From: Thalassovita aquimarina
GTDB taxonomy: Bacteria > Pseudomonadota > Alphaproteobacteria > Rhodobacterales > Rhodobacteraceae
DNA length: 64,000 nucleotides
Direction: 5' to 3'
NCBI RefSeq assembly: GCF_018219815.1
Contig: NZ_JADMKU010000005.1
Coordinates: 1 to 64,000 of the forward strand
In this document: one piece after another, positions 1 through 64,000 of the stretch
Numbering within the stretch: the stretch's first letter is position 1
How the letters are laid out: every line of letters begins with the position of its first letter
Made by a program: the position numbers and the translations under genes
Notes under the pieces: generated by a model
The model's database searches: none
Told to the model about the DNA's origin: nothing
Seen by the model: the letters and a program-made list of their open reading frames with translations, nothing else

Positions 1-32
1 TCCACCACGAGGATATGGGGTAGTTCGGTCAT
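1..32 (-). CDS. Response regulator, N-terminal fragment (runs off the window)
   Basis: Only the first ten codons plus two bases are inside the window, reading MTELPHILVV followed by GA. A short polar start leading into HILVV plus an acidic residue is the usual first beta strand and acidic pocket of a CheY-like receiver domain, so a response regulator (often OmpR class) is likely. A GAGG ribosome-binding site lies about 7 bases upstream of the ATG at 32. An in-frame ATG two codons earlier sits too close to that site. With so few residues, other Rossmann-like starts cannot be excluded. Confidence 0.5.
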   Translation of the reverse strand, partial: MTELPHILVV

Positions 33-302
33 GCGCATCCTCATAGTCCAGCCGTCTTCGGATTTCCCAAGATTTTTTGTCGCGAAATGTATCAAGCGCC
101 AAGTTGGCGACAGACGATTACACAGTTGCGAAAACACGCCATGGCGCGTCGTCGCCACATGCTTACATGTATGGCATCGAAACCGAAGAGCGAGGTCAGG
201 CACGATCAAAGAAGATTTTTTGCCGGTCGCCCTGAATTCAGTAACCGCCCTTGACGAAGCCGATCACTGGGGGAGTTCAACTTCCCGCCGCCCTCGGACA
301 GT
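33..302. other. Intergenic region without a recognised gene
   Basis: This 270-base stretch separates two minus-strand genes. It is less GC-rich than its surroundings and probably holds the promoter of the response regulator. Open frames crossing it show no recognisable protein and have poor codon use. I see no clear terminator or RNA gene. Confidence 0.4.
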
Positions 303-950
303 TTACACCGCCTGTACGGAAACACACCAGTCTGCGATTGCCAAACAGGTCGTTGCGAGGTGGTCCTCGATGCCGAGGCCGGTGACCTTCTTGCGCGGCT
401 TCAGATCGTGATCGCCATCTTCCAGCCAACATAGCTGCACCTGAGGCGACAGTTCGTAACCTTCGACCTCTTCGAGCTTGCCGAACCGGTCCCGGGTGCC
501 CTGACAAATAAGGGTGCGGCAGGACATTTCGGCCAGATGCTGCCCGCGCATGGTGTCCGGCTTGTTCGGCGCGTGGAAGGGGAAGCCGAGGCAGACGAGG
601 CCTGCAATCCGCCCCTGCTTGCAGAGGTCATCGGCGATCATACTGGCGATCCTGCCCCCCATGCTCTTCCCCCCGATGATCAGCGGGCCGTCGCAGGTGA
701 GCGCGTCAATAGCCGCGAGGTATTCGGGCACGATCCTTTCGGCCTTCGGCTGCGGCTGTTTGGGTCCGCCCGTGCGGCGACCGGCCATGTAGGCGAATTC
801 GAACCGTGCGACCCGTAGGCCATGGGCAGCGAGACCTTCGGCGACCGTCGTCATCCAAGGGGTATCCATCGGCGCACCGGCGCCATGGGCCAGGAGCACG
901 GTCGTACGCCCCGGTTCATCACCGTTCAGGAGGAAATCCGGTCCGGCCAT
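303..950 (-). CDS. Alpha/beta-hydrolase family protein (dienelactone hydrolase/KANL3-Tex30-like)
   Basis: A 215-residue protein with the alpha/beta-hydrolase layout: an oxyanion strand (VLLAHGAGA, about 19-27), a nucleophile elbow GKSMGG with Ser96, an acidic residue in the QGTRDRFG strand and a late His in DGDHD. These match the small KANL3/Tex30-like hydrolases, whose substrates are mostly unknown; cytosolic. I chose the ATG at 950 because GGAG lies 8 bases upstream and the fold begins directly after it. A longer frame to 1046 would translate the terminator-like hairpin. It follows the complex I subunit gene on the same strand, with a hairpin between them. Confidence 0.8.
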   Translation of the reverse strand: MAGPDFLLNGDEPGRTTVLLAHGAGAPMDTPWMTTVAEGLAAHGLRVARFEFAYMAGRRTGGPKQPQPKAERIVPEYLAAIDALTCDGPLIIGGKSMGGRIASMIADDLCKQGRIAGLVCLGFPFHAPNKPDTMRGQHLAEMSCRTLICQGTRDRFGKLEEVEGYELSPQVQLCWLEDGDHDLKPRKKVTGLGIEDHLATTCLAIADWCVSVQAV

Positions 951-974
951 CACGCTTGCTCCAGATAGAGGAAA

Positions 975-997
975 GGCGCCCATCGGGCGCCCTGTTT
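975..997 (-). terminator. Hairpin between complex I subunit gene and hydrolase gene
   Basis: GGCGCCC (975-981), a three-base loop, and its exact complement GGGCGCC (985-991). On the minus strand the hairpin is followed by TTTCC rather than a long T run, so it is a weak or partial terminator that may reduce readthrough into the hydrolase gene. Confidence 0.45.
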
Positions 998-1065
998 GTA
1001 GAAAATCACGTTGTTCCGCCGGACCTTGAGCACGTTTCCGCGCCAACTTGATCGCGATTTGCTAC

Positions 1066-1377
1066 TCAGTGGGTCCACACACCCCGGCGGTTGGTTGCGA
1101 AGTTTTCGCCATAGCCGCCCGCGCGCACATTCGGTTTGCGCTTGTGGGGTTCGATCACGACCGCGTCCAGCCCATGTTCGCGGGCGTATTCCAGCGCCGC
1201 ATCCTTGCTGTCGAATTTCAGCCTGACCTGAGTTTGGGTATCTGCGCTGGACGTCCAGCCCATCAGCGGGTCGATGTCCCGCGCTTCGGCCGGTTCGTAA
1301 TCCAGAACCCATTGACGGGTCTTGGCCATGCCCGATTGCATGGCGTTGCGGGCGGGTTGGTAAATACGTGCGCGCAT
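1066..1377 (-). CDS. ETC complex I accessory subunit (NDUFS4/ETC_C1 family)
   Basis: A 103-residue protein matching the bacterial NDUFS4 (18-kDa) family typical of alphaproteobacteria: [16 protein letters not shown] start, the core [11 protein letters not shown]...[16 protein letters not shown], and [16 protein letters not shown]. The family associates with the peripheral arm of NADH:ubiquinone oxidoreductase on the cytoplasmic face of the inner membrane. The ATG at 1377 has a GAGGAG site just upstream. It is not near a nuo operon here, which is usual for this subunit in Rhodobacteraceae. Confidence 0.92.
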
Positions 1378-1808
1378 CCGCGACTCCTCTGCTTTGCCGT
1401 CTTATCCTGAATACGACGCATTTTTGCAAGAGCGGGAACCAAAGCAGGGCCGGGAAAAACCGCACCTCGCGTGCCTGGTTGCATCTTCAGAGGGAGCAAA
1501 GAAAACAGCGTTGGCTGCCAGAAGAACCACGGGGAGTGAGGGGTAGGTATGTCGCGGTCCAGCCGGCAGCCAAGCATGCCTCTTATTTTCAAATGATACA
1601 GCTCAAAGACACCTTTTGGCAATACCGCGCAACATTGTTTCAATTGCCGCCGCCACCCGGCAACTTTCCCAAGGCCGTCAATATATACGTCCTTGACATC
1701 TCCTCCCCGCGGACAGGTTGGGAACCGGCAATTCTGCCGGATCAGGCGAAATGGGGTTGAAAGAGAACAAAAAGCGATCAAATTGGTCTGCAACCACCGG
1801 AGAGTCCC
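1378..1808. other. Divergent intergenic region upstream of uvrB
   Basis: 431 bases between the minus-strand complex I subunit gene and uvrB. It must hold both promoters. A 9-bp inverted repeat, TTGGCTGCC (1511-1519) and GGCAGCCAA (1565-1573), encloses 45 bases. A possible LexA box lies near uvrB and is listed separately. I find no convincing open reading frame; frames crossing it have unusual composition. Confidence 0.5.
1765..1779. promoter_or_regulatory. Possible LexA (SOS) box upstream of uvrB
   Basis: GAAC-N7-GATC, one base away from the alphaproteobacterial LexA consensus GAAC-N7-GAAC (equivalently GTTC-N7-GTTC). It ends 29 bases before the uvrB ATG, where repression would make sense. 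It is a 7/8 match only, so it could be chance. Confidence 0.35.
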
Positions 1809-4007
1809 ATGCCCTATGCCCATTCCGACAAAACGGCACCGATGATGCACGCCCCCGCCCCGGACGTGAAAAACCGCGACAAGCTGGAAGGCGGCAAGCG
1901 CTTCGTGATGAAGACGGATTTCGACCCGGCCGGCGACCAGCCCACCGCGATCGCCGAACTGTCCGAGGGCGTCGTGAACGGCGAACACGATCAGGTGCTG
2001 CTGGGCGCCACCGGCACCGGCAAGACCTTCACCATGGCCAAGGTGATCGAGCAAACGCAGCGGCCCGCCATCATCCTGGCCCCGAACAAGACGCTGGCGG
2101 CCCAGCTCTACGGCGAATTCAAGGGCTTCTTCCCCGACAACGCGGTGGAATATTTCGTGTCCTACTACGACTACTACCAGCCCGAGGCCTATGTCGCGCG
2201 TTCGGACACCTATATCGAGAAGGAAAGCCAGATCAACGAACAGATCGACCGGATGCGCCACTCGGCCACCCGGGCGCTCTTGGAACGCGACGACGTGATC
2301 ATCGTCGCCTCGGTCAGCTGCATCTACGGTATCGGGTCGGTGGAAACCTACGGCGCGATGACTCAGGACCTGATCGCGGGCAACGAATATGACCAACGCC
2401 AGATCATCGCCGATCTGGTCGCCCAGCAATACCGCCGCAATGACGCAGCGTTCCAGCGCGGATCGTTCCGGGTGCGCGGCGACGTGTTGGAAATCTGGCC
2501 CGCCCACCTTGAGGACCGGGCCTGGAAACTCAGCTTCTTCGGCGAAGAGCTGGAAGCGATCACCGAATTCGATCCTTTGACGGGGGAAAAGACCGACACG
2601 TTCGACCGCATCCGGGTCTACGCCAATTCGCACTACGTGACGCCGAAACCGACGATGCAACAGGCCATCCAGGGCATCAAGAAGGAACTGCGCCAGCGGC
2701 TCGATCAGCTGGTCGGCGAAGGCAAGCTGCTGGAAGCGCAGCGGCTGGAACAGCGCACCAATTTCGATCTGGAAATGCTGGAGGCGACCGGCGTCTGCAA
2801 CGGGATCGAGAATTATTCGCGCTACCTGACGGGCCGCGCCCCGGGCGAACCGCCGCCCACCCTGTTCGAATTCATCCCCGACCACGCCATCGTCTTCGCC
2901 GATGAATCCCATGTCAGCGTGCCGCAGATCGGCGGCATGTATAAAGGCGACTTCCGGCGCAAGATGACGCTGGCCGAACACGGATTCCGGCTGCCGTCCT
3001 GCATGGATAACCGCCCGCTGAAGTTCGAGGAATGGGACGCGATGCGGCCGCAATCGGTCTTCGTCTCGGCCACCCCCGCCGCGTGGGAACTGGAACAGAC
3101 CGGCGGCGTGTTCACCGAACAGGTGATCCGCCCGACCGGCCTGTTGGACCCCGAGGTGGAAATCCGCCCCGTCGAAATGCAGGTGGACGATCTGCTGGAC
3201 GAGGTGCGCAAGGTTTCCGCCAACGGGTTCCGCACGCTGGTCACCACGCTGACCAAGCGGATGGCCGAGGACCTGACCGAATACATGCACGAACAGGGCA
3301 TCCGCGTGCGCTACATGCACAGCGACATCGACACGATCGAGCGGATCGAGATCCTGCGCGACCTGCGTCTGGGGGCCTTCGACGTGCTGATCGGCATCAA
3401 CCTGCTGCGCGAGGGTCTCGACATTCCCGAATGCGGGCTGGTGGCCATTCTGGACGCCGACAAGGAAGGCTTCCTGCGTTCGGAAACCTCGCTGATCCAG
3501 ACCATCGGCCGCGCCGCGCGGAATGCCGAGGGCCGGGTCATCATGTATGCCGACCGGATCACCGGGTCGATGGAACGGGCGCTGGCGGAAACCGAACGGC
3601 GCCGGGTGAAACAGATCGCTTATAACGAGGAACACGGCATCACCCCCGCGACGGTGAAGAAGAATGTCGAGGATATCCTCGCCGGGCTCTACAAGGGCGA
3701 TACCGATCAGAGCCGCGTCACCGCCAAGGTCGACAAGCCGCTGCACGGCGCCAACCTGGAGGCGCATCTGGACGGGCTGCGCACCGAGATGCGCAAGGCC
3801 GCCGAAAACCTGGAATTCGAGGAAGCCGCAAGGCTGCGCGACGAGATCAAGCGGCTGGAAGCGGTCGACTTGGCGGTGTCCGACGACCCGCTGGCGCGGC
3901 AATCGGTCATCGAGGACGCGGTGGAAGCCGCCGGCGCCGCGCGTGGGCGCTCAACGGCGGGACGGCCGGGGCAAAGGGGTGGTGTGAAGAAGCGCTCCAA
4001 GCGTTAG
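1809..4007 (+). CDS. uvrB: Excinuclease ABC subunit UvrB
   Basis: A 732-residue UvrB, the damage-verifying helicase-like subunit of nucleotide excision repair that works with UvrA and recruits UvrC. Visible features: Walker A GATGTGKT at about 66-73, the aromatic beta-hairpin region [11 protein letters not shown] at about 117-127, helicase motif II DESHV, the IGRAARN motif VI region, and a C-terminal UVR domain ([13 protein letters not shown]) that contacts UvrC. It is somewhat longer than the usual ~670 residues because about 33 residues precede the conserved [12 protein letters not shown]. The start at 1809 has a GGAGAG site 4 bases upstream; the Met at residue 34 is the alternative. Its last 4 bases overlap the end of the convergent next gene. 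Confidence 0.98.
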
Positions 4008-4555
4008 ATTTCAATACGGCCCTGTTCCCCGGGACGAAATGCATCAGCCTTATTCCTCCAAACGAAATCAATCCAGGCGTTCGCATTCAGCACCCTTGCC
4101 GACCGAACTATGATTTCGACCGCATCCTCCGCGGAAACGCCTTGATACGAAAAGCCCAAATCTGGGAGATATTTATATCCCTCGTCAGTCTTTTGACCCT
4201 GCACCACATTTGCCCCAGAGGTTCCACGCAACATCTGGACGTCGCCATACTCCGAAAAAAGAGTTTCCAGTGCCAGACGCACCATTGCGTCCCAAGTTGC
4301 TTTATCTGGCGACTTGCCCCGGAAAGAACCTGCCATCAATTTTGCATGTCTTAGTGGAGGGATAGAACCAGCTCCGAAGACTTCGACTTTTCTGCCATTC
4401 TTTTCAGACATCGATGGAACAGCTTCTTCGGCAGCATTAATACTCTCCAACATATCAAGCACCTTGGTGAACGCTGTTGTTGCTGTATCCACAAGTGGCT
4501 CAGCGTAGCGCTGAAGTCGTAAAAAATCGTGTTCTGTTATTTCAATAGTTGGCAT
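4004..4555 (-). CDS. Hypothetical protein, AT-richer orphan gene
   Basis: A 183-residue soluble protein I do not recognise. It has no signal peptide or membrane segment. It starts with an acidic/aromatic stretch ([20 protein letters not shown]), has a charged middle containing [19 protein letters not shown], and a C-terminal part with several aromatics ([13 protein letters not shown]). The ATG at 4555 has AAGGGAA just upstream. Codon use and GC are clearly lower than in uvrB and later genes, and the 5' flank is AT-rich, so horizontal acquisition is likely. Such genes often belong to defence or phage-derived islands, but nothing nearby supports that here. Confidence 0.7.
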
Positions 4556-5159
4556 TTCCCTTGCTCCATAATTTCATATTTATGGTTATAAATTATCAAT
4601 AATGGAGTCAATATGAATTTATGGAAATGTTTTTGCTAAGCCGTAGAGTGAGCTTTCCACCCACCATCCCTTCCTACACCCTACTCCAATCGTTGGGCTG
4701 TAAATCCACCCGACCTCTCAACTAGAATCCCTCACGCACCGTTCACGCACCTCCCCCAATCCCAAGCCGCGCCATCGCCGGGCGGCGATGCGGCGATCCG
4801 GTACTTGCGATATGGCAGTTTATCCCTACGTCCCGCAGACCCTCCAAACGATGCGCCAACCTCACCCAATCGCCGTGCCGTCTCGCCGCAGGAGAGCCGA
4901 TCTATGCGCAGCGCACCTACGGTGCGACGGGCGGCCCGGCGATGGCGCAGCGCAAGAGACGGCGACGGGTTCCACATCAATGCCCGCGCGAGGTGAGCGT
5001 GCCGGCCCAATGCCCCGCCTGCCTGCCGGATCACGAAACACGCACTCCCCTTGCCCGACTCACCCGATCGGGGGCAGACTGGCGCATCACTCGACAAAGG
5101 CGCGCTGGTCGCGCCGCCCAAGGCCCGCGGCCGGGGCGCCCCCTGAACCGGAGGACGCC
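4556..5159. other. 604-base stretch without a supported gene
   Basis: The first ~160 bases are AT-rich like the orphan gene. The rest is GC-rich, with long open frames on both strands that look random (proline/arginine-rich). One minus-strand frame has a faintly protein-like segment (about 4745-4950), but I cannot assign it. The stretch may be decayed DNA at the edge of an insertion. A candidate promoter for the deacylase gene lies at 5051-5080. Confidence 0.45.
5051..5080 (+). promoter_or_regulatory. Candidate GANTC-containing promoter for the YbaK-like gene
   Basis: TTGCCC (-35, 5051-5056), an 18-base spacer, then CAGACT (-10, 5075-5080). The spacer begins with GACTC, a CcrM-type GANTC site. 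Seventeen consecutive bases (5050-5066) are identical to 24316-24332 in front of the acylphosphatase gene. A GANTC between -35 and -10 is the arrangement known for GcrA-dependent promoters in Caulobacter. Confidence 0.45.
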
Positions 5160-5627
5160 ATGTCACTTTCTGCCCGTCTCGAACATCATCTGCAGGCCAG
5201 CGGCCTGCCCTTCGAAATACTGACCCACCGCTACGCCGCCACCGCGCTGGAAAACGCCTTAATGGCCCATGTGCCCGGCGATCACCTGGCCAAATCGGTG
5301 CTGATCCACAAGGAGGACGGTCCGATGCTGGCGGTGCTGCCGGCCAATCATCAGCTCGACCTGTCGCGGCTGCAGTCGATGATCCACCACCCCATCGGCC
5401 TGGCCCCGGAAAGCGAACTGGAAGACCTGTTCGACGATTGCAGCCCCGGCGCCGCACCGCCGGTTGGCGCGGCTTACGACCTGGACACCATCGTCGACAA
5501 CAGCCTGTCGGGGCTCGACAAGGTCTGGTTCGAAGCCGGCGATCACCGAACCCTGATCGAAATGAAAGGCCGCGATTTCGACAAGCTGATGCAGGATGCA
5601 GAACACGGTTCGATCTGCGTGCACTAG
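5160..5627 (+). CDS. YbaK/ProX-type aminoacyl-tRNA deacylase domain protein
   Basis: A 155-residue single-domain protein of the YbaK/INS/ProX superfamily, whose members hydrolyse mischarged aminoacyl-tRNAs (for example Cys- or Ala-tRNA(Pro)) in the cytosol. The family-typical segment DHLAKSVLIHKEDG around Lys43 is present, followed by LAVLPANHQLDL and a C-terminal IEMKGRDFDKLM. Which tRNA it edits cannot be read from the sequence. The ATG at 5160 follows GGAGG by 4-5 bases. Upstream is a candidate promoter shared in part with the acylphosphatase gene. Confidence 0.85.
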   Translation: MSLSARLEHHLQASGLPFEILTHRYAATALENALMAHVPGDHLAKSVLIHKEDGPMLAVLPANHQLDLSRLQSMIHHPIGLAPESELEDLFDDCSPGAAPPVGAAYDLDTIVDNSLSGLDKVWFEAGDHRTLIEMKGRDFDKLMQDAEHGSICVH

Positions 5628-5726
5628 CACGCCGCGACCGGTCTGTCGGGGACGGCGGGCCGCCGGGCCCGAGGCGGCGCAGTGCCCCCGCTCGACAGCG
5701 GCGGCGTCGCCCGCTACCCTTTATCC

Positions 5727-5939
5727 ATGTCCCGCCTGCTGATCCTGCTTGGCCTCGTCCTGATCCTGCTCGGCCTGTTCTGGGGGCCGCTGACGCGGCT
5801 TGGCCTTGGGCGGCTGCCGGGCGACATCGTGATCGAGCGGGAAAACTTCCGGCTCTGTATACCGGTCACCAGCGCGGTACTGGTGTCGGTCGCGCTGTCC
5901 CTCCTGCTGGGCCTGATCCGCCTGTTCCTGGGCCGTTGA
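5727..5939 (+). CDS. DUF2905 small membrane protein
   Basis: A 70-residue protein with two hydrophobic segments (about 4-22 and 45-66) separated by the conserved GRLPGDIVIERENFRLCIP loop that defines the DUF2905 family. It is predicted to sit in the inner membrane with both ends on the same side. No biochemical role is known to me. It is followed after 2 bases by a DUF3175 gene, so the two are probably co-transcribed and perhaps translationally coupled. Confidence 0.88.
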   Translation: MSRLLILLGLVLILLGLFWGPLTRLGLGRLPGDIVIERENFRLCIPVTSAVLVSVALSLLLGLIRLFLGR

Positions 5940-5941
5940 CC

Positions 5942-6229
5942 ATGGTCGGAGACGCGCGGAAATGGTCGCGGAAGGTCACCGAAACCAGCCATGCGCTAGA
6001 CCTCGAAAAAGGTGTCTTCACCTGGGACGATCCGAAACGCATCGCGGCGTCGCTGAAACGCGCGGCCGAGGAAAGCCCCCGGCGCAAGGGCACGGTGCTG
6101 CAATCGGCGATGTCCATACTGAACTTCTACATCAACCGGGCCGGCCGCGATCTCGACCCGGAACGCAGAAAGATCCTGGAACAGGCCAAGACGGAGCTGC
6201 GCGCGTTGTGCCGGGAGCGTCCGGACTAG
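5942..6229 (+). CDS. DUF3175 family protein
   Basis: A 95-residue basic soluble protein matching DUF3175: KWSRKVTETSHALDLE near the start, then FTWDDPKRIAASLKRAAE, SPRRKGTVLQSAMSILNFYI and ENRAG-like RAGRDLDPERR. Known homologues are uncharacterised; the basic character leaves nucleic acid binding possible but unproven. The ATG lies 2 bases after the DUF2905 stop. It ends with TAG and converges on the small lipoprotein and rhodanese genes. Confidence 0.85.
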   Translation: MVGDARKWSRKVTETSHALDLEKGVFTWDDPKRIAASLKRAAEESPRRKGTVLQSAMSILNFYINRAGRDLDPERRKILEQAKTELRALCRERPD

Positions 6230-6250
6230 CCTTGTGCGCAGCGCCCGGTT

Positions 6251-6322
6251 TCACACGAAGGGCACCAGCGGCACACCGCAGCCGGCCAGCACAAGAAACC
6301 CACCCAACAAGATCAGCCGCAT
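6251..6322 (-). CDS. Tiny lipoprotein (23 codons, mature peptide about 9 residues)
   Basis: ATG at 6322 and TGA at 6251-6253 encode 23 residues: a short positively charged start (MRL), a hydrophobic core (ILLGGFLVL), a lipobox LAGC, then GVPLVPFV and stop. If processed by signal peptidase II, the mature lipoprotein would be Cys plus eight residues. Its ATG lies 3 bases after the TAA of the rhodanese gene, and GGGGAATAA serves as a ribosome-binding site. From memory, similar peptides with a GCGVP(L)xPF tail occur in other Rhodobacteraceae genomes, but I could not search. Confidence 0.72.
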   Translation of the reverse strand: MRLILLGGFLVLAGCGVPLVPFV

Positions 6323-6325
6323 CCG

Positions 6326-6910
6326 TTATTCCCCGGTCACGCTCAGCCCCAACAGGCGCCAGGCCTGTATGCCGCCGCGATAATAGGAGATATGATCGGC
6401 TGGGAAGCCCGCTTCGATCATGTTGCGGATCGCGGTGGGCGACTGGCCGCACCAGTTGCCATTACAGAACAGGGCCACCCGTTTCGGGGCTTCGCAGACA
6501 TAACCGTCGAAATCCACTTCGCAGCCCAGATCGCCGAGGCGGTCGATCACCTGCGTATAGGGCACGTTGATCGCGCCCGGAATCGACCCTCCGGCGAACC
6601 ATTCCGGTGTGCGGCTGTCCATCACCACGACCTCGGGGTCCTGCAGCATTTCCATCAGTTCCAGTTCGCCGATGGTGGTGACGCCTGGGGCGGGCGTCAT
6701 CGGCTGAATGCAGAACGGCGGACACGGGCGCGAGGTGCGCGCCCAGTCGCCGGTCAGCTGGTTGGCATTGTCCGGAATGCGGCGGATCTCGGCCTCGCCC
6801 CCCGGCACGGGCACCGTGACCGACGGGACCTCCTTGCCGATATTCACCGGACGATCTTCCGCCCAGGCCATGACCGGCAGCAACAACAGTACGCTCAACA
6901 GTTTCGTCAT
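6326..6910 (-). CDS. Exported rhodanese-like domain protein
   Basis: A 194-residue protein with a Sec signal peptide (MTKLLSVLLLLPVMAWA, cleavage near AWA-ED), so periplasmic. The C-terminal ~110 residues form a rhodanese fold: VVVMDSRTPEWFAGGSIPGAINVPY, then the active-site loop FCNGNWCGQSPTA, then GFPADHISYYRGGIQAW. The first Cys of the loop is at the catalytic position. The second Cys four residues later is not standard and could allow disulfide chemistry. The ATG at 6910 has a strong AAGGAGG site. It heads a two-gene unit with the tiny lipoprotein. Confidence 0.88.
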   Translation of the reverse strand: MTKLLSVLLLLPVMAWAEDRPVNIGKEVPSVTVPVPGGEAEIRRIPDNANQLTGDWARTSRPCPPFCIQPMTPAPGVTTIGELELMEMLQDPEVVVMDSRTPEWFAGGSIPGAINVPYTQVIDRLGDLGCEVDFDGYVCEAPKRVALFCNGNWCGQSPTAIRNMIEAGFPADHISYYRGGIQAWRLLGLSVTGE

Positions 6911-7049
6911 CCCATCCTCCTTGTCCCCTGCGGCAGGGGCGCAATTGAAATCATCGCCGCGCTCGGGCATAATTTAATCAGAAGGTAACATGTGCGGCGG
7001 TCAGGAAAAGGTGAAAACACCCCCCCGCCGAACGGATCGAGGCAGAGAA

Positions 7050-7361
7050 ATGAAACGCATCCTTTGGGCCGCATGTCTTGCGGCGATGTTCGCCCCGCTG
7101 GGCATCGACAGCGCGCAAGCCGGGCCGATCGACCGCGCCTGCATGGCGTCGCCACGGCAACAGAAAAGCTGGGCACTGTGCCGCTGCATCCAGCATGTGG
7201 CGAACCAGACGCTCAGCCGCTCGGATCAGCGCCGCGCCGCCAAGTTTTTCCGCGACCCGCACAAGGCGCAGGAAGTCCGCCAATCCGACAGCCGATCCAA
7301 TGAACGGTTCTGGCTGCGCTACAAGGAATTCGGCGCCACCGCCGCGGCCATCTGCAGCTGA
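7050..7361 (+). CDS. Small secreted Cys-containing protein, conserved hypothetical
   Basis: A 103-residue protein with an N-terminal signal peptide (cleavage near SAQA-GP). The mature part is basic and contains RACMASPRQQKSWALCRCIQHVAN with three closely spaced Cys, a fourth Cys next to the C-terminus, and a charged helix (DQRRAAKFFRDPHKAQEVRQS). It resembles a conserved Rhodobacteraceae periplasmic protein without known function. The ATG at 7050 was chosen because the signal peptide starts there. It is transcribed divergently from the rhodanese gene. Confidence 0.75.
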   Translation: MKRILWAACLAAMFAPLGIDSAQAGPIDRACMASPRQQKSWALCRCIQHVANQTLSRSDQRRAAKFFRDPHKAQEVRQSDSRSNERFWLRYKEFGATAAAICS

Positions 7362-7429
7362 CCCGTTTCACAGCTTGGTTGCCAGAACAATCCGGCTGCG
7401 CCATGATCGCGCGGAACGGGGGGAAAGTG

Positions 7430-7885
7430 ATGCGTAAGTTCCTGGTCATACTGGATGACAGCCGCGAATGCCTGAACGCGATGCGGTTCGCGGCGATGCG
7501 CGCGGCGAAGACCGGCGGCGGAGTGCAAATCCTGTCGGTGATCGCGCCCGAGGAATTCAATCACTGGATCGGCGTCGGCGACATCATGCGCGAAGAAGCG
7601 CGCGAACGGATCGAGGTCCACTACGAGGTCTTCGCTAAATGGATGCGCGACCGACAGGGCATCAACCCCGAATTGGTGATCCGGGAAGGTGAAGCGGTCA
7701 CCGAAATCCTGAGCCAGATCGCGGAGAATCCCGAAATCGGTGTGCTGGTTCTCGGCGCAGGCACCGACAAGAAGGGGCCGGGGCCGCTGGTCACCCAGCT
7801 GAGCCGCAGCGCGGGCACCTTGCCGGTGCCGATCACCATCGTGCCGGGCGACCTGTCCAAGGAACGGCTGGAGGCGATCACCTGA
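7430..7885 (+). CDS. Universal stress protein family (UspA-like)
   Basis: A 151-residue single Usp domain: MRKFLVILDDSRECLNAMRFAAMRA at the start (first strand and helix), a central ILSVIAPEEF strand, and a C-terminal VLVLGAGTDKKGPGPLV...QLSRSAGTLPVPITIVPG that approximates the G-2x-G-9x-G-S/T nucleotide-binding pattern. Such proteins bind ATP or AMP and act in stress and growth-arrest responses in the cytosol. The ATG at 7430 has GGGGGAAAG just upstream. It is a single-gene unit ahead of the nfu promoter. Confidence 0.9.
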   Translation: MRKFLVILDDSRECLNAMRFAAMRAAKTGGGVQILSVIAPEEFNHWIGVGDIMREEARERIEVHYEVFAKWMRDRQGINPELVIREGEAVTEILSQIAENPEIGVLVLGAGTDKKGPGPLVTQLSRSAGTLPVPITIVPGDLSKERLEAIT

Positions 7886-7938
7886 GGGGAAATACCCTCC
7901 GCGCCCGCCGCCAGATACATTTAGAATCATTCCAAACC

Positions 7939-7967
7939 TTGACACATGGCCATGCGAGGCGCATATC
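7939..7967 (+). promoter_or_regulatory. Sigma-70 type promoter of the nfu-tsaB-rimI cluster
   Basis: Perfect -35 TTGACA (7939-7944), a 17-base spacer, and -10 CATATC (7962-7967; TATCCT offset by two bases is an alternative). It lies 28 bases upstream of the nfu ATG. A GAATC site (GANTC) is present just upstream at about 7924. Confidence 0.6.
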
Positions 7968-7995
7968 CTGAGTTAATCAGAAAGGTGTTCCCGCG

Positions 7996-8559
7996 ATGTT
8001 TATTCAAACCGAATCCACGCCGAATCCGGCCACTTTGAAATTCCTGCCCGGGCAGGCCGTGCTTGGCACCGGCACTGCTGATTTCCCTTCGGCGGAAACG
8101 GCGGGCGCATCGCCGCTGGCGCAACGGATTTTCGCCGTCAACGGCGTGACCGGCGTTTTCTTCGGCGGCGATTTCGTGACCGTCACCAAGTCCGAAGATG
8201 TCGAGTGGGATCATATCAAACCCGGCATCCTGGGCGCGATCATGGAGCATTTCCAATCCGGTCAGCCGGTGATGGCGGGCGATAGCGAAGCCGCCTCAGG
8301 CCATGCCGATCACGACGGCCCTGATTCCGAGATCGTCGGCCAGATCAAGGAACTCCTGGATACACGCGTGCGCCCCGCCGTGGCGCAGGATGGTGGCGAC
8401 ATCACCTTCCACGGCTTCGACCGCGGCGTCGTTTACCTGCATATGCAGGGCGCCTGCGCCGGCTGCCCGTCCTCGACCCTGACGCTGAAGATGGGGATCG
8501 AAAACCTGCTGCGCCACTACATCCCCGAAGTGACCGAGGTACGCCCCGTTGCCGTCTGA
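7996..8559 (+). CDS. NifU/Nfu-type Fe-S cluster scaffold or carrier protein
   Basis: A 187-residue protein with an N-terminal Nfu_N domain (MFIQTESTPNPATLKFLPG) and a C-terminal NifU-like domain carrying the CxxC cluster ligands in GACAGCPSST (about Cys155 and Cys158), after VAQDGGDI. It transfers or assembles [4Fe-4S] clusters for client proteins in the cytosol. It has its own promoter and its last 11 bases overlap the TTG start of tsaB, so the Fe-S carrier is coupled to tRNA modification and GNAT genes. This order is common in Rhodobacteraceae. Confidence 0.94.
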   Translation: MFIQTESTPNPATLKFLPGQAVLGTGTADFPSAETAGASPLAQRIFAVNGVTGVFFGGDFVTVTKSEDVEWDHIKPGILGAIMEHFQSGQPVMAGDSEAASGHADHDGPDSEIVGQIKELLDTRVRPAVAQDGGDITFHGFDRGVVYLHMQGACAGCPSSTLTLKMGIENLLRHYIPEVTEVRPVAV

Positions 8560-9154
8560 ACCACTGATCCTGGGCTTTGACACATCGGCCGCGCATTGCG
8601 CGGCCGCTTTGCTGTCGGGCGACCGGGTAATCGCGGCGCGGGCCGAAGACATGGGCCGGGGACAGGCGGAACGGCTGTTTCCCCTGCTGGAACAGGTGCT
8701 GGCCGAAGGCGGCGTGAACTGGGCCGATCTGGACGCCATCGGCGTCGGCGTGGGACCGGGCAATTTCACCGGCATCCGCATTTCTGTTTCCGCCGCGCGC
8801 GGGCTGGCGCTGGCGCTGGACATCCCGGCGATCGGCGTGAACAGCTTCGAGGCCATTGCACTGGATCTCGATCATGTCGCGATCCCCGCTGTGCCCGGTC
8901 CGCGCGGCCAAGCCTATCTCGCGCCGGAAGGGCAAGCGCCTTATCTCGCATCGAGCGATGAGCTTTTGGAAATCATGCAAGACGTCCCGTTAGCGACGCC
9001 CGATACAGACAAACTGGCCCCGAATATCGCGAAAATAGCCCAATCCCGCCTTTCCGATCCCAACCCTCTCCCCCCTGCCCCGCTCTACATCAAGGCCGCC
9101 GACGCTGCGCCGCCGCGCGACCCGGCACCGGTGATCCTGCCCGATGACGCCTGA
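8549..9154 (+). CDS. tsaB: tRNA threonylcarbamoyladenosine biosynthesis protein TsaB
   Basis: A 201-residue TsaB homologue, the partner of TsaD in making t6A at position 37 of ANN-decoding tRNAs. The ASKHA-fold N-terminus is clear: LILGFDTSAAHCAAAL, then RGQAERLFPLLEQVL and GVGVGPGNFTGIRIS. The C-terminal part is short and more variable. The best start is TTG at 8549, 11 bases inside the nfu 3' end, with GAGG upstream; no ATG is available before the conserved N-terminus. It overlaps rimI by 11 bases, so the three genes are translationally coupled. Confidence 0.92.
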   Translation: MPSEPLILGFDTSAAHCAAALLSGDRVIAARAEDMGRGQAERLFPLLEQVLAEGGVNWADLDAIGVGVGPGNFTGIRISVSAARGLALALDIPAIGVNSFEAIALDLDHVAIPAVPGPRGQAYLAPEGQAPYLASSDELLEIMQDVPLATPDTDKLAPNIAKIAQSRLSDPNPLPPAPLYIKAADAAPPRDPAPVILPDDA

Positions 9155-9557
9155 GGCGCTGGCCCGTCTGCACCGCGCGGCCTTCACCACGCAGCGCCCG
9201 TGGTCGGAAGCGGAATTCCGCGATCTCCTGGCCTCGCCCCACGTTTTTCTGGTCGAGACCGATCACGCCTTTGCCCTGGGCCGGGTGATTGCGGGCGAGG
9301 CCGAGTTGTTGACGCTTGCCACCGACCCGGCGTATCAGCGGCAGGGACAGGGGCGCATGGTGCTGCAGCTCTACCATGACGAAGCTCTGCGCAGGCGGGC
9401 GGAGACGTTTTTCCTCGAAGTGGCGGAAAACAACCTGCCGGCCATCGCCCTTTACCGGGCAAACGGCTATGCCAAGACGGCAGAACGGCCGAATTATTAT
9501 CGGCAAACCGACGGATCCCGGGTCGCGGCATGGATCATGACGCGAGGTCATCCGTGA
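9144..9557 (+). CDS. rimI: RimI-like GNAT N-acetyltransferase
   Basis: A 137-residue GNAT protein. The acetyl-CoA pyrophosphate loop is YQRQGQGRMVLQ (the R/Q-x-x-G-x-G pattern), followed by FLEVAENNLPAIALYRANGYAKTAERPNYYR, typical of ribosomal-protein S18 alanine acetyltransferases. The position immediately after tsaB, overlapping by 11 bases, supports the RimI assignment, although close relatives acetylate other proteins. Confidence 0.88.
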   Translation: MTPEALARLHRAAFTTQRPWSEAEFRDLLASPHVFLVETDHAFALGRVIAGEAELLTLATDPAYQRQGQGRMVLQLYHDEALRRRAETFFLEVAENNLPAIALYRANGYAKTAERPNYYRQTDGSRVAAWIMTRGHP

Positions 9558-9594
9558 ATTGACCGTCGAGTAAAAGATTTTCGCCTGTTTGATA

Positions 9595-9623
9595 TTGACG
9601 CTTTCTCGGCGCTGCGTCCTAAA
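9595..9623 (+). promoter_or_regulatory. Promoter of the BMP transporter operon
   Basis: -35 TTGACG (9595-9600), a 17-base spacer and -10 CCTAAA (9618-9623). It is followed within about 25 bases by two inverted repeats, where a repressor could block initiation. The binding-protein ATG is 80 bases downstream. Confidence 0.5.
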
Positions 9624-9626
9624 TCC

Positions 9627-9646
9627 GTCCGGACAGATCAAATCTG
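9627..9646. promoter_or_regulatory. Candidate operator for the BMP transporter operon
   Basis: Two adjoining palindromes: GTCCGGAC (9627-9634) and CAGAT-CAA-ATCTG (9634-9646). They lie just downstream of the predicted -10, near the start of transcription, which is a typical repressor position. The responsible regulator is not encoded nearby. Confidence 0.4.
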
Positions 9647-9703
9647 CTCTTGTGCGGCCGTCTTTTCACGCAGCTGCAAATAAAAAATCTATGGGAGAAT
9701 ATT

Positions 9704-10690
9704 ATGAGTCTCATGCAGAATCTCTTTGGCGCAGCCGCGGCCGTCGCACTGAGCGCCGGCGCCGTCCTTGCCGAACCGGCCCTGATTTTCGACCTCGGCG
9801 GAAAGTTCGACAAGTCCTTCAACGAGGCCGCTTTTTCCGGTGCCTCCCGCTGGGCCGAGGAAACCGGCGGCAGCTTCCGTGAGATCGAACTGCAATCCGA
9901 AGCACAGCGGGAACAGGCACTTCGCCGCTTCGCCGAAGCCGGATCCAATCCGATCGTGATGACCGGCTTTGCCTTCGGCAACGTTCTGTCCGAAGTGGCT
10001 CCCGATTATCCGGACACCAAATTCGCCATCATCGACATGGTGGTGGATCAGCCGAATGTACGCTCGGTCGTGTTCAACGAACATGAAGGGTCCTACCTGG
10101 TCGGCATGATGGCCGCGCTGGCATCGAAATCGGGCACCGTCGGCTTCATCGGGGGCATGGATATCCCGCTGATCCGCAAATTCGCCTGCGGTTACGTGCA
10201 GGGCGTGAAGGCGGTGAACCCCGATGCCAAGGTGATCCAGAACATGACCGGCACCACTCCCGCCGCCTGGAACGACCCGGTGAAGGGATCGGAACTGACC
10301 AAGGCGCAGATTTCCCAGGGTGCCGACGTGGTCTATGCCGCAGCCGGCGGCACCGGCGTTGGCGTGCTGCAGACCGCCGCGGACGAAGACATCCTGTCGA
10401 TCGGTGTCGACAGCAACCAGAACTACATGCACCCGGGCAAGGTCCTGACCTCGATGATGAAGCGCGTTGACAACGCGGTTTACGACGCGCTGAAAGCGGG
10501 CGTCGACATGGAAACCGGCTTCAACGTAATGGGCGTGGCCAACGGCGGCATCGACTATGCGCTCGACGAACACAACACGTCGCTGGTGTCGGATGACATG
10601 AAATCGGCAGTGGACGGGGCCAAGGCGCAGATCGCCAACGGCGCCCTGACCGTGCATGATTACATGGCCGACAACACTTGTCCGATGTAA
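9704..10690 (+). CDS. BMP/PnrA-family ABC transporter substrate-binding protein
   Basis: A 328-residue periplasmic binding protein with a cleavable signal peptide (MSLMQNLFGAAAAVALSAGAVLA), not a lipobox. The family signature follows at once: FDLGGKFDKSFNEAAFSGASRW, then NPIVMTGFAFGNVL, GSYLVGMMAAL, VGFIGGMDIPLIRKFACGYVQGV and IGVDSNQN. Characterised members of this family (PnrA, BmpA-type, the Bacillus NupN) bind purine or broader nucleosides. It starts the importer operon, with GGGAGAA upstream of the ATG. A hairpin directly after the gene may favour its expression over the downstream genes. Confidence 0.93.
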   Translation: MSLMQNLFGAAAAVALSAGAVLAEPALIFDLGGKFDKSFNEAAFSGASRWAEETGGSFREIELQSEAQREQALRRFAEAGSNPIVMTGFAFGNVLSEVAPDYPDTKFAIIDMVVDQPNVRSVVFNEHEGSYLVGMMAALASKSGTVGFIGGMDIPLIRKFACGYVQGVKAVNPDAKVIQNMTGTTPAAWNDPVKGSELTKAQISQGADVVYAAAGGTGVGVLQTAADEDILSIGVDSNQNYMHPGKVLTSMMKRVDNAVYDALKAGVDMETGFNVMGVANGGIDYALDEHNTSLVSDDMKSAVDGAKAQIANGALTVHDYMADNTCPM

Positions 10691-10722
10691 TCCACCATCA
10701 GGTGAAAATTTAACGACAACAG

Positions 10723-10747
10723 GGGCCGTGCCAAGGCGGTGCGGCCC
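10723..10747 (+). terminator. Intra-operon hairpin after the binding-protein gene
   Basis: A ten-base-pair stem (GGGCCGTGCC / GGTGCGGCCC, two G-U pairs) with a five-base loop and no T run. Such hairpins after the binding-protein gene usually stabilise the upstream mRNA or partly end transcription, giving more binding protein than permease. Confidence 0.5.
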
Positions 10748-10768
10748 TTACCGATAGGGGGATTTCGC

Positions 10769-11125
10769 ATGACGCAGGCGATTGAAACCTTCTTCGCGGC
10801 CTGGGGCGACCCGGATGCGGGGACGCGGGCGGAGGCGTTGCGAGGCGCGCTTTCAGATCCGTTCTATTATGCCGACCCGCGTACGCCGGAAACGATCACC
10901 GGGGCCGATGCGCTGATCGCCTATGTCGCGATGTATACTCAATACGCCCCCGGAGCGACGGCCCGGGTTGCTGCTCTCAGTGAAACCAAAGGCCACTACC
11001 GCGCCACCATCGCCTTCGAAATGGCCGACGGCACAACGCAATACGGACAATACATGATCGATCTGAATGACGACGGCAAAGCGGCCCGTCTGATCGGCTT
11101 CGCGGGACTGGGGGAGCCTGAATGA
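10769..11125 (+). CDS. SnoaL/NTF2-like fold protein in the BMP transporter operon
   Basis: A 118-residue protein that looks like the NTF2/SnoaL fold: an N-terminal helix (MTQAIETFFAAWGDPDAGTR), DPFYYADPRTPETITGADALIAYV, and C-terminal beta strands ending in IDLNDDGKAARLIGFAGL. The fold can be an enzyme or a ligand-binding protein; no catalytic residues can be assigned. It is placed between the binding protein and the ATPase and overlaps the ATPase start by 4 bases (ATGA), so it is translated with the transporter. A role in handling the imported ligand is a guess. Confidence 0.75.
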   Translation: MTQAIETFFAAWGDPDAGTRAEALRGALSDPFYYADPRTPETITGADALIAYVAMYTQYAPGATARVAALSETKGHYRATIAFEMADGTTQYGQYMIDLNDDGKAARLIGFAGLGEPE

Positions 11126-12657
11126 CCTCACCGGCAATCGAACTGAAAGGCATTTCCAAGGCGTTCGGGCCGGTTCAGGCCAACAAGGACATATCGATCG
11201 CGGTGCAGCCGGGGACCATCCATGGCATCATCGGCGAAAACGGCGCTGGCAAATCGACGCTGATGTCGATCCTCTATGGATTCTACAAAGCCGATGCCGG
11301 CGAGATTTTCATCAAGGGGCAGAAAACCGCCATCCCCGACAGCCAGGCCGCCATCGCCGCCGGGATCGGCATGGTGTTCCAGCATTTCAAGCTGGTGCAG
11401 AATTTCACCGTTCTGGAAAACATCGTGCTGGGGGCCGAAGATGGGGCGCTGTTGCGCCCTTCTCTGGGCAAGGCGCGGCGCGAATTGCGGCGGCTGGAAC
11501 AGGAATACGAACTGCATGTCGATCCCGACGCGCTGATCGAAAACCTTTCCGTCGGCCATCAGCAGCGGGTGGAGATTCTCAAGGCGCTCTATCGTCAGGC
11601 CAATATCCTGATCCTTGACGAACCGACCGGGGTCCTGACCCCGACCGAGGCCGATCAGCTGTTCCGCATCCTTGCCCGGCTGCGAGAAGAGGGCAAGACT
11701 ATCATCCTGATCACCCACAAGCTGCGCGAGATCATGGACATCACCGACACGGTTTCGGTGATGCGGCGCGGGGAAATGACCGCGACGGTCAAAACCGCCG
11801 AAACCAGCCCCGAGCAACTGGCCGAACTGATGGTCGGGCGCAAGGTTCTGCTCAGGGTCGAGAAAGCCCCGGCACGACCGGGCAAGACGGTGCTGGAGGT
11901 GGAAGACCTGCAGGTGACCGACGACAGCGGCGTGGAACGCCTAAAGGGCATATCGCTGAACATCCGCGCCGGCGAAATCCTCGGCATTGCCGGGGTCGCC
12001 GGCAACGGCCAGTCGGAATTGCTGGAAGTGCTGGGCGGTGTGAGCGCCGCCCAAGGCACGATCCGGGTGAACGGTGCGGAAATCGACCTGACCGGCAAGC
12101 ATTCGGACGGTCAATCGCGCCGTGCCCGCGGCATCGCCCATGTGCCGGAGGATCGCCAGAGCGAAGGGCTTATCATGGACTTCCAGGCCTGGGAAAACGT
12201 CGGCTTTGGTTATCACCACGATCCTGCCTATCAGAAGAACGCGTTGTTCATGGACAACGCGGCGCTGCGCGCCGACACCGCGCGCAAGATGGAAAAGTTC
12301 GATGTGCGCCCGCCAGATCCGTCATTGCCGGCGAAGAACTTTTCCGGCGGCAATCAGCAGAAAATCGTGGTGGCGCGGGAAATCGAGTGCAATCCCGACC
12401 TGCTGCTGGTGGGTCAGCCCACTCGCGGCGTCGATATCGGCGCCATCGAATTCATCCACAAACAGATCATCGCCCTGCGCGACGAGGGCAAGGCGATCCT
12501 GCTGGTCAGCGTCGAACTGGACGAGATCATGAGCCTGTCGGACCGCATCGCGGTGATGTTCGACGGCATGATCATGGGCGAACGCCTGCCCGAAGACACC
12601 AATGCGCAGGAACTGGGCCTGTTGATGGCGGGCGTGGCAAATGGGGGGGCTGCCTGA
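11122..12657 (+). CDS. BMP-type ABC transporter, tandem ATP-binding protein
   Basis: A 511-residue protein with two ABC ATPase domains. The first (about 5-240) has Walker A GENGAGKST, a degenerate signature LSVGHQQ and Walker B LILDEPTG. The second (about 255-505) has a degenerate P-loop GVAGNGQSE, signature SGGNQQK and an altered Walker B LLLVGQPTRGVD without the catalytic Glu. Asymmetry of this kind is normal in the nucleoside/ribose-type importers (NupO/YufO-like). It energises the two permeases that follow and overlaps both neighbours by 1-4 bases. Confidence 0.95.
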   Translation: MTSPAIELKGISKAFGPVQANKDISIAVQPGTIHGIIGENGAGKSTLMSILYGFYKADAGEIFIKGQKTAIPDSQAAIAAGIGMVFQHFKLVQNFTVLENIVLGAEDGALLRPSLGKARRELRRLEQEYELHVDPDALIENLSVGHQQRVEILKALYRQANILILDEPTGVLTPTEADQLFRILARLREEGKTIILITHKLREIMDITDTVSVMRRGEMTATVKTAETSPEQLAELMVGRKVLLRVEKAPARPGKTVLEVEDLQVTDDSGVERLKGISLNIRAGEILGIAGVAGNGQSELLEVLGGVSAAQGTIRVNGAEIDLTGKHSDGQSRRARGIAHVPEDRQSEGLIMDFQAWENVGFGYHHDPAYQKNALFMDNAALRADTARKMEKFDVRPPDPSLPAKNFSGGNQQKIVVAREIECNPDLLLVGQPTRGVDIGAIEFIHKQIIALRDEGKAILLVSVELDEIMSLSDRIAVMFDGMIMGERLPEDTNAQELGLLMAGVANGGAA

Positions 12658-13751
12658 TGGACATCATGCCGAAATGGGCCGACGTGGTGCTGATCCCGCT
12701 GATTTCACTGATCCTCGCCGCGATCCTGTCGGCGCTGGTGATCCTTGGGATCGGCGAAGACCCGGTGGCGGCGGTCAAACTGATGGTGACCGGCGCGTTG
12801 GGATCGACCTATGGCTGGGGCTATACGCTTTATTACGCCACCAACTTCATGTTCACCGGCCTGGCGGTGGCGGTGGCGTTTCATGCCAGCATGTTCAATA
12901 TCGGCGGCGAAGGTCAGGCGATGCTGGGCGGGCTGGGCGTCGCGCTGATCTGCCTGTTCGTACCCTGGCCGCACTGGTCCATCGCCATTCTCGGCGCGAT
13001 CGCGGCCTCGGCCCTGTTCGGCGCCGCTTGGGCGGCGATCCCGGCCTACCTTCAGGCCCGGCGCGGCAGCCATATCGTGATCACCACCATCATGTTCAAT
13101 TTCATCGCCGCGGCGCTGCTGAACTACGTCCTGGTCAACCTGCTGCGCCCCAAGGGCGCGATGGACCCGGCCACGGCGAAATTCCCCGCCGCCACCAACC
13201 TGCCGACGCTGCATGAACTGCTGGCTCCGTTCGGCATCAGCTTTTCCAAATCGGCCCCCGCCAATATCAGCCTGATCGTCGCGGTGCTGGCCTGTTTCGG
13301 GGTCTGGGCGCTGATCTGGCGGACACGGCTGGGCTATGAAATCCGTGCTTTCGGCAAATCCGAAAGCGGTGCGCGCTATGCCGGTATTTCGCCGTTCAAG
13401 ATCACCATGCTGGCGATGCTGATTTCCGGTGGTCTGGCCGGGATGATGGCGATCAACAACGTGATGGGCGAAGCCGAACGGCTGGTGCTGAACGCGGTCG
13501 AGGGCGCCGGTTTCATCGGCATCGCGGTGTCGCTGATGGGGCGCAATCACCCGTTCGGGGTGTTCCTCGCGGCGATCTTGTTCGGCTTCCTTTATCAGGG
13601 CGGGGCGGAACTGGCCTTGTGGACCAATATCCCGCGCGAACTGATCGTGGTGATCCAGGCGCTGGTGATCCTGTTTACCGGGGCATTGGACAACATGGTG
13701 CGGATACCTTTGGAACGGATGTTCCTGGCGCTGCGCAAGACGGAGGGTTGA
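12657..13751 (+). CDS. BMP-type ABC transporter permease 1
   Basis: A 364-residue integral membrane protein of the BPD_transp_2 family with about ten hydrophobic segments. Typical stretches are FHASMFNIGGEGQAMLGGLG, HIVITTIMFNFIAAALLNY and NAVEGAGFIGIAVSLMGRNHPFG. It forms the heteromeric channel with the next permease. Its ATG overlaps the ATPase stop (TGATG), and 3 bases separate it from the second permease. Confidence 0.94.
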   Translation: MDIMPKWADVVLIPLISLILAAILSALVILGIGEDPVAAVKLMVTGALGSTYGWGYTLYYATNFMFTGLAVAVAFHASMFNIGGEGQAMLGGLGVALICLFVPWPHWSIAILGAIAASALFGAAWAAIPAYLQARRGSHIVITTIMFNFIAAALLNYVLVNLLRPKGAMDPATAKFPAATNLPTLHELLAPFGISFSKSAPANISLIVAVLACFGVWALIWRTRLGYEIRAFGKSESGARYAGISPFKITMLAMLISGGLAGMMAINNVMGEAERLVLNAVEGAGFIGIAVSLMGRNHPFGVFLAAILFGFLYQGGAELALWTNIPRELIVVIQALVILFTGALDNMVRIPLERMFLALRKTEG

Positions 13752-13754
13752 GCG

Positions 13755-14720
13755 ATGGATTATCTTACGCTTTTGCAGGTTCTCGATTCAACCGTTCGCC
13801 TTGCCACCCCGCTGCTGCTGGCCTGCCTTGCCGGTCTGTTCAGCGAGCGCGCGGGCATCTTCGATATCGGGCTGGAAGGCAAGATGCTTCTTGCCGCCTT
13901 CTTTTCGGCCGCAGTGGCCTATCTGACCGGATCGGTCTGGCTGGGCCTCTTGGCCGGGATCGGCAGTTCGATGGTGCTAGCGGGGCTGCACGGGCTGGCG
14001 TCGATTACCTTCCGGGGCAATCAGCTGATTTCGGGGGTGGCGATCAATTTCCTCGCCGCCGGGATGACGGTGTTGATCGCGCAGGACTGGTTCAAGCAGG
14101 GTGGCCGCACACCGTCGCTGATCGGGGGCGCGCGGTTCGAACCGATCACCTTGCCGCTGGCCGACACGCTGCACCCGGTGCCGGTGATCGGGCCGCTTTA
14201 CCATGACCTGATCTCTGGCCACACGATCCTGGTCTATGTCGCCTTCCTCTGCGTGCCGGCGACTTGGTGGGTGCTGTACCGGACCCGTTTCGGGCTGCGG
14301 CTGCGCGCGGTGGGGGAAAACCCGGCCGCGGTCGATACCGCGGGCGTGTCGGTGGTGGGACTGCGCTATGCGGCGGTGGCGATCTGCGGCATCCTGTGCG
14401 GCATCGCCGGGGCCTATCTGGCCACCGCGCTGCAGGCGGGCTTCGTCAAGGACATGACGGCGGGACGCGGTTACATCGCGCTGGCGGCGTTGATCTTTGC
14501 CAAGTGGCGGCCGTGGTACGCGCTGTCGTCGACCCTGCTGTTCGGCCTGCTGCAGGCCGTCGCCCTGCGGTATCAGAACATCGATCTGGGCGGGGTGGTG
14601 ATCCCGGTGCAGGTGATGGACGCGCTGCCCTATATCCTGACCGTGGTGATCCTCGCCGGTTTCGTCGGCAAGGCGATCCCGCCGCGCGCCGGCGGCGAAC
14701 CCTATGTGAAGGAACGCTAG
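13755..14720 (+). CDS. BMP-type ABC transporter permease 2
   Basis: A 321-residue permease of the same family, shorter than the first, with FSERAGIFDIGLEGKMLLAAF near the N-terminus, FRGNQLISGVAINFLAAG, and a C-terminal GRGYIALAALIFAKWRPW segment. The ERAGxxNIGLEG-type motif is shared with nucleoside transport permeases (NupQ/YufQ-like). It closes the five-gene importer operon. Confidence 0.94.
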   Translation: MDYLTLLQVLDSTVRLATPLLLACLAGLFSERAGIFDIGLEGKMLLAAFFSAAVAYLTGSVWLGLLAGIGSSMVLAGLHGLASITFRGNQLISGVAINFLAAGMTVLIAQDWFKQGGRTPSLIGGARFEPITLPLADTLHPVPVIGPLYHDLISGHTILVYVAFLCVPATWWVLYRTRFGLRLRAVGENPAAVDTAGVSVVGLRYAAVAICGILCGIAGAYLATALQAGFVKDMTAGRGYIALAALIFAKWRPWYALSSTLLFGLLQAVALRYQNIDLGGVVIPVQVMDALPYILTVVILAGFVGKAIPPRAGGEPYVKER

Positions 14721-14854
14721 AGACCCGCAGTATTCCATTCTGCTATGCTGTGTCACAAATCTGATATGCCCTTCGGGGCACACCGGACCGTTGATACAGG
14801 ATATTGCGGCGCAGCACGCTTGATTACGTAGCGGGCGTCGAGCTAGGAACGGGC

Positions 14855-15781
14855 ATGAATATCTACCTGCCCATCGCCGAAGTTTCGGTCAATGCCTTCC
14901 TGCTTTTGGGGCTGGGCGGCATCGTGGGCATCCTGTCGGGCATTTTCGGCGTCGGCGGTGGGTTCCTGATCACGCCGCTGCTGTTTTTCATCGGCATCCC
15001 GCCCACCGTGGCGGTGGCGACCTCGGCCAACCAGATCGTGGCCTCGTCGGTGTCCGGCCTGTTGGCGCATCTGAAACGCAAGACCGTCGATCTGAAAATG
15101 GGGTACGTGCTGCTGGCCGGGGGGCTGGTGGGGTCGGCGTTCGGGGTGGTGATCTTCAACTATCTCAGATCCCTGGGGCAAGTCGATCTGCTGGTTCGGC
15201 TTTGCTATGTCGTGTTCCTGGGCATCATCGGCGGGTTGATGTTCATCGAAAGCCTTCGCGCCATCCAGCGCGCCCGCAAAGCGGGCGGCGTGGTGCCGAA
15301 AAAACGCAAGCAGCGCAACTGGGTCCACGCCCTGCCCTTCAAGATGCGGTTCCGCGCCTCGGGGCTTTACATATCGTCGATCCCGCCGCTTCTGGTGGGA
15401 TTCGCCGTCGGGTTGCTGGCCGCCGTGATGGGGGTGGGCGGCGGCTTCATCATGGTGCCGGCGATGATCTATATCCTAGGCATGCCGACCAAGGTGGTTG
15501 TAGGCACCTCGTTGTTCCAGATCATATTCGTCGCAGGGTTCACCACGCTCTTGCACGCGATCACCAACCACACGGTGGACCTGCCGCTGGCGTTGTTCCT
15601 GCTGATCGGCGGCGTTGTCGGGGCGCAGGTCGGAACCGGGATCGGGGTGAAGCTGCGGGCCGAAATGCTGCGGGTTCTGCTGGCGCTCCTGGTGTTGGCT
15701 GTCTGCGGCAAGATCGCGCTGGAACTCTTGATCGAACCGAACGAGATCTATTCTCTGGCCAAGGTGGAGGACGTGGAATGA
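14855..15781 (+). CDS. TauE/SafE family membrane exporter
   Basis: A 308-residue membrane protein with the duplicated glycine-rich repeats of the TauE/SafE family: GIFGVGGGFLITPLLFFIGIPPTVAVATS in the first half and GVGGGFIMVPAMIYILGMPTKVVVGTS in the second. The family includes putative exporters of sulfite, sulfoacetate and related organosulfonates. The ATG at 14855 follows AGGAAC. It overlaps the next gene by 4 bases; a TauE paired with a TIGR02186 protein is a recurring Rhodobacteraceae arrangement, and the transported substrate is unknown. Confidence 0.88.
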   Translation: MNIYLPIAEVSVNAFLLLGLGGIVGILSGIFGVGGGFLITPLLFFIGIPPTVAVATSANQIVASSVSGLLAHLKRKTVDLKMGYVLLAGGLVGSAFGVVIFNYLRSLGQVDLLVRLCYVVFLGIIGGLMFIESLRAIQRARKAGGVVPKKRKQRNWVHALPFKMRFRASGLYISSIPPLLVGFAVGLLAAVMGVGGGFIMVPAMIYILGMPTKVVVGTSLFQIIFVAGFTTLLHAITNHTVDLPLALFLLIGGVVGAQVGTGIGVKLRAEMLRVLLALLVLAVCGKIALELLIEPNEIYSLAKVEDVE

Positions 15782-16542
15782 TCCGTTTCCTGCTCCTCCT
15801 TTTCATCTCCGTGATCCCGCTGCAGGCCATTGCGGAAGAAGAAATCGTGCTTGGCCTGTCGCAGAGCGAAGTGGCGATCACCGCGCGTTTCGACGGGTCC
15901 GACATGCTGATCTTCGGCGCGATCAAGCGCGAAACGCCGATCCCCGAGGTCCCGCTTGAGGTCATCATCGCCATCGAGGGGCCTTCGGCGCCGATCACGG
16001 TGCGGCGCAAGGACCGCCGCTTCGGCATCTGGGTCAATACCGCCGAACTGCAGGTCGAAAGCGCCCCGGCCTTTTATGCTGTCGCCTCCAGCGGGCCGCT
16101 GGACCAGGTGCTGGACCGGATCGAAAACGAACGCTACGACATCACCGTGGACCGTGCCATCCAAACGGTCAGCCGCACGGTGGAATTCGGCAACACTCAG
16201 GACTTTACCAAGGCACTGATCCGTATCCAGAAGGAAAACGGCAGTTACCAGCAATTGGAAAACGCGGTGGCCGTCGACCAGCAGACGCTGTTCCGGACCT
16301 CGATCGCGCTGCCGTCGAACCTGACCGAAGGCGATTACAGGGCACGGATTTTCCTGACCCGCAGCGGCAGCGTGGTTTCGCATTTCGAAACCGTCATCGA
16401 TGTGCACAAGGTGGGCCTGGAACGGTTCCTCTACAATCTGGCGCATGAACAAGCACCGGTTTACGGGCTGCTGTCGATCATCATCGCGGTGCTGGCGGGC
16501 TGGGGCGCCTCGACGGCGTTTCGGCTGATCCGCAACGGGTAG
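15778..16542 (+). CDS. TIGR02186 family membrane-anchored periplasmic protein
   Basis: A 254-residue protein with an N-terminal signal (MIRFLLLLFISVIPLQAIAEE), a largely beta periplasmic domain (LGLSQSEVAITARFDGSDMLIFGAIKRE, VRRKDRRFGIWVNT) and one C-terminal transmembrane helix (about 228-247) before RLIRNG. This is the layout of TIGR02186. The start overlaps the TauE stop by 4 bases. It probably forms a unit with the exporter, perhaps as a periplasmic accessory; no enzymatic motif is visible. Confidence 0.85.
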   Translation: MIRFLLLLFISVIPLQAIAEEEIVLGLSQSEVAITARFDGSDMLIFGAIKRETPIPEVPLEVIIAIEGPSAPITVRRKDRRFGIWVNTAELQVESAPAFYAVASSGPLDQVLDRIENERYDITVDRAIQTVSRTVEFGNTQDFTKALIRIQKENGSYQQLENAVAVDQQTLFRTSIALPSNLTEGDYRARIFLTRSGSVVSHFETVIDVHKVGLERFLYNLAHEQAPVYGLLSIIIAVLAGWGASTAFRLIRNG

Positions 16543-16578
16543 CTCAAACCGGGTCTTGGCCTGCCTGTCGCAGACTGC

Positions 16579-17298
16579 TCAGCCGCGCCCGATAAAGGGC
16601 ATCTTGGTCGCCATGAGCGTCATGAACTGCACGTTCGCCTCGGGCCCCAGTTCGGTCATCTGAAGCACCGCCTTGGAGACATCCTCGACCGCCATCGTCG
16701 GAGGCGGGTTGTCCGGGTTCTTGGCGATGATGCCTTCCAGCAACTCGGTCCGCGCATTGCCGATATCGCTCTGGCCGCAGGCGATGTCGTAGGCGCGCCC
16801 GTCCAAGGACAGCGTCTTGGTCAGCCCGGTGATCGCGTGCTTGGTCGTGGTATAGGTGACCGATCCTTCGCGCGGCACATGGGCGCTGATCGACCCGTTG
16901 TTGATGATCCGCCCGCCCTGGGGATTTTGCGCCCGCATCCGGGCGAAAGCCGCGCGGGCGCACAGGAACATCCCGTCGAGGTTCACCGACCGCACCTGCC
17001 GCCATTCCTCGACGCTGATTTCGTCGATCGGCGCGGCGGACCCGAACATGCCCGCATTGTTGAACAGCACGTCCAGACGCCCGGCCTGATCGACGAAACT
17101 GTCGAAGGCGGCCTCGACGCTGTCGGGGTCGGTCACGTCGCAGGGCAGGATGACGGCATTTTCATTGCCACCCGCTACCTATTCCAACGCCCCGCGCCGC
17201 CGCGCCAGCAACCCGACGCGCCAGCCCCGATCCAGAAACAGCCGTGCGCAGGCGGCGCCGATCCCGGCGCTGGCGCCGGTGATGACGATGGTTTTCAT
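16579..17298 (-). pseudogene. SDR-family oxidoreductase gene interrupted by an amber codon
   Basis: A 240-codon reading frame for a short-chain dehydrogenase. The N-terminus MKTIVITGASAGIGAACARL holds the TGxxxGIG NAD(P)-binding motif; later come [27 protein letters not shown] and YTTTKHAI. The catalytic Tyr-x-x-x-Lys is present as Y-T-T-T-K. Codon 40 is TAG (17179-17181) within ...[21 protein letters not shown], where most SDRs have a plain residue. Everything after it remains in frame and well conserved. The start overlaps the RecD-like stop (ATGA). The codon could be a recent nonsense mutation, a sequence error or a read-through site. Confidence 0.85.
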
Positions 17299-18827
17299 GC
17301 CTCTCCCTCCTCCAGTTGCAGGGCCAGCGGCGCCGGGGCCACTTTCAGGTCATCGACCCTGAGCGGCCCGCTGGGCTTCGACAGCCGCGCCCGCACCACC
17401 CAGTGCAGCCGTTCCTCGGCCCGGGTGATGGCAACATAGGCCAGACGTTTCCACAAGGGCTGCCCGGCCTCGACCCGACCCATCCGCGATGCGGCGTAAA
17501 GATCGGGGGCGAATACCTGCACGTCGCGCCATTGCGACCCCTGCGCCTTGTGGATCGTCACCGCGGCGCCATGCAGGAACACCGCGCCCATGCGGGCGGC
17601 GAAGGGGATGAAGGGTTCTTCCTCGTCCGGTTTTTCGATCTTCACGATCGAGGCGGCGGAAACCTGCGGGTCCTCGGCCCCCATCACGTGCAACCGGGAA
17701 AATCCCGATTTGCGCCCCCGGCCCAGATAGATGACCTGCGCCCCCTTGATCAGGCCGCGCGCTTCCAGGTCGAGCCGTTTCTTGCGGTGCTTCAGCGGCA
17801 ATTCGATACCGTCGCAGATCAGCGGTTCGCCCACCAGCAATTCGTCCTCGGGCGCCTCATAGACGTTCCGGAACGCGTTGATCAGCCGGATGCGCGTGGC
17901 GTTGCGCCAGACCAGAACCGGGGAACGGGCCATCAGGTCGACCTCCACCCGCTGCGCCCAGACGACGCGTTCGTCCTTGCGCGCGGTCTGTTCGACCAGC
18001 CGTTCGAAATCCTCGAACCCGACCTCGGGGTCGGCCAGCGCATGGGCAAGATCGAGGATCGGGTTGTCGGCCTCCTGCCGGTGAATGCGGTGCAGGTTCA
18101 ACACCGCCGGTTCCGGCATCGTGTCGAACACCATCTTGCCCGATTGCCCGACCGGGGCCAGCTGCGCCGGGTCGCCGAACAGGATCAGGGTGGGGAAGAT
18201 TTCCTTCAGGTCCGCGAACTGCTTGTCATCAAGCATCGAGGATTCATCGACAAACCCGATATCGAGCGGATCGTCGCGCCGTTTCCAGCCGGTGATGAAA
18301 TCGCTGCCCCGCAACCCCGCCGTCGCCAAAGCGCCGGGGATCGATTTGTGCAGCTGGTAAAAGCCGGAAGCGCGCTCCAGCGCCTCGTCGGTCAGCCCCT
18401 CGATTTCGGGTTTTTCGCCGTTGCCCGCCAGCCATTCGGCGATCTTTTCGTATTCCGGGTCGTAGACAGGCGTGTAGAGGATGCGGTGGATGGTGGTGGC
18501 GGGCACGCGGCGGTTCCGCAAAACGCTCGCCGCCTTGTTGGTCGGCGCCAGGATCGCCAACGTGCGCCGGTCCTTGCGCTTGCGGCCTTCGTAGTCGCCC
18601 GACACCACGTCGACGCCCGCCGCTTCCAATGCCTTGTAAAGCTCCGCCAGCAGCAACGTCTTGCCCGATCCGGCCTTGCCGGTGACGGCCAGAACCCGTG
18701 TCTTGCCCTCCTGCGGCGGTGTCAGGGTTCCGTCTTGCAGATCGACACCAACCGAACGCAGCGCCTCGGCGATACGGTCATAGGCTTCGGCCTGATCATG
18801 GGAAAATTGCAGCGCTGGAACAGTCAT
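17295..18827 (-). CDS. RecD-like superfamily 1 ATP-dependent DNA helicase
   Basis: A 510-residue protein with Walker A GKAGSGKT at 50-57, motif Ia LAPTNKAA, Walker B IGFVDESSMLDD, the motif III-like LFGDPAQLAPVGQSG, and a C-terminal UvrD_C_2 domain with TIHKAQGSQW and YVAITRAEERLHWVV. This is the AAA_30/RecD-like architecture of a stand-alone helicase without RecB/RecC partners; it probably works in DNA repair or recombination. Its stop overlaps the start of the interrupted SDR gene by 3-4 bases, so they were one transcription unit. Confidence 0.9.
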   Translation of the reverse strand: MTVPALQFSHDQAEAYDRIAEALRSVGVDLQDGTLTPPQEGKTRVLAVTGKAGSGKTLLLAELYKALEAAGVDVVSGDYEGRKRKDRRTLAILAPTNKAASVLRNRRVPATTIHRILYTPVYDPEYEKIAEWLAGNGEKPEIEGLTDEALERASGFYQLHKSIPGALATAGLRGSDFITGWKRRDDPLDIGFVDESSMLDDKQFADLKEIFPTLILFGDPAQLAPVGQSGKMVFDTMPEPAVLNLHRIHRQEADNPILDLAHALADPEVGFEDFERLVEQTARKDERVVWAQRVEVDLMARSPVLVWRNATRIRLINAFRNVYEAPEDELLVGEPLICDGIELPLKHRKKRLDLEARGLIKGAQVIYLGRGRKSGFSRLHVMGAEDPQVSAASIVKIEKPDEEEPFIPFAARMGAVFLHGAAVTIHKAQGSQWRDVQVFAPDLYAASRMGRVEAGQPLWKRLAYVAITRAEERLHWVVRARLSKPSGPLRVDDLKVAPAPLALQLEEGEA

Positions 18828-18876
18828 GGCGTGACCCTATATCGGGGCCACGCAAAGGGCTAGGCATGAAAGGCGA

Positions 18877-18903
18877 AACCGCGGCGCCCAAGACGCCGCG
18901 GTT
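18877..18903 (-). terminator. Terminator hairpin after ccr
   Basis: AACCGCGGCG (18877-18886), a seven-base loop and its perfect complement CGCCGCGGTT (18894-18903). On the minus strand it is followed by TCGCCTTTC. It lies between ccr and the start region of the helicase gene. Confidence 0.65.
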
Positions 18904-18930
18904 CGATGCTTTCGGTCTGAAAAGACGGGA

Positions 18931-20220
18931 TTACTTCTTGCCCGCTTCCAGCACGTCCTCGAAGGTGCGCAACCCGGTTTTCGGGGCCTGAACCAGCACC
19001 GCCATGTTGCCGGGCTTGTGTTCGTTGCGCAGCATCTTCAGGTGCGCATCGGGGATTTCCGCCCACGGGAAAACCTCGGACATGCAGGGATCGATCCGGC
19101 GTTCGATCATCAGCTTGTTCGCCGCCGACGCCTGCTTGAGATGCGCGAAATGCGATCCCTGCAGACGCTTCTGATGCATCCACATATAACGGACGTCAAA
19201 GGTACAGTTGAACCCCGAGGTACCGGCGCAGATCACGACCATGCCGCCTTTTTTCACCACCAGGGTCGATACCGGGAACGTCGCTTCGCCGGGATGTTCG
19301 AACACCATGTCGACGCTCACGCCCTTGCCCAGGATATCCCAGATCGCCTTGCCGAATTTGCGCGCCTCTTTCAGCCATGCATTGTATTCGGGTGTGTTCA
19401 CCGTGGGCAGCTGCCCCCAGCAATCGAAATCCTTGCGGTTGATCACGCCCTTGGCGCCCAGGGACATCACGAAATCGCGCTTGTCCTCGTCCGAGATCAC
19501 CCCGATCGCGTTGGCGCCGGCGGCATTGGCCAGTTGGATCGCGAAGGATCCCAGCCCACCCGAGGCCCCCCAGACCAGAACGTTCTGGCCCGGCTTCAGT
19601 TCGTGCGGGTGATGGCCGAACAGCATCCGGTAGGCGGTGGCCAGCGTCAGCGTGTAACAGGCGCTTTCTTCCCAGGTCAGGTGCTTGGGACGGCGCATCA
19701 GCTGCTGTGCCTGTACCCGGGTGAACTGCGAAAACGACCCATCATAGGTTTCATAGCCCCAGATCCGCTGGGTCGGCGAAAACATCGGGTCGCCGCCGTT
19801 GCATTCCTCGTCGTCGCCGTCGTCCTGGTTGCAGTGGATCACGACTTCGTCGCCCACTTTCCAGGTCTTCACCTTGTCGCCAACGGCCCAGACGATGCCG
19901 GACGCGTCGGACCCTGCGACGTGATAGGGATGCTTGTGCGAATCGAAGGGCGAAATCGGAACGCCGAGCCCGGCCCAGACGCCGTTGTAGTTCACGCCCG
20001 CCGCCATCACGAGGACCAGCACTTCGTGGCTGTCGATTTTCCAGGTATCGACGACCTCGACCTGGAAAGATTTGTCCGGTTCGCCGTGACGGTCCTGACG
20101 GATCGCCCAAGCGTACATTTTTTTCGGCACATAGCCCAGCGGGGGCATTTCACCGATCTCGTAAAGGTCCTTTTCAGGCGCGTCGTAGGGGGCGATCCCC
20201 GTTTCGGTATCCAGAGCCAT
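18931..20220 (-). CDS. ccr: Crotonyl-CoA carboxylase/reductase
   Basis: A 429-residue enzyme of the medium-chain dehydrogenase/reductase superfamily that reductively carboxylates crotonyl-CoA to ethylmalonyl-CoA with NADPH and CO2; it is the key step of the ethylmalonyl-CoA pathway. Seen: the characteristic start MALDTETGIAPYDAPEKDLYE, AGVNYNGVWAGLGVPISPFDSHK, CNQDDGDDEECNGGDPMFSPTQRIWGYET, and NADPH-binding VWGASGGLGSFA. I start at 20220, not four codons earlier, because GGAGG lies just in front and homologues begin with MALD. Ecm, the mutase acting two steps later, is divergently encoded 1.6 kb away. Confidence 0.97.
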   Translation of the reverse strand: MALDTETGIAPYDAPEKDLYEIGEMPPLGYVPKKMYAWAIRQDRHGEPDKSFQVEVVDTWKIDSHEVLVLVMAAGVNYNGVWAGLGVPISPFDSHKHPYHVAGSDASGIVWAVGDKVKTWKVGDEVVIHCNQDDGDDEECNGGDPMFSPTQRIWGYETYDGSFSQFTRVQAQQLMRRPKHLTWEESACYTLTLATAYRMLFGHHPHELKPGQNVLVWGASGGLGSFAIQLANAAGANAIGVISDEDKRDFVMSLGAKGVINRKDFDCWGQLPTVNTPEYNAWLKEARKFGKAIWDILGKGVSVDMVFEHPGEATFPVSTLVVKKGGMVVICAGTSGFNCTFDVRYMWMHQKRLQGSHFAHLKQASAANKLMIERRIDPCMSEVFPWAEIPDAHLKMLRNEHKPGNMAVLVQAPKTGLRTFEDVLEAGKK

Positions 20221-20292
20221 CCTTGCCTCCATTTATAGGTCATGCCGCGATGCAGAATCGCGCTATCTGCCCTGAGAGATAAAGATGGCCGC

Positions 20293-20304
20293 GCAACAAT
20301 GCAA
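20293..20304. promoter_or_regulatory. Direct GCAA repeat upstream of ccr
   Basis: GCAA-CAAT-GCAA on the plus strand, i.e. TTGC-ATTG-TTGC on the ccr strand, about 75 bases upstream of the ccr start. TTGC-containing sites are known for short-chain acyl-CoA regulators of the RamB/PccR type, so this is a weak candidate for such a site. Confidence 0.25.
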
Positions 20305-20329
20305 TCCACATTAGGATGATTTTGTAATT

Positions 20330-21715
20330 TTATGACCTCGCAGGCGCAGAAAAATCCGAGCTCTCTGTGCTGCAGGAGCGAAAAAGATGCTCTACCGAAG
20401 CCGCATAGTAGCGCAAATGCGGCATTTCCCGCTCTGCCGGGATGATCGTTTCGCCTTCCATCCGGATCAGATTGCGCTGTTGCAGCAGCGTCAGGGCTTG
20501 CTCCACCGCCAGCCCAGCATTGTCGCGGGACCAGTAAACCGTTGCACGATCGATCCCCGCCACCAGTTTCTTCATCCGCAGTTCCAGCGCCACCCGGTCC
20601 ATTGCGCCTTCGCTCAGCAGAAGATGCGCGATGACCGGCACCGGCAGCACCGGTATTTCCGCCGCGATCCGGCGCATCATTTCGTCTGCCAGCGCCTGAA
20701 CATCGCCGTCGAACCCGGAAAGCGACAACGGCTGCCCGAAACTCACACCGGCGTATCCATAGCGCCGCCTGCGCCCCGCCTGCCCCATCCGGATCACTTT
20801 CAGCACCCCGGCCAGAACCGACCGCAGCGGCACCCGAAACCGGCGCTCTGATTTCCGGGCGGCGGCAAGCAACGTGGTATCTTCCAGAACGTGATCGTAA
20901 TTCAGCGCCACCGGCAAAAAAATCACATCGCGGCCATCGGGGTCGTGCGCTTCCACGATATACTTCAGAATACCCAGTTTAGGTGCCGACAAGCGACCGG
21001 TCTGGCTTAGCCCGCCTTCGGGGAAAACCGCCTGCGTGACCCCTGCGCGGGTCGCCAGGTAGATGTATTTCGCCAGTATTTCACGATAGAGAGGATTGCC
21101 ATCCCGACGCCGGATGAAATAGGCGCCCAAGGCGCGGATCAGCCGACTAAGCGGCCAGACACGCGCCCATTCGCCCACTGCGTAGCTCAGCGCACCGCGC
21201 GGCGCGGCCAGATAGGTCAGCAGAACATAATCCATATTGCTGCGATGGTTCATCACCAGAACCACCGTCGCTTCGGTGTCGAGCTTTTCGATCCGTTCGC
21301 CGTCCAGGTTGATCACCCGGATGGAATAGAAACTCCGGGACAGCCAACGCGCCAACCGCGCGGCAAAACTGAAGTAGGTCCAGACGCTGAACGCCGGCAC
21401 GATTTCACGCGCATAGCGCCGGGCATGTTCGAATGCGACGTTTTCCGGGATGCCTTCGCTAGCGGCGTGATCGGTGATCGCCCGACCGATATCGGGATCG
21501 TAGATCAGGCGCTGGATCATGTCATAGCGCCGGGCCAGCTTGAACGGTTCGATCGGCCGGGTAAGCCGCGTGTTCAGCCGCGCCACCAGCCGTTCCATCC
21601 GCTTTCGGAAGAACCAGCGCACCGACGGGAACAGGAAATGCGACGCGAAGGTAACCGCGGCAAATGCAATCAGCAGCACAAGAGCCCAAAGCGGCATTTC
21701 AACTGTGGTGGTCAT
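20330..21715 (-). CDS. PlsB-like glycerol-3-phosphate / lysophosphatidate acyltransferase
   Basis: A 461-residue protein with one N-terminal membrane helix (about 8-28) and an acyltransferase domain. The HX4D motif is NHRSNMD, and motif III is FPEGGLSQTGRL, closer to PlsB-type enzymes (E-G-G-x-S-R/Q-T-G) than to PlsC. A further conserved block is FLPVALNYDHVLED. It would acylate glycerol phosphate or a lysolipid at the inner membrane. The start at 21715 is placed at the membrane helix; the ribosome-binding site is weak, and an upstream start up to 21814 is possible. It is read towards ccr from the ecm divergent region. Confidence 0.82.
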   Translation of the reverse strand: MTTTVEMPLWALVLLIAFAAVTFASHFLFPSVRWFFRKRMERLVARLNTRLTRPIEPFKLARRYDMIQRLIYDPDIGRAITDHAASEGIPENVAFEHARRYAREIVPAFSVWTYFSFAARLARWLSRSFYSIRVINLDGERIEKLDTEATVVLVMNHRSNMDYVLLTYLAAPRGALSYAVGEWARVWPLSRLIRALGAYFIRRRDGNPLYREILAKYIYLATRAGVTQAVFPEGGLSQTGRLSAPKLGILKYIVEAHDPDGRDVIFLPVALNYDHVLEDTTLLAAARKSERRFRVPLRSVLAGVLKVIRMGQAGRRRRYGYAGVSFGQPLSLSGFDGDVQALADEMMRRIAAEIPVLPVPVIAHLLLSEGAMDRVALELRMKKLVAGIDRATVYWSRDNAGLAVEQALTLLQQRNLIRMEGETIIPAEREMPHLRYYAASVEHLFRSCSTESSDFSAPARS

Positions 21716-21866
21716 GCCGCCAGCATGGCCCGGTTTTCCGGTGCGGTAAATCGCGAGGCGCAATAATTCGGAAATGCCGCACTGCGGCGAATTGACAGCG
21801 CCATAAAATTCCAAGTATCAACGGCCGAACGAAAGATTATTGCCCACCCTGATTCACGAGGTTGCC

Positions 21867-23834
21867 ATGACCGAGACGCACAAAGACCGCCCGTGGCTGT
21901 TCCGCACCTATGCGGGCCATTCGACCGCCAAAGCCTCGAACGCGCTTTACCGTTCGAACCTGTCCAAGGGGCAGACCGGTCTTTCGGTGGCCTTCGACCT
22001 GCCGACCCAGACCGGCTATGACAGCGATCATGTTCTGGCCAAGGGCGAAGTCGGCAAGGTCGGTGTGCCGGTCTGCCACCTGGGCGACATGCGGGCGCTG
22101 TTCGACGAAATCCCGCTGGAACAGATGAACACCTCGATGACGATCAACGCCACGGCGCCTTGGCTGCTGTCGCTTTACATCGCGGTGGCCGAGGAACAGG
22201 GCGCGGATGTCAGCAAACTACAGGGCACGGTGCAGAACGACCTGATCAAGGAATACCTGTCGCGCGGCACCTATATCTGTCCGCCGAAACCGTCGCTGAA
22301 GATGATCGCGGACGTGGCCGAATATTGCTATTCGAACGTGCCGAAATGGAACCCGATGAACGTCTGTTCCTACCACCTGCAGGAAGCGGGCGCGACGCCG
22401 GAACAGGAACTGGCCTTCGCGCTGGCCACCGCGCAGGCGGTGCTGGACGAATTGCGCCCGCGCGTTCCGGCCGAGGATTTCCCGGCCATGGTCGGCCGCA
22501 TCAGTTTCTTCGTGAACGCGGGCATCCGTTTCGTCACCGAGATGTGCAAGATGCGCGCCTTCGTCGACCTGTGGGACGAGATCTGTGAAAAACGCTATGG
22601 CGTCGACAACCCGAAATTCCGCCGCTTCCGCTATGGGGTGCAGGTCAACTCTCTGGGCCTGACCGAACAGCAGCCGGAAAACAACGTCTACCGCATCCTG
22701 ATCGAAATGCTGGCGGTGACGCTGTCGAAGAAGGCCCGCGCCCGCGCCGTGCAACTGCCCGCGTGGAACGAGGCCTTGGGCCTGCCGCGCCCGTGGGATC
22801 AGCAATGGTCGCTCAGGATGCAGCAGATCATGGCCTATGAAACCGACCTGCTGGAATACGAGGACCTGTTCGACGGCAACCCGGCGGTCGACGCCAAGGT
22901 CGAGGCGCTGAAGGACGGCGCGCGGCACGAATTGGCCAATCTCGACGGCATGGGCGGGGCGGTGGCCTCGATCGAATACATGAAGGGGCGGCTGGTCGAA
23001 TCCAACGCCGAGCGGCTGAACCGGATCGAGAAGAACGACACCATCGTGGTCGGCGTGAACAAGTGGACAGAGGGCGAAGCATCGCCGCTGATGACCGGCG
23101 ACGGCGGCATCATGACCGTCGATCCGGCGGTCGAGGCCGAACAGATCGAACGTCTGAACGGCTGGAAGTCCGAACGCGATCAGGCGGCGGTCGACAAGGC
23201 GCTGGCCGATCTGCGCGCCGCGGCGACCGCAGGCGACAACATCATGCCCGCATCGATCGAAGCGGCCAGGGCCGGGGTGACGACCGGTGAATGGGCGGCG
23301 CAAATGCGCGCGGTTTACGGCGAATATCGCGGTCCGACCGGCGTGTCGAAATCGGTCAGCAACAAGACCGAGGGCCTGGAAGATATCCGCGAAGCGATCG
23401 ATGCGGTCAGCGACAAGCTGGGCCGGCGGCTGAAATTCCTGGTCGGCAAGCCGGGTCTCGACGGCCACTCCAACGGCGCCGAACAGATCGCCTTCCGCGC
23501 TCGCGACTGCGGCATGGACATCGATTACGAAGGCATCCGGCTGACGCCCGAGGAACTGGTCAAGGCGGCGCAGGAAAGCCGGGCGCATGTGGTCGGCTTG
23601 TCGATCCTGTCGGGATCGCACATGCCGCTGGTCGAGGACCTGATGGATCGGATGCGCGCCGCCGGTCTGGGTCATGTGCCCGTCATCGTCGGCGGTATCA
23701 TTCCCGACAACGATGCGGTGCGGTTGCGGGAAATGGGCGTTGCCAAGGTCTACACGCCGAAGGATTTCGAACTGAACGCGATCATGAAGGACATCGTGAC
23801 GCTGGTCGACCCGAAGGCCGTGGCGGCGGAATAA
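21867..23834 (+). CDS. ecm: Ethylmalonyl-CoA mutase (adenosylcobalamin-dependent)
   Basis: A 655-residue single-chain B12 mutase, the MeaA/Ecm type, converting (2R)-ethylmalonyl-CoA to (2S)-methylsuccinyl-CoA. The N-terminal barrel has WLFRTYAGHSTAKASNALYRSNL and QTGLSVAFDLPTQTGYDSDH; the C-terminal cobalamin-binding domain has the axial-ligand motif DGHSNG and the later VGGIIPDND. It is shorter at the N-terminus than methylmalonyl-CoA mutases, as expected for Ecm. The start at 21867 follows GAGG by 6 bases. Together with ccr this marks the ethylmalonyl-CoA pathway for acetate assimilation. Confidence 0.96.
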   Translation: MTETHKDRPWLFRTYAGHSTAKASNALYRSNLSKGQTGLSVAFDLPTQTGYDSDHVLAKGEVGKVGVPVCHLGDMRALFDEIPLEQMNTSMTINATAPWLLSLYIAVAEEQGADVSKLQGTVQNDLIKEYLSRGTYICPPKPSLKMIADVAEYCYSNVPKWNPMNVCSYHLQEAGATPEQELAFALATAQAVLDELRPRVPAEDFPAMVGRISFFVNAGIRFVTEMCKMRAFVDLWDEICEKRYGVDNPKFRRFRYGVQVNSLGLTEQQPENNVYRILIEMLAVTLSKKARARAVQLPAWNEALGLPRPWDQQWSLRMQQIMAYETDLLEYEDLFDGNPAVDAKVEALKDGARHELANLDGMGGAVASIEYMKGRLVESNAERLNRIEKNDTIVVGVNKWTEGEASPLMTGDGGIMTVDPAVEAEQIERLNGWKSERDQAAVDKALADLRAAATAGDNIMPASIEAARAGVTTGEWAAQMRAVYGEYRGPTGVSKSVSNKTEGLEDIREAIDAVSDKLGRRLKFLVGKPGLDGHSNGAEQIAFRARDCGMDIDYEGIRLTPEELVKAAQESRAHVVGLSILSGSHMPLVEDLMDRMRAAGLGHVPVIVGGIIPDNDAVRLREMGVAKVYTPKDFELNAIMKDIVTLVDPKAVAAE

Positions 23835-23839
23835 TCCAC

Positions 23840-23872
23840 GGCTTGCCGCACCGTTCGGCGGTGCGGCAAGCC
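23840..23872 (+). terminator. Terminator hairpin after ecm
   Basis: A perfect 14-bp stem (GGCTTGCCGCACCG, 23840-23853, against 23859-23872) with a five-base loop that begins TTCG. It starts six bases after the ecm stop. There is no T run, so it may act as a 3' stabiliser or a Rho-aided terminator. Confidence 0.65.
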
Positions 23873-23900
23873 CTGCGATCAGCCACGATGCCGGGCGCCG

Positions 23901-24197
23901 CTAGGCCTCGACCAGGTCATAGTGCCGGATCGTTCTGGATTCCACGAGGTCGGCCTCGGCAGGGTCGACATGCGGGTTTGCGTAATCGTCGCCCACGAAC
24001 GCCTTCAGCGCGTCCAGACTTTCCCAAATCATCACGAAACTGAATTCCCTGGGGCTTTCGGGGCGCGGCGCGCCAGGCAGAACGCTGACGATCCCCTTGG
24101 TGCTTTTCATCAATGGTATGGCCGTTTCGTTGAAGAACTTGCCGAATTCCTCTTCCTTGCCGGGTCGGGTGACGACCTGAAAAATGCGCATAATCAT
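23901..24197 (-). CDS. Antibiotic biosynthesis monooxygenase (ABM) domain protein
   Basis: A 98-residue protein with a dimeric ferredoxin-like ABM fold: MRIFQVVTRPGKEEEFGKFF, a central FSFVMIWESLDALKAFVGDDY and DLVESRTIRHYDLVEA at the end. The family includes small monooxygenases, stress-response proteins and heme-degrading enzymes; the substrate cannot be told. The ATG at 24197 has GGAGGG seven bases upstream; a second ATG two codons later is possible. It stands alone, convergent with ecm. Confidence 0.8.
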   Translation of the reverse strand: MIMRIFQVVTRPGKEEEFGKFFNETAIPLMKSTKGIVSVLPGAPRPESPREFSFVMIWESLDALKAFVGDDYANPHVDPAEADLVESRTIRHYDLVEA

Positions 24198-24315
24198 CTG
24201 CGATCCCTCCGGTGAATGCCGTTGATATGGGGAAAGATAACACAGATCGCGCCGCCCCCGGTCCCGGCACCGTTCCGACCGGCCCGAAGAGATCGCATGA
24301 CCGCCCCCTGCGGCG

Positions 24316-24346
24316 CTTGCCCGACTCACCCGTCCGGGCCTACCCT
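24316..24346 (+). promoter_or_regulatory. Candidate GANTC-containing promoter of the acylphosphatase gene
   Basis: TTGCCC (-35, 24317-24322), an 18-base spacer starting with GACTC, and TACCCT (-10, 24341-24346). The ATG is 26 bases downstream. Bases 24316-24332 are identical to 5050-5066 upstream of the YbaK-like gene, including the CcrM-type GANTC in the spacer. Confidence 0.5.
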
Positions 24347-24371
24347 GTTGACCTGAAAAGGAGGGGAGATC

Positions 24372-24653
24372 ATGAACCACCTTGCCATGAAAGCCCGCGT
24401 CACCGGAAATGTACAGGGCGTCGCCTTCCGCGCCTGGACGCAATCACGCGCCAAGACCCTGGGCCTGTCCGGATGGGTTCGCAACAACAACGATGACGGA
24501 TCTGTCAGTGCCCTGTTCGACGGCGACGAAAACGCCGTGCACCGCATGATCGATGACTTGTGGGACGGGCCCGGTGCGGCCTCGGTCATCGATGTCCAGA
24601 CCGAAGCGACCCGGCACGATGATACGCTTTCGGGCTTTCACATCCGGCCTTGA
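24372..24653 (+). CDS. acyP: Acylphosphatase
   Basis: A 93-residue acylphosphatase that hydrolyses acyl phosphates in the cytosol. Both catalytic signatures are present: GNVQGVAFR with the phosphate-binding Arg20, and GWVRNNNDDGSV with the catalytic Asn38. The C-terminus GFHIRP is typical. AGGGGAG precedes the ATG. It is a single-gene unit with a compact promoter, ending at a hairpin shared with the R-body cluster. Confidence 0.95.
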   Translation: MNHLAMKARVTGNVQGVAFRAWTQSRAKTLGLSGWVRNNNDDGSVSALFDGDENAVHRMIDDLWDGPGAASVIDVQTEATRHDDTLSGFHIRP

Positions 24654-24660
24654 TATCTGA

Positions 24661-24684
24661 CCGTGGCGGGCCGCCCCGCCACGG
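24661..24684. terminator. Bidirectional hairpin between acyP and the R-body cluster
   Basis: CCGTGGCGGG (24661-24670), a four-base loop and CCCGCCACGG (24675-24684), a perfect 10-bp stem located between two convergent genes. No T run on either side. Confidence 0.6.
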
Positions 24685-24689
24685 AACGT

Positions 24690-25067
24690 TCATTTCGCCG
24701 CCGCCGCCAGCTTGTCGAGCATTTCCAATGCCGCATCCCCCGTCTTCGACAGCAGGTCGGAGGCCGCCAGAGATGCCTTTGCCGCCGCATCGATCACGCC
24801 TTGCGCATCGGCGGCCCCATCGGGGCTGCACAGCGCATTCGCGTAGGAGGCTTCGGTCAGGATCTGAACCCGCCGCATATGATCGGCAGCATCCTGCAGC
24901 GCGATGGACGCCGTCTGTGCGATCGCCAGCGCCAGCCCGGCGCCGGCGAGTTTGTCCGGGTCGTCCGCAACCAGTTGCCGCAATTCCTCGGCCGCCCGCA
25001 GCGCCTGAGAATTCAGAATCGTATTGTCGTCGGGCGACGCCCCCTCAGTCGATGTCGGATCGCTCAT
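24690..25067 (-). CDS. R-body cluster protein, probable distant RebB relative
   Basis: A 125-residue Ala-rich, mostly helical protein and the last gene of the R-body cluster. The middle (LALAIAQTASIALQDAADHMRRVQILTEASYANAL) has the spacing of small residues and aromatics seen in RebB proteins but lacks the clear VNDQITDAVTQ start. No signal peptide or membrane segment. The ATG at 25067 begins one base after the stop of the upstream RebB gene, so it is translationally coupled. It may be a modified R-body subunit or an assembly factor. Confidence 0.6.
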   Translation of the reverse strand: MSDPTSTEGASPDDNTILNSQALRAAEELRQLVADDPDKLAGAGLALAIAQTASIALQDAADHMRRVQILTEASYANALCSPDGAADAQGVIDAAAKASLAASDLLSKTGDAALEMLDKLAAAAK

Positions 25068-25068
25068 T

Positions 25069-25293
25069 TCATTGCCCTTTTGCATCCGTAACGACAACCG
25101 CGAGAAACGCCTCCGCCAGGGTTTGTCCCGCCTGCTGCCGCGCAACCGCATTTTCAAACCCCAGCCCCATGGCATGCGCCCAGACCTGCTGCTGCGCGCC
25201 CAGCGCCGTTGCCGGCGCGGTTCCCAGGGCCATCAGGGCGGATTGCGTCACCGCGTCGGTGATCTTGCCGTTCACATTGGTTGGCCATGCCAT
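25069..25293 (-). CDS. RebB family R-body subunit
   Basis: A 74-residue protein of the RebB ('killing trait') family: NVNGKITDAVTQSALMALGTAPATALGAQQQVWAHAMGLGFENAVARQQAG has the standard order of the DAVTQ box, the APA..A(M/L)G box and NAV..QQ. R bodies are insoluble protein ribbons that unroll, best known from Caedibacter and later found in free-living proteobacteria. Its start overlaps the previous RebB stop by one base (TGATG). Confidence 0.85.
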   Translation of the reverse strand: MAWPTNVNGKITDAVTQSALMALGTAPATALGAQQQVWAHAMGLGFENAVARQQAGQTLAEAFLAVVVTDAKGQ

Positions 25294-25526
25294 CAGGACG
25301 GTCTTCCTTCCATCAGGTGTTTGACTGCACTGGACACAACCGCCTGCAGCAATGTCGCCCCGGCCTGCTGACTGGCGACCGCGTTTTCCATCAGGATGCC
25401 CGAAGAATGTGCGGCCGACTGGTACATAGACCCCATGGCCATCGACGGCGCTTCGGACAGGATCTTGACGTTGGACTGCGTCACGGCGTCGGTAATCTGA
25501 TCGTTCACGGAGGTTGGAAATGCCAT
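25293..25526 (-). CDS. RebB family R-body subunit
   Basis: A 77-residue RebB-family protein with the clearest match in the cluster: SVNDQITDAVTQSNVKILSEAPSMAMGSMYQ, then NAVASQQAGATLLQAVVSSAV. It is small, without Cys, and predicted helical, consistent with a structural subunit that polymerises. AAGG precedes its ATG, and it overlaps both neighbours by a single base (TAATG upstream, TGATG downstream), showing tight coupling in the operon. Confidence 0.88.
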   Translation of the reverse strand: MAFPTSVNDQITDAVTQSNVKILSEAPSMAMGSMYQSAAHSSGILMENAVASQQAGATLLQAVVSSAVKHLMEGRPS

Positions 25527-25810
25527 TACTTCTTACCTTTCATCGAATCTTGCTCCGAATTCGTTCCCCCAAGCAGGAACGAGACACCCAGGGTCGTCGC
25601 CGCCTGAGAAATGATCGCGTTCTGCTGCTGCGTGCTCACCGCATTGGCGAACAGGAGGCCGGTGGAATGGGACAGCGTCTAGTAGATTGACCCCATCGCC
25701 ATCGCCGGCGCATCCGCCAGCACTTTGACATCCGAGTACTTACCGGCATCGGGAGCCTGTGACGGAGCGTCGGTTTCTTTTCTTGTTTCCGCATCGGCCT
25801 TGTCGGGCAT
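25526..25810 (-). pseudogene. RebB-like R-body gene interrupted by an amber codon
   Basis: A 94-codon frame. Codons 1-43 encode a charged N-terminal extension and then DVKVLADAPAMAMGSIY; codon 44 is TAG (25679-25681); codons 45-94 continue in frame with SHSTGLLFANAVSTQQQNAIISQAATTLG. The neighbouring intact paralog has Gln after the same Gly-Ser-x-Tyr, so TAG replaces a Gln codon, a single C-to-T change from CAG. The frame is otherwise intact and its stop overlaps the next start. Either the gene is dead, the sequence is wrong there, or the amber codon is read through. Confidence 0.85.
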
Positions 25811-25837
25811 GAATAATTCCCCCGTCGAAATGTAAAT

Positions 25838-26008
25838 TCAGGAACCGGAAAGTATGGACTGACACAATTGAGACAGCTTCTCCTGCTGCGCCATTTGCGC
25901 CTGTTGCTGGCGTTCGGTGGCCGCCAGCATCATTTCTGAAATGTCGCGCGCGAAATCCAATTGAGCTTTGATTACTTCGGAAATGTCTGAATGATCTGTT
26001 TGCGGCAC
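25838..26008 (-). CDS. Small Gln-rich helical protein heading the R-body cluster
   Basis: A 56-residue protein starting with GTG at 26008, preceded by an excellent AGGAGG site. The sequence (PQTDHSDISEVIKAQLDFAR, then ATERQQQAQMAQQEKLSQL) predicts one long amphipathic or coiled-coil helix rich in Gln, with a single Cys near the end. It is the first gene of the reb-like cluster. It has no family I recognise; a scaffold or regulator of R-body assembly is a guess. Confidence 0.6.
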   Translation of the reverse strand: MPQTDHSDISEVIKAQLDFARDISEMMLAATERQQQAQMAQQEKLSQLCQSILSGS

Positions 26009-26188
26009 GCGGGGCCTCCTAGATTGCGCCCTCGACGTCCCCACACTACAACACCAGGGGAAATTGCGTATTGAAATTTCGCCACAATTTGAAATGCCAT
26101 CCACGGTTTCCTCCACGTCCCTTTTGAGCCTTTGTTGTCATGACCTGACGACTTCCTCATTGTAGTCCGGAAAGAGCGAGGTATCCGA

Positions 26189-26629
26189 ATGAGCTTGAAC
26201 ATACGCCCCCTGAAAGCCGAGGACGAAACGGAATGGCGGCGGCTGTGGTCCGCCTATCTGGTATTTTACGAAAGCAGCCTGCCCGAAGAGGTTCACAAGA
26301 CCACTTTCGCCCGGCTGGTCGATCCCGAACGGACACAGCAGCAAGCGCTGCTGGCCGAGCTTGATGGCAAAGCCGTCGGTCTGGTTCACTATATCTATCA
26401 CGCGCACAACTGGCGGGTGGAGGATGTCTGTTACCTGCAGGACCTCTATGCCGATCCGGAGGTTCGCGGCCAGGGCATCGGCCGGGCGCTGATCGAAGCG
26501 GTCTACAAAGCCGCGGATGAAAACGGCACCCCCACGGTTTACTGGCTGACACAGGACTTCAACCATAACGCCCGTCAGCTCTATGATCGGATCGGCACCC
26601 TCACGCCCTTCATCAAGTACCAGCGCTAG
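26189..26629 (+). CDS. GNAT family N-acetyltransferase
   Basis: A 146-residue GNAT protein: [19 protein letters not shown] at the N-terminus, [22 protein letters not shown] holding the acetyl-CoA loop (R-G-Q-G-I-G), and [18 protein letters not shown]. It looks like small amino-acid or polyamine-type acetyltransferases, but the substrate is unknown. It lies 8 bases upstream of deoD on the same strand, so it is probably co-transcribed; it is divergent from the R-body cluster. Confidence 0.88.
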
Positions 26630-26637
26630 GACACCCC

Positions 26638-27342
26638 ATGACCATTCATATCGGCGCAAAACCCGGAGAGATCGCTGAAACCGTGCTGCTGCCCGGCGAT
26701 CCGTATCGAGCCAAATGGGCGGCGGAAACCTTTCTCGACGACCCCAGGCTGGTGAACGAAGTGCGCGGGATGCTGGGATACACCGGCAGCTACAAGGGTA
26801 ACCCGGTGACCATCCACGGGTCGGGCATGGGGATGCCGTCACTGTCGATCTACGCCAATGAACTGATCCGCGATTACGGCGCGAAAACCCTTATCCGTAT
26901 CGGGTCCTGCGGCGGCATGCAGGACAAGGTGAAACTGCGCGACGTGATCCTGGCGATGACCGCCTCGTCGATCTCGACGCCATCGACCGGCATTTTCAGG
27001 GAACTGAACTTCGCCCCTTCGGCCGACTGGTCGCTGCTGAAGGCCGCCGCCGGCGCGGCCGAGGCCAAGGGCGTCGCTACGCATGTCGGCGGCATCTATT
27101 CGGCCGATGTCTTCTACGATGAACGGCCCGACCTGAACGAACAGATGATCCGCCATGGCATCCTTGGCGTCGAGATGGAAGCCGCCGAGCTTTACAATCT
27201 CGCCCTGCGTTACGGGGTGCGGGCGCTGGCCGTGCTGACCGTGTCCGACCACCTGATCAGCCACGAAGCCTTGCCTTCGGAAGATCGCGAGAAATCTTTC
27301 GGCGACATGGTGGAAATCGCGCTAGAGGCGGCTTTCGCGTAA
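26638..27342 (+). CDS. deoD: Purine nucleoside phosphorylase, DeoD type
   Basis: A 234-residue hexameric-type purine nucleoside phosphorylase that cleaves purine (deoxy)nucleosides with phosphate. Seen: the N-terminal [26 protein letters not shown] with phosphate-binding residues, [15 protein letters not shown], the nucleoside-binding VEMEAAELY and SDHL. In this window it could process nucleosides imported by the BMP-type transporter. Its last 21 bases overlap the end of the convergent LysR gene. Confidence 0.96.
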
Positions 27343-28194
27343 CGCCGCCGCCAGCCGCGCCAGCGGGGTCCGCACCGGCTGGCGCAGCTGCATGATCAGC
27401 GCCTTTCCGGTGGCGACCGGTTGATCGAAGGGCGCCACCAGCCTGCCCTCGCGCAGATCGCGCTCGATCAGGCAGCGGTGCCCCATCAACACGCCCGCCC
27501 CGTTGACCGCTTCCTGCACCGCCAGCGCGTAAAGCGAAAACACCGGCCCGCGCAGGGTCGGGGCCTCTGCCCCGGCAGCCTGCTGCAACCAAAGTGGCCA
27601 GTCCCCCGCCCAGGCGCTGTCGGACAGGCAATTCAGCCTGGCCAGATCGGCAACTTCGGCCAGACAGCCCGCCAGGGCGGGCGCGCAGACCGGCAGGATC
27701 ACGTCATCGGCAATCTGCTCGCCCTCCGCCGGGTCGCCGAAGAACAGCGTCATGTCGAAGGGGTCGCGCTCCAGGTTGGGCGGCTGCTCCATCGCCGTGA
27801 CCGATATTTCCAGATCCGGCAGCGCCCGCCGCAGCCCCGGCAGGCGCGGCGACAGCCACAGTTGCGCCACTGCCGGCAAGGCCGCGATATGCAACCGGTT
27901 GGGGCTGGCCACCGCGCGCAACTCCTGCACCATGGCAGCGACCTGATCGAAGGCGCGGGTCGCCAACGGCAGCACCTGCCGGCCCATGTCGTTCAGCACC
28001 ACCCCCTGCGCCTGCCGGTCAAACAGGGCGACCCCCGCCCAGTCCTCCAGCGCCTTGACCTGCTGCGCCACCGCGCCGGGGGTGACGCACAATTCGTCGG
28101 CGGCGCGGGAAAATCCGCCAAGCCTTGCTGCGGCTTCAAAGGCGCGCAGGGCGTTCAGGGGCGGCCCCGAGGGGCGTGGAGGATGGACGGACAT
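27322..28194 (-). CDS. LysR family transcriptional regulator (GcvA-like)
   Basis: A 290-residue LysR regulator. The N-terminal winged helix-turn-helix covers [39 protein letters not shown], with the GcvA-like variant [20 protein letters not shown]. The rest is the effector-binding domain. It is transcribed divergently from the SHMT-like gene, so it most likely controls that gene and itself. A CCTAG-N5-CTAGG palindrome lies immediately upstream of its start. Confidence 0.92.
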
Positions 28195-28202
28195 GGCGAA
28201 GA

Positions 28203-28217
28203 CCTAGTTTTTCTAGG
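28203..28217. promoter_or_regulatory. Palindrome between LysR and SHMT-like genes
   Basis: CCTAG-TTTTT-CTAGG, a perfect inverted repeat 9-23 bases upstream of the LysR start and about 80 bases upstream of the SHMT-like start. A palindrome in the divergent promoter is the expected place for a LysR-type autoregulatory site. Confidence 0.45.
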
Positions 28218-28297
28218 CCAAGAATATATGAAAACTGATTTGCGCAAAGTCCCCCGCCGCGATTTTCTGAGCGAAACGCCACTCAGGAATCGAACCA

Positions 28298-29623
28298 ATG
28301 CCCCATCTCACGAAACGCAACTGGGTCCCGCCGCAGGCTGAAACCCTTGTACAGCGCATCGCCAACGACACCGCGGTCAGGGCAAGCGCCGGTCTGGCCG
28401 CCCGTCTGGAAACCCTTGCCGAAACCAACCGGCAAATCCACGAACGCGACTGCTTCAACCTCAACCCCGCGACCAACGTGATGAATCCGCGCGCCGAGGC
28501 CTTGCTGGCCTCGGGGCTAGGCACCCGTCCGTCGCTTGGTTACCCCGGCGACAAGTACGAAATGGGGCTGGAAGCGATCGAGGAAATCGAGGTGATCGCG
28601 GCCGAACTTTGCGCGGGAATCTTCGGTGCCAAATATGCCGAAATCCGGGTGCCGTCGGGCGCGATCGCCAACCTTTACGGCTTCATGGCGCTGGCCAAAC
28701 CGGGCGATGCGATCATCACTCCGCCCGCCAGCATCGGCGGCCATGTCACCCATCACGCGGCGGGCTGCGCCGGGCTTTACGGGTTGCAAAGCCACGCCGC
28801 CCCAGTCGATGCCGACGGCTACAGCGTCGATCTTGACGGGCTGGCAGCGCTGACCGAACGGGTCCGGCCCCGGATCATCACCATCGGCGGCAGCCTGAAC
28901 CTGTTCCCCCATCCGGTCGCCGATATCCGCGCCATCGCCGACAAGGTCGGCGCGCATGTGTTGTTCGACGCGGCGCATCAATGCGGCATCATCGCGGGCC
29001 AAGCCTGGCCCAGCCCGCTTGACCAGGGCGCGCACCTGATGACGATGAGCACTTACAAATCGCTCGGCGGCCCGCCTTCCGGGCTGATCGTCAGCAACGA
29101 TGCGGATATCGCTGAGCGGCTCGACGCCATCGCCTTCCCCGGCATGACCGCCAATTTCGACGCCGCCAAATCCGCCGCTCTGGCGATGACCATGCTGGAC
29201 TGGCGCGATCACGGCACCGGATATGCCCGGTCGATGATCGACACCGCCCGGGCGCTGGCCCGCGCGCTTGGCGATCAGGGCCTGCCGGTCTTTGCCGCCG
29301 ACAAGGGCGCAACCACGTCGCATCAATTCGCGCTGGAAGCGGCCGGGTTCGGCGGCGGTCAGGCGGCCTCGAAAAAACTGCGCAAGGCGGGATTCCTGGC
29401 CTGCGGCATCGGGTTGCCCATCGCCGAGGTGGACGGCGACCTGAACGGGCTGCGCATCGGCACGCCGGAACTTGTCCGCTGGGGCATGACGCCCGAGCAC
29501 ATGCCGGAACTGGCCAGATTGATCACGACCGCGCTGCATTCGAACGCGCCCGAAAACCTTGCCGCCGAGGTCGCCGCGTGGCGCAAGATTTTCAACCGGC
29601 TTCACTACATCCACGACAGCTGA
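28298..29623 (+). CDS. PLP-dependent enzyme, serine hydroxymethyltransferase-like
   Basis: A 441-residue fold-type I PLP enzyme of the SHMT group. Seen: NLNPATNVMNPRAEALLASGL...RPSLGYPGDKYEMGLEAIEEIE (substrate and dimer region), VPSGAIANLYGFMALAKPGDAI, FDAAHQCGIIAG with the PLP-nitrogen Asp, and the Schiff-base segment TMSTYKSLGGPPSGL containing Lys. The Lys segment differs from canonical GlyA (T-T-T-T-H-K-T-L-R-G-P-R), so a relative such as a 2-methylserine or transaldolase-type enzyme is more likely than the housekeeping GlyA. Controlled probably by the divergent LysR protein. Confidence 0.82.
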   Translation: MPHLTKRNWVPPQAETLVQRIANDTAVRASAGLAARLETLAETNRQIHERDCFNLNPATNVMNPRAEALLASGLGTRPSLGYPGDKYEMGLEAIEEIEVIAAELCAGIFGAKYAEIRVPSGAIANLYGFMALAKPGDAIITPPASIGGHVTHHAAGCAGLYGLQSHAAPVDADGYSVDLDGLAALTERVRPRIITIGGSLNLFPHPVADIRAIADKVGAHVLFDAAHQCGIIAGQAWPSPLDQGAHLMTMSTYKSLGGPPSGLIVSNDADIAERLDAIAFPGMTANFDAAKSAALAMTMLDWRDHGTGYARSMIDTARALARALGDQGLPVFAADKGATTSHQFALEAAGFGGGQAASKKLRKAGFLACGIGLPIAEVDGDLNGLRIGTPELVRWGMTPEHMPELARLITTALHSNAPENLAAEVAAWRKIFNRLHYIHDS

Positions 29624-29670
29624 TAGGTCCCCTATCCTCTCCGAAACATCCAAGGTGTTCGGAACAGAAC

Positions 29671-29708
29671 CAAGGCTGCCGGCCGACGCGATTTTCCCGG
29701 CAACCTTG
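29671..29708 (+). terminator. Hairpin downstream of the SHMT-like gene
   Basis: CAAGGCTGCCGG (29671-29682) pairs with CCGGCAACCTTG (29697-29708) with a single C/A mismatch; 14-base loop. No T run follows, so it is a possible Rho-independent-like or processing structure only. Confidence 0.4.
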
Positions 29709-29975
29709 ATCCGGTGATGCCTTGGAAACCGGCCGCAGCGTTGGCGAACATTTGACCGCGCTGTCGGCGGCTTCGTTACGCCACTGCCAGATGCGGTCAT
29801 CATGTGTCTCGCGCCTCTATTGGAAAATGTCCTCTCCGCTGTCCCCGAAAATTGCGCCGCCGACATGCCTGTCTTGGCCACGCCCCAAGTTTCATCTGAC
29901 CCCGCTTGGGGCGCAGGGAAGATGTCGTATTCTGGCGCCGAAATTTGCGCCTTGTCCATTTTTTAAGTCGAAAAC

Positions 29976-29989
29976 TTGATCCATATCAA
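29976..29989. promoter_or_regulatory. Perfect FNR/FnrL-type box
   Basis: TTGATCCATATCAA matches TTGAT-N4-ATCAA exactly. If it activates at the classical -41.5 position, transcription would begin near 30024, towards the autotransporter-like gene. No minus-strand gene is close enough to be the target. It predicts oxygen-responsive expression through FnrL or a related CRP/FNR protein. Confidence 0.65.
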
Positions 29990-30249
29990 TGCGCCCGAAG
30001 AAGCCTTGTAAAACAGGTATGCAAACAGCCTATTGTTGCATTGGGGAAACATTCTTTTTTTGAAATGCTTTGCGGATGACGCGCTGCGCTTTTCCGCTTG
30101 AAGGGTCGCTAGGGACCAAATACCTTCCCGGGCAGTAATGCGCTTAACGAACAATCATACCGAATTTGCACAAAATTTCGGGAAAATAATCTAAAAAATG
30201 GATCGGCATAGGACAGCTGATCTCACGCCTATCAGAATGGAGGCTTATT

Positions 30250-32532
30250 GTGACTTTAATCCGGCCTATCGCGGCAGTCGTTTCCTTGACTGCGGGTCTC
30301 ATGGCATCAACTGCAATCAATGCGGGAACGATCGAAGGCTTCACCGGCCCGTTCGGTTTCGGCTTCGTTCTTGCCGATGAAGATGAGGGCGTCGTCGACC
30401 CCGGCATCTTCGCCGTCACCGGGGACATCAACAACGACGACTTCGTCGGCAACGAATTTTCCCCCAGCGGCGTGCTGAACTGTCTCCGTTCCAGCCAGCC
30501 CGGCGCTGGCTGCGCCGAAGGCCCCGGCACCGGCAACCGCTTCAAGACCTTCATGACCGGTAACGGGGCGCTGGACCTCGTTTTCTCGACTGCGGACAGC
30601 AGCGGGATTACCGAGTATTTCAACTACGGTAAAACCTCCAACACGACGGGCGCTCGGATCCAGAGCTTCCAGCTTCAGCTCGGCACCGGCACCGGCGACG
30701 ATTTCGTGGCGATGGACCCGTCCAATCCCGCGTCCGCGGTGCTGTTCGACAACCTGGTCACGCTGAGCGAAGCGAACGCCATCGACTGGCCGTTCCTGGT
30801 CGGCACCGAAGGACAGGCGCCGCTGCAGCGGTCCTGGTTCCCCGACGGATTGTTCGGCGACGGCGGACAGGAAGGCGATATCGGCTTTTTCAGCCCCGAA
30901 CGCGCCGGTTTCGAACTGACGTCGAACACCGACCTCACCGTTCTGAGCGGCGCGAACCTGACCAACGCAGACCATTTAGACTTGTTCGGCGATTCCCTGC
31001 TGGCGCGCACGATGCTTCCCGACGGGATGTTCTGGGACGAAGTGGTGGCCGACACCACGGATGAAGACGCCCTGATCGCCTGGTACGACCATCGCGCCAA
31101 CGGCGGGGCCGGCAACTGGGTTTGGGGGTCGATGAATGCCGATGCCACCGACCTTGCTGCCCGGCTGGCCGATCTGGCCGACGTTCTGGGTGTCACAGTT
31201 GCCGACCTGTCCTATGCGAGCGGTGACGAAATTCCCGCCAATATCGCGGCGCTGATGGAAGCGGGGGACGTGTTCGAGGTTCTGCCGATCGAAGACCTTT
31301 CGAACGTCAACCTGAACTTCAACCTGGATGTCGGCGATATTGCCCTGGGCGAATTCACCCTGCGCATCGTACCGACCTTCGCACCGATCGTCGAAGTCAG
31401 CGCGACCGACTTCCAGTTTGGCATGGCCGCCACACTTGATGCCGCCAACGTGCCGTTCCTCAATGCCGATCCCGGCTATCTGGGCGCGCTCGCCGCAATC
31501 GAGGCGCTGCCGACCGCTGCCGAACAGCAGCTCGCCTTGGAAAGCGTCGGCTACAGCTTCCTGGGGGCCTATAGCGGCCTTGCCTATTCCTTCGGGTCCG
31601 AATCCATCGCCGCGCTGAACGGCGGCGAACTGGGACAAGGCGCGAACGAGCAACCCTCCAGGGGGGCCGGCAACTGGAGCGTCGGCGATGGCACCCGCGC
31701 CTTCGTCAAGATCGGCGGCACATCGGCAGATTACGACCGCACCGCGAACAATGCCGGTTTCTCCACCTCGAGCTTCAGCTTCCATGGCGGTTTCGAACGC
31801 GCGCTCAATGAAAACGTCACTGCGGGCCTGATGTTCGGCGCCCAGCAGGGCGAGGCCAGCATCATGGCCGGGCGCGGATCGCTGGATGCAGAGGCCTATA
31901 CCATTGCCGGCTTCACCCGGTTCAATGTCGGCGGTGTTCGCGTTCAGGCGGCAGCCGGATATCAGGACCTGTCCTACGATTCGACGCGCAACATCACTTT
32001 CGGCACGGTCAACCAGACGGCCACCGGAAGCACCAATGGCGAAACCGTGTTCGCATCGCTCGGGGCTGACTGGATGATGCAGAAGGGTGCAATGTCCTTC
32101 GGTCCGATGGCATCGGCCGAGTATTACAAGATCTCGGTTGATGGCTTCAGCGAAACCGGTGCCGGGCTCTACAACCTCGATATCGGCGCACAGGATGCAG
32201 AGGTCACCGTCGCGCGCCTCGGCCTTCGCGGCGAAACCCAAGGCGCCACCAAGAACGGCGGCAACTTCAAGGCCTTCGGCTACGCGGCATGGGCTGCCCG
32301 GAGCGGCGACGACATGACCGTGTCGACCAGCTTCTCGGGAAGCAACCTGCCGACCTTCGCCGCCCCCGTTGACGGGTTGGACGATAACTGGCTGGACCTC
32401 GGCGCGGGAGTGTCCTGGACGCTTTCGAACCAGAGCGGGAAAACCACGCGCGTCGGTCTCGGCTACAACGGGGCGCTGTCCTCGGGTTACGAAGAGCATC
32501 GCGGCAACCTGTTCGTCGAAATGGTGTTCTGA
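30250..32532 (+). CDS. Autotransporter-like outer-membrane protein with choice-of-anchor F-like passenger
   Basis: A 760-residue protein with a signal peptide (TLIRPIAAVVSLTAGLMASTAINA). The passenger starts GTIEGFTGPFGFGFVLADEDEGVVDPGIF and resembles choice-of-anchor F proteins; GDINNDDFVGNEF looks like a calcium-binding loop, and two Cys (in NCLRSSQPGAGC) could pair. The last ~280 residues alternate beta strands with aromatic ends and finish in LFVEMVF, the C-terminal Phe of an outer-membrane barrel, as in classical autotransporters. The start is GTG at 30250 with GGAGG six bases upstream. A strong terminator follows; an FNR box lies 260 bases upstream. Confidence 0.8.
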   Translation: MTLIRPIAAVVSLTAGLMASTAINAGTIEGFTGPFGFGFVLADEDEGVVDPGIFAVTGDINNDDFVGNEFSPSGVLNCLRSSQPGAGCAEGPGTGNRFKTFMTGNGALDLVFSTADSSGITEYFNYGKTSNTTGARIQSFQLQLGTGTGDDFVAMDPSNPASAVLFDNLVTLSEANAIDWPFLVGTEGQAPLQRSWFPDGLFGDGGQEGDIGFFSPERAGFELTSNTDLTVLSGANLTNADHLDLFGDSLLARTMLPDGMFWDEVVADTTDEDALIAWYDHRANGGAGNWVWGSMNADATDLAARLADLADVLGVTVADLSYASGDEIPANIAALMEAGDVFEVLPIEDLSNVNLNFNLDVGDIALGEFTLRIVPTFAPIVEVSATDFQFGMAATLDAANVPFLNADPGYLGALAAIEALPTAAEQQLALESVGYSFLGAYSGLAYSFGSESIAALNGGELGQGANEQPSRGAGNWSVGDGTRAFVKIGGTSADYDRTANNAGFSTSSFSFHGGFERALNENVTAGLMFGAQQGEASIMAGRGSLDAEAYTIAGFTRFNVGGVRVQAAAGYQDLSYDSTRNITFGTVNQTATGSTNGETVFASLGADWMMQKGAMSFGPMASAEYYKISVDGFSETGAGLYNLDIGAQDAEVTVARLGLRGETQGATKNGGNFKAFGYAAWAARSGDDMTVSTSFSGSNLPTFAAPVDGLDDNWLDLGAGVSWTLSNQSGKTTRVGLGYNGALSSGYEEHRGNLFVEMVF

Positions 32533-32565
32533 GCTACAGAAGCAAAAGAAGACCTGAAACATTCA

Positions 32566-32598
32566 GCGGCGCGGACAGTCCTTGTCCGCGCCGCTTTT
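32566..32598 (+). terminator. Rho-independent terminator of the autotransporter-like gene
   Basis: A perfect 12-bp GC-rich stem (GCGGCGCGGACA, 32566-32577, against 32583-32594) with a five-base loop and TTTT immediately after. Confidence 0.9.
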
Positions 32599-32674
32599 CT
32601 GTCAGCCCTGTCGGCGCCCGACCTTTGACGGATTAGCCGCCGCGTGGGCGAAGCCGTCCCGTTTCGGCGTGCCC

Positions 32675-33520
32675 TTACCGTCCGTGCGTCCTGTCGTATC
32701 CGTTTGTCCCCGGCTGCGACCAGCCCTGCAATGCCCCTTCTTCGGGGGCGAAAACTTCCACCAGAAGCGGATAGCAGGCGGCCTCGTCGCTGGAATGCTC
32801 CGAGGAACAATCGCCGCCGGGACAGGCGGACAGGGCCCCCAGCAGGTCGATCTCGGCAAAGAACTCGAGGTAATCGCCCGGACGCACCGGGCTGGCCTTC
32901 ATGAAATACTGCCCGGTATCGCGGGTGAACCCGGTGCACATGAAGACGTTGAGGACGTCGTGCACATGCGGTTCGGCCTCGGCCAAGGTCATACCCGTCG
33001 CATCGGCCAATGCCCGTGTCAGGTTGGAATGACAGCAATGGTGATACTGCCCGCCCGACAGCAAGTTATGGGTGTAGGGATCGCAGCGGGTGCCGATCAC
33101 GTCATGCACCGACCCGCCATAGCCGTCGATCCCGTACCAGCCAAGCGTGTCTTCGGTGATCGTCGCCATCGGTCGCAGAAACGGGAAGGCCGACCACATC
33201 CGTTCGCCGGTGCTCAGATGGGTGCCGTGCAACGCCCGCGTCTTGCCGGAATAGAACCGTTCCGACAGGTCATGCGCATTCCACAGGTTCAGGTCGCCAA
33301 CCTGCGGCCCTTCGACCGAGGAAACGCGGAAAAACTGCCCTGCCGCCACCCTGAATGCCATCGCCTCGCGTGGCGGCACCAGCACCTCGTCGACCTTCCG
33401 CGCGCCTTCGCGGGCGCCCCGGTACAGCGCCAGATCCACCTTGGGCAAGGTGTCATTGGGATAGCAGATCACCGGCGCGACAGCGCGGCGGGTTTCGGCA
33501 TCGGCGGGAATATCGGTCAT
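32675..33520 (-). CDS. DUF1989 / urea carboxylase-associated family protein
   Basis: A 281-residue DUF1989 protein: VPPREAMAFRVAAGQFFRVSSVEGPQVGDLNLWNAHDLSERFYSGKT, THLSTGERMWS, and DALNVFMCTGF-like VLNVFMCTGFTRDTGQYFMKASP are family features. Homologues occur with urea amidolyase or glycine/creatinine degradation genes, and the fold is thought to bind small amine-type substrates. No urea carboxylase gene is present here; the gene stands near a broken flavoprotein gene. Confidence 0.88.
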   Translation of the reverse strand: MTDIPADAETRRAVAPVICYPNDTLPKVDLALYRGAREGARKVDEVLVPPREAMAFRVAAGQFFRVSSVEGPQVGDLNLWNAHDLSERFYSGKTRALHGTHLSTGERMWSAFPFLRPMATITEDTLGWYGIDGYGGSVHDVIGTRCDPYTHNLLSGGQYHHCCHSNLTRALADATGMTLAEAEPHVHDVLNVFMCTGFTRDTGQYFMKASPVRPGDYLEFFAEIDLLGALSACPGGDCSSEHSSDEAACYPLLVEVFAPEEGALQGWSQPGTNGYDRTHGR

Positions 33521-33535
33521 GTCACACCTGCGGTT

Positions 33536-33745
33536 TCAAAGGGATGGCGGCGGGGTTTCCGCATGACAATCCTTGGGCGGCTTGCCGTCCGAAGTAAAGC
33601 GCTCCACACCGCAAACCATGCAACGGTAACAGCTTTGCCCTTCGCGGTCGTGACGCCGGTCGGCGCGCCATTTACAATGGCGCGTGCGACGGTTCGACAG
33701 GATCATGACCAGGATGAAGGCCAGCAACAGACCAAGGATAGGCAT
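33536..33745 (-). CDS. Small single-helix membrane protein with Cys cluster
   Basis: A 69-residue protein: one N-terminal membrane helix (PILGLLLAFILVMILSN) followed by a basic cytoplasmic tail with the Cys pattern SCYRCMVCG plus two other Cys (one after RRTRH, one near KDCHAE), which could bind metal. The ATG at 33745 is preceded by a weak AGGG. It has no known family that I recall and lies between DUF1989 and the flavoprotein pseudogene on the same strand. Confidence 0.65.
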   Translation of the reverse strand: MPILGLLLAFILVMILSNRRTRHCKWRADRRHDREGQSCYRCMVCGVERFTSDGKPPKDCHAETPPPSL

Positions 33746-33781
33746 GGCCCTGCTTCGCAAATTCCGGCGCCGAAGAAAAGC

Positions 33782-35237
33782 TCAGACGGCCCGCCCCGCG
33801 GCGCGCCCGGAAAAGATGCAGCCGCCCAGAAAGCTGCCTTCCAGGGCGTTGTAACCGTGATAGCCGCCACCACCGAAGCCCGCGACCTCCCCGGCGGCGA
33901 ACAGCCCGTCAAAGGGCGAACCGTCCGGGCGCAGCACCTGGCCGTTGATATCGGTATGCAATCCGCCCAGCGATTTCCGGGACAGGATGTTCAGCCGCAC
34001 CGCGATCAGCGGCCCGTTGCCGGGATCGAGGATCTTGTGCGGCTTGGCGGTGCGGATCAGACGATCGCCACGATAGGCACGGGCCTGCCGGATGGCGATG
34101 ATCTGCGCATCCTTGGCGAACTCGTTGTCGATCTGGGCATCGCGCGCCTCGATCTGCGCCGCGATCCGGGCGAGGTCGACAGGCGCGTCAGGCGTCAGCC
34201 GGTTCATGCCCGCAACCAGATCGCTCAGGGTATCGGCGACGACGAAATCCTCGCCATGTGTCTTGAACGCCTCGACCGGGGCGGGCGCGCCCTTGCCCGC
34301 CAGCCGCGCCCGGATCACCGCCGACCACTTGCCCGCCGTCAGATCCGGATTCTGTTCGCTGCCCGACAGCGCGAATTCCTTTTCGATGATCTTCTGGGTC
34401 AGGATGAACCAGCTGTGGTCATGTCCGGTCGACAGGATGCGCTTCAGCGTCGCCAGCGTGTCGAAACCGGGCAGGCAGGGGGCCTCCATCCGCTGCCCCA
34501 GAGCATCGAACCAGACCGAACTGGGCCCGGGCAGAATACGGATGCCGTGATTGGGCCATATCGGATCCCAGTTCGCCAGCCCTTCGGTGTAATGCCACAT
34601 CCGGTCTTCGTTGATCGCCCCGGCCCCGGCGGCCTTGGCGATCTGTTGCATCCGTCCGTCGACATAGTCCGGCACCCCGGCCACCATCCGATCGGGGGCG
34701 GGTCCCAGACGGTCGGTGGGCCAGTTGGCGCGCACCATGGCGTGATTGCTGCCGATCCCGCCCGAGGTCACGATCACCGCCCCGGCGCGCTGTTCGAACC
34801 TTCCGGTCACGTCGCGATTGGTCGACTGCCCGCGTGCTGCCGTATCCGCGCGCAAAACCTCGCCGGCGACCCCGGCCACCGCGCCGTTTGCCACGATCAG
34901 GTCGGTCACCCGGTGACGGAAACCGAAGCTGAGCCGCCCGTCGTCCGCCGCTGCCCGCACCAGCCGTTCGAACGGCGCGACCACCCCAGGCCCGGTGCCC
35001 CACGTGATATGGAAACGCGGCACCGAATTGCCATGACCGTCGGCCAGCGATCCGCCCCGTTCGGCCCAGCCGACCACCGGGAACCAGCGCATGCCGAGAC
35101 TTTTCAGCCAAGGCCGCATCTCGCCCGCCGCGAAATCGACATAGGCCTCGGCCACCCTGCGGGGGTTGGCATCCTCGGGCCGGTCGAAGCCGGCGCTGCC
35201 CATCCAGTCCGGCGCCCACGACGATGACATCGACCAT
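33782..35237 (-). pseudogene. FAD-binding dehydrogenase gene with N-terminal deletion and frameshift
   Basis: The ATG at 35237 has a proper GGGAGGA site and encodes MVDVIVVGAGL, the start of a flavoprotein Rossmann fold. Directly afterwards the frame is lost. The rest of the protein, beginning DWMGSAGFDRPED, continues in another frame to 33782 (about 473 residues; RFHITWGTGPGVVAPFERLV, VIVTSGGIGSN, DGLFAAGEVAGFGGGGYHGYNALEGSFLGG). Intact relatives, the KsdD-like FAD_binding_2 oxidoreductases, have about 60 residues between these parts, including the rest of the dinucleotide-binding motif. A short out-of-frame deletion therefore removed the FAD site. A downstream start could make a protein without it. 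Confidence 0.85.
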
Positions 35238-35308
35238 GGCGTATCCTCCCGCCGTCAGGCTAAGCGGGACGGGGGTTTCCGCAAACCCGGACCTCGCGTA
35301 AAGAAAAA

Positions 35309-35334
35309 GCGCGCCCTCGGAGGGACGCGCCTTT
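35309..35334 (-). terminator. Terminator after the small acidic protein gene
   Basis: GCGCG-CCCTC (35309-35318) pairs with GAGGG-A-CGCGC (35320-35330); on the minus strand it is followed by TTTTTCTTT. It also has a TTTT on the plus side, so it may work in both directions. Confidence 0.7.
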
Positions 35335-35356
35335 TGCTCTTGCCGTGCGGGCGGCC

Positions 35357-35506
35357 TCAGGCCGCTGCGGCGTATTCGTAATATTCCACGAAATCTTCGT
35401 CGCTGCCGTTCACGGCTTCTTCCGGGATGTAGTAGGCATAGGCCTGTTCCAGGGCTTCCAGCGCTTCGCGGGACCGTGCTTCTTGGGTTTGTGCGGTATC
35501 GGACAT
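35357..35506 (-). CDS. Small acidic conserved protein
   Basis: A 49-residue very acidic protein (SDTAQTQEARSREALEALEQ, AYAYYIPEEAVNGSDEDFVE, YYEYAAAA). I start at the second of two adjacent ATG codons because GAGG is then 5 bases upstream. Small acidic proteins with ALEALEQAYAYY-like cores recur in Rhodobacteraceae without known function. It lies between the flavoprotein pseudogene and sdhB with its own terminator, so it is a separate short transcript. Confidence 0.65.
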   Translation of the reverse strand: MSDTAQTQEARSREALEALEQAYAYYIPEEAVNGSDEDFVEYYEYAAAA

Positions 35507-35637
35507 CATTGCCTCGGTTCTCTGACGTTCCCCCCGTGACGCTGAAATTAAACATTGTGCGGAAAATGACATCTACCATTCGCGCCGTGCCGCCATGCAG
35601 CATTTGCAGGTTTGACGGGGTGACCGATGACCGGGAA

Positions 35638-35666
35638 AAGAAAAAGGCCCGCGTCGTGGCGGGCCC
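35638..35666 (-). terminator. Terminator of the sdh operon
   Basis: GGCCCGC (35646-35652), a six-base loop and GCGGGCC (35659-35665); on the minus strand the hairpin is followed by TTTTTCTTTT. A textbook Rho-independent terminator 27 bases after sdhB. Confidence 0.9.
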
Positions 35667-35692
35667 TTTCAAAGCACTGGATTTGCGCCCGG

Positions 35693-36475
35693 TCAGACCG
35701 TGCGGTTCACCAGCATGCGCTTGATCTCGGCAATCGCCTTGGCCGGGTTCAGACCTTTCGGGCAGGTCTTGGCGCAGTTCATGATGGTGTGGCAGCGATA
35801 CAGCTTGAACGGATCTTCCAGATCGTCCAGCCGTTCGCCGGTGGCTTCATCGCGCGAGTCGATGATCCAGCGATAGGCGTGCAGAAGCGCTGCCGGCCCA
35901 AGATACTTGTCGCCGTTCCACCAGTAGCTCGGGCAGGAGGTCGAGCAGCTGGCGCACATCACGCATTCATAGAGGCCGTCGAGTTTCTTGCGGTCCTCGA
36001 TCGACTGCTTCCATTCCTTGGCGGGCCGGTTGGTCTTGGTTTCCAGCCACGGCATGATCGACGCGTGCTGCGCATAGAAGTGGGTCAGGTCGGGGATCAG
36101 GTCCTTGACCACCGGCATGTGCGGCAGCGGGTAGATCTTGACCGTGTCCGACTTGACCTCGTCCATGCCGTAGATACAGGCCAGCGTGTTGATGCCGTCG
36201 ATATTCATCGCGCAGGACCCGCAGATGCCTTCGCGGCAGGACCGCCGGAAGGTCAGGGTCGGATCGATCTCGTTCTTGATCTTGATCAGCGCGTCCAGGA
36301 TCATCGGGCCGCATTTGTCCATGTCGACGAAATAGGTGTCGACCCGGGGGTTTTCGCCGTCATCGGGATTCCAGCGATAGATCTGGAACTTGCGCACGTT
36401 CGTCGCGCCCTCGGGTTTGGGCCAGGTCTTCCCGGTACGGACGCGGGAATTCTTGGGGAGCGTCAGTTGGACCAT
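35693..36475 (-). CDS. sdhB: Succinate dehydrogenase iron-sulfur subunit
   Basis: A 260-residue SdhB, the electron-transfer subunit between the flavoprotein and quinone site of complex II. The [2Fe-2S] ligands are in CREGICGSC and the later LACIYGM; the [4Fe-4S] and [3Fe-4S] ligands are in [23 protein letters not shown] and CPKGLNP. The ATG at 36475 has a TAGGAGA site. It is the last gene of the operon, after an inserted FkbM methyltransferase gene. Confidence 0.98.
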
Positions 36476-36510
36476 TGTCGCTTCTCCTACTTCTGCGGAC
36501 GACGCCGCCG

Positions 36511-37302
36511 TTAATCGCTCAGTCGGCCCGCATCGCGGACAAACAGTGTATTTCCTTCGCCTTCGAACCGGGGCGCATACCCGGCGGATGTGATCCGCCC
36601 GATCAGGTCGCCGCCCCACTCCGCGGCATGTTCGGTTTCGATCAGGATGGCATCGGGCATGTCAGCCTCGCCCGCCTGATCGAGCCACGGGCCGAGAACC
36701 GAATCCTCGAACCCTTCGACGTCGATCTTGATGACACAGACATCATAGTCGTCCGCGCCCTTCATATAGGGGGCCAGCGGCCGGACCGGCACGCACACGG
36801 TGCCGTCGGCCTTGCCCTTGCCGACACCGCGCAGCGATGCCTGACCGTAATTTCCGGCGCTCAGCATCAGCTTGGCCTCGCCTTCCTCGGCACCAAGAGC
36901 ACAGCCTTCGATCCGCACCACGTCGCCAAGGCCGTTGCGGCGCACGTTTTCGCCCAGCCGCCCCAGCATCACCGGGTTGGGTTCGAAAGCGATCACCCGC
37001 GATCCCGCACCGGCGGCGCGCGCCAGCGGCACCGCGAAGGCGCCGCAGTTGCCGCCGATATCCAGCACCAGCGCCCGCTTTCCCCTCACGATGTCGGTCA
37101 GAGCTTGCAGCGATTGCGCCTCGGGCGGTTCACCGTTCAGCCAGATGCACTGTTCGGTGAAATTGTCCCGCGGATTGACCAGCAGCTCCACCCCCGCGAA
37201 GCTGACCGCGGTTTGCGGCAGCAGCGGCCGCAGGTGGCGCCGGACCTTGGGTCCGGCGACCTGAAAGGCCTTGCGCAGGTGTTTTTGCTGCTGCCGGTCC
37301 AT
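36511..37302 (-). CDS. FkbM family methyltransferase inside the sdh operon
   Basis: A 263-residue SAM-dependent methyltransferase of the FkbM family: motif [21 protein letters not shown], then [14 protein letters not shown], and the later [13 protein letters not shown]. FkbM enzymes methylate hydroxyl groups of sugars or natural products and are often found in polysaccharide loci. It lies between sdhA and sdhB with short gaps (9 and 35 bases) and must be co-transcribed with complex II. Nothing known links FkbM to succinate dehydrogenase, so it looks like an insertion that has been retained. Confidence 0.88.
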
Positions 37303-37311
37303 CGCCGCCCC

Positions 37312-39117
37312 TTAGAAGGTCCGCGCTTTCGGCGCGATCTTCTCCAGCGAGATGCCGCCTTCGTCTTCGGTGCTCAGCGGATCGAGGATCACCGGACGAT
37401 AGCTGAGATCGACCTTGTTGCCCTCGACGCGGGACACGGTGTGGATCCGCCAGTTCTTGTCGTCGCGATCCGGGTAATCCTCGTGCGCGTGGGCGCCGCG
37501 GGATTCCTTGCGCGCCTCGGCTCCGACGATGGTGGCCAGCGCGTTCGGCATCAGGTTGGCCAGTTCCAGCGTTTCCATCAGGTCGCTGTTCCAGACCAGC
37601 GACCGGTCGGTCACTTTCAGATCGTCCATCTTGGCGGCAACCGCAGTCATCTTTTCGACCCCTTCCTTCAGGGTCTTGTCGGTGCGGAACACCGCCGCGT
37701 CCGACTGCATTGTGCGCTGCATTTCCAGCCGCAGTTCCGCGGTCGGGATGCCGCCATTGGCGTTGCGCAGACCGTCGAACCGCTCAAAGGCCTTGTCGAT
37801 CGACGCCTGGTTCAGAACCGGGTTCGGCGCGTTCGGGTCAACCACCTGACCGGCGCGGATCGAGGCCGCGCGGCCGAACACCACAAGGTCGATCAGCGAG
37901 TTCGAGCCCAGACGGTTGGCGCCGTGCACCGAGGCGCAGCCGGCTTCGCCCGCAGCCATCAGGCCGGGCACGACGGCGGTGGGATTGTCCGCGGTCGGGT
38001 TCAGAACCTCGCCCCAGTAATTGGTCGGGATACCGCCCATGTTGTAGTGCACGGTGGGCAGGACCGGGATCGGTTCCTTGGTAACGTCGACACCGGCGAA
38101 GATCTTGGCACTTTCCGAAATGCCCGGCAGACGTTCGGCCAGCGCTTCGGCGGGCAAGTGCGACAGGTTCAGGTGGATGTGATCGCCATGTTCGCCGACG
38201 CCGCGGCCTTCACGGATTTCCATCGTCATCGAGCGCGACACGTAATCGCGCGGCGCCAGGTCCTTGTACTGGGGCGCATAGCGCTCCATGAACCGTTCGC
38301 CTTCGGAGTTGGTCAGGTAACCGCCTTCGCCGCGGGCGCCCTCGGTGATCAGGCAGCCGGACCCGTAGATGCCGGTCGGGTGGAATTGAACGAATTCCAT
38401 GTCCTGCAGCGCCAGCCCGGCACGTGCCACCATGCCGCCGCCGTCACCGGTGCAGGTATGCGCCGAGGTAGCCGAGAAGAAGGCCCGGCCGTACCCGCCG
38501 GTCGCCAGCACCACCATCTTGGCGTTGAACACGTGGAAGGTGCCGTCGTCGAGTTTCCAGCACACCACGCCCTGGCACTGACCGTCATCGGACATGATCA
38601 GGTCGATGGCGAAATATTCGATGTAGAATTCGGCGTTGTTCTTCAGCGACTGGCCGTACAGCGTGTGCAGGATCGCGTGGCCGGTCCGGTCGGCGGCGGC
38701 GCAGGTGCGCTGCACCGGTGGGCCTTCACCGAATTCGGTAGTGTGGCCGCCGAAGGGACGCTGGTAGATCTTGCCCTCTTCGGTGCGCGAAAACGGCACG
38801 CCGTAATGTTCCAGTTCGTAAACCGCCTTGGGCGCTTCGCGCGCGAGGTATTCCATCGCGTCGGTATCGCCAAGCCAGTCCGACCCCTTGACGGTGTCGT
38901 ACATGTGCCATTGCCAGTTGTCCGGGCCCATGTTGCTGAGCGAGGCGGCGATGCCGCCTTGTGCCGCCACGGTGTGCGACCGGGTCGGGAAAACCTTGGT
39001 CACACAAGCTGTGCGCAGCCCCTGTTCGGCCATGCCCAGCGTGGCCCGCAGACCCGCGCCGCCGGCGCCGACGACAACCACGTCATATTCGTGCGTTTCG
39101 TATTTGTATGCAGCCAT
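37312..39117 (-). CDS. sdhA: Succinate dehydrogenase flavoprotein subunit
   Basis: A 601-residue SdhA, oxidising succinate to fumarate. FAD-binding [20 protein letters not shown] is at 15-34, the covalent FAD-linking His is in [15 protein letters not shown], and the substrate and catalytic region includes [21 protein letters not shown] and RDYVSRSM. The C-terminus ends IAPKARTF. It follows sdhD by 13 bases. Confidence 0.98.
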
Positions 39118-39130
39118 TTTCCTAATTCCT

Positions 39131-39502
39131 TCAGAGCGCGATCTTGGCCAGGGCGAACAGACCGAAGCCGGTCACCACGTAGGACAGGCCGATCACGAAC
39201 ATCACCAGCAACTTGCGCGTGGTACCTTGCGCATAGTCTTCGATCATCATCTGCGCGCCTTTCGCGAAGTGGCGCAGGCCGACCAGCAGGACCAGAGCGG
39301 TCAGAACCGCGGTGAACGGGCGCGAAAAGATCGCCTGCACTTCCTCGTGAGAAGACCCGAGCGCGCGGCCGAAGATGAAGATGAAAAGCGGGACGATACA
39401 GGCCAGACCGACGGCGCTGACGGTCATGTACCAGTGGTGTTCGGTCCCGGTATGGGAAGCGCCTTTGCCCTCGGCGCGTTTACGGGCGGTCAGGTAACGC
39501 AT
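39131..39502 (-). CDS. sdhD: Succinate dehydrogenase membrane anchor subunit SdhD
   Basis: A 123-residue membrane protein with three helices (about 27-46, 60-80 and 93-116). The conserved His and Asp of the heme/quinone region are in [25 protein letters not shown]. It starts 13 bases after sdhC. Confidence 0.95.
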
Positions 39503-39515
39503 GGCTCGGCTCCGG

Positions 39516-39899
39516 TTATACGATGATGAGGGTCAGGACGGTCAGCGCGACCGATCCGATCAGGCAGGCCCAGCCCAGCTTTTCAGCGGTGGGGATGTCC
39601 AGCCCGTGACCGGCGTCAAAATAAAGGTGACGCAGGCCCGCGAGGTAGTGATACCACAGCCCCAGCACCGACAGGGTCATGACCAGGTCGCCGAACCACG
39701 AGGTCATCACGGCATCAGCCAGGGCATAGTATTCAGCGCTCGTCGCCGCGGCCAGCAACCACCACACAACCAGAACCGCGCTGACGATCAGGGCGTTTCC
39801 GGTAATTCGCGTCAGAATGGACGTGATTGCAGTCAGCTGGGGGCGATAGATTTGGATGTGCGGGGAAAGCGGGCGCTCGGCCTTTTTCACATCAGCCAT
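39516..39899 (-). CDS. sdhC: Succinate dehydrogenase cytochrome b556 subunit SdhC
   Basis: A 127-residue membrane subunit beginning MADVKKAERPLSPHIQIYRPQ, the classical SdhC start (R-P-L-S-P-H-x-x-I/V-Y). The heme-binding segment is LGLWYHYLAGLRHLYFDAGHG. Three membrane helices. The ATG at 39899 has AAAGGATC upstream. It is the first gene of the operon, downstream of a double GTGATCAC operator. Confidence 0.96.
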   Translation of the reverse strand: MADVKKAERPLSPHIQIYRPQLTAITSILTRITGNALIVSAVLVVWWLLAAATSAEYYALADAVMTSWFGDLVMTLSVLGLWYHYLAGLRHLYFDAGHGLDIPTAEKLGWACLIGSVALTVLTLIIV

Positions 39900-40010
39900 A
39901 TCAGATCCTTTCAGGGTTCCCTTACTTAGCCTCTTTCTTACTGTTTTTTTTGCCCGTGTCACGCGCAACGGGGGTAGCGATTGCGCTAAACCCCGCAGAA
40001 AAGAGGGAAA

Positions 40011-40016
40011 ATTTTA
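40011..40016 (-). promoter_or_regulatory. Candidate -10 element of the sdh promoter
   Basis: TAAAAT on the minus strand, five bases after the proximal GTGATCAC palindrome. The -35 would fall between the two palindromes, where no good TTGACA is visible. An activator-dependent or repressor-covered promoter is consistent. Confidence 0.35.
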
Positions 40017-40018
40017 CC

Positions 40019-40053
40019 TTTGTGATCACGGCGAAACCCGGCGTGATCACAAA
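40019..40053. promoter_or_regulatory. Double GTGATCAC operator of the sdh operon
   Basis: TTTGTGATCACG (40019-40030), an 11-base spacer, then CGTGATCACAAA (40042-40053). Each half contains a perfect GTGATCAC palindrome and the whole 35 bases form one inverted repeat. The palindrome centres are 21 bp apart, two helical turns. The same arrangement and spacing precede sucC. Confidence 0.75.
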
Positions 40054-40128
40054 TATATCTTATCGAAATAATCGGGTTTTTCCTCGATTCCGCGACGGGC
40101 GAAGCATCGCCGCACATTACGATTTCCT

Positions 40129-40165
40129 GCCGTGATGAGCCGCACATGGCGCGGCTTGGCACGGC
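40129..40165. other. Long imperfect hairpin upstream of sdhC
   Basis: GCCGTG (40129-40134) pairs with CACGGC (40160-40165), and AGCCGC (40138-40143) with GCGGCT (40151-40156), with a 3x3 internal loop and a seven-base loop. It could be a structured leader, a small RNA or a cruciform; no T run follows. Confidence 0.35.
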
Positions 40166-40225
40166 ACTTGACCGGAATTGCGGCGGCACGGGCTGCTCCG
40201 CTTCCGCCTTGGGCGCCCCGAGAGC

Positions 40226-40233
40226 GTGATCAC
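40226..40233. promoter_or_regulatory. Solitary third GTGATCAC palindrome
   Basis: GTGATCAC within a larger perfect palindrome AGCGTGATCACGCT (40223-40236), 183 bp from the sdh double operator. It may be an auxiliary site for looping. It lacks the TTT/AAA flanks of the other copies, so it could be chance. Confidence 0.35.
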
Positions 40234-40270
40234 GCTATCGGCGGCACCGTCACGCCCGCCTGAAATGGAA

Positions 40271-40299
40271 ATCGGCCCGCACCGGAAGGTGGGGCCGAT
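40271..40299 (-). terminator. Terminator hairpin after mch
   Basis: ATCGGCCCGCACC (40271-40283) pairs with GGTGGGGCCGAT (40288-40299) with one bulged base and a GGAA loop; the minus strand then reads TTTCCATTTC. It ends the mcl2-mch operon. Confidence 0.65.
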
Positions 40300-40335
40300 C
40301 ATAAGAGAAATCAGGCAGGCCAGCTTGAAGGCCGG

Positions 40336-41367
40336 TCACATCGGCATCAAAGCCCAGTAATCGATATCCAGCAGAACCTCGGGCAGGTATTTGCCGTCCT
40401 CGCCCTTCAGCCGGAACGGTTCCCCCCCGCTGGTGGCGACCAGGCGCAGGCGGATGGCGCCGACGCCGGGCGCGGATGTCTCTGCCTTGTCCAGAACTTC
40501 GGACCACGCCTTCACCGTCAGGCCGCTGAAACAGGGGTTGGCATGGGCACCGCCGTTTAGACCAACGATCATCTGCGCGTTGGCCAGCCCGTTGAACGAC
40601 AGCGCACGGGCCATCGAAATCACGTGACCACCATAGATCAACCGCTGCCCATCGGGACGGAAAGTGGCGTCGAAATGCACCTTGGCGGTGTTCTGCCACA
40701 GGCGGGTCGCCATCATGTGTTCGGCTTCCTCGATGGTGACGCCGTCGACATGGTCGATCTTTTCGCCCACTTCGTAATCGCCCCAGCGATGCGGTTCGCC
40801 GGCCAGGGTGAAATCGTAGTTTGAGAAATCCAGCCCTTCGGGGATCACCAGTTCCTCGACCGGGATCACCTTCTTCAGCTCGGGGATCACCGTTTCCGGC
40901 GCCGGCGCATCAAGGTCGCGTTTGCGCACCATCACCCAGCGGGCGTAATCCAGCACCACCTCGCCCAGTTGGTTCATGCCGCGGGTGCGGACATAGACGA
41001 CGCCCGACTTGCCGTTGGAATTCTGCTTCAGCCCGATCACCTCGGACACCGAACGCAGCGTGTCGCCGGGATAAACCGGCTGCAGCCACTTGCCCTCGGC
41101 ATATCCAAGATTGGCAACCGCGTTCAGCGACACGTCCGGCACCGTCTTGCCGAACACCACGTGGAAGGCGGCCAGATCGTCCAGTGGGCTTTCGGCCAGA
41201 CCGCAATCGCGGGCGAATTCATCCGAGGAATACAGCGCGTGACGGGCCGGATAGAGCGCATGATAGAGCGCCCGTTCTCCTTCGCCCACGGTACGCGGCA
41301 CCGCGTGGGCGATCACATCGCCCAGCTTGTAGTCTTCGAAAAAGCGGCCCGGATTGGTCTTCGCCAT
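40336..41367 (-). CDS. mch: Mesaconyl-CoA hydratase (beta-methylmalyl-CoA dehydratase)
   Basis: A 343-residue protein with two MaoC-like hot-dog domains, the size and pattern of the ethylmalonyl-CoA pathway enzyme that hydrates mesaconyl-CoA to beta-methylmalyl-CoA. Seen: MAKTNPGRFFEDYKLGDVIAHAVPRTV, the domain 1 region VYPGDTLRSVSEVIGLKQNSNGKSG, VVYVRTRGMNQLG, and domain 2 with YGGHVISMARALSFNGLANA. The ATG at 41367 overlaps the DUF1737 stop by one base; an upstream GTG adds only one residue. Placement with an Mcl2-like gene agrees. Confidence 0.92.
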   Translation of the reverse strand: MAKTNPGRFFEDYKLGDVIAHAVPRTVGEGERALYHALYPARHALYSSDEFARDCGLAESPLDDLAAFHVVFGKTVPDVSLNAVANLGYAEGKWLQPVYPGDTLRSVSEVIGLKQNSNGKSGVVYVRTRGMNQLGEVVLDYARWVMVRKRDLDAPAPETVIPELKKVIPVEELVIPEGLDFSNYDFTLAGEPHRWGDYEVGEKIDHVDGVTIEEAEHMMATRLWQNTAKVHFDATFRPDGQRLIYGGHVISMARALSFNGLANAQMIVGLNGGAHANPCFSGLTVKAWSEVLDKAETSAPGVGAIRLRLVATSGGEPFRLKGEDGKYLPEVLLDIDYWALMPM

Positions 41368-41570
41368 CACAGTTCTCCAAGTTTCAGTTCGGGATGGTAT
41401 TCGCCGGGCGCATCCTTGGTCACCGCCTGACCGCAGCGCATGACGCCATTGGCGGCATCGAAGGCATAGGTCGGGTCACCGTGCAATTCCCAGCCCTTGT
41501 TCAGGGCCTCGGTCACCTTGTGGCAGAAGGCCGAGGTGTCGTCAGCGGTCAGAAAACGATAAATCTTCAT
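41367..41570 (-). CDS. DUF1737 family protein
   Basis: A 67-residue protein matching DUF1737: MKIYRFLTADDTSAFCHKVTEALNKGWELHGDPTYAFD, followed by a short variable tail. The family is small, soluble and uncharacterised. An ATG three codons earlier (41579) overlaps the NnrU stop in ATGA fashion and is a possible start. It is translationally coupled to both neighbours. Confidence 0.85.
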   Translation of the reverse strand: MKIYRFLTADDTSAFCHKVTEALNKGWELHGDPTYAFDAANGVMRCGQAVTKDAPGEYHPELKLGEL

Positions 41571-41575
41571 GGGTC

Positions 41576-42121
41576 TCATCCAAACGGGTTATAGCCAAGC
41601 CAGGTGTGGATCATGGCGATCGCGCCGAACACCACCACGGTTCCGACCGCAGCGCCGATTTCCTTGCCGGTGGAAAATTCGGTCGGTTTCTTCCACTCCG
41701 GCTCCATGCTGTTGATCTGAATGACCGAAAGGACCGCCCAGATCAGCATGCCGCCGAACAGGATGAAGGACGGCACGTCGCCGTTCACCAGCAGGTGCCC
41801 CAGGGCCCAAGCCTTGACCCCGGCCAGCTGCGGATGGCGGATCCTGGCGGTGAGGCGGGTTTTCATCCCCGAGGCGGCGAAAAGGTAGATCGACAGCAGC
41901 ATCAGCAGGTTGTTGATCCCGGCCAGTATAGGGGTGCGGCCCCAGTACACCGCGCCGTCTGCGGTGCGGTATCCGACCACCATCAGCACCAGCGACAGCA
42001 GCAACAGCAAGGCGATCGGCCCCTTGGCCTTTTCGCCCCAGGAGGCGCGCAGTTCGGGCGCCAGTCGTTTGAACAAATGCGCGCCCGACCACAGCAGCAC
42101 GCCCAGAATAAGCCAGATCAT
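41576..42121 (-). CDS. NnrU family membrane protein
   Basis: A 181-residue membrane protein with about six hydrophobic segments. Family features: WSGAHLFKRLAPELRASWGEKAKGP, RHPQLAGVKAWALGHLLVNGDVPSFILFG, and the C-terminal ATGAxxHxWLG-like AIAMIHTWLGYNPFG. NnrU was first linked to denitrification genes and its relatives to carotenoid or heme-type chemistry, but many copies, like this one, lie outside such loci. It is between mcl2 and mch, as in Rhodobacter relatives to my knowledge. Confidence 0.9.
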   Translation of the reverse strand: MIWLILGVLLWSGAHLFKRLAPELRASWGEKAKGPIALLLLLSLVLMVVGYRTADGAVYWGRTPILAGINNLLMLLSIYLFAASGMKTRLTARIRHPQLAGVKAWALGHLLVNGDVPSFILFGGMLIWAVLSVIQINSMEPEWKKPTEFSTGKEIGAAVGTVVVFGAIAMIHTWLGYNPFG

Positions 42122-42163
42122 GGAGACCTCCGTTCCATTTGGTTCTCTGGGCGCTAATGTGCC

Positions 42164-43021
42164 TTATTTGGCCAGTTCGGCAATAGCTGCGGCCTTGGCG
42201 AGGGTCTTTTTCGCGGTTTCGACATGCAGGTTTTCGACGATCTTGCCGTCGACCACCGCAACGCCCTGCCCTGCCGCTTCGACCTCTTCCAGCGCTGCGA
42301 TCTGGCGCTTGGCAAGGTCAATCTCGGCCTCGGACGGCGCGAAGGCGGCGTTGGTCACCTCGACCTGCGCCGGGTGGATCAGCGTCTTGCCGTCGAAACC
42401 CAGGTCACGGCCCTGATCGCATTCTACCTTCAGCCCCTCGTCATCCTTGAACTGGTTGTAGACACCGTCGATCGCCACCACGCCATGCGCCCGCGCCGCC
42501 ATCAGGATCGTCTGCAGCGCCATCTGCATCGGCAAACGGTCGGCGCGGAACCGGCAGTTCAGTTCCTTGGCCAGATCGTTGGTGCCCGCGACGAAACCCG
42601 CCAGTTGCGGATGGGCGGCGATTTCCAGCGCGTTCATGATCCCCAACGGGGTTTCCATCATCGCCCAGATCGGTTTGCCGTTGCCCAGCAGATCGGCCAG
42701 CGCCTGCACATCGGCGGCACTGTCCACCTTGGGTAGCAGGAAAGCGTCGGCATCGGCGTCGCGCAGCGCTTCGACATCGCCCTTGCCCCATTCGGTATCA
42801 AGCCCGTTGATCCGGATGATCTTGGCCCGGCTGCCGTAACCGCCCTGATCCAGCGCCGCCTTCAGCGTGGCGCGCGCTTCGACCTTGGCGTCGGGGGTCA
42901 CCGCGTCTTCGAGATCGAAGATGATCGCATCCACCGGCAAGCCCCGCGCCTTGTCCAGCGCCCGGTCCTTGGACCCGGGAATATAAAGAACCGAACGATA
43001 CGGGCGGGCGGTCATGTCCAT
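42164..43021 (-). CDS. mcl2: (3S)-malyl-CoA thioesterase-like CitE family protein (Mcl2 type)
   Basis: A 285-residue protein of the HpcH/HpaI-CitE family: RSVLYIPGSKDRALDKARGLPVDAIIFDLEDAVTPDAK with the metal-binding Glu and Asp, KIIRINGLDTEWGKGDV, MMETPLGIMNALEIA, and DVGFDGKTLIHPAQV-like LGFDGKTLIHPAQVEV. Sequence and neighbourhood (NnrU, DUF1737, mch, sdh) match the Rhodobacter (3S)-malyl-CoA thioesterase, which releases malate from malyl-CoA, rather than the lyase Mcl1. I start at 43021, six bases after GAGGAG; two other Met codons are close. A lyase activity cannot be excluded. Confidence 0.8.
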   Translation of the reverse strand: MDMTARPYRSVLYIPGSKDRALDKARGLPVDAIIFDLEDAVTPDAKVEARATLKAALDQGGYGSRAKIIRINGLDTEWGKGDVEALRDADADAFLLPKVDSAADVQALADLLGNGKPIWAMMETPLGIMNALEIAAHPQLAGFVAGTNDLAKELNCRFRADRLPMQMALQTILMAARAHGVVAIDGVYNQFKDDEGLKVECDQGRDLGFDGKTLIHPAQVEVTNAAFAPSEAEIDLAKRQIAALEEVEAAGQGVAVVDGKIVENLHVETAKKTLAKAAAIAELAK

Positions 43022-43207
43022 TTTCATCTCCTCGCAACAATCTTGCGCGGAATTGGGCATTTTTTACCAAAAACTTCAAGCAGATTTTTGCCGCATCGCA
43101 GAAATACGTAACGGCGCTGCGGCGCGGGACGTCACGTTAACCACGTCTTCAGCGCCGGACCGGCAGGCTTTGCGCACCGGATCAGGCCAAATTGAAAGGG
43201 GATGACG

Positions 43208-43516
43208 ATGACAACCAAGGTCTTCACGCTCGCCTTCGCCGCGCTGGTGCTGGCGGGCGCGGCGCAAGCGCAAACCGCCAACCGCTGCGCGCCCCGCGAT
43301 CAGGTGATCGCGCAATTGGCGGACCGCTACGGCGAAACCCGGCAATCCATCGGACTGGGATCGAACAACCGGGTGATCGAGATTTTCGCCTCGACCGACA
43401 CCGGCACCTGGACCATCCTCGCCACCCTGCCGACCGGCTTGAGCTGCCTGCTGGCCAGCGGTCAGGCCTATCAGAAACGGGCCGAGGCGCGGTCCGCCCA
43501 GGGCACTCGAATCTGA
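43208..43516 (+). CDS. Small secreted protein, conserved hypothetical
   Basis: A 102-residue protein with a signal peptide (cleavage near AQA-QT). The mature domain has two Cys (ANRCAPRD and GLSCLLAS) that may form a disulfide and a compact beta pattern (NNRVIEIFASTDTGTWTILATLP). It resembles a small periplasmic protein family common in Rhodobacteraceae with no known function. The second ATG (43208) is preferred, as AAGGGG then lies 6 bases upstream. Confidence 0.7.
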   Translation: MTTKVFTLAFAALVLAGAAQAQTANRCAPRDQVIAQLADRYGETRQSIGLGSNNRVIEIFASTDTGTWTILATLPTGLSCLLASGQAYQKRAEARSAQGTRI

Positions 43517-43560
43517 GGGCGCAACGCGCGCACCGACTTGGCCTCAGAAGATCGGCCCGT

Positions 43561-44313
43561 TCACGTCACCCCATCCCAGATCAGTTTCGCCCCGGTCAGG
43601 ATCAGCAACACGTAGGTCAGGCTGAAAAACGCACGCTCCGGGATGCGATAATGCAGCCGCACCCCGATCCACGCGCCAAGCAGCGCGAAGGGCGCCAGCA
43701 CAAGATCGGCCATGAAGGTCTGCACCGAAAAGATTCCCAGCAGGAAATAGGGCACGAACTTGGCCAGGTTGACCGCCCAGAAGGTCAGAACGGTGGTCGC
43801 CTGATAGGGCGTTTTGCCCAGGCCCCGCGACAGCAGGTAAACCGCCGCCGGTGGCCCGCCCGCATGGCTGATGAAGCTGGTGAAACCCGCCACCGCCCCG
43901 GCGATCGTCCCGCCCCAGACCGGCATCGCCCGCTTGGGCGCGCCGATCAGTTTCAGCCTCAGCGCCAGTTGCCACGCCACGAAAGCCACCGCGATGCCGC
44001 CGATCAGGATACGGAACACGTCAGCGTCCACAGATTGATACAGCCATCCGCCCGCAACGATCCCCGGCACCGATCCGACGATCAGCACGCGGGCCTCGGG
44101 CCAGCTCCACTTTTTCCAGTAGGGACGCAGGGTCGACACGTCGATCAGCATCAACAGCGGCAGCATGATGCCGATGGCCTGTCCCGGTTCCATCACGACG
44201 GCCAGAATCGCCGCCGAGGCGAACGCCGCCCCCGACCCGAAACCGCCCTTGGAAATACCGGCGAACACCACGGCAGCGGCAGCAATCGCCAAAGTGGCCA
44301 AGTCCAACTGCAT
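43561..44313 (-). CDS. TauE/SafE family membrane protein
   Basis: A 250-residue membrane protein with about eight helices and the family glycine motifs (AGISKGGFGSGAAFASAAILAVVM at the N-terminus; AGAVAGFTSFISHAGGPPAAVYLL in the second half). Like other members it may export sulfite or organic sulfonates, but the substrate is unknown. Start at 44313 is at the first membrane helix. Divergent from mdh. Confidence 0.85.
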   Translation of the reverse strand: MQLDLATLAIAAAAVVFAGISKGGFGSGAAFASAAILAVVMEPGQAIGIMLPLLMLIDVSTLRPYWKKWSWPEARVLIVGSVPGIVAGGWLYQSVDADVFRILIGGIAVAFVAWQLALRLKLIGAPKRAMPVWGGTIAGAVAGFTSFISHAGGPPAAVYLLSRGLGKTPYQATTVLTFWAVNLAKFVPYFLLGIFSVQTFMADLVLAPFALLGAWIGVRLHYRIPERAFFSLTYVLLILTGAKLIWDGVT

Positions 44314-44405
44314 TTCCCAAATCCCCGCTGTTCGCGCTATCGCTCCTGATTTATCTGCAAAAATCGTCATATGACAGTCACAAAAATCCCGTCGCCGCAT
44401 CGTAG

Positions 44406-45437
<1,032 letters not shown>

Positions 45438-45464
45438 GCGTCAGATCATCAGCAAGACATTTCG

Positions 45465-45491
45465 AAAGGGTCCGGTTCGCCGGTCCCTTTT
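45465..45491 (+). terminator. Terminator of mdh
   Basis: AAAGGG-T-CCGG, a TTCG loop and CCGG-T-CCCTTT, with one T/T mismatch, then a T. The TTCG tetraloop makes it very stable. Confidence 0.8.
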
Positions 45492-45510
45492 GTCGTTTGC
45501 GGCCTTCAGT

Positions 45511-46098
45511 TCAGGGTTTCACCAACGCCAGATGGGTCACCCTCTGCATTTCGGCCAGATAGTCCGCTTCCGGCCAGCCGTTTTCCAACACGCAATGGGC
45601 CCATCCGTCCATGTTCAGCAGCGTGAAATAGAGATCCGTCGCCCGCGCCTCGGATAGATGATCCAGCAAGACGCCATCGGATTTGAGCGCACGGACCGCC
45701 GCCGCGCAGCCTTCCTTCATCGCGCGAATGCGATCCTCCCAGGCCGACTTGGCCTCTTCATCGCTGCCCCCCATTCGCATCAACGACTGTTTCAGCGGGT
45801 AGATCGCAGGGAAGAATTCCAGCATGGCCCGGGTGTAGGCCGTGAGGCGGCTGCGTCCGTCCGGTGCGGCACGGCTGGGGGCCAGCCGGTCGTCGATATC
45901 CAACTGGTCGCCGAAATGCAGAATCGCAGCGATCAGCATTTCGGACCGATTGGAGAAATGGGCATAGACCGTTTGCCGGGTGACCCCTGCCGCCTTGGCC
46001 ACATCGATCATCCGCAAGGGCGACCCCTCGGGGGCCAGTAACAAAGAAAGGACCGTATCCAGAAGGAGATGGCGGGTTTTTTCTCGTTTATTTGACAT
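45511..46098 (-). CDS. TetR family transcriptional regulator
   Basis: A 195-residue TetR regulator. The helix-turn-helix is LRMIDVAKAAGVTRQTVYAHFSNRSEML; the C-terminal ligand domain is helical and unassigned. It is divergent from a small DUF4345 membrane protein gene. The intergenic region, including its own start codon, is packed with three copies of a TTGACA-N3-TGTAAGATTT motif, strongly suggesting autoregulation and control of the neighbour. Confidence 0.92.
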   Translation of the reverse strand: MSNKREKTRHLLLDTVLSLLLAPEGSPLRMIDVAKAAGVTRQTVYAHFSNRSEMLIAAILHFGDQLDIDDRLAPSRAAPDGRSRLTAYTRAMLEFFPAIYPLKQSLMRMGGSDEEAKSAWEDRIRAMKEGCAAAVRALKSDGVLLDHLSEARATDLYFTLLNMDGWAHCVLENGWPEADYLAEMQRVTHLALVKP

Positions 46099-46168
46099 GA
46101 TGTAAGATTTTAACTTGACACAGTGTAAGATTTTAAGTCGTCTAAACAGAAATCTTACACCGTGTCAA
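46092..46168. promoter_or_regulatory. Triple operator between TetR gene and DUF4345 gene
   Basis: Two direct copies, TTGACATGATGTAAGATTTT (46092-46111) and TTGACACAGTGTAAGATTTT (46115-46134), 23 bp apart, differ at three bases. A third, inverted copy occupies 46150-46168. Copies 2 and 3 contain the palindromic TTGACAC-N-GTGTAA typical of TetR operators. The first copy covers the TetR start codon. Confidence 0.75.
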
Positions 46169-46182
46169 AGAAAGTTCTTGCC

Positions 46183-46608
46183 ATGACAAAATTCATAAAG
46201 CCCTTCCTCTTTCTGTCCGCGGCCGTCCTGATGCTGGTTGGCCTAATGCTCAGCTTCGCGCCGGATATGATGTATTCCAGTTCGGGGCATTCCCTGCCCG
46301 ATATGACCCTTCTGCGTTCCGATCTGCGCTCGGGCGGGATGGTCCTGCTGGTGTCCGGCCTATTTGTGCTCTGGTCCGCGCTGCGCGGCCGCCACATCGA
46401 ACTTGCGCTTTTGCTGTCCGCCCTGGCCTATTTGGGTTACGGGCTGGGCCGCTTTGTCAGCATCGGTTTTGACGGGGCGCCGGACGCGACGCTCGCCACA
46501 GTCACCGCCATTGAATGGGCGTTGGGGCTGGCCGCGCTCGCCCTCTTGTGGCGGGGAAAAAGCACGGGGGCCGGCACGCCTATGGCGACAAACCAAGCCC
46601 GCATTTAA
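46183..46608 (+). CDS. DUF4345 family membrane protein
   Basis: A 141-residue protein with four predicted membrane helices. The family pattern is visible: FLSAAVLMLVGLMLSFAPDMMY, SDLRSGGMVLLVSGLFVLWSALRG, YLGYGLGRFVSIGFDGAPD, and EWALGLAALALLW. Role unknown; DUF4345 genes are often paired with a TetR regulator. ATG at 46183 is preferred; a GTG at 46162 would add seven residues but overlap the operator. Confidence 0.8.
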   Translation: MTKFIKPFLFLSAAVLMLVGLMLSFAPDMMYSSSGHSLPDMTLLRSDLRSGGMVLLVSGLFVLWSALRGRHIELALLLSALAYLGYGLGRFVSIGFDGAPDATLATVTAIEWALGLAALALLWRGKSTGAGTPMATNQARI

Positions 46609-46620
46609 AAGCAACACAGG

Positions 46621-46654
46621 CGGGCCTCATCCGGATGATGAGGCCCGACTTTTT
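46621..46654 (+). terminator. Terminator after the DUF4345 gene
   Basis: CGGGCCTCATC (46621-46631) and its perfect complement (46637-46647) with a five-base loop, then ACTTTTT. Confidence 0.88.
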
Positions 46655-46841
46655 CACGCGAACCGTCAGCGCAATCCGCTACCCCTCTTTGTAAAACGCG
46701 ACCCGCAGGCGCGGGCAACCATCATCGATAAACGTGAATGGGCCGCGTTTCTTGCTTCAGCGGCAAAAAACTTAACCTGATAATCTTCGTTTTTTGAATA
46801 AATTTGGCGCTCCGCGAATCACTGCAAACACTATCTGCGCG

Positions 46842-46876
46842 TTTGTGATCACGCTTTTTGCGCGTGTGATCACAAA
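46842..46876. promoter_or_regulatory. Double GTGATCAC operator of the suc operon
   Basis: TTTGTGATCAC (46842-46852), 13 bases, then GTGATCACAAA (46866-46876). The two palindromes are 21 bp apart, exactly as at the sdh operon, and share the outer TTT and AAA. It lies 105 bases upstream of sucC. A possible promoter TTGCGC (46859-46864) to AGAAAT would place the downstream palindrome in the spacer. Confidence 0.75.
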
Positions 46877-46980
46877 TTGCAGAAATCTTCATCAAAACCC
46901 GTCCGCGCCTAAAAAAACGATTAAACATCGCGTTGGCCTGTGTCAGACCGAACCCAATCGTAGCAAGACGGGACAGTTTC

Positions 46981-48174
46981 ATGAACATTCATGAGTATCA
47001 GGCGAAAGCACTGCTTCGCGAATACGGCGCCCCGGTATCGGAAGGACGTGTCGTCCTGAAGGCCGAAGACGCAAAAACCGCCGCCGGTGAACTCGACGGC
47101 CCGCTTTGGGTGGTCAAGGCACAGATCCACGCAGGCGGCCGCGGCAAGGGGTCCTTCAAGGAAGCCGACGCCGGCGAAAAGGGCGGCGTGCGCCTGGCCA
47201 AGTCGGTGGAAGAAGCCGCCGAGGAAGCCAAGAAGATGCTGGGCCGCACCCTCGTCACGCATCAGACCGGCCCGGCGGGCAAGCAGGTCAACCGGATCTA
47301 CATCGAAGACGGGTCCGGCATCGAACGCGAACTGTACCTGGCGCTGCTGGTCGATCGCGTTACCAGCCGGATTTCCTTCGTCTGCTCGACCGAGGGCGGC
47401 ATGGACATCGAGGAAGTCGCGGCTTCGACCCCCGAAAAGATCCTCAGCTTCTCGGTCGACCCGGCCACCGGCTACATGCCGTTCCACGGCCGCCGCATCG
47501 CCTTCTCGCTGGGTCTGGCCGGCGCGCAGGTCAAGCAATGCGTCAAGCTGATGGGTCAGCTCTACCAGGCCTTCGTCGAGAAGGACATGGAAATGCTGGA
47601 AATCAACCCGCTGATCGTGACCGACGAAGGCAACCTCAAGGTGCTGGACGCCAAGCTGGGTTTTGACGGCAACGCGGTTTACCGCCACGCCGACATCGCC
47701 GCACTGCGCGACGAAACCGAGGAAGATCCGAAGGAACTGCAGGCGTCGAAATACGACCTGAACTACATCGCTCTGGACGGTGAGATCGGCTGCATGGTGA
47801 ACGGTGCGGGCCTGGCGATGGCCACCATGGACATCATCAAGCTCTACGGCGCGGAACCGGCCAACTTCCTCGACGTGGGCGGCGGCGCCACCAAGGAAAA
47901 GGTCACCGAGGCGTTCAAGATCATCACCTCGGACCCGAACGTCAAAGGCATCCTGGTCAACATCTTCGGCGGCATCATGCGCTGCGACGTCATCGCCGAA
48001 GGCGTGGTCGCCGCGGTGAAGGAAGTCGGCCTGCAGGTCCCGCTGGTCGTCCGTCTGGAAGGCACCAACGTGGAAGCCGGCAAGGAAATCATCAACACCT
48101 CTGGTCTGAACGTGATCGCCGCTGACAACCTCAGCGACGGCGCCGAGAAGATCGTGAAAGCGGTGAAGGGGTGA
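46981..48174 (+). CDS. sucC: Succinate-CoA ligase beta subunit
   Basis: A 397-residue SucC, the ATP-grasp subunit that binds nucleotide and succinate. [19 protein letters not shown] is the classical start; [18 protein letters not shown] and the C-terminal [11 protein letters not shown] and [15 protein letters not shown] are conserved. First gene of the suc operon. An unknown secreted-protein gene is inserted between it and sucD. Confidence 0.98.
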
Positions 48175-48178
48175 AGGT

Positions 48179-48670
48179 ATGAACCGGCAGGTTCTGATGG
48201 TGGCATCGGTGTTGGCCGCGGCGCAAAGCGCCGGGGCTGATACCTATACAACGTCGGCCTGCCCGGGTTATCTCGATCCTATATGCCGATCCTGTGCTGA
48301 GGAGATCACCAGGACAGTTCTGGAGAAAGGTGAAAACGTCACCCAGGTCACTCTGGGCGATCCGAGTTTCGTCGGTCTCAAAGCCGTCTTAAGTGAAACA
48401 GTCGAGGATCGGAGAGTCATCTTTCCGAATGCAAGTGCAACCACTGAAAGAGGTAATGTCGCTGCCCATGCGGAATGCTCGGTCGACGCATCTCAGGCAC
48501 ATCACTTGACCTACATGCGCGTTTGGTTCCGGCACACCCCGGGCGCATCCGTTCACCCGAAACTGACGGATGATGAACGTGAATACTTCAAGAAGGTGAC
48601 ATTTGGGTCGGAAACGCCCGTGATCTCCACCTTCATCGGAAAACCATTGCCCAGTATGGGCTTAAAATAG
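48179..48670 (+). CDS. Unknown secreted protein inserted between sucC and sucD
   Basis: A 163-residue protein with a signal peptide ([20 protein letters not shown]) and a Cys-rich start of the mature part ([21 protein letters not shown]), then a mixed alpha/beta region and one more Cys (HAECSVDAS). I recognise no family. It starts 4 bases after the sucC stop and ends 13 bases before sucD, so it is transcribed and probably translated with the ligase. Codon use is less GC-biased than in sucC and sucD, suggesting a late insertion. Confidence 0.75.
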
Positions 48671-48683
48671 GGAGAACGCCAAA

Positions 48684-49571
48684 ATGGCAGTCCTCGTAGA
48701 CGAAAACACCAAGGTGATCTGTCAGGGCCTGACCGGCTCGCAAGGCACCTTCCACACCGAACAGGCGATCGCTTACGGCACCAAGATGGTCGGCGGCGTG
48801 ACCCCCGGCAAGGGCGGCCAGGAACACCTGGGCCTGCCGGTCTTCAACTCGGTGCACGAAGCCAAGGCCAAGACCGAAGCCAACGCATCCGTCATCTATG
48901 TTCCCCCGCCCTTCGCGGCCGACTCGATCCTCGAAGCGATCGACGCGGAAATGGAACTGATCGTCTGCATCACCGAAGGCATCCCGGTGCTGGACATGAT
49001 GAAGGTGAAGCGCGCGCTGGAAGACAGCAAATCGCGCCTGATCGGGCCGAACTGCCCCGGCGTCATCACCCCCGGCGCTTGCAAGATCGGCATCATGCCC
49101 GGCCACATCCACAAGCGCGGGTCGGTCGGCGTCGTGTCGCGTTCCGGCACCCTGACCTATGAGGCGGTCAAGCAGACCTCCGACATCGGCCTGGGCCAGT
49201 CCTCGGCGGTGGGTATCGGCGGCGATCCGATCAAGGGCACCGAACATATCGACGTGCTGGACATGTTCCTGGACGACGACGAAACCCAGTCGATCATCAT
49301 GATCGGTGAAATCGGCGGTTCGGCAGAAGAAGAAGCGGCCGAGTTCCTGAAGGAACAGAAGAAGAAGGGCCGCTGGAAGCCTTGCGCGGGCTTCATCGCC
49401 GGGCGCACCGCACCTCCGGGCCGCCGCATGGGCCACGCAGGCGCCATCGTCGCCGGCGGCAAGGGCGGTGCGGAAGACAAGATCGAGGCGATGAAATCCG
49501 CCGGTATCGTTGTCGCCGACAGCCCCGCCACCCTAGGCGAAGCCGTGCAGAAGGCGATTGAGATCGGCTGA
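48684..49571 (+). CDS. sucD: Succinate-CoA ligase alpha subunit
   Basis: A 295-residue SucD. CoA-binding region [27 protein letters not shown] is at the N-terminus; [11 protein letters not shown] and [13 protein letters not shown] follow; the phosphorylated His is in [15 protein letters not shown]. It works as a heteromer with SucC, even though their genes are separated by 0.5 kb here. GGGAGAACG precedes the ATG. Confidence 0.98.
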
Positions 49572-49717
49572 GGCCGGTGAGACGGCCCGGTCCTTCGGGT
49601 CCGGGCCATCCGAGGGGCGCGGGGCGGCCCCGGATCCTTTGGACAGCCGCCCAGAAACATAAGGACGACCGCAATGCGCGAGACAGCCATCACAGCCAGA
49701 CACGCGGAGGCCACCTC

Positions 49718-50422
49718 ATGACGCTGGTCTCGCACGCGCATGGGTTCGTCTATCTCAAGACGGGCAAGACCGCCGGGACCTCGGCCGAGGTGGCGCTGGA
49801 ACCACTCTGCATGCCTGCGGGCCATGTGCCCAGCCATACCACCGACATGCTGACGTCAGAGCAGGGGATTGTGGGCGCCCGCGGCGCCCTTGCCACCGGC
49901 ACACGGCCGACCTGGTACAACCACATGACCGCCGCCGAAGTGCGCGACCTCTTAGGCGCGGCCTGGGACCGCTATGCGCGGGTGGCTTGCATCCGTAATC
50001 CCTTCGATAAGATGCTGTCGGCCTTCTTCTTCTTCCAGCGCGACGCCCGTCAGGCCCCGAAGGCCGAGCAGATCGCGCGGTTCCGCGACTTTGCCGGGCG
50101 GACCTGCGCCAACCCCGACCAGGCCGCGCAACGCGACTACCGCATCTGCCATATCGGCGACGACCTGGTGCTGACGGACGTACTGCGCTTCGAGCACCTG
50201 GCCGAGGACCTGGCCCGCTTCGCGGCCTGCATCAAGGCTCCAGCCCCGCAGGACATTCCCCGGCTTAAAACCCAGCACCGCGACGATGACAGCCGTTCCC
50301 TGGCCGAGTGGTACGACGATGCCACCGCCGCCGCGGTGCGCCGTGCTTTCGCCTGGATGTTCACCCTTGGCGGTTACGCGCTGGACCCGGAAGACACGAC
50401 CCGCACAGGAGGGGCGATATGA
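49718..50422 (+). CDS. Sulfotransferase family protein within the suc operon
   Basis: A 234-residue cytosolic sulfotransferase-like protein. The PAPS 5'-phosphosulfate loop is YLKTGKTAGTSAEVAL near residues 11-26 and the 3'-phosphate site is VACIRNPFDKMLSAFFFF. Such enzymes sulfate surface glycans or lipids. It lies between sucD and sucA on the same strand with a GCGGAGG site, and overlaps a following small frame by 4 bases. The acceptor is unknown; a role in central metabolism is not expected. Confidence 0.82.
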   Translation: MTLVSHAHGFVYLKTGKTAGTSAEVALEPLCMPAGHVPSHTTDMLTSEQGIVGARGALATGTRPTWYNHMTAAEVRDLLGAAWDRYARVACIRNPFDKMLSAFFFFQRDARQAPKAEQIARFRDFAGRTCANPDQAAQRDYRICHIGDDLVLTDVLRFEHLAEDLARFAACIKAPAPQDIPRLKTQHRDDDSRSLAEWYDDATAAAVRRAFAWMFTLGGYALDPEDTTRTGGAI

Positions 50423-50538
50423 CCCGCGACACGGACAGAACCCGCGTAAATACACCCCGCCCCATGCCCCGCGCGAAATGCGGGCAGTGCGTCAGCGCGC
50501 CCGCAATCAAATATCCGTCGGGCAGTGCGGCCCCTTAA
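50419..50538 (+). CDS. Small CxxC-containing open reading frame
   Basis: A 39-codon frame whose ATG overlaps the sulfotransferase stop (ATGA) and has a perfect AGGAGG site eight bases upstream. The product (MTRDTDRTRVNTPRPMPR, AKCGQCVSAPAIK, YPSGSAAP) is basic and has one CxxC pair. I know no family. The coupling and ribosome site argue for translation; its shortness and the lack of a known homologue keep this uncertain. Confidence 0.45.
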   Translation: MTRDTDRTRVNTPRPMPRAKCGQCVSAPAIKYPSGSAAP

Positions 50539-50608
50539 GGCTGATACACCGGATCACAATCGACAACGCCCAAAATGCATACGGTCCCAACCCACAATAG
50601 GTGAACCC

Positions 50609-53578
50609 ATGACCGAACAATCACCCAACGATATCTTCCACGCCTCCAGCTTCATGCAGGGGCAGAACGCGGAATACCTCGAACAGCTTTACGCCCGCTA
50701 CGCCAGCGATCCCAACGCGGTGGACGAGGCGTGGCAGGAATTCTTCCGCCAGCTGGGCGACGCGGAAATGGACGTGAAGGCCGAAGCGCAGGGCCCGTCC
50801 TGGGCGCGCGCCGACTGGCCGCCGACCCCCAATGACGATCTGACCGCCGCGCTGGACGGGCAATGGCCCGCCGCCCCGGTCAAGGAAGCCAAGGACGCAG
50901 GCCAGAAGATCGCCGCCAAGGCCGCCGAAAAGGGACTCGAGATTTCCGACGAGCAGGTCAAGCGCGCGGTGCTGGATTCGATCCGGGCACTGATGCTGAT
51001 CCGCGCCTACCGGATCCGCGGCCACCTGGTGGCCGACCTGGACCCGCTGGGCATGCAGGACCAGACCCCGCATCCCGAACTCGACCCAGCCTCCTACGGT
51101 TTCACCGATGCCGACATGGACCGGCCGATCTTCATCGATAACGTGCTGGGCCTGCAGATCGCATCGCTGCGCCAGATCATGGATATCGTGAAACGCACCT
51201 ATTGCGGCACTTTCGCGCTGCAATACATGCACATCTCGGATCCCGAACAGGCCGGTTGGCTGAAGGAACGGATCGAAGGCTTCGACAAGGAAATCACCTT
51301 CACCCGCGAAGGCCGCAAGGCGATCCTGAACAAGCTGGTCGAGGCGGAAGGTTTCGAGAAGTTCCTGCATGTGAAATACATGGGCACCAAGCGGTTCGGC
51401 CTCGACGGCGGCGAAGCGCTGATCCCGGCGATGGAACAGATCATCAAGCGCGGCGGCAACCTCGGCGCCAAGGAAATCGTCATCGGCATGCCGCACCGCG
51501 GCCGCCTGTCGGTTCTGGCGAACGTGCTGGAAAAACCCTATCGCGCCATTTTCAACGAATTCCAGGGCGGCAGCTTCAAGCCCGAGGACGTGGACGGATC
51601 GGGCGACGTGAAATACCACCTCGGCGCCTCGTCGGACCGTGAATTCGACAACAACAAGGTGCACCTGTCGCTGACCGCCAACCCCTCGCACCTCGAAGCG
51701 GTGAACCCGGTGGTTCTGGGCAAGGCCCGCGCCAAGACCGATCAGAACAACGACCCCGAACGCCACACGGTGATCCCTGTGCTGCTGCACGGCGATGCGG
51801 CCTTTGCCGGCCAGGGCGTCGTGGCGGAATGTTTCGGCCTGTCGGGCCTGCGCGGCCACAAGACCGGCGGCACCATCCATATCGTGGTGAACAACCAGAT
51901 CGGGTTCACCACCGCGCCGCATTTCTCGCGCTCCTCGCCCTACCCGACCGATATCGCGCTGATGGTGGAAGCGCCGATCTTCCACGTCAACGGCGACGAC
52001 CCCGAAGCGGTGGTGCACGCCGCCAAGGTGGCGACCGAATTCCGCCAAAAATTCCACAAGGACGTGGTCATCGACATCTTCTGTTATCGCCGCTTCGGCC
52101 ATAACGAGGGCGATGAACCGATGTTCACCAACCCGCTGATGTACAACCAGATCAAGCGGCACAAGACCACGCTGCAGCTTTATACCGAGCGTCTGGTCAA
52201 GGACGGGCTGATCCCGGAAGGTGAAATCGAGGACATGAAGGCCGCGTTCCAGTCGCACCTGAACGAAGAGTTCGAGGCCGGCAAGGAATACAAGCCGAAC
52301 AAGGCCGACTGGCTCGATGGCCGCTGGTCGCACCTGGACAAGCAGGAACGCGACAAATACCAGCGCGGCCAGACCGCGATTTCCGAGGAAACCATGAAAC
52401 AGGTCGGCGAGGCGCTGACCCGCGCTCCCGATGGTTTCCCGCTGCATAAAACCGTCGGCCGTCTTCTCGACACCAAGAAGAAGATGTTCGAAACCGGCAC
52501 CGGTTTTGACTGGGCGACCGGCGAGGCGCTGGCCTTCGGGTCGCTGCTCACCGAAGGCTATCCGGTCCGCCTGGCGGGCCAGGATTCGACCCGCGGCACC
52601 TTCTCACAGCGCCATTCGGGCCTGGTGAACCAGGAAACCGAGGAACGTTACTACCCGCTCAACCACATCCGCGAAGGGCAGGCCCGCTACGAGGTCATCG
52701 ACTCGATGCTGTCGGAATACGCGGTGCTGGGCTTCGAATACGGCTATTCGCTGGCCGAACCCAACGCGCTGACCATGTGGGAAGCGCAGTTCGGCGATTT
52801 CGCCAACGGCGCGCAGATCATGTTCGACCAGTTCATCAGCTCCGGCGAAGCCAAGTGGCTGCGCATGTCCGGCCTGGTCTGCCTGCTGCCGCACGGTTTC
52901 GAAGGCCAGGGGCCGGAACACAGCTCGGCCCGCCTGGAACGGTTCCTGACCATGTGCGGCGGTGACAACTGGATCGTGGCCAACTGCAGCACGCCGGCGA
53001 ACTACTTCCACATCCTGCGCCGCCAGTTGCACCGGACCTATCGCAAACCGCTGATCCTGATGACGCCGAAATCGTTGCTGCGTCACAAGATGTGCATTTC
53101 CGACGCCGAGGATTTCCTGACCGGATCGTCGTTCCACCGGGTGCTGTGGGATGACGCCGAAAAGGGCCATTCGGATCTGAAACTGGTGGCAGACGACAAG
53201 ATCAAACGCGTCGTGCTGTGTTCGGGCAAGGTCTATTACGACCTGTTGGAAGAACGCGACGCGCGCGGTCTGGATGACGTTTACCTGATGCGGGTCGAAC
53301 AGTTCTATCCGTTCCCGGCCATGACCATGGTGAAGGAACTGGACCGTTTCAAGAACGCCGAAATGGTCTGGTGTCAGGAAGAACCGAAAAACCAGGGGGC
53401 CTGGTCCTTCATCGAACCCAATATCGAATGGGTTCTGACCCGGATCGGCGCCAAGCATACCCGCCCGACCTATGCCGGCCGGCCCGCCTCGGCCTCGCCC
53501 GCAACCGGTCTGGCAAGCCAGCACAAAGCCCAACAACAACAGCTCGTCAACGACGCGCTGACCATCGAAGGAAAATAA
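50609..53578 (+). CDS. sucA: 2-oxoglutarate dehydrogenase E1 component
   Basis: A 989-residue thiamine-diphosphate E1 enzyme. Seen: an N-terminal lipoyl-E2 binding part (FHASSFMQGQNAEYLEQLYARYASDP), GMPHRGRLSVLANVL, HLGASSDRE, the ThDP pocket FGHNEGDEP, and GQDSTRGTFSQRHSGLVNQ and GFEGQGPEHSSARLERFL in the transketolase region. It starts at 50609, preceded by AGGTGAACCC. It feeds SucB, encoded 3 bases downstream. Confidence 0.98.
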   Translation: MTEQSPNDIFHASSFMQGQNAEYLEQLYARYASDPNAVDEAWQEFFRQLGDAEMDVKAEAQGPSWARADWPPTPNDDLTAALDGQWPAAPVKEAKDAGQKIAAKAAEKGLEISDEQVKRAVLDSIRALMLIRAYRIRGHLVADLDPLGMQDQTPHPELDPASYGFTDADMDRPIFIDNVLGLQIASLRQIMDIVKRTYCGTFALQYMHISDPEQAGWLKERIEGFDKEITFTREGRKAILNKLVEAEGFEKFLHVKYMGTKRFGLDGGEALIPAMEQIIKRGGNLGAKEIVIGMPHRGRLSVLANVLEKPYRAIFNEFQGGSFKPEDVDGSGDVKYHLGASSDREFDNNKVHLSLTANPSHLEAVNPVVLGKARAKTDQNNDPERHTVIPVLLHGDAAFAGQGVVAECFGLSGLRGHKTGGTIHIVVNNQIGFTTAPHFSRSSPYPTDIALMVEAPIFHVNGDDPEAVVHAAKVATEFRQKFHKDVVIDIFCYRRFGHNEGDEPMFTNPLMYNQIKRHKTTLQLYTERLVKDGLIPEGEIEDMKAAFQSHLNEEFEAGKEYKPNKADWLDGRWSHLDKQERDKYQRGQTAISEETMKQVGEALTRAPDGFPLHKTVGRLLDTKKKMFETGTGFDWATGEALAFGSLLTEGYPVRLAGQDSTRGTFSQRHSGLVNQETEERYYPLNHIREGQARYEVIDSMLSEYAVLGFEYGYSLAEPNALTMWEAQFGDFANGAQIMFDQFISSGEAKWLRMSGLVCLLPHGFEGQGPEHSSARLERFLTMCGGDNWIVANCSTPANYFHILRRQLHRTYRKPLILMTPKSLLRHKMCISDAEDFLTGSSFHRVLWDDAEKGHSDLKLVADDKIKRVVLCSGKVYYDLLEERDARGLDDVYLMRVEQFYPFPAMTMVKELDRFKNAEMVWCQEEPKNQGAWSFIEPNIEWVLTRIGAKHTRPTYAGRPASASPATGLASQHKAQQQQLVNDALTIEGK

Positions 53579-53581
53579 CCG

Positions 53582-55090
<1,509 letters not shown>

Positions 55091-55185
55091 GCCGTTGCCG
55101 GACTGAAGCCCAGGCTACGGAAAACGCGGGTGGGCGGGCTTCGGCCCGCCTTGCTCCGATGTGAATGAGGAAATCAGGTTCAACC

Positions 55186-55587
55186 ATGCGGAAAGGTCGA
55201 AACCGAGCAATCCTTTGGGCGACAACCTTGATCATTTCTCAGGTTGCTTTCCTCACGTATAGCGTATTGACTTTAAAGGCAGAGCAGCCGGTTCTGCCTG
55301 CATTGATGATAATGTTCCCATTGCTTGCACCAATCGCAATCACTGGCCTTTTCTTATCGCGAATCGCGTACGTTCCAGAACGCGCCCATACCCTTGGCAA
55401 GATCATATATTCATTCGGATTTGGGGTTCTGGGGTATAACATTCTGTTGCATTTTCTCTCGGACGGCCAAACCTTTGGATCAGGCCTGCTGCTGGATCCA
55501 TCAACGGTGCTTGCTGTACTTTTTCTTGTAATTCATTGGATCGTCTGCCGTGGGTTGCCGGATGGATCCGCCAGAAGGGCAGGTTGA
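55186..55587 (+). CDS. Small membrane protein, unknown
   Basis: A 133-residue protein with four predicted membrane helices (AILWATTLIISQVAFLTYSV, LPALMIMFPLLAPIAITGLF, IIYSFGFGVLGYNILLHFL, TVLAVLFLVIHWIVC) and basic ends. I do not recognise a family. It is less GC-rich than sucB and lpd, and follows sucB by 95 bases. One base separates it from the glycosyltransferase gene, so the two form a pair. ATG at 55186 is preferred; 55165 is possible. Confidence 0.65.
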   Translation: MRKGRNRAILWATTLIISQVAFLTYSVLTLKAEQPVLPALMIMFPLLAPIAITGLFLSRIAYVPERAHTLGKIIYSFGFGVLGYNILLHFLSDGQTFGSGLLLDPSTVLAVLFLVIHWIVCRGLPDGSARRAG

Positions 55588-55588
55588 G

Positions 55589-56563
55589 ATGTCTCCTGAA
55601 AAAACCGCCCTCGTCTCCTGCATGCGCAACGAAGGTCTCTTCGTGCTGGAATGGATCGCCTATCACAAGGGGCTGGGCTTCGACGCGATCCTGATCGTCA
55701 GCAACGACAACACCGACGGCTCTGACGCGCTGCTCGACCGCTTGGCCGCTCTCGGTCAGATCACCCATATCCGCCAGACCGTGCCCGCAGGCGCCAGCCC
55801 GCAGGATCACGGCATGGACCTGGCGCTGGCATGGCTGCGCGCGCAAAGCTTCACCTGGTGCCTGCATATCGACAGCGACGAATTCCTGCGGATCGATCTG
55901 GGCCGCGGCACCATCGACGACCTGCTCGGACAACTCGGCCGCGCCGACGTGATCCCGATCTGCTGGCGCACCTTCGGCGACAGCGGCCTGACCGACTGGA
56001 CCCCCGGCGATTCCGTTCTGCAACGCTTCACTCGTTCCGAACCCGCTCCCGAACCGGGGGTGACGAAATCCAAATGCCTGTTCCGCGTTGCCAGCTTCGC
56101 GCGCGCCACCGATCACAACCCGCTCGATCCGCTGGTCGAGGACCCGGTTGTCCTCACCCCGGACGCAGAACCGCTGTCGAACCGGAGCCTGCAGCAAAAG
56201 AAATCTTCCCGCTTCCGTCCGCATGACGTGGCCTGCCGCGCGCGCAACGCCCGGATCAACCACTACGCGGTAAAGTCACAGGACCTGTTCCTGATGAAGA
56301 ACGACCGTGGCGATGGTCAGGGCAAACGGGGCGACACCAAATACCACATAGGGTCCAACTGGCACCGCCGCGCCAACCGTAACGATGTCGAAGACCGCGC
56401 CATCCTGCGCCACTGGCCCGACACCGAACGCCGGCTCAAGGCGCTGCGCGGCGACCCGCAAACCGCCGCGGCCGAACGCGCCTGCCAGGACTGGTTCAGT
56501 GATCGCCGCGCCGCGCTCCTGACCCCCGGGCAGCGCCGCGCCTGGACCAGGAAGGCCTCATGA
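55589..56563 (+). CDS. Glycosyltransferase family 2-like protein
   Basis: A 324-residue protein resembling the GT2_4 group: VSCMRNEGLFVLEWIAYHKGLGFDAILIVSNDNTDGSDALLDRLAALG at the N-terminus (nucleotide-sugar binding) and the metal-binding DxD in CLHIDSDEFLRID. C-terminal half basic, with HYAVKSQDLFLMKN. It probably transfers sugar to a surface polymer, but donor and acceptor are unknown. It is inserted between sucB and lpd, one base after the membrane-protein gene. Confidence 0.82.
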   Translation: MSPEKTALVSCMRNEGLFVLEWIAYHKGLGFDAILIVSNDNTDGSDALLDRLAALGQITHIRQTVPAGASPQDHGMDLALAWLRAQSFTWCLHIDSDEFLRIDLGRGTIDDLLGQLGRADVIPICWRTFGDSGLTDWTPGDSVLQRFTRSEPAPEPGVTKSKCLFRVASFARATDHNPLDPLVEDPVVLTPDAEPLSNRSLQQKKSSRFRPHDVACRARNARINHYAVKSQDLFLMKNDRGDGQGKRGDTKYHIGSNWHRRANRNDVEDRAILRHWPDTERRLKALRGDPQTAAAERACQDWFSDRRAALLTPGQRRAWTRKAS

Positions 56564-56610
56564 CTTCTTCTTTTCGAAAATATCCTCGGGGGGAGGCCCG
56601 CCAGGGCCGT

Positions 56611-56629
56611 GGGGGGCAGACAGCCCCCC
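56611..56629 (+). terminator. Hairpin before lpd
   Basis: GGGGGGC (56611-56617), AGACA, GCCCCCC (56623-56629), between the glycosyltransferase gene and lpd. No T run; a pause or partial terminator is possible. Confidence 0.45.
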
Positions 56630-56681
56630 GTCCCGCCCGTACAACTGAAACACCGATCTCAAGACCTGACGGAGACACCCA

Positions 56682-58070
56682 ATGGCACAATATGACGTAA
56701 TCGTAATCGGCGCCGGTCCCGGCGGCTACGTGGCCGCGATCCGCTGCGCCCAGCTGGGCTTGAAAACCGCCTGTGTCGAAGGCCGCGGCACCCTCGGCGG
56801 CACCTGCCTGAACGTGGGCTGCATCCCGTCCAAGGCGCTGCTGCACGCGTCGCACCAGTTGCACGAGGCGGAACACAATTTCGAAAAGATGGGGCTGAAG
56901 GGCGCCGCGCCCAAGGTCGACTGGAAACAGATGCTGGCCTACAAGGACGACGTGGTCGCGGGCAACACCAAGGGCATCGAATTCCTGTTCAAGAAGAACA
57001 AGGTCGACTGGATCAAGGGCTGGGCCTCGATCCCTGCCGCCGGCAAGGTGCAGGTCGGCGACGAAACCCACGAGGCCAAGAACATCATCGTCGCCACCGG
57101 GTCCGAAGCCTCCTCGATCCCGGGCGTGGAAATCGACGAAAAGGTCGTTGTCAGCTCCACCGGCGCACTGGAACTGCCGAAGGTGCCGAAGAAACTGGTG
57201 GTGATCGGCGCCGGTGTGATCGGGCTGGAACTGGGATCGGTCTATGCCCGGCTCGGCTCCGAGGTCACCGTGGTCGAATTCCTCGACCAGATCACCCCGG
57301 GCATGGACGCCGAGGTGCAGAAAACCTTCCAGCGCATGCTGAAGAAGCAGGGGCTGAAATTCGTCATGGGGGCCGCCGTTCAGAAGGTCGACGCGACCAA
57401 GACCAAGGCCAAGGTCAGCTACAAGCTGCGCAAGGACGATAGCGAGGCCACGCTCGACGCCGACGTGGTGCTGGTCGCCACCGGCCGCAAGCCGTTCACC
57501 GACGGCCTCGGGCTCGACGCGCTCGGCGTTGAAACCTCGCCGCGCGGTCAGATCCAGACCGATGGCCACTGGCGCACCAACGTTCCCGGCATCTACGCCA
57601 TCGGCGATGCCATCGACGGTCCGATGCTGGCCCACAAGGCCGAGGACGAAGGCATGGCCTGCGCCGAGGTCATCGCCGGCAAGGCGGGCCACGTGAATTA
57701 CGACGTTATCCCCGGCGTGATCTATACCGCGCCCGAAGTCGCCAGCGTCGGCAAGACCGAACAGCAACTGAAGGAAGAAGGCCGCGCCTACAAGATCGGC
57801 AAGTTCCCCTTCATGGGCAACGCCCGCGCCAAGGCCGTGTTCCAGGGCGAAGGGTTCGTGAAACTGCTGGCGGATGCCGAAACCGACCGCGTGCTGGGAT
57901 GCCACATCATCGGCCCGTCGGCGGGCGACCTGATCCACGAGATTTGCGTGGCGATGGAATTCGGCGCCTCGGCCGAGGACGTGGCGCTGACCTGCCATGC
58001 CCACCCGACCTTCTCGGAAGCGGTGCGCGAAGCGGCGCTGGCCTGCGGCGACGGCGCGATCCACGTCTGA
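56682..58070 (+). CDS. lpdA: Dihydrolipoamide dehydrogenase
   Basis: A 462-residue flavin disulfide reductase. FAD motif [21 protein letters not shown] at 5-25, redox-active disulfide in [19 protein letters not shown] motif [20 protein letters not shown], and the active-site His in [16 protein letters not shown]. It re-oxidises dihydrolipoate of SucB (E3). It is the last gene of the suc cluster, with a strong terminator after it. Confidence 0.98.
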
Positions 58071-58423
58071 TCGTTTCGCAGTTGAGATCACCAAGGCCAC
58101 CCTCCCGGGTGGCCTTTTTCGTTTTGCGCCTGCCAAAACCGCACCCGCAAAGCGCTACAGAGGGCAGCCCCCGACCGCGGGTGGGAGCCCCAACGTCATT
58201 GCTTGCCACTTTATCGCACCGCCACTTCCTTCGTTTCAGTATCGCGCGAACATCACCGAAGCGCCTGCCCTTATGGGCAGTCGGGCGCTGCCCGGCGGCG
58301 CCGGGCGCCGCTGTTTCGAGCTCGGGGCTGTCCGAATGGCAGTGCAGGCTCGGGTGAACGATCGGAGATTTCACTCTTGCAGCGCATCGGAATTTTCCCA
58401 TTCTACCAGAAAAGGAATTTTTC
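58071..58423. other. 353-base stretch between lpd and the MFS gene
   Basis: Contains the lpd terminator and, at 58265-58310, a run of small GC-rich hairpins (CTGCCC-TTAT-GGGCAG at 58265-58280, then a palindromic GCCCGGC-GGC-GCCGGGC). No gene is seen. It probably includes the promoter of the MFS gene. Confidence 0.45.
58093..58120 (+). terminator. Terminator of lpd
   Basis: AAGGCCACCC and GGGTGGCCTT form a perfect 10-bp stem with a TCCC loop, followed by TTTC (T-run 58115-58119). Confidence 0.9.
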
Positions 58424-59656
58424 ATGCCGCATATTCTGCTGAAGTCGAACCGCAATTACCGGCTGATCTTCTCGGCCAGCGCCGTGTCCAACCTCGGCGA
58501 CGGGGTATCCAGCGTCGCCCTGCCCTGGCTTGCCACGCTGCTGACCCGCGACCCGCTGCTGATCGCAACGGTCGCGACGGCGCAGCGTCTGCCCTGGTTC
58601 CTGTTCGCCCTGCCCGCCGGTGTCTGGACCGACCGTGCCGATCGCAGGCAATTGATGCTGCGCGCGGATATTGTCCGGCTGGCACTGACGCTTTGTATCG
58701 TCGGCATGGTTCTGTCCACCACCGCCCTGCCGCTGCCCGAAGACAGCGGTCCGGGGATGATCCTGACGCTCGCGGCACTGTCATTCCTGCTCGGCTCCGC
58801 CGAAGTGATCCGCGACAACGCCGCCCAGACCGTTCTGCCCAGCGTCGTTGCCCACGACGATCTGGAACGGGCCAATGGTCAGATGTGGAGCGCCGAACAA
58901 GTGGCCAGCCAATTCATCGGCCCGCCGCTTGCCGGGGTGCTGATTGCCGCCGGGATCGCGCTGCCCTTCGGGCTCGACGCGGCCACCTTCGCGCTATCGG
59001 CGGGATTGATCTGGCTGGTCGCCTTGCCGCCGTCGCGGCCCCGTACCGGGCTGCGGTTCTGGCCGGCGCTTCTGGAAGGGCTGGGCTGGATGCGCCGGAA
59101 TCGGGACATCCTGCGGCTGGCGCTGATGCTGGCCGCGATCAACGCGGTCTTCATCGGCGCGATGACCATTCTGGTGCTTTACGCGCAGGAGGTTCTGGGG
59201 CTTTCTGCGGCGGGGTATGGCCTGCTGCTGACCTGCGGCGCGGCGGGCGGGGTGCTGGGCGGCTTGACCGCTCCGATGATCATCCGGCGGATCGGTATCC
59301 GGGCCAGCCTGCTGTTGGCGTTGTTTGCCTTCATGCTGCTGCAACTTCTCCTGGGCCTGTTCAGTTCGGTCGCCGTGACCGGGATCGCCCTGTTCCTCGA
59401 GGCAGCGGGCGGCATGTTGTGGAACGTGGTCACCGTCAGCTACCGCCAACGGCGCATTCCGGGCGAGCTTCTGGGCCGTGTCAATTCGGTCTACCGTTTC
59501 TTCGGCTGGGGGGCAATGCCCCTGGGCGCGCTTGGCGCCGGAGCGCTGGAACCGGGACTGGGACGGATCGCGGCGCTGCACGCGCCTTACCTCGTTGCGG
59601 CGGCGATCTGTTTCCTGTTGTTGTTTTACGGTAGCTTGAAACTGCGTTTCGACTGA
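58424..59656 (+). CDS. MFS transporter (MFS_3, EntS-like)
   Basis: A 410-residue transporter with about 12 helices. Motif A between helices 2 and 3 is GVWTDRADRRQLMLRAD; the start NYRLIFSASAVSNLGDGVSSVALPWL is typical of the MFS_3 group, which includes the enterobactin exporter EntS and macrolide exporters. The substrate is unknown. AAAAGGAA precedes the ATG by 7 bases. Confidence 0.9.
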   Translation: MPHILLKSNRNYRLIFSASAVSNLGDGVSSVALPWLATLLTRDPLLIATVATAQRLPWFLFALPAGVWTDRADRRQLMLRADIVRLALTLCIVGMVLSTTALPLPEDSGPGMILTLAALSFLLGSAEVIRDNAAQTVLPSVVAHDDLERANGQMWSAEQVASQFIGPPLAGVLIAAGIALPFGLDAATFALSAGLIWLVALPPSRPRTGLRFWPALLEGLGWMRRNRDILRLALMLAAINAVFIGAMTILVLYAQEVLGLSAAGYGLLLTCGAAGGVLGGLTAPMIIRRIGIRASLLLALFAFMLLQLLLGLFSSVAVTGIALFLEAAGGMLWNVVTVSYRQRRIPGELLGRVNSVYRFFGWGAMPLGALGAGALEPGLGRIAALHAPYLVAAAICFLLLFYGSLKLRFD

Positions 59657-59714
59657 GCCGGAAAGGGCATCGGGGGGCTGGATTTTCACCATTGCGCCCC
59701 CGACGCCTGCCCCG

Positions 59715-60395
59715 TCATTCGGGGAAGCCGATGAAGCGCGCCATTTCCGAAACCGGGCGGCGCCGTGATACCACCGCGTTGGCCGGGAATTCCTCGTCCG
59801 GCCAGCCGAGGGCTACGCAGGTCATGATCACCTGATCGTCGGGGATCTGCGCCACCTCGCGGACCACGGGCGATTGCATGATGCCCTGCCCGTTGATCAC
59901 CGTTCCCAGCCCCCGGTCCCACGCCGCCAGCACCAGACCGAAGGTAACCGCGCCCAGATCGAAATGGGCGATGGTGCCGTGCATCTGCGCCGACTTGTCG
60001 AAGGTCACCACGATCGACACCGGCGCGTCGAACTGGCGGAACCCGCGCATCACCCAGTCCTGCCGCATCTCCTTGTCTTCGCGGGCGATCCCCATCGCGG
60101 CAAAGAGCTGCTTGGCGATTTCCACCTGCCGTTCCCGGTGGACGCCTTCATAGGTGCCGTGATCGGGAATTTCCCGCTGTGGCGGTACCCCGGCCAGCAT
60201 CTTTTCCGAATTGCCCTGCCGCACGCGTTCCAGCGGTTCGCCGGTCAGCACATGAAAGTGCCACGGCTGCGTGTTCATCGACGACGGCGCGCGGCTGGCC
60301 AGCGCGATGATTTCCTCCAGAAGCTCACGCGGCACCGGATCGGGTTTGTACCCGCGAATGCTGCGCCGCCCCTTCATGGCCTGTTCCAGTTCCAT
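59715..60395 (-). CDS. Nitroreductase family protein
   Basis: A 226-residue FMN-dependent nitroreductase-type protein: MKGRRSIRGYKPDPVPRELLEEIIALASRAPSSMNTQPWHFHV with FMN-binding Arg residues, then VTFGLVLAAWDRGLGTVINGQG and VALGWPDEEFPANAV. It may reduce nitro or quinone compounds with NAD(P)H. The start at 60395 follows GGAGGAC. Confidence 0.92.
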   Translation of the reverse strand: MELEQAMKGRRSIRGYKPDPVPRELLEEIIALASRAPSSMNTQPWHFHVLTGEPLERVRQGNSEKMLAGVPPQREIPDHGTYEGVHRERQVEIAKQLFAAMGIAREDKEMRQDWVMRGFRQFDAPVSIVVTFDKSAQMHGTIAHFDLGAVTFGLVLAAWDRGLGTVINGQGIMQSPVVREVAQIPDDQVIMTCVALGWPDEEFPANAVVSRRRPVSEMARFIGFPE

Positions 60396-60550
60396 CCTGT
60401 CCTCCCTGTCGCCTTCTGCGCGGGCGAGGGTTGGACAATCGCGGGGCCGGGTCAACGCAAGACGCGGCGTCACGAGGCGACACAATGGCCCGGCTCGTGG
60501 CCCTTGGGGGAATCTGCGCCGCGCCTCAGAGACTTAAAAGGGGACGGCCC

Positions 60551-61156
60551 TCACCACATCGTCTGCGCGGCGCGCCCGGCCCAGTCGCGGTCGTAACTGT
60601 CGCCGTCGAAATCGCCTTCGGTCATCGCCGACAGGATCTGCCCCACCGTCGGCAGGTCGGCGCTTTCGTCTTCGCCCGACCACAGGCGCGACCGCAGGAT
60701 CGCGCGGCCGCATTGGGTGTAGATTTCCTGAATCCGGATCACGATCACCGAACGCGGGGCCTTGCCGTCGCGGTCGAACCTCGCGATCAGACCGGCATCC
60801 GCCGTCACCCGCGCTTCGCCATTGACCCGCACGGCGTTGGACGATCCCGGCACCAGGAACATCAGCGCGATGCGCGGGTCGCGCACGATATTGCGCAGGG
60901 TGTCGATCCGGTTGTTGCCGCGCCAGTCGGGCAGCGCCAGCGTAAGTTCGTCGAGTTCCAGGACCACCGGGCCGTCGTCGCCGCGCGGGCTGCCATCAGC
61001 CCCTTCGAGCCCCACGGTCGAGATCACGCAGAACCGCGACGCCATGATCCAGCGCCGGTATTCCGGCGTCATCCGCCGCGCCACCTTTTTCAGCGACGCC
61101 TCGCCCGGTTCGCCATACAGCGCCTCGAGCGCGTCGATATCCTCAATCCACTGCAT
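60551..61156 (-). CDS. Pyridoxamine 5'-phosphate oxidase-like FMN-binding protein
   Basis: A 201-residue PPOX-type split-barrel flavoprotein, similar to MSMEG_1061-type proteins: RWIMASRFCVISTVGLEGADGSPRGDDGPVVLELDEL, DTLRNIVRDPRIALMFLVPGSSNAVRVNGEA and VIRIQEIYTQCGRAILRS. It is likely an FMN- or F420-type oxidoreductase of unknown substrate. It overlaps the end of the plsC-like gene by 14 bases. Confidence 0.88.
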   Translation of the reverse strand: MQWIEDIDALEALYGEPGEASLKKVARRMTPEYRRWIMASRFCVISTVGLEGADGSPRGDDGPVVLELDELTLALPDWRGNNRIDTLRNIVRDPRIALMFLVPGSSNAVRVNGEARVTADAGLIARFDRDGKAPRSVIVIRIQEIYTQCGRAILRSRLWSGEDESADLPTVGQILSAMTEGDFDGDSYDRDWAGRAAQTMW

Positions 61157-61895
61157 CCGGATCGAACCCCGCCTCCCTCATCAATGCGTCGGAGGCGGTT
61201 TCCACCTCCTCCTGCAGCCGCGCCATAAACTCCTCGCGCACCAATCCCTGCGGGATCGCCGGCAGGAATTCCACCACCGCCAGCCCCGGCTTGCGATAGA
61301 TTCCGGTGCGTTTCCAGAACACGCCGACATTGGTCGCCGTCGGCACGCAATCCTGGCCCAGTTCCTCGGACAGGATCGCGGTGCCGACCTTGTAGGGTTT
61401 GAACGCGCCGGCGGCGACGCGGGTGCCTTGCGGATAGATCACCAGCTGGCCGGGTCGCTGCGTGCCCTTGGCCACATCCCTGACCATCTTCTTGATCGCC
61501 GCGCCACGCTTGCCGCGATCGACCGGTATACAGCCGATGCGATAGGCGTATTGGCCGATCACGGGGGTCCAGAGCAATTCACGCTTCATGATGAATTTCG
61601 CCGCCGGCAGCGCGTTGAAGATCAGGATGATGTCGAAGAACGACTGGTGCTTAGCCGCCACCATCACTTCGCCGGTGGGTATTTCGCCGCGGATTTCGCC
61701 ACGCAGGCCCACCATCCAGCGCGCCGTCCACAGCACCCATCGGCAGTAGAGCTTGGCCGCGAACCGGGCGCCATGATGGGTGAGAAGTGCTGCGGGGAAG
61801 AACACAACCCCCATGATCCCCATCATCGCATACATCTGGATCACGAAGACCAGACTGTGCAGCCATTGCCAGGCATGGGCAATTCTCTGGGCCAT
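61143..61895 (-). CDS. plsC: 1-acyl-sn-glycerol-3-phosphate acyltransferase
   Basis: A 250-residue PlsC with an N-terminal membrane helix, HX4D motif KHQSFFD, and motif III YPQGTR, followed by VPTATNVGVFW. It makes phosphatidate from lysophosphatidate at the inner membrane. The ATG overlaps the ftsX stop by one base. Placement after ftsEX is common in Rhodobacteraceae. Confidence 0.93.
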   Translation of the reverse strand: MAQRIAHAWQWLHSLVFVIQMYAMMGIMGVVFFPAALLTHHGARFAAKLYCRWVLWTARWMVGLRGEIRGEIPTGEVMVAAKHQSFFDIILIFNALPAAKFIMKRELLWTPVIGQYAYRIGCIPVDRGKRGAAIKKMVRDVAKGTQRPGQLVIYPQGTRVAAGAFKPYKVGTAILSEELGQDCVPTATNVGVFWKRTGIYRKPGLAVVEFLPAIPQGLVREEFMARLQEEVETASDALMREAGFDPDAVD

Positions 61896-62797
61896 CAGGG
61901 CAACTCCCTCAGTTTGCGGCGCGCCGCGGCACGGGTGGCGGCAAAGGCGACACCGGCGGCGACGACCGGGATCAGCAGCGGCCAAAACCAAGCGCCCCCC
62001 TGAAAGCCCAGACCGGTCAGGAACCCACCCTCCTGCTGCGCGGCGGGCAGCAGGGTGATGGCAACGAGGCCCGCAATCATGCCCACAACCGCACCGGTGA
62101 AGCCGCGCAGGGTGAAGCGGCGCACGAAGGCGCCCGCGATATAGCTGTCTTGCGCGCCGACCAGCCGCAGCACCGAAATCACCTGCCCGTTGGCCGACAG
62201 CGCCGCCTGCGCCGCCAGCGTGATCATCGCCGCCATCGCGCCGCCGATCAGCAGGAAGGCGGTCCAGCCCAAGAGCCGCAGCCGCGACGCGGCCCGCACC
62301 AGCGGTTCGCGCCAGCGGGTGTGATCGTCCAGAACCGCGCCGGGCACCTCGGCTGCGAGCCGCAGCCGCAGTCCGGCGGCGTCGTAACCCTGTGCGGTCT
62401 CGTCGATCTCGATCAGTTGCGGGATCGGCAAGGTGTCCAGCGGCAGGTCGGGACCGAAGAACGGCTCCAGCAGCGCGCGCTGTTCTTCTTCGCTCAGCGC
62501 CTTCGCGGTGGCCACGCCCGGCGTGGTTTCCAGCACCCGCAGCGCCGCAGCCACCTGCGCATCCATCTGATCGGCCGGCGCGGAAATCCGCAGCGTCGAT
62601 GAGCGCGCCAAGTCGTTGCTCCAGCGATCGGCCAGCCGCCCGGACGCCAGCGACAGAGCCAGCGCGAACACCGCCAGGAACGCCATCGCGGCGGCGCTGA
62701 ACGTGGTCAGGTTGGCAGTGAAACCGCTGGGCGGCACCACCCGGTCGGCCTGCGCATCGCCGACGACAAGCGAAGTGAACCGCGCCATGATCTTCAT
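61895..62797 (-). CDS. ftsX: FtsX-like cell division permease
   Basis: A 300-residue protein with four membrane helices (about 33-54, 175-198, 224-250 and 268-288) and a large periplasmic loop after the first, the FtsX topology. In this group the FtsEX complex regulates cell-wall hydrolases at the division site. It overlaps ftsE by 4 bases (ATGA) and plsC by one base. Confidence 0.88.
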   Translation of the reverse strand: MKIMARFTSLVVGDAQADRVVPPSGFTANLTTFSAAAMAFLAVFALALSLASGRLADRWSNDLARSSTLRISAPADQMDAQVAAALRVLETTPGVATAKALSEEEQRALLEPFFGPDLPLDTLPIPQLIEIDETAQGYDAAGLRLRLAAEVPGAVLDDHTRWREPLVRAASRLRLLGWTAFLLIGGAMAAMITLAAQAALSANGQVISVLRLVGAQDSYIAGAFVRRFTLRGFTGAVVGMIAGLVAITLLPAAQQEGGFLTGLGFQGGAWFWPLLIPVVAAGVAFAATRAAARRKLRELP

Positions 62798-63483
62798 AGG
62801 TCCGCCCCCGCCAGCTGCACTCGCCGGTTCGCGATCCTGAGAACCCGTGCGGACACCTGCCCCTTGGCGGCGCGGATCAGGTTCAGGTCGTGCGTGGCGA
62901 CCATGATCGTCTTGCCCATCCGGTTCAGTTCGACCAGCAGCTGCAGCAGCCGCTGCGACATGTCCCAGTCGATGTTGCCGGTCGGTTCATCTGCCAGCAC
63001 CACGTCGGGCGACATGATCACCGCGCGGGCCAGCGCGGCGCGCTGCCGTTCGCCGCCCGACAGTTCCGGCGGCAACGCCTCGGCGCGGGATTTCAGCCCG
63101 ACCCATGCCATCAGTTCCTTCAGATTGGCCAGTTCGTCGATATTGTCGCGCCCCGACACGGTCAGCGGCAGGGCGATGTTTTCGTGCAGCGGCAGGTGGT
63201 CGAGGAACTGGCAATCCTGATGCACCACCCCGATCCGGCGGCGGTTGAGCGCGATCTCGTCCCGGTCCATCAGCCGCACGTCACGGTCGAACAGACGCAC
63301 GTGGCCGGCGGTCGGCAACAAAGCGCCGTAGCACAGTTTCATGAAGGTGGTTTTGCCAGCGCCGGAGGGTCCGGTCAGGAAATGGAACGACCCGGGCGAC
63401 AATTTTAGGGAAATGTCGCTCAGCAGTTCGCCACCGCCGTAACTATACGCCACGTTTTCTAACTCGATCACCGCTGCCCCCAT
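62794..63483 (-). CDS. ftsE: Cell division ATP-binding protein FtsE
   Basis: A 229-residue ABC ATPase: Walker A GPSGAGKTT, Q-loop HQDCQFLD, signature LSGGERQR and Walker B VVLADEPTG. It powers FtsX. ATG at 63483 is preferred, with AAGG nine bases upstream; a GTG four codons later, giving the usual VIELENV start, is an alternative. Divergent from the zinc-ribbon gene. Confidence 0.93.
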   Translation of the reverse strand: MGAAVIELENVAYSYGGGELLSDISLKLSPGSFHFLTGPSGAGKTTFMKLCYGALLPTAGHVRLFDRDVRLMDRDEIALNRRRIGVVHQDCQFLDHLPLHENIALPLTVSGRDNIDELANLKELMAWVGLKSRAEALPPELSGGERQRAALARAVIMSPDVVLADEPTGNIDWDMSQRLLQLLVELNRMGKTIMVATHDLNLIRAAKGQVSARVLRIANRRVQLAGADL

Positions 63484-63627
63484 TGAACGCTGCCTTTTTC
63501 TGCACGACACGAGGTCCAGATGCAATGCAGCAAAGCTCTGTTAAGCTTTGCACTTTTCGACACCCATGTTCCGCCATATAGTCAGCCCCGACAAGGCACC
63601 CCGGGGAGCGGGGTAAAAGGGGGCGAA

Positions 63628-64000
63628 ATGCGGCTTATATGCCCGAATTGCGGGGCACAATACGAAGTGCCCGATAGCGTGATCCCTGAGACGGGACGCG
63701 ACGTGCAATGTTCCAATTGCGGCCATACCTGGTTCCAGCACCATCCCGACGATGCCGCGGCGGCACCCGACGATCTGGAGCTGCCCGAAACCGATCTTGC
63801 CGGTACGGACGCGCAAGGCATGCCCCCGGAACCCGACCACGAACACGAAACGGCCCCGGAACCTGAACCGGCCGCCGAGGCACCGCAACGGCGGCAGCTC
63901 GACCCCTCCATCGCCGAGGTTCTGCGCGAAGAGGCCGAGCGCGAAGCGCGTGCGCGCGAAGCAGAACGCGGCGCGGGATTGGAAAGCCAGCCCGACCTGG
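63628..64000 (+). CDS. Zinc-ribbon domain protein (MJ0042 type), N-terminal part
   Basis: At least 124 residues are in the window and the frame is open to its end. The N-terminus RLICPNCGAQYEVPDSVIPETGRDVQCSNCGHTWF has two CxxC knuckles, the MJ0042 zinc ribbon; then an acidic, Pro/Glu-rich linker and a charged helix (REEAERE). In this order such proteins are inner-membrane anchored with DUF3426 at the C-terminus. AAAGGGGG lies 5 bases before the ATG. Confidence 0.85.
   Translation, partial: MRLICPNCGAQYEVPDSVIPETGRDVQCSNCGHTWFQHHPDDAAAAPDDLELPETDLAGTDAQGMPPEPDHEHETAPEPEPAAEAPQRRQLDPSIAEVLREEAEREARAREAERGAGLESQPDL

Follow-up and report, generated by a model that had tools for sequence, protein, structure and literature searches.

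The closest described system to the one reported here is AkgR, a GntR-family regulator that, by the abstract of the study on it, reportedly activates genes of the tricarboxylic acid (TCA) cycle and that we take to be RSP_0981 of Rhodobacter sphaeroides. The GntR protein RSP_0981 is a predicted regulator of sucCD, sdh and the 2-oxoglutarate dehydrogenase genes (PMC4344238, excerpts), and in Paracoccus denitrificans succinate dehydrogenase and 2-oxoglutarate dehydrogenase lie outside the regulon of the carbon regulator CceR and are therefore under other control (PMC11323563, excerpts). Here we describe two pairs of palindromes, upstream of the sdh and suc operons in a 64,000-nucleotide stretch of the Thalassovita aquimarina genome (the window), which, judging by their sequences, are genuine operators conserved across the family and very probably bound by AkgR.

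Other known sites resemble these palindromes in part. CRP and FNR sites take the form TGTGA-N6-TCACA or TTGAT-N4-ATCAA, with TGTGA and TCACA the CRP consensus half-sites; the palindrome described here, TGTGATCACA, has these same half-sites, but they abut without the 6-bp gap and the palindromes are paired at 20–21 bp. VanR of Caulobacter, a GntR/FCD protein, has the operator ATTGGATCCAAT, two copies of which lie in the vanillate promoter. It shares with our sites an even-centred 12-bp palindrome with a GATC core but differs in outer bases, in spacing and in serving vanillate catabolism. In PMC6538847, ATTGGATCCAAT and a second ATTGGATCC occur together in one construct, in a passage that calls neither an operator.

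Paired palindromes upstream of sdhC and sucC

The sdh pair (40019–40053, no strand assigned) comprises palindromes at 40022–40029 and 40043–40050, and the suc pair (46842–46876, no strand assigned) palindromes at 46845–46852 and 46866–46873, each pair with outer TTT and AAA. Both are conserved in relatives before the respective gene. The pattern GTGATCAC-N13-GTGATCAC thus occupies 40022–40050 and 46845–46873, with 21 bp between equivalent bases of the two palindromes in both cases, exactly as a preliminary description of this DNA had it. The first gene behind the sdh pair is sdhC, for a succinate dehydrogenase membrane subunit (39516–39899, minus strand; Pfam Sdh_cyt), with putative sdhD (39131–39502, minus; assigned by position and reading of the protein), sdhA for the flavoprotein (37312–39117, minus; TIGR01816 above cut-off) and sdhB for the iron-sulfur subunit (35693–36475, minus; PRK05950 above cut-off). 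Behind the suc pair, the first gene is sucC, for succinyl-CoA ligase beta (46981–48174, plus strand; PRK00696 above cut-off), with sucD for the alpha subunit (48684–49571, plus; PRK05678 above cut-off), sucA for 2-oxoglutarate dehydrogenase E1 (50609–53578, plus; PRK09404 above cut-off) and sucB for dihydrolipoyllysine succinyltransferase (53582–55090, plus; PRK05704 above cut-off).

Several counts set these pairs apart from chance. In the whole genome (4.33 Mb), the perfect pair is present only at these two sites; pairs with two mismatches are found at 10 places and pairs with up to three at 108, and none with one mismatch is among the places listed. The two exact pairs in the window compare with none in 100 dinucleotide shuffles. 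Random occurrence elsewhere at similar frequency, raised at the outset as a possible objection, does not hold. The pattern read backwards, as a control, gave the lower count of 1, to which we attach no weight because it contains CTAG, a tetranucleotide scarce in many bacteria. Single copies of GTGATCAC number six in the window against 1.15 expected; four of the six belong to the pairs, which leaves the two solitary copies, at 13077 and 40226, near chance. The suggestion that the palindrome at 40226 is an auxiliary site gains nothing from relatives either: across 47 distinct sdhC loci, no more than 2 have GTGATCAC in the region 150–320 bp upstream of the pair.

A near-exact pair is present in 252 of 295 family genomes, and among 157 pairs in retrieved loci 106 lie upstream of sucC and 43 upstream of sdhC, which answers the further objection that relatives might lack the motif at these promoters. 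In aligned loci, the edges beyond the search pattern are conserved, while the spacer keeps only its A/T richness and its first and last base; the two pairs are therefore not recent copies of each other, in agreement with the preliminary description. The centre of the pair lies 110–164 bp before the start of sucC and 122–219 bp before that of sdhC (108 pairs), and the spacing is 20 bp instead of 21 bp in some genera. Possible -35 elements, judged by reading the sequences, sit further downstream of the pairs.

The expectation that the motif would extend to other TCA-cycle genes was borne out in one place: a relative (G042, locus L037) has the pair upstream of fumC. For gltA, icd and mdh it was not, since the T. 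aquimarina genome has no third perfect pair. In four Paracoccus records (L100, L119, L122 and L139; none of them P. denitrificans), the pair stands ahead of sucC or sdhC. Outside the family, a match was found in 1 of 380 genomes (G440), upstream of a different GntR/FCD gene; the T. aquimarina GntR protein most similar to the G440 protein (locus L189) was dropped as a candidate because its locus has no GTGATCAC.

A candidate akgR gene and its own site

The candidate akgR is a GntR/FCD gene on another contig of the T. aquimarina genome (G000:C3:7331-7978), whose product matches PF00392 (GntR DNA-binding) and PF07729 (FCD) above cut-off. Its nearest solved structure is McbR of Escherichia coli, also a GntR protein (PDB 4p9f, E 2.2e-19), with which it shares low identity; McbR belongs to another pathway with other targets.

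A perfect 12-mer, TTGTGATCACAA, lies 7 bp upstream of the akgR start and has only one other copy in the genome, at C66:66269. That copy lies across the beginning of a radical-SAM gene and was treated as chance, because an estimated 0.26 or so copies are expected in a genome of such size. Of the 30 best-scoring akgR orthologues in relatives, 29 have GTGATCAC upstream; among 55 distinct akgR upstream regions it is missing from 17, including those of many Rhodobacter-type genes. Where present, the site begins 18 bp past TTGA in 30 of 38 cases.

The preliminary description proposed that one unnamed regulator co-controls sdh and suc through the paired operator. The paired operator, its two-turn spacing and a shared regulator are all upheld; 'unnamed' is not supported, because RSP_0981 is already in print as the predicted regulator of both operons (PMC4344238, excerpts) and a probable orthologue is encoded in this genome. 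We infer that the T. aquimarina protein is probably identical in kind to RSP_0981. The two are likened by family (GntR), by targets (sdh, succinyl-CoA synthetase and 2-oxoglutarate dehydrogenase genes) and, in some genomes, by gene position, and the FCD domain is an addition of the present analysis. The numbering of RSP_0974-6 and RSP_0981 implies a gene near sdh, and in five genera akgR lies 1.7–4.3 kb beyond sdhA. Across 40 genomes, the akgR–sdhA distance is below 5 kb in 5, 16–25 kb in 14 and greater in 6, and the genes are on different contigs in 15, T. aquimarina being a genome of this last kind. In the loci first found, akgR was positioned beyond lpd, not beside sdh, which spoke against the identity until loci with akgR near sdhA were found.

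Searches of literature text for GTGATCAC, TGTGATCACA and ATTGGATCCAAT gave nothing related among the matches listed, judged by titles; in one bacterial paper among them, the sequence word sits inside a primer. In the excerpts seen of other literature, AkgR by name appears in reference lists only, and PMC4344238 was the sole match for RSP0981. For AkgR, the pairing at two turns and the site upstream of its own gene could already have been published.

The gene and the pair also occur together. An akgR orthologue is present in 265 of 295 family genomes, and the pair is missing from 22 of the 30 genomes without an orthologue versus 21 of the 265 with one (Fisher p 4e-15; 9e-14 under a looser orthologue cut-off). 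Among those 21, all 15 readable genomes have a pair that deviates by a 12-bp spacer or a single mismatch. Of the 27 readable genomes in which no orthologue was detected, 7 retain the exact pair; completeness is 73–77% for four of those assemblies and 91–100% for the other three (G019, G256 and G114), but these three are split into 210–320 contigs. On the SucC tree, well-supported branches force only 2 label changes, against 12 on the best tree, and an independent-pairs test of the association was not significant. The association is partly one of shared ancestry.

Proposed cooperative activation and its alternatives

From the sites, their spacing and conservation, their co-occurrence with akgR and the site at akgR itself, all read from sequence, we infer binding by AkgR, its co-operativity and the sign of its effect. 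Each palindrome TGTGATCACA would be occupied by one AkgR homodimer. Two such dimers, 21 bp apart on one helix face before sdhC and sucC (in some genera 20 bp), would co-operate in binding and activate the sdh operon and the succinyl-CoA ligase/2-oxoglutarate dehydrogenase operon together, while the lone palindrome over the akgR promoter, in T. aquimarina and in many but not all relatives, would let AkgR repress its own gene. We give this explanation as a whole a probability of roughly 0.83. It would link most relatives of R. sphaeroides to a regulator predicted in that species, and would give TCA-cycle control throughout a large bacterial family a precise operator code.

A bolder reading, held tentatively and at slightly less than even odds, is that AkgR serves the whole family as a switch dedicated to the stretch from 2-oxoglutarate to fumarate and reads site number and spacing: two co-operating dimers exactly two turns apart would activate (sdh, suc and, in at least one lineage, fumC), and one dimer over the core promoter would autorepress. 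If so, this stretch would form a self-limiting module, separate from the remainder of the cycle. The switch could then supply the missing TCA-cycle control of Paracoccus, where the pair in four records offers an answer to the non-CceR control of these enzymes.

Alternatively, AkgR bound to the pairs could repress sdh and suc, with a TCA-cycle intermediate relieving the repression. Repressors are common among FCD-type GntR proteins, and the promoters against which the pairs are placed are predicted ones. The pairs, however, are centred more than 100 bp before their genes, upstream of the possible -35 elements, in contrast to the akgR site, which mostly starts 18 bp past TTGA, and the reported effect of AkgR on TCA genes is activation, making repression unlikely.

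Slightly less likely again is that a different regulator binds the pair, with AkgR controlling both operons by way of some other sequence and the co-occurrence reflecting shared ancestry. The weakness of the association once ancestry is allowed for, the seven genomes with a pair and no detected akgR and the Rhodobacter-type genes lacking the palindrome would all fit. Against this, most close akgR orthologues have the palindrome in front of them, as does a different GntR/FCD gene in G440; many genomes place akgR near sdh or suc; and no other conserved regulator stood out among neighbour genes in the 60 largest clusters, inspected by eye over short stretches.

It is very improbable that CceR, a LacI-family regulator (RSP_1663) predicted to act on the sdh and mdh genes of R. 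sphaeroides (PMC4344238, excerpts), binds these sites: neither pair contains the predicted GTT-N6-8-AAC inverted repeat, which does not fit GTGATCAC, and the P. denitrificans CceR regulon excludes both dehydrogenases (PMC11323563, excerpts), yet four other Paracoccus records have the pair. The RedB site, a non-palindromic AT-rich 12-bp motif (PMC9603854, excerpts), was set aside, the palindromes here being perfect. Finally, a TetR-type gene (45511–46098) lies between mdh and sucC, closer to the suc pair than any other regulator gene, but is scarcely credible as the source of the regulator of the pairs: a homologue is present in 2 of 63 loci holding both mdh and sucC, while the pair is family-wide.

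Paired operators before sdhC and sucC

The two palindrome pairs, each with its members 21 bp apart, lie upstream of sdhC at 40019–40053 and upstream of sucC at 46842–46876, where direct inspection of the sequence bears out the preliminary description. These two pairs are the only perfect copies of GTGATCAC-N13-GTGATCAC in the window and in the whole 4.33-Mb genome, and 100 shuffles yielded no copy. The next-best places listed for this pattern number ten, each with two mismatches, and allowing up to three makes matches common (108 places); loose matches carry little meaning because Val-Ile codons often give GTGATC. The looser TGATCAC-N13-GTGATCA adds a third place (C4:89639). The genome-wide scan lent no support in this genome to the suggested extension to gltA, icd and mdh, and the solitary palindrome at 40226, once proposed as an auxiliary site, is near chance in count and unconserved in relatives.

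The pairs are strongly conserved. TGATCAC-N13-GTGATCA is present in 252 of 295 Rhodobacteraceae genomes, representing 294 genera, compared with none for the pattern read backwards; because that control includes CTAG, a rare word, conservation is better shown by the recurrence of the pair ahead of the same two genes. Among 157 collected pairs (L016–L164), which are partly non-independent because some genomes occur in both collections, 106 precede sucC, 43 precede sdhC and 8 precede neither. One of these eight precedes a class II fumarase gene (L037), an extension to fumC seen in a single relative; three near cut ends stand beside mdh or a mesaconyl-CoA hydratase gene (L063, L106 and L124), two adjoin mdh at loci where sucC was not found (L041 and L152), and L030 and L044 are the remaining two. 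A scan of named genomes with a 20-base form returned at least 119 stretches, and among the matches listed nearly all were Rhodobacterales by title. In the class-wide alphaproteobacterial sample, with one mismatch allowed, the pair was found in 4 of the 5 Rhodobacteraceae and in 1 of the 380 genomes from outside the family, the reversed control being matched by one other genome. One record titled Nocardioides marinus (L138, JAHVJD010000010.1) also carries an sdh/suc pair; its 158711 bases equal the length of a contig of a family genome (G238:C10), and it is probably mislabelled.

Across the aligned loci the consensus reads TTTGTGATCACA, an A/T-rich spacer and TGTGATCACAAA, in which core and spacer length were set by the search pattern; the outer T/A bases were free of the pattern in L016–L045, and outer TT/AA were part of it in L046–L164. 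The spacer is 12 bp in 13 further genomes. Around the pairs, extra TGATCA copies recur two or more times at just two offsets, −21 and +42, corresponding to a third palindrome in register. This recurrence stems from two arrays in the 119 distinct sucC entries, the 47 sdhC entries having no such array; triple palindromes are likewise listed in G285, G135 and G191. A Cypionkella metagenome-assembled genome (G681:C7, 42820–42895; L349 and L350) has four copies of GTGATCAC before sucC, spaced 21, 21 and 26 bp.

AkgR as the candidate regulator

The regulator of the pairs is very probably AkgR, a GntR-family protein with an FCD ligand domain, already predicted for the sdh and suc operons. We take AkgR to be RSP_0981 of Rhodobacter sphaeroides; a 2015 mBio paper reportedly describes it as an activator. 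RSP_0981 is a GntR regulator predicted to control succinate dehydrogenase, 2-oxoglutarate dehydrogenase and succinyl-CoA synthetase (PMC4344238). The paired arrangement of the sites, the palindrome ahead of akgR and the distribution over the family may be new details.

Among 27 matches to the GntR model in this genome, the candidate akgR product (L190; C3:7331–7978; 216 aa), whose identity with RSP_0981 we infer, has GntR plus FCD domains, and its gene carries TTGTGATCACAA, one of two perfect 12-mers genome-wide, 7 bp upstream of the ATG. GTGATCAC is found ahead of akgR in 29 of the 30 top-scoring orthologues and, with other fetched orthologues included, in 38 of 55 distinct upstream regions; in 30 of these 38 it begins 18 bp past a TTGA. 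Should this tetranucleotide be the −35 element, the site would cover the promoter spacer and −10 region, a placement that suits autorepression. Rhodobacter-type genomes differ in this respect: many lack the site, R. ruber (L327) among them, and others, such as R. aestuarii (L332), have it. Across 43 orthologues, near-invariant columns number 67 of 120 in the FCD domain and, in the DNA-binding region, 29 of 60, a pattern that hints at one common effector.

Of 40 genomes chosen by score and size, 5 have akgR less than 5 kb from sdhA, 14 have it at 16–25 kb and 6 at a greater distance on one contig, the other 15 carrying the two genes on separate contigs; in our genome, too, akgR and sdh are on different contigs. 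In the closest five (L359–L363) akgR lies a short way past the sdh genes, matching the order implied by the numbers RSP_0974-6 to RSP_0981, and in seven other loci (L319–L322, L346, L348 and L349) it lies beyond the suc genes. Between these two sets akgR changes position, from past the suc genes to past the sdh genes, and stays near its presumed targets.

In G440, the sole genome outside the family with a match to the pair, another GntR/FCD gene is preceded by three palindromes at distances of 20 and 21 bp. By eye, they lie between this gene and a TonB-receptor-like gene (L165:973–1020; another alphaproteobacterial family); the protein is perhaps an AkgR relative that shares its DNA code but acts on different targets.

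Co-occurrence of pair and candidate regulator

L190 matches proteins in 277 of the 295 family genomes at E ≤ 1e-25 and in 265 at E ≤ 1e-70, the latter, set post hoc from the gap between 3e-60 and 1e-74, defining presence of an orthologue. The TGATCAC-N13-GTGATCA pair is missing from 22 of 30 genomes without an orthologue versus 21 of 265 with one (Fisher p 4e-15), and a cut-off of 1e-50 gives 20 of 27 versus 23 of 268 (p 9e-14). Among the 21 orthologue-positive, pair-negative genomes, all 15 with a readable sucC upstream region have a variant pair: 13 exact with a 12-bp spacer and 2 with one mismatch and a 13-bp spacer. Of the 30 orthologue-negative genomes, 27 are readable at sucC: 7 keep an exact pair, one (G157) has a four-mismatch remnant where the pair usually sits, and 19 have no pair upstream of sucC, counting G017, whose three-mismatch pair with a 12-bp spacer is at about chance level given the positions and spacings tried. 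The assemblies of four keepers are 73–77% complete (G096, G264, G033 and G273) and those of the other three 91–100% (G019, G256 and G114).

On the best SucC tree (56 rows, 27 without and 29 with an orthologue), the orthologue label changes at least 12 times, well-supported branches forcing only 2 changes, and significance was out of reach of an independent-pairs test on these rows. The association is therefore numerically strong and becomes weaker after allowing for ancestry.

Proposed mechanism and neighbouring genes

The pairs sit well upstream of the sdhC and sucC start codons, and column profiles read by eye show possible −35 elements on the downstream side of the pairs. Because of this arrangement, we propose that two co-operating AkgR dimers on the same helix face would activate both promoters. 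AkgR bound to the single akgR site, which would lie over the promoter, may repress its own gene. CGTGAC(A/T) recurs in sdhC loci about 63 bp past the promoter-proximal palindrome (window copy at 39957–39962, reverse strand) and is perhaps the sdh −35 element.

Within these clusters the window holds two further reading frames: an FkbM-type methyltransferase gene between sdhA and sdhB (36511–37302, reverse strand) and, separating sucD from sucA (49577–50422, forward strand), a frame for which an NCBIfam search returned no match.
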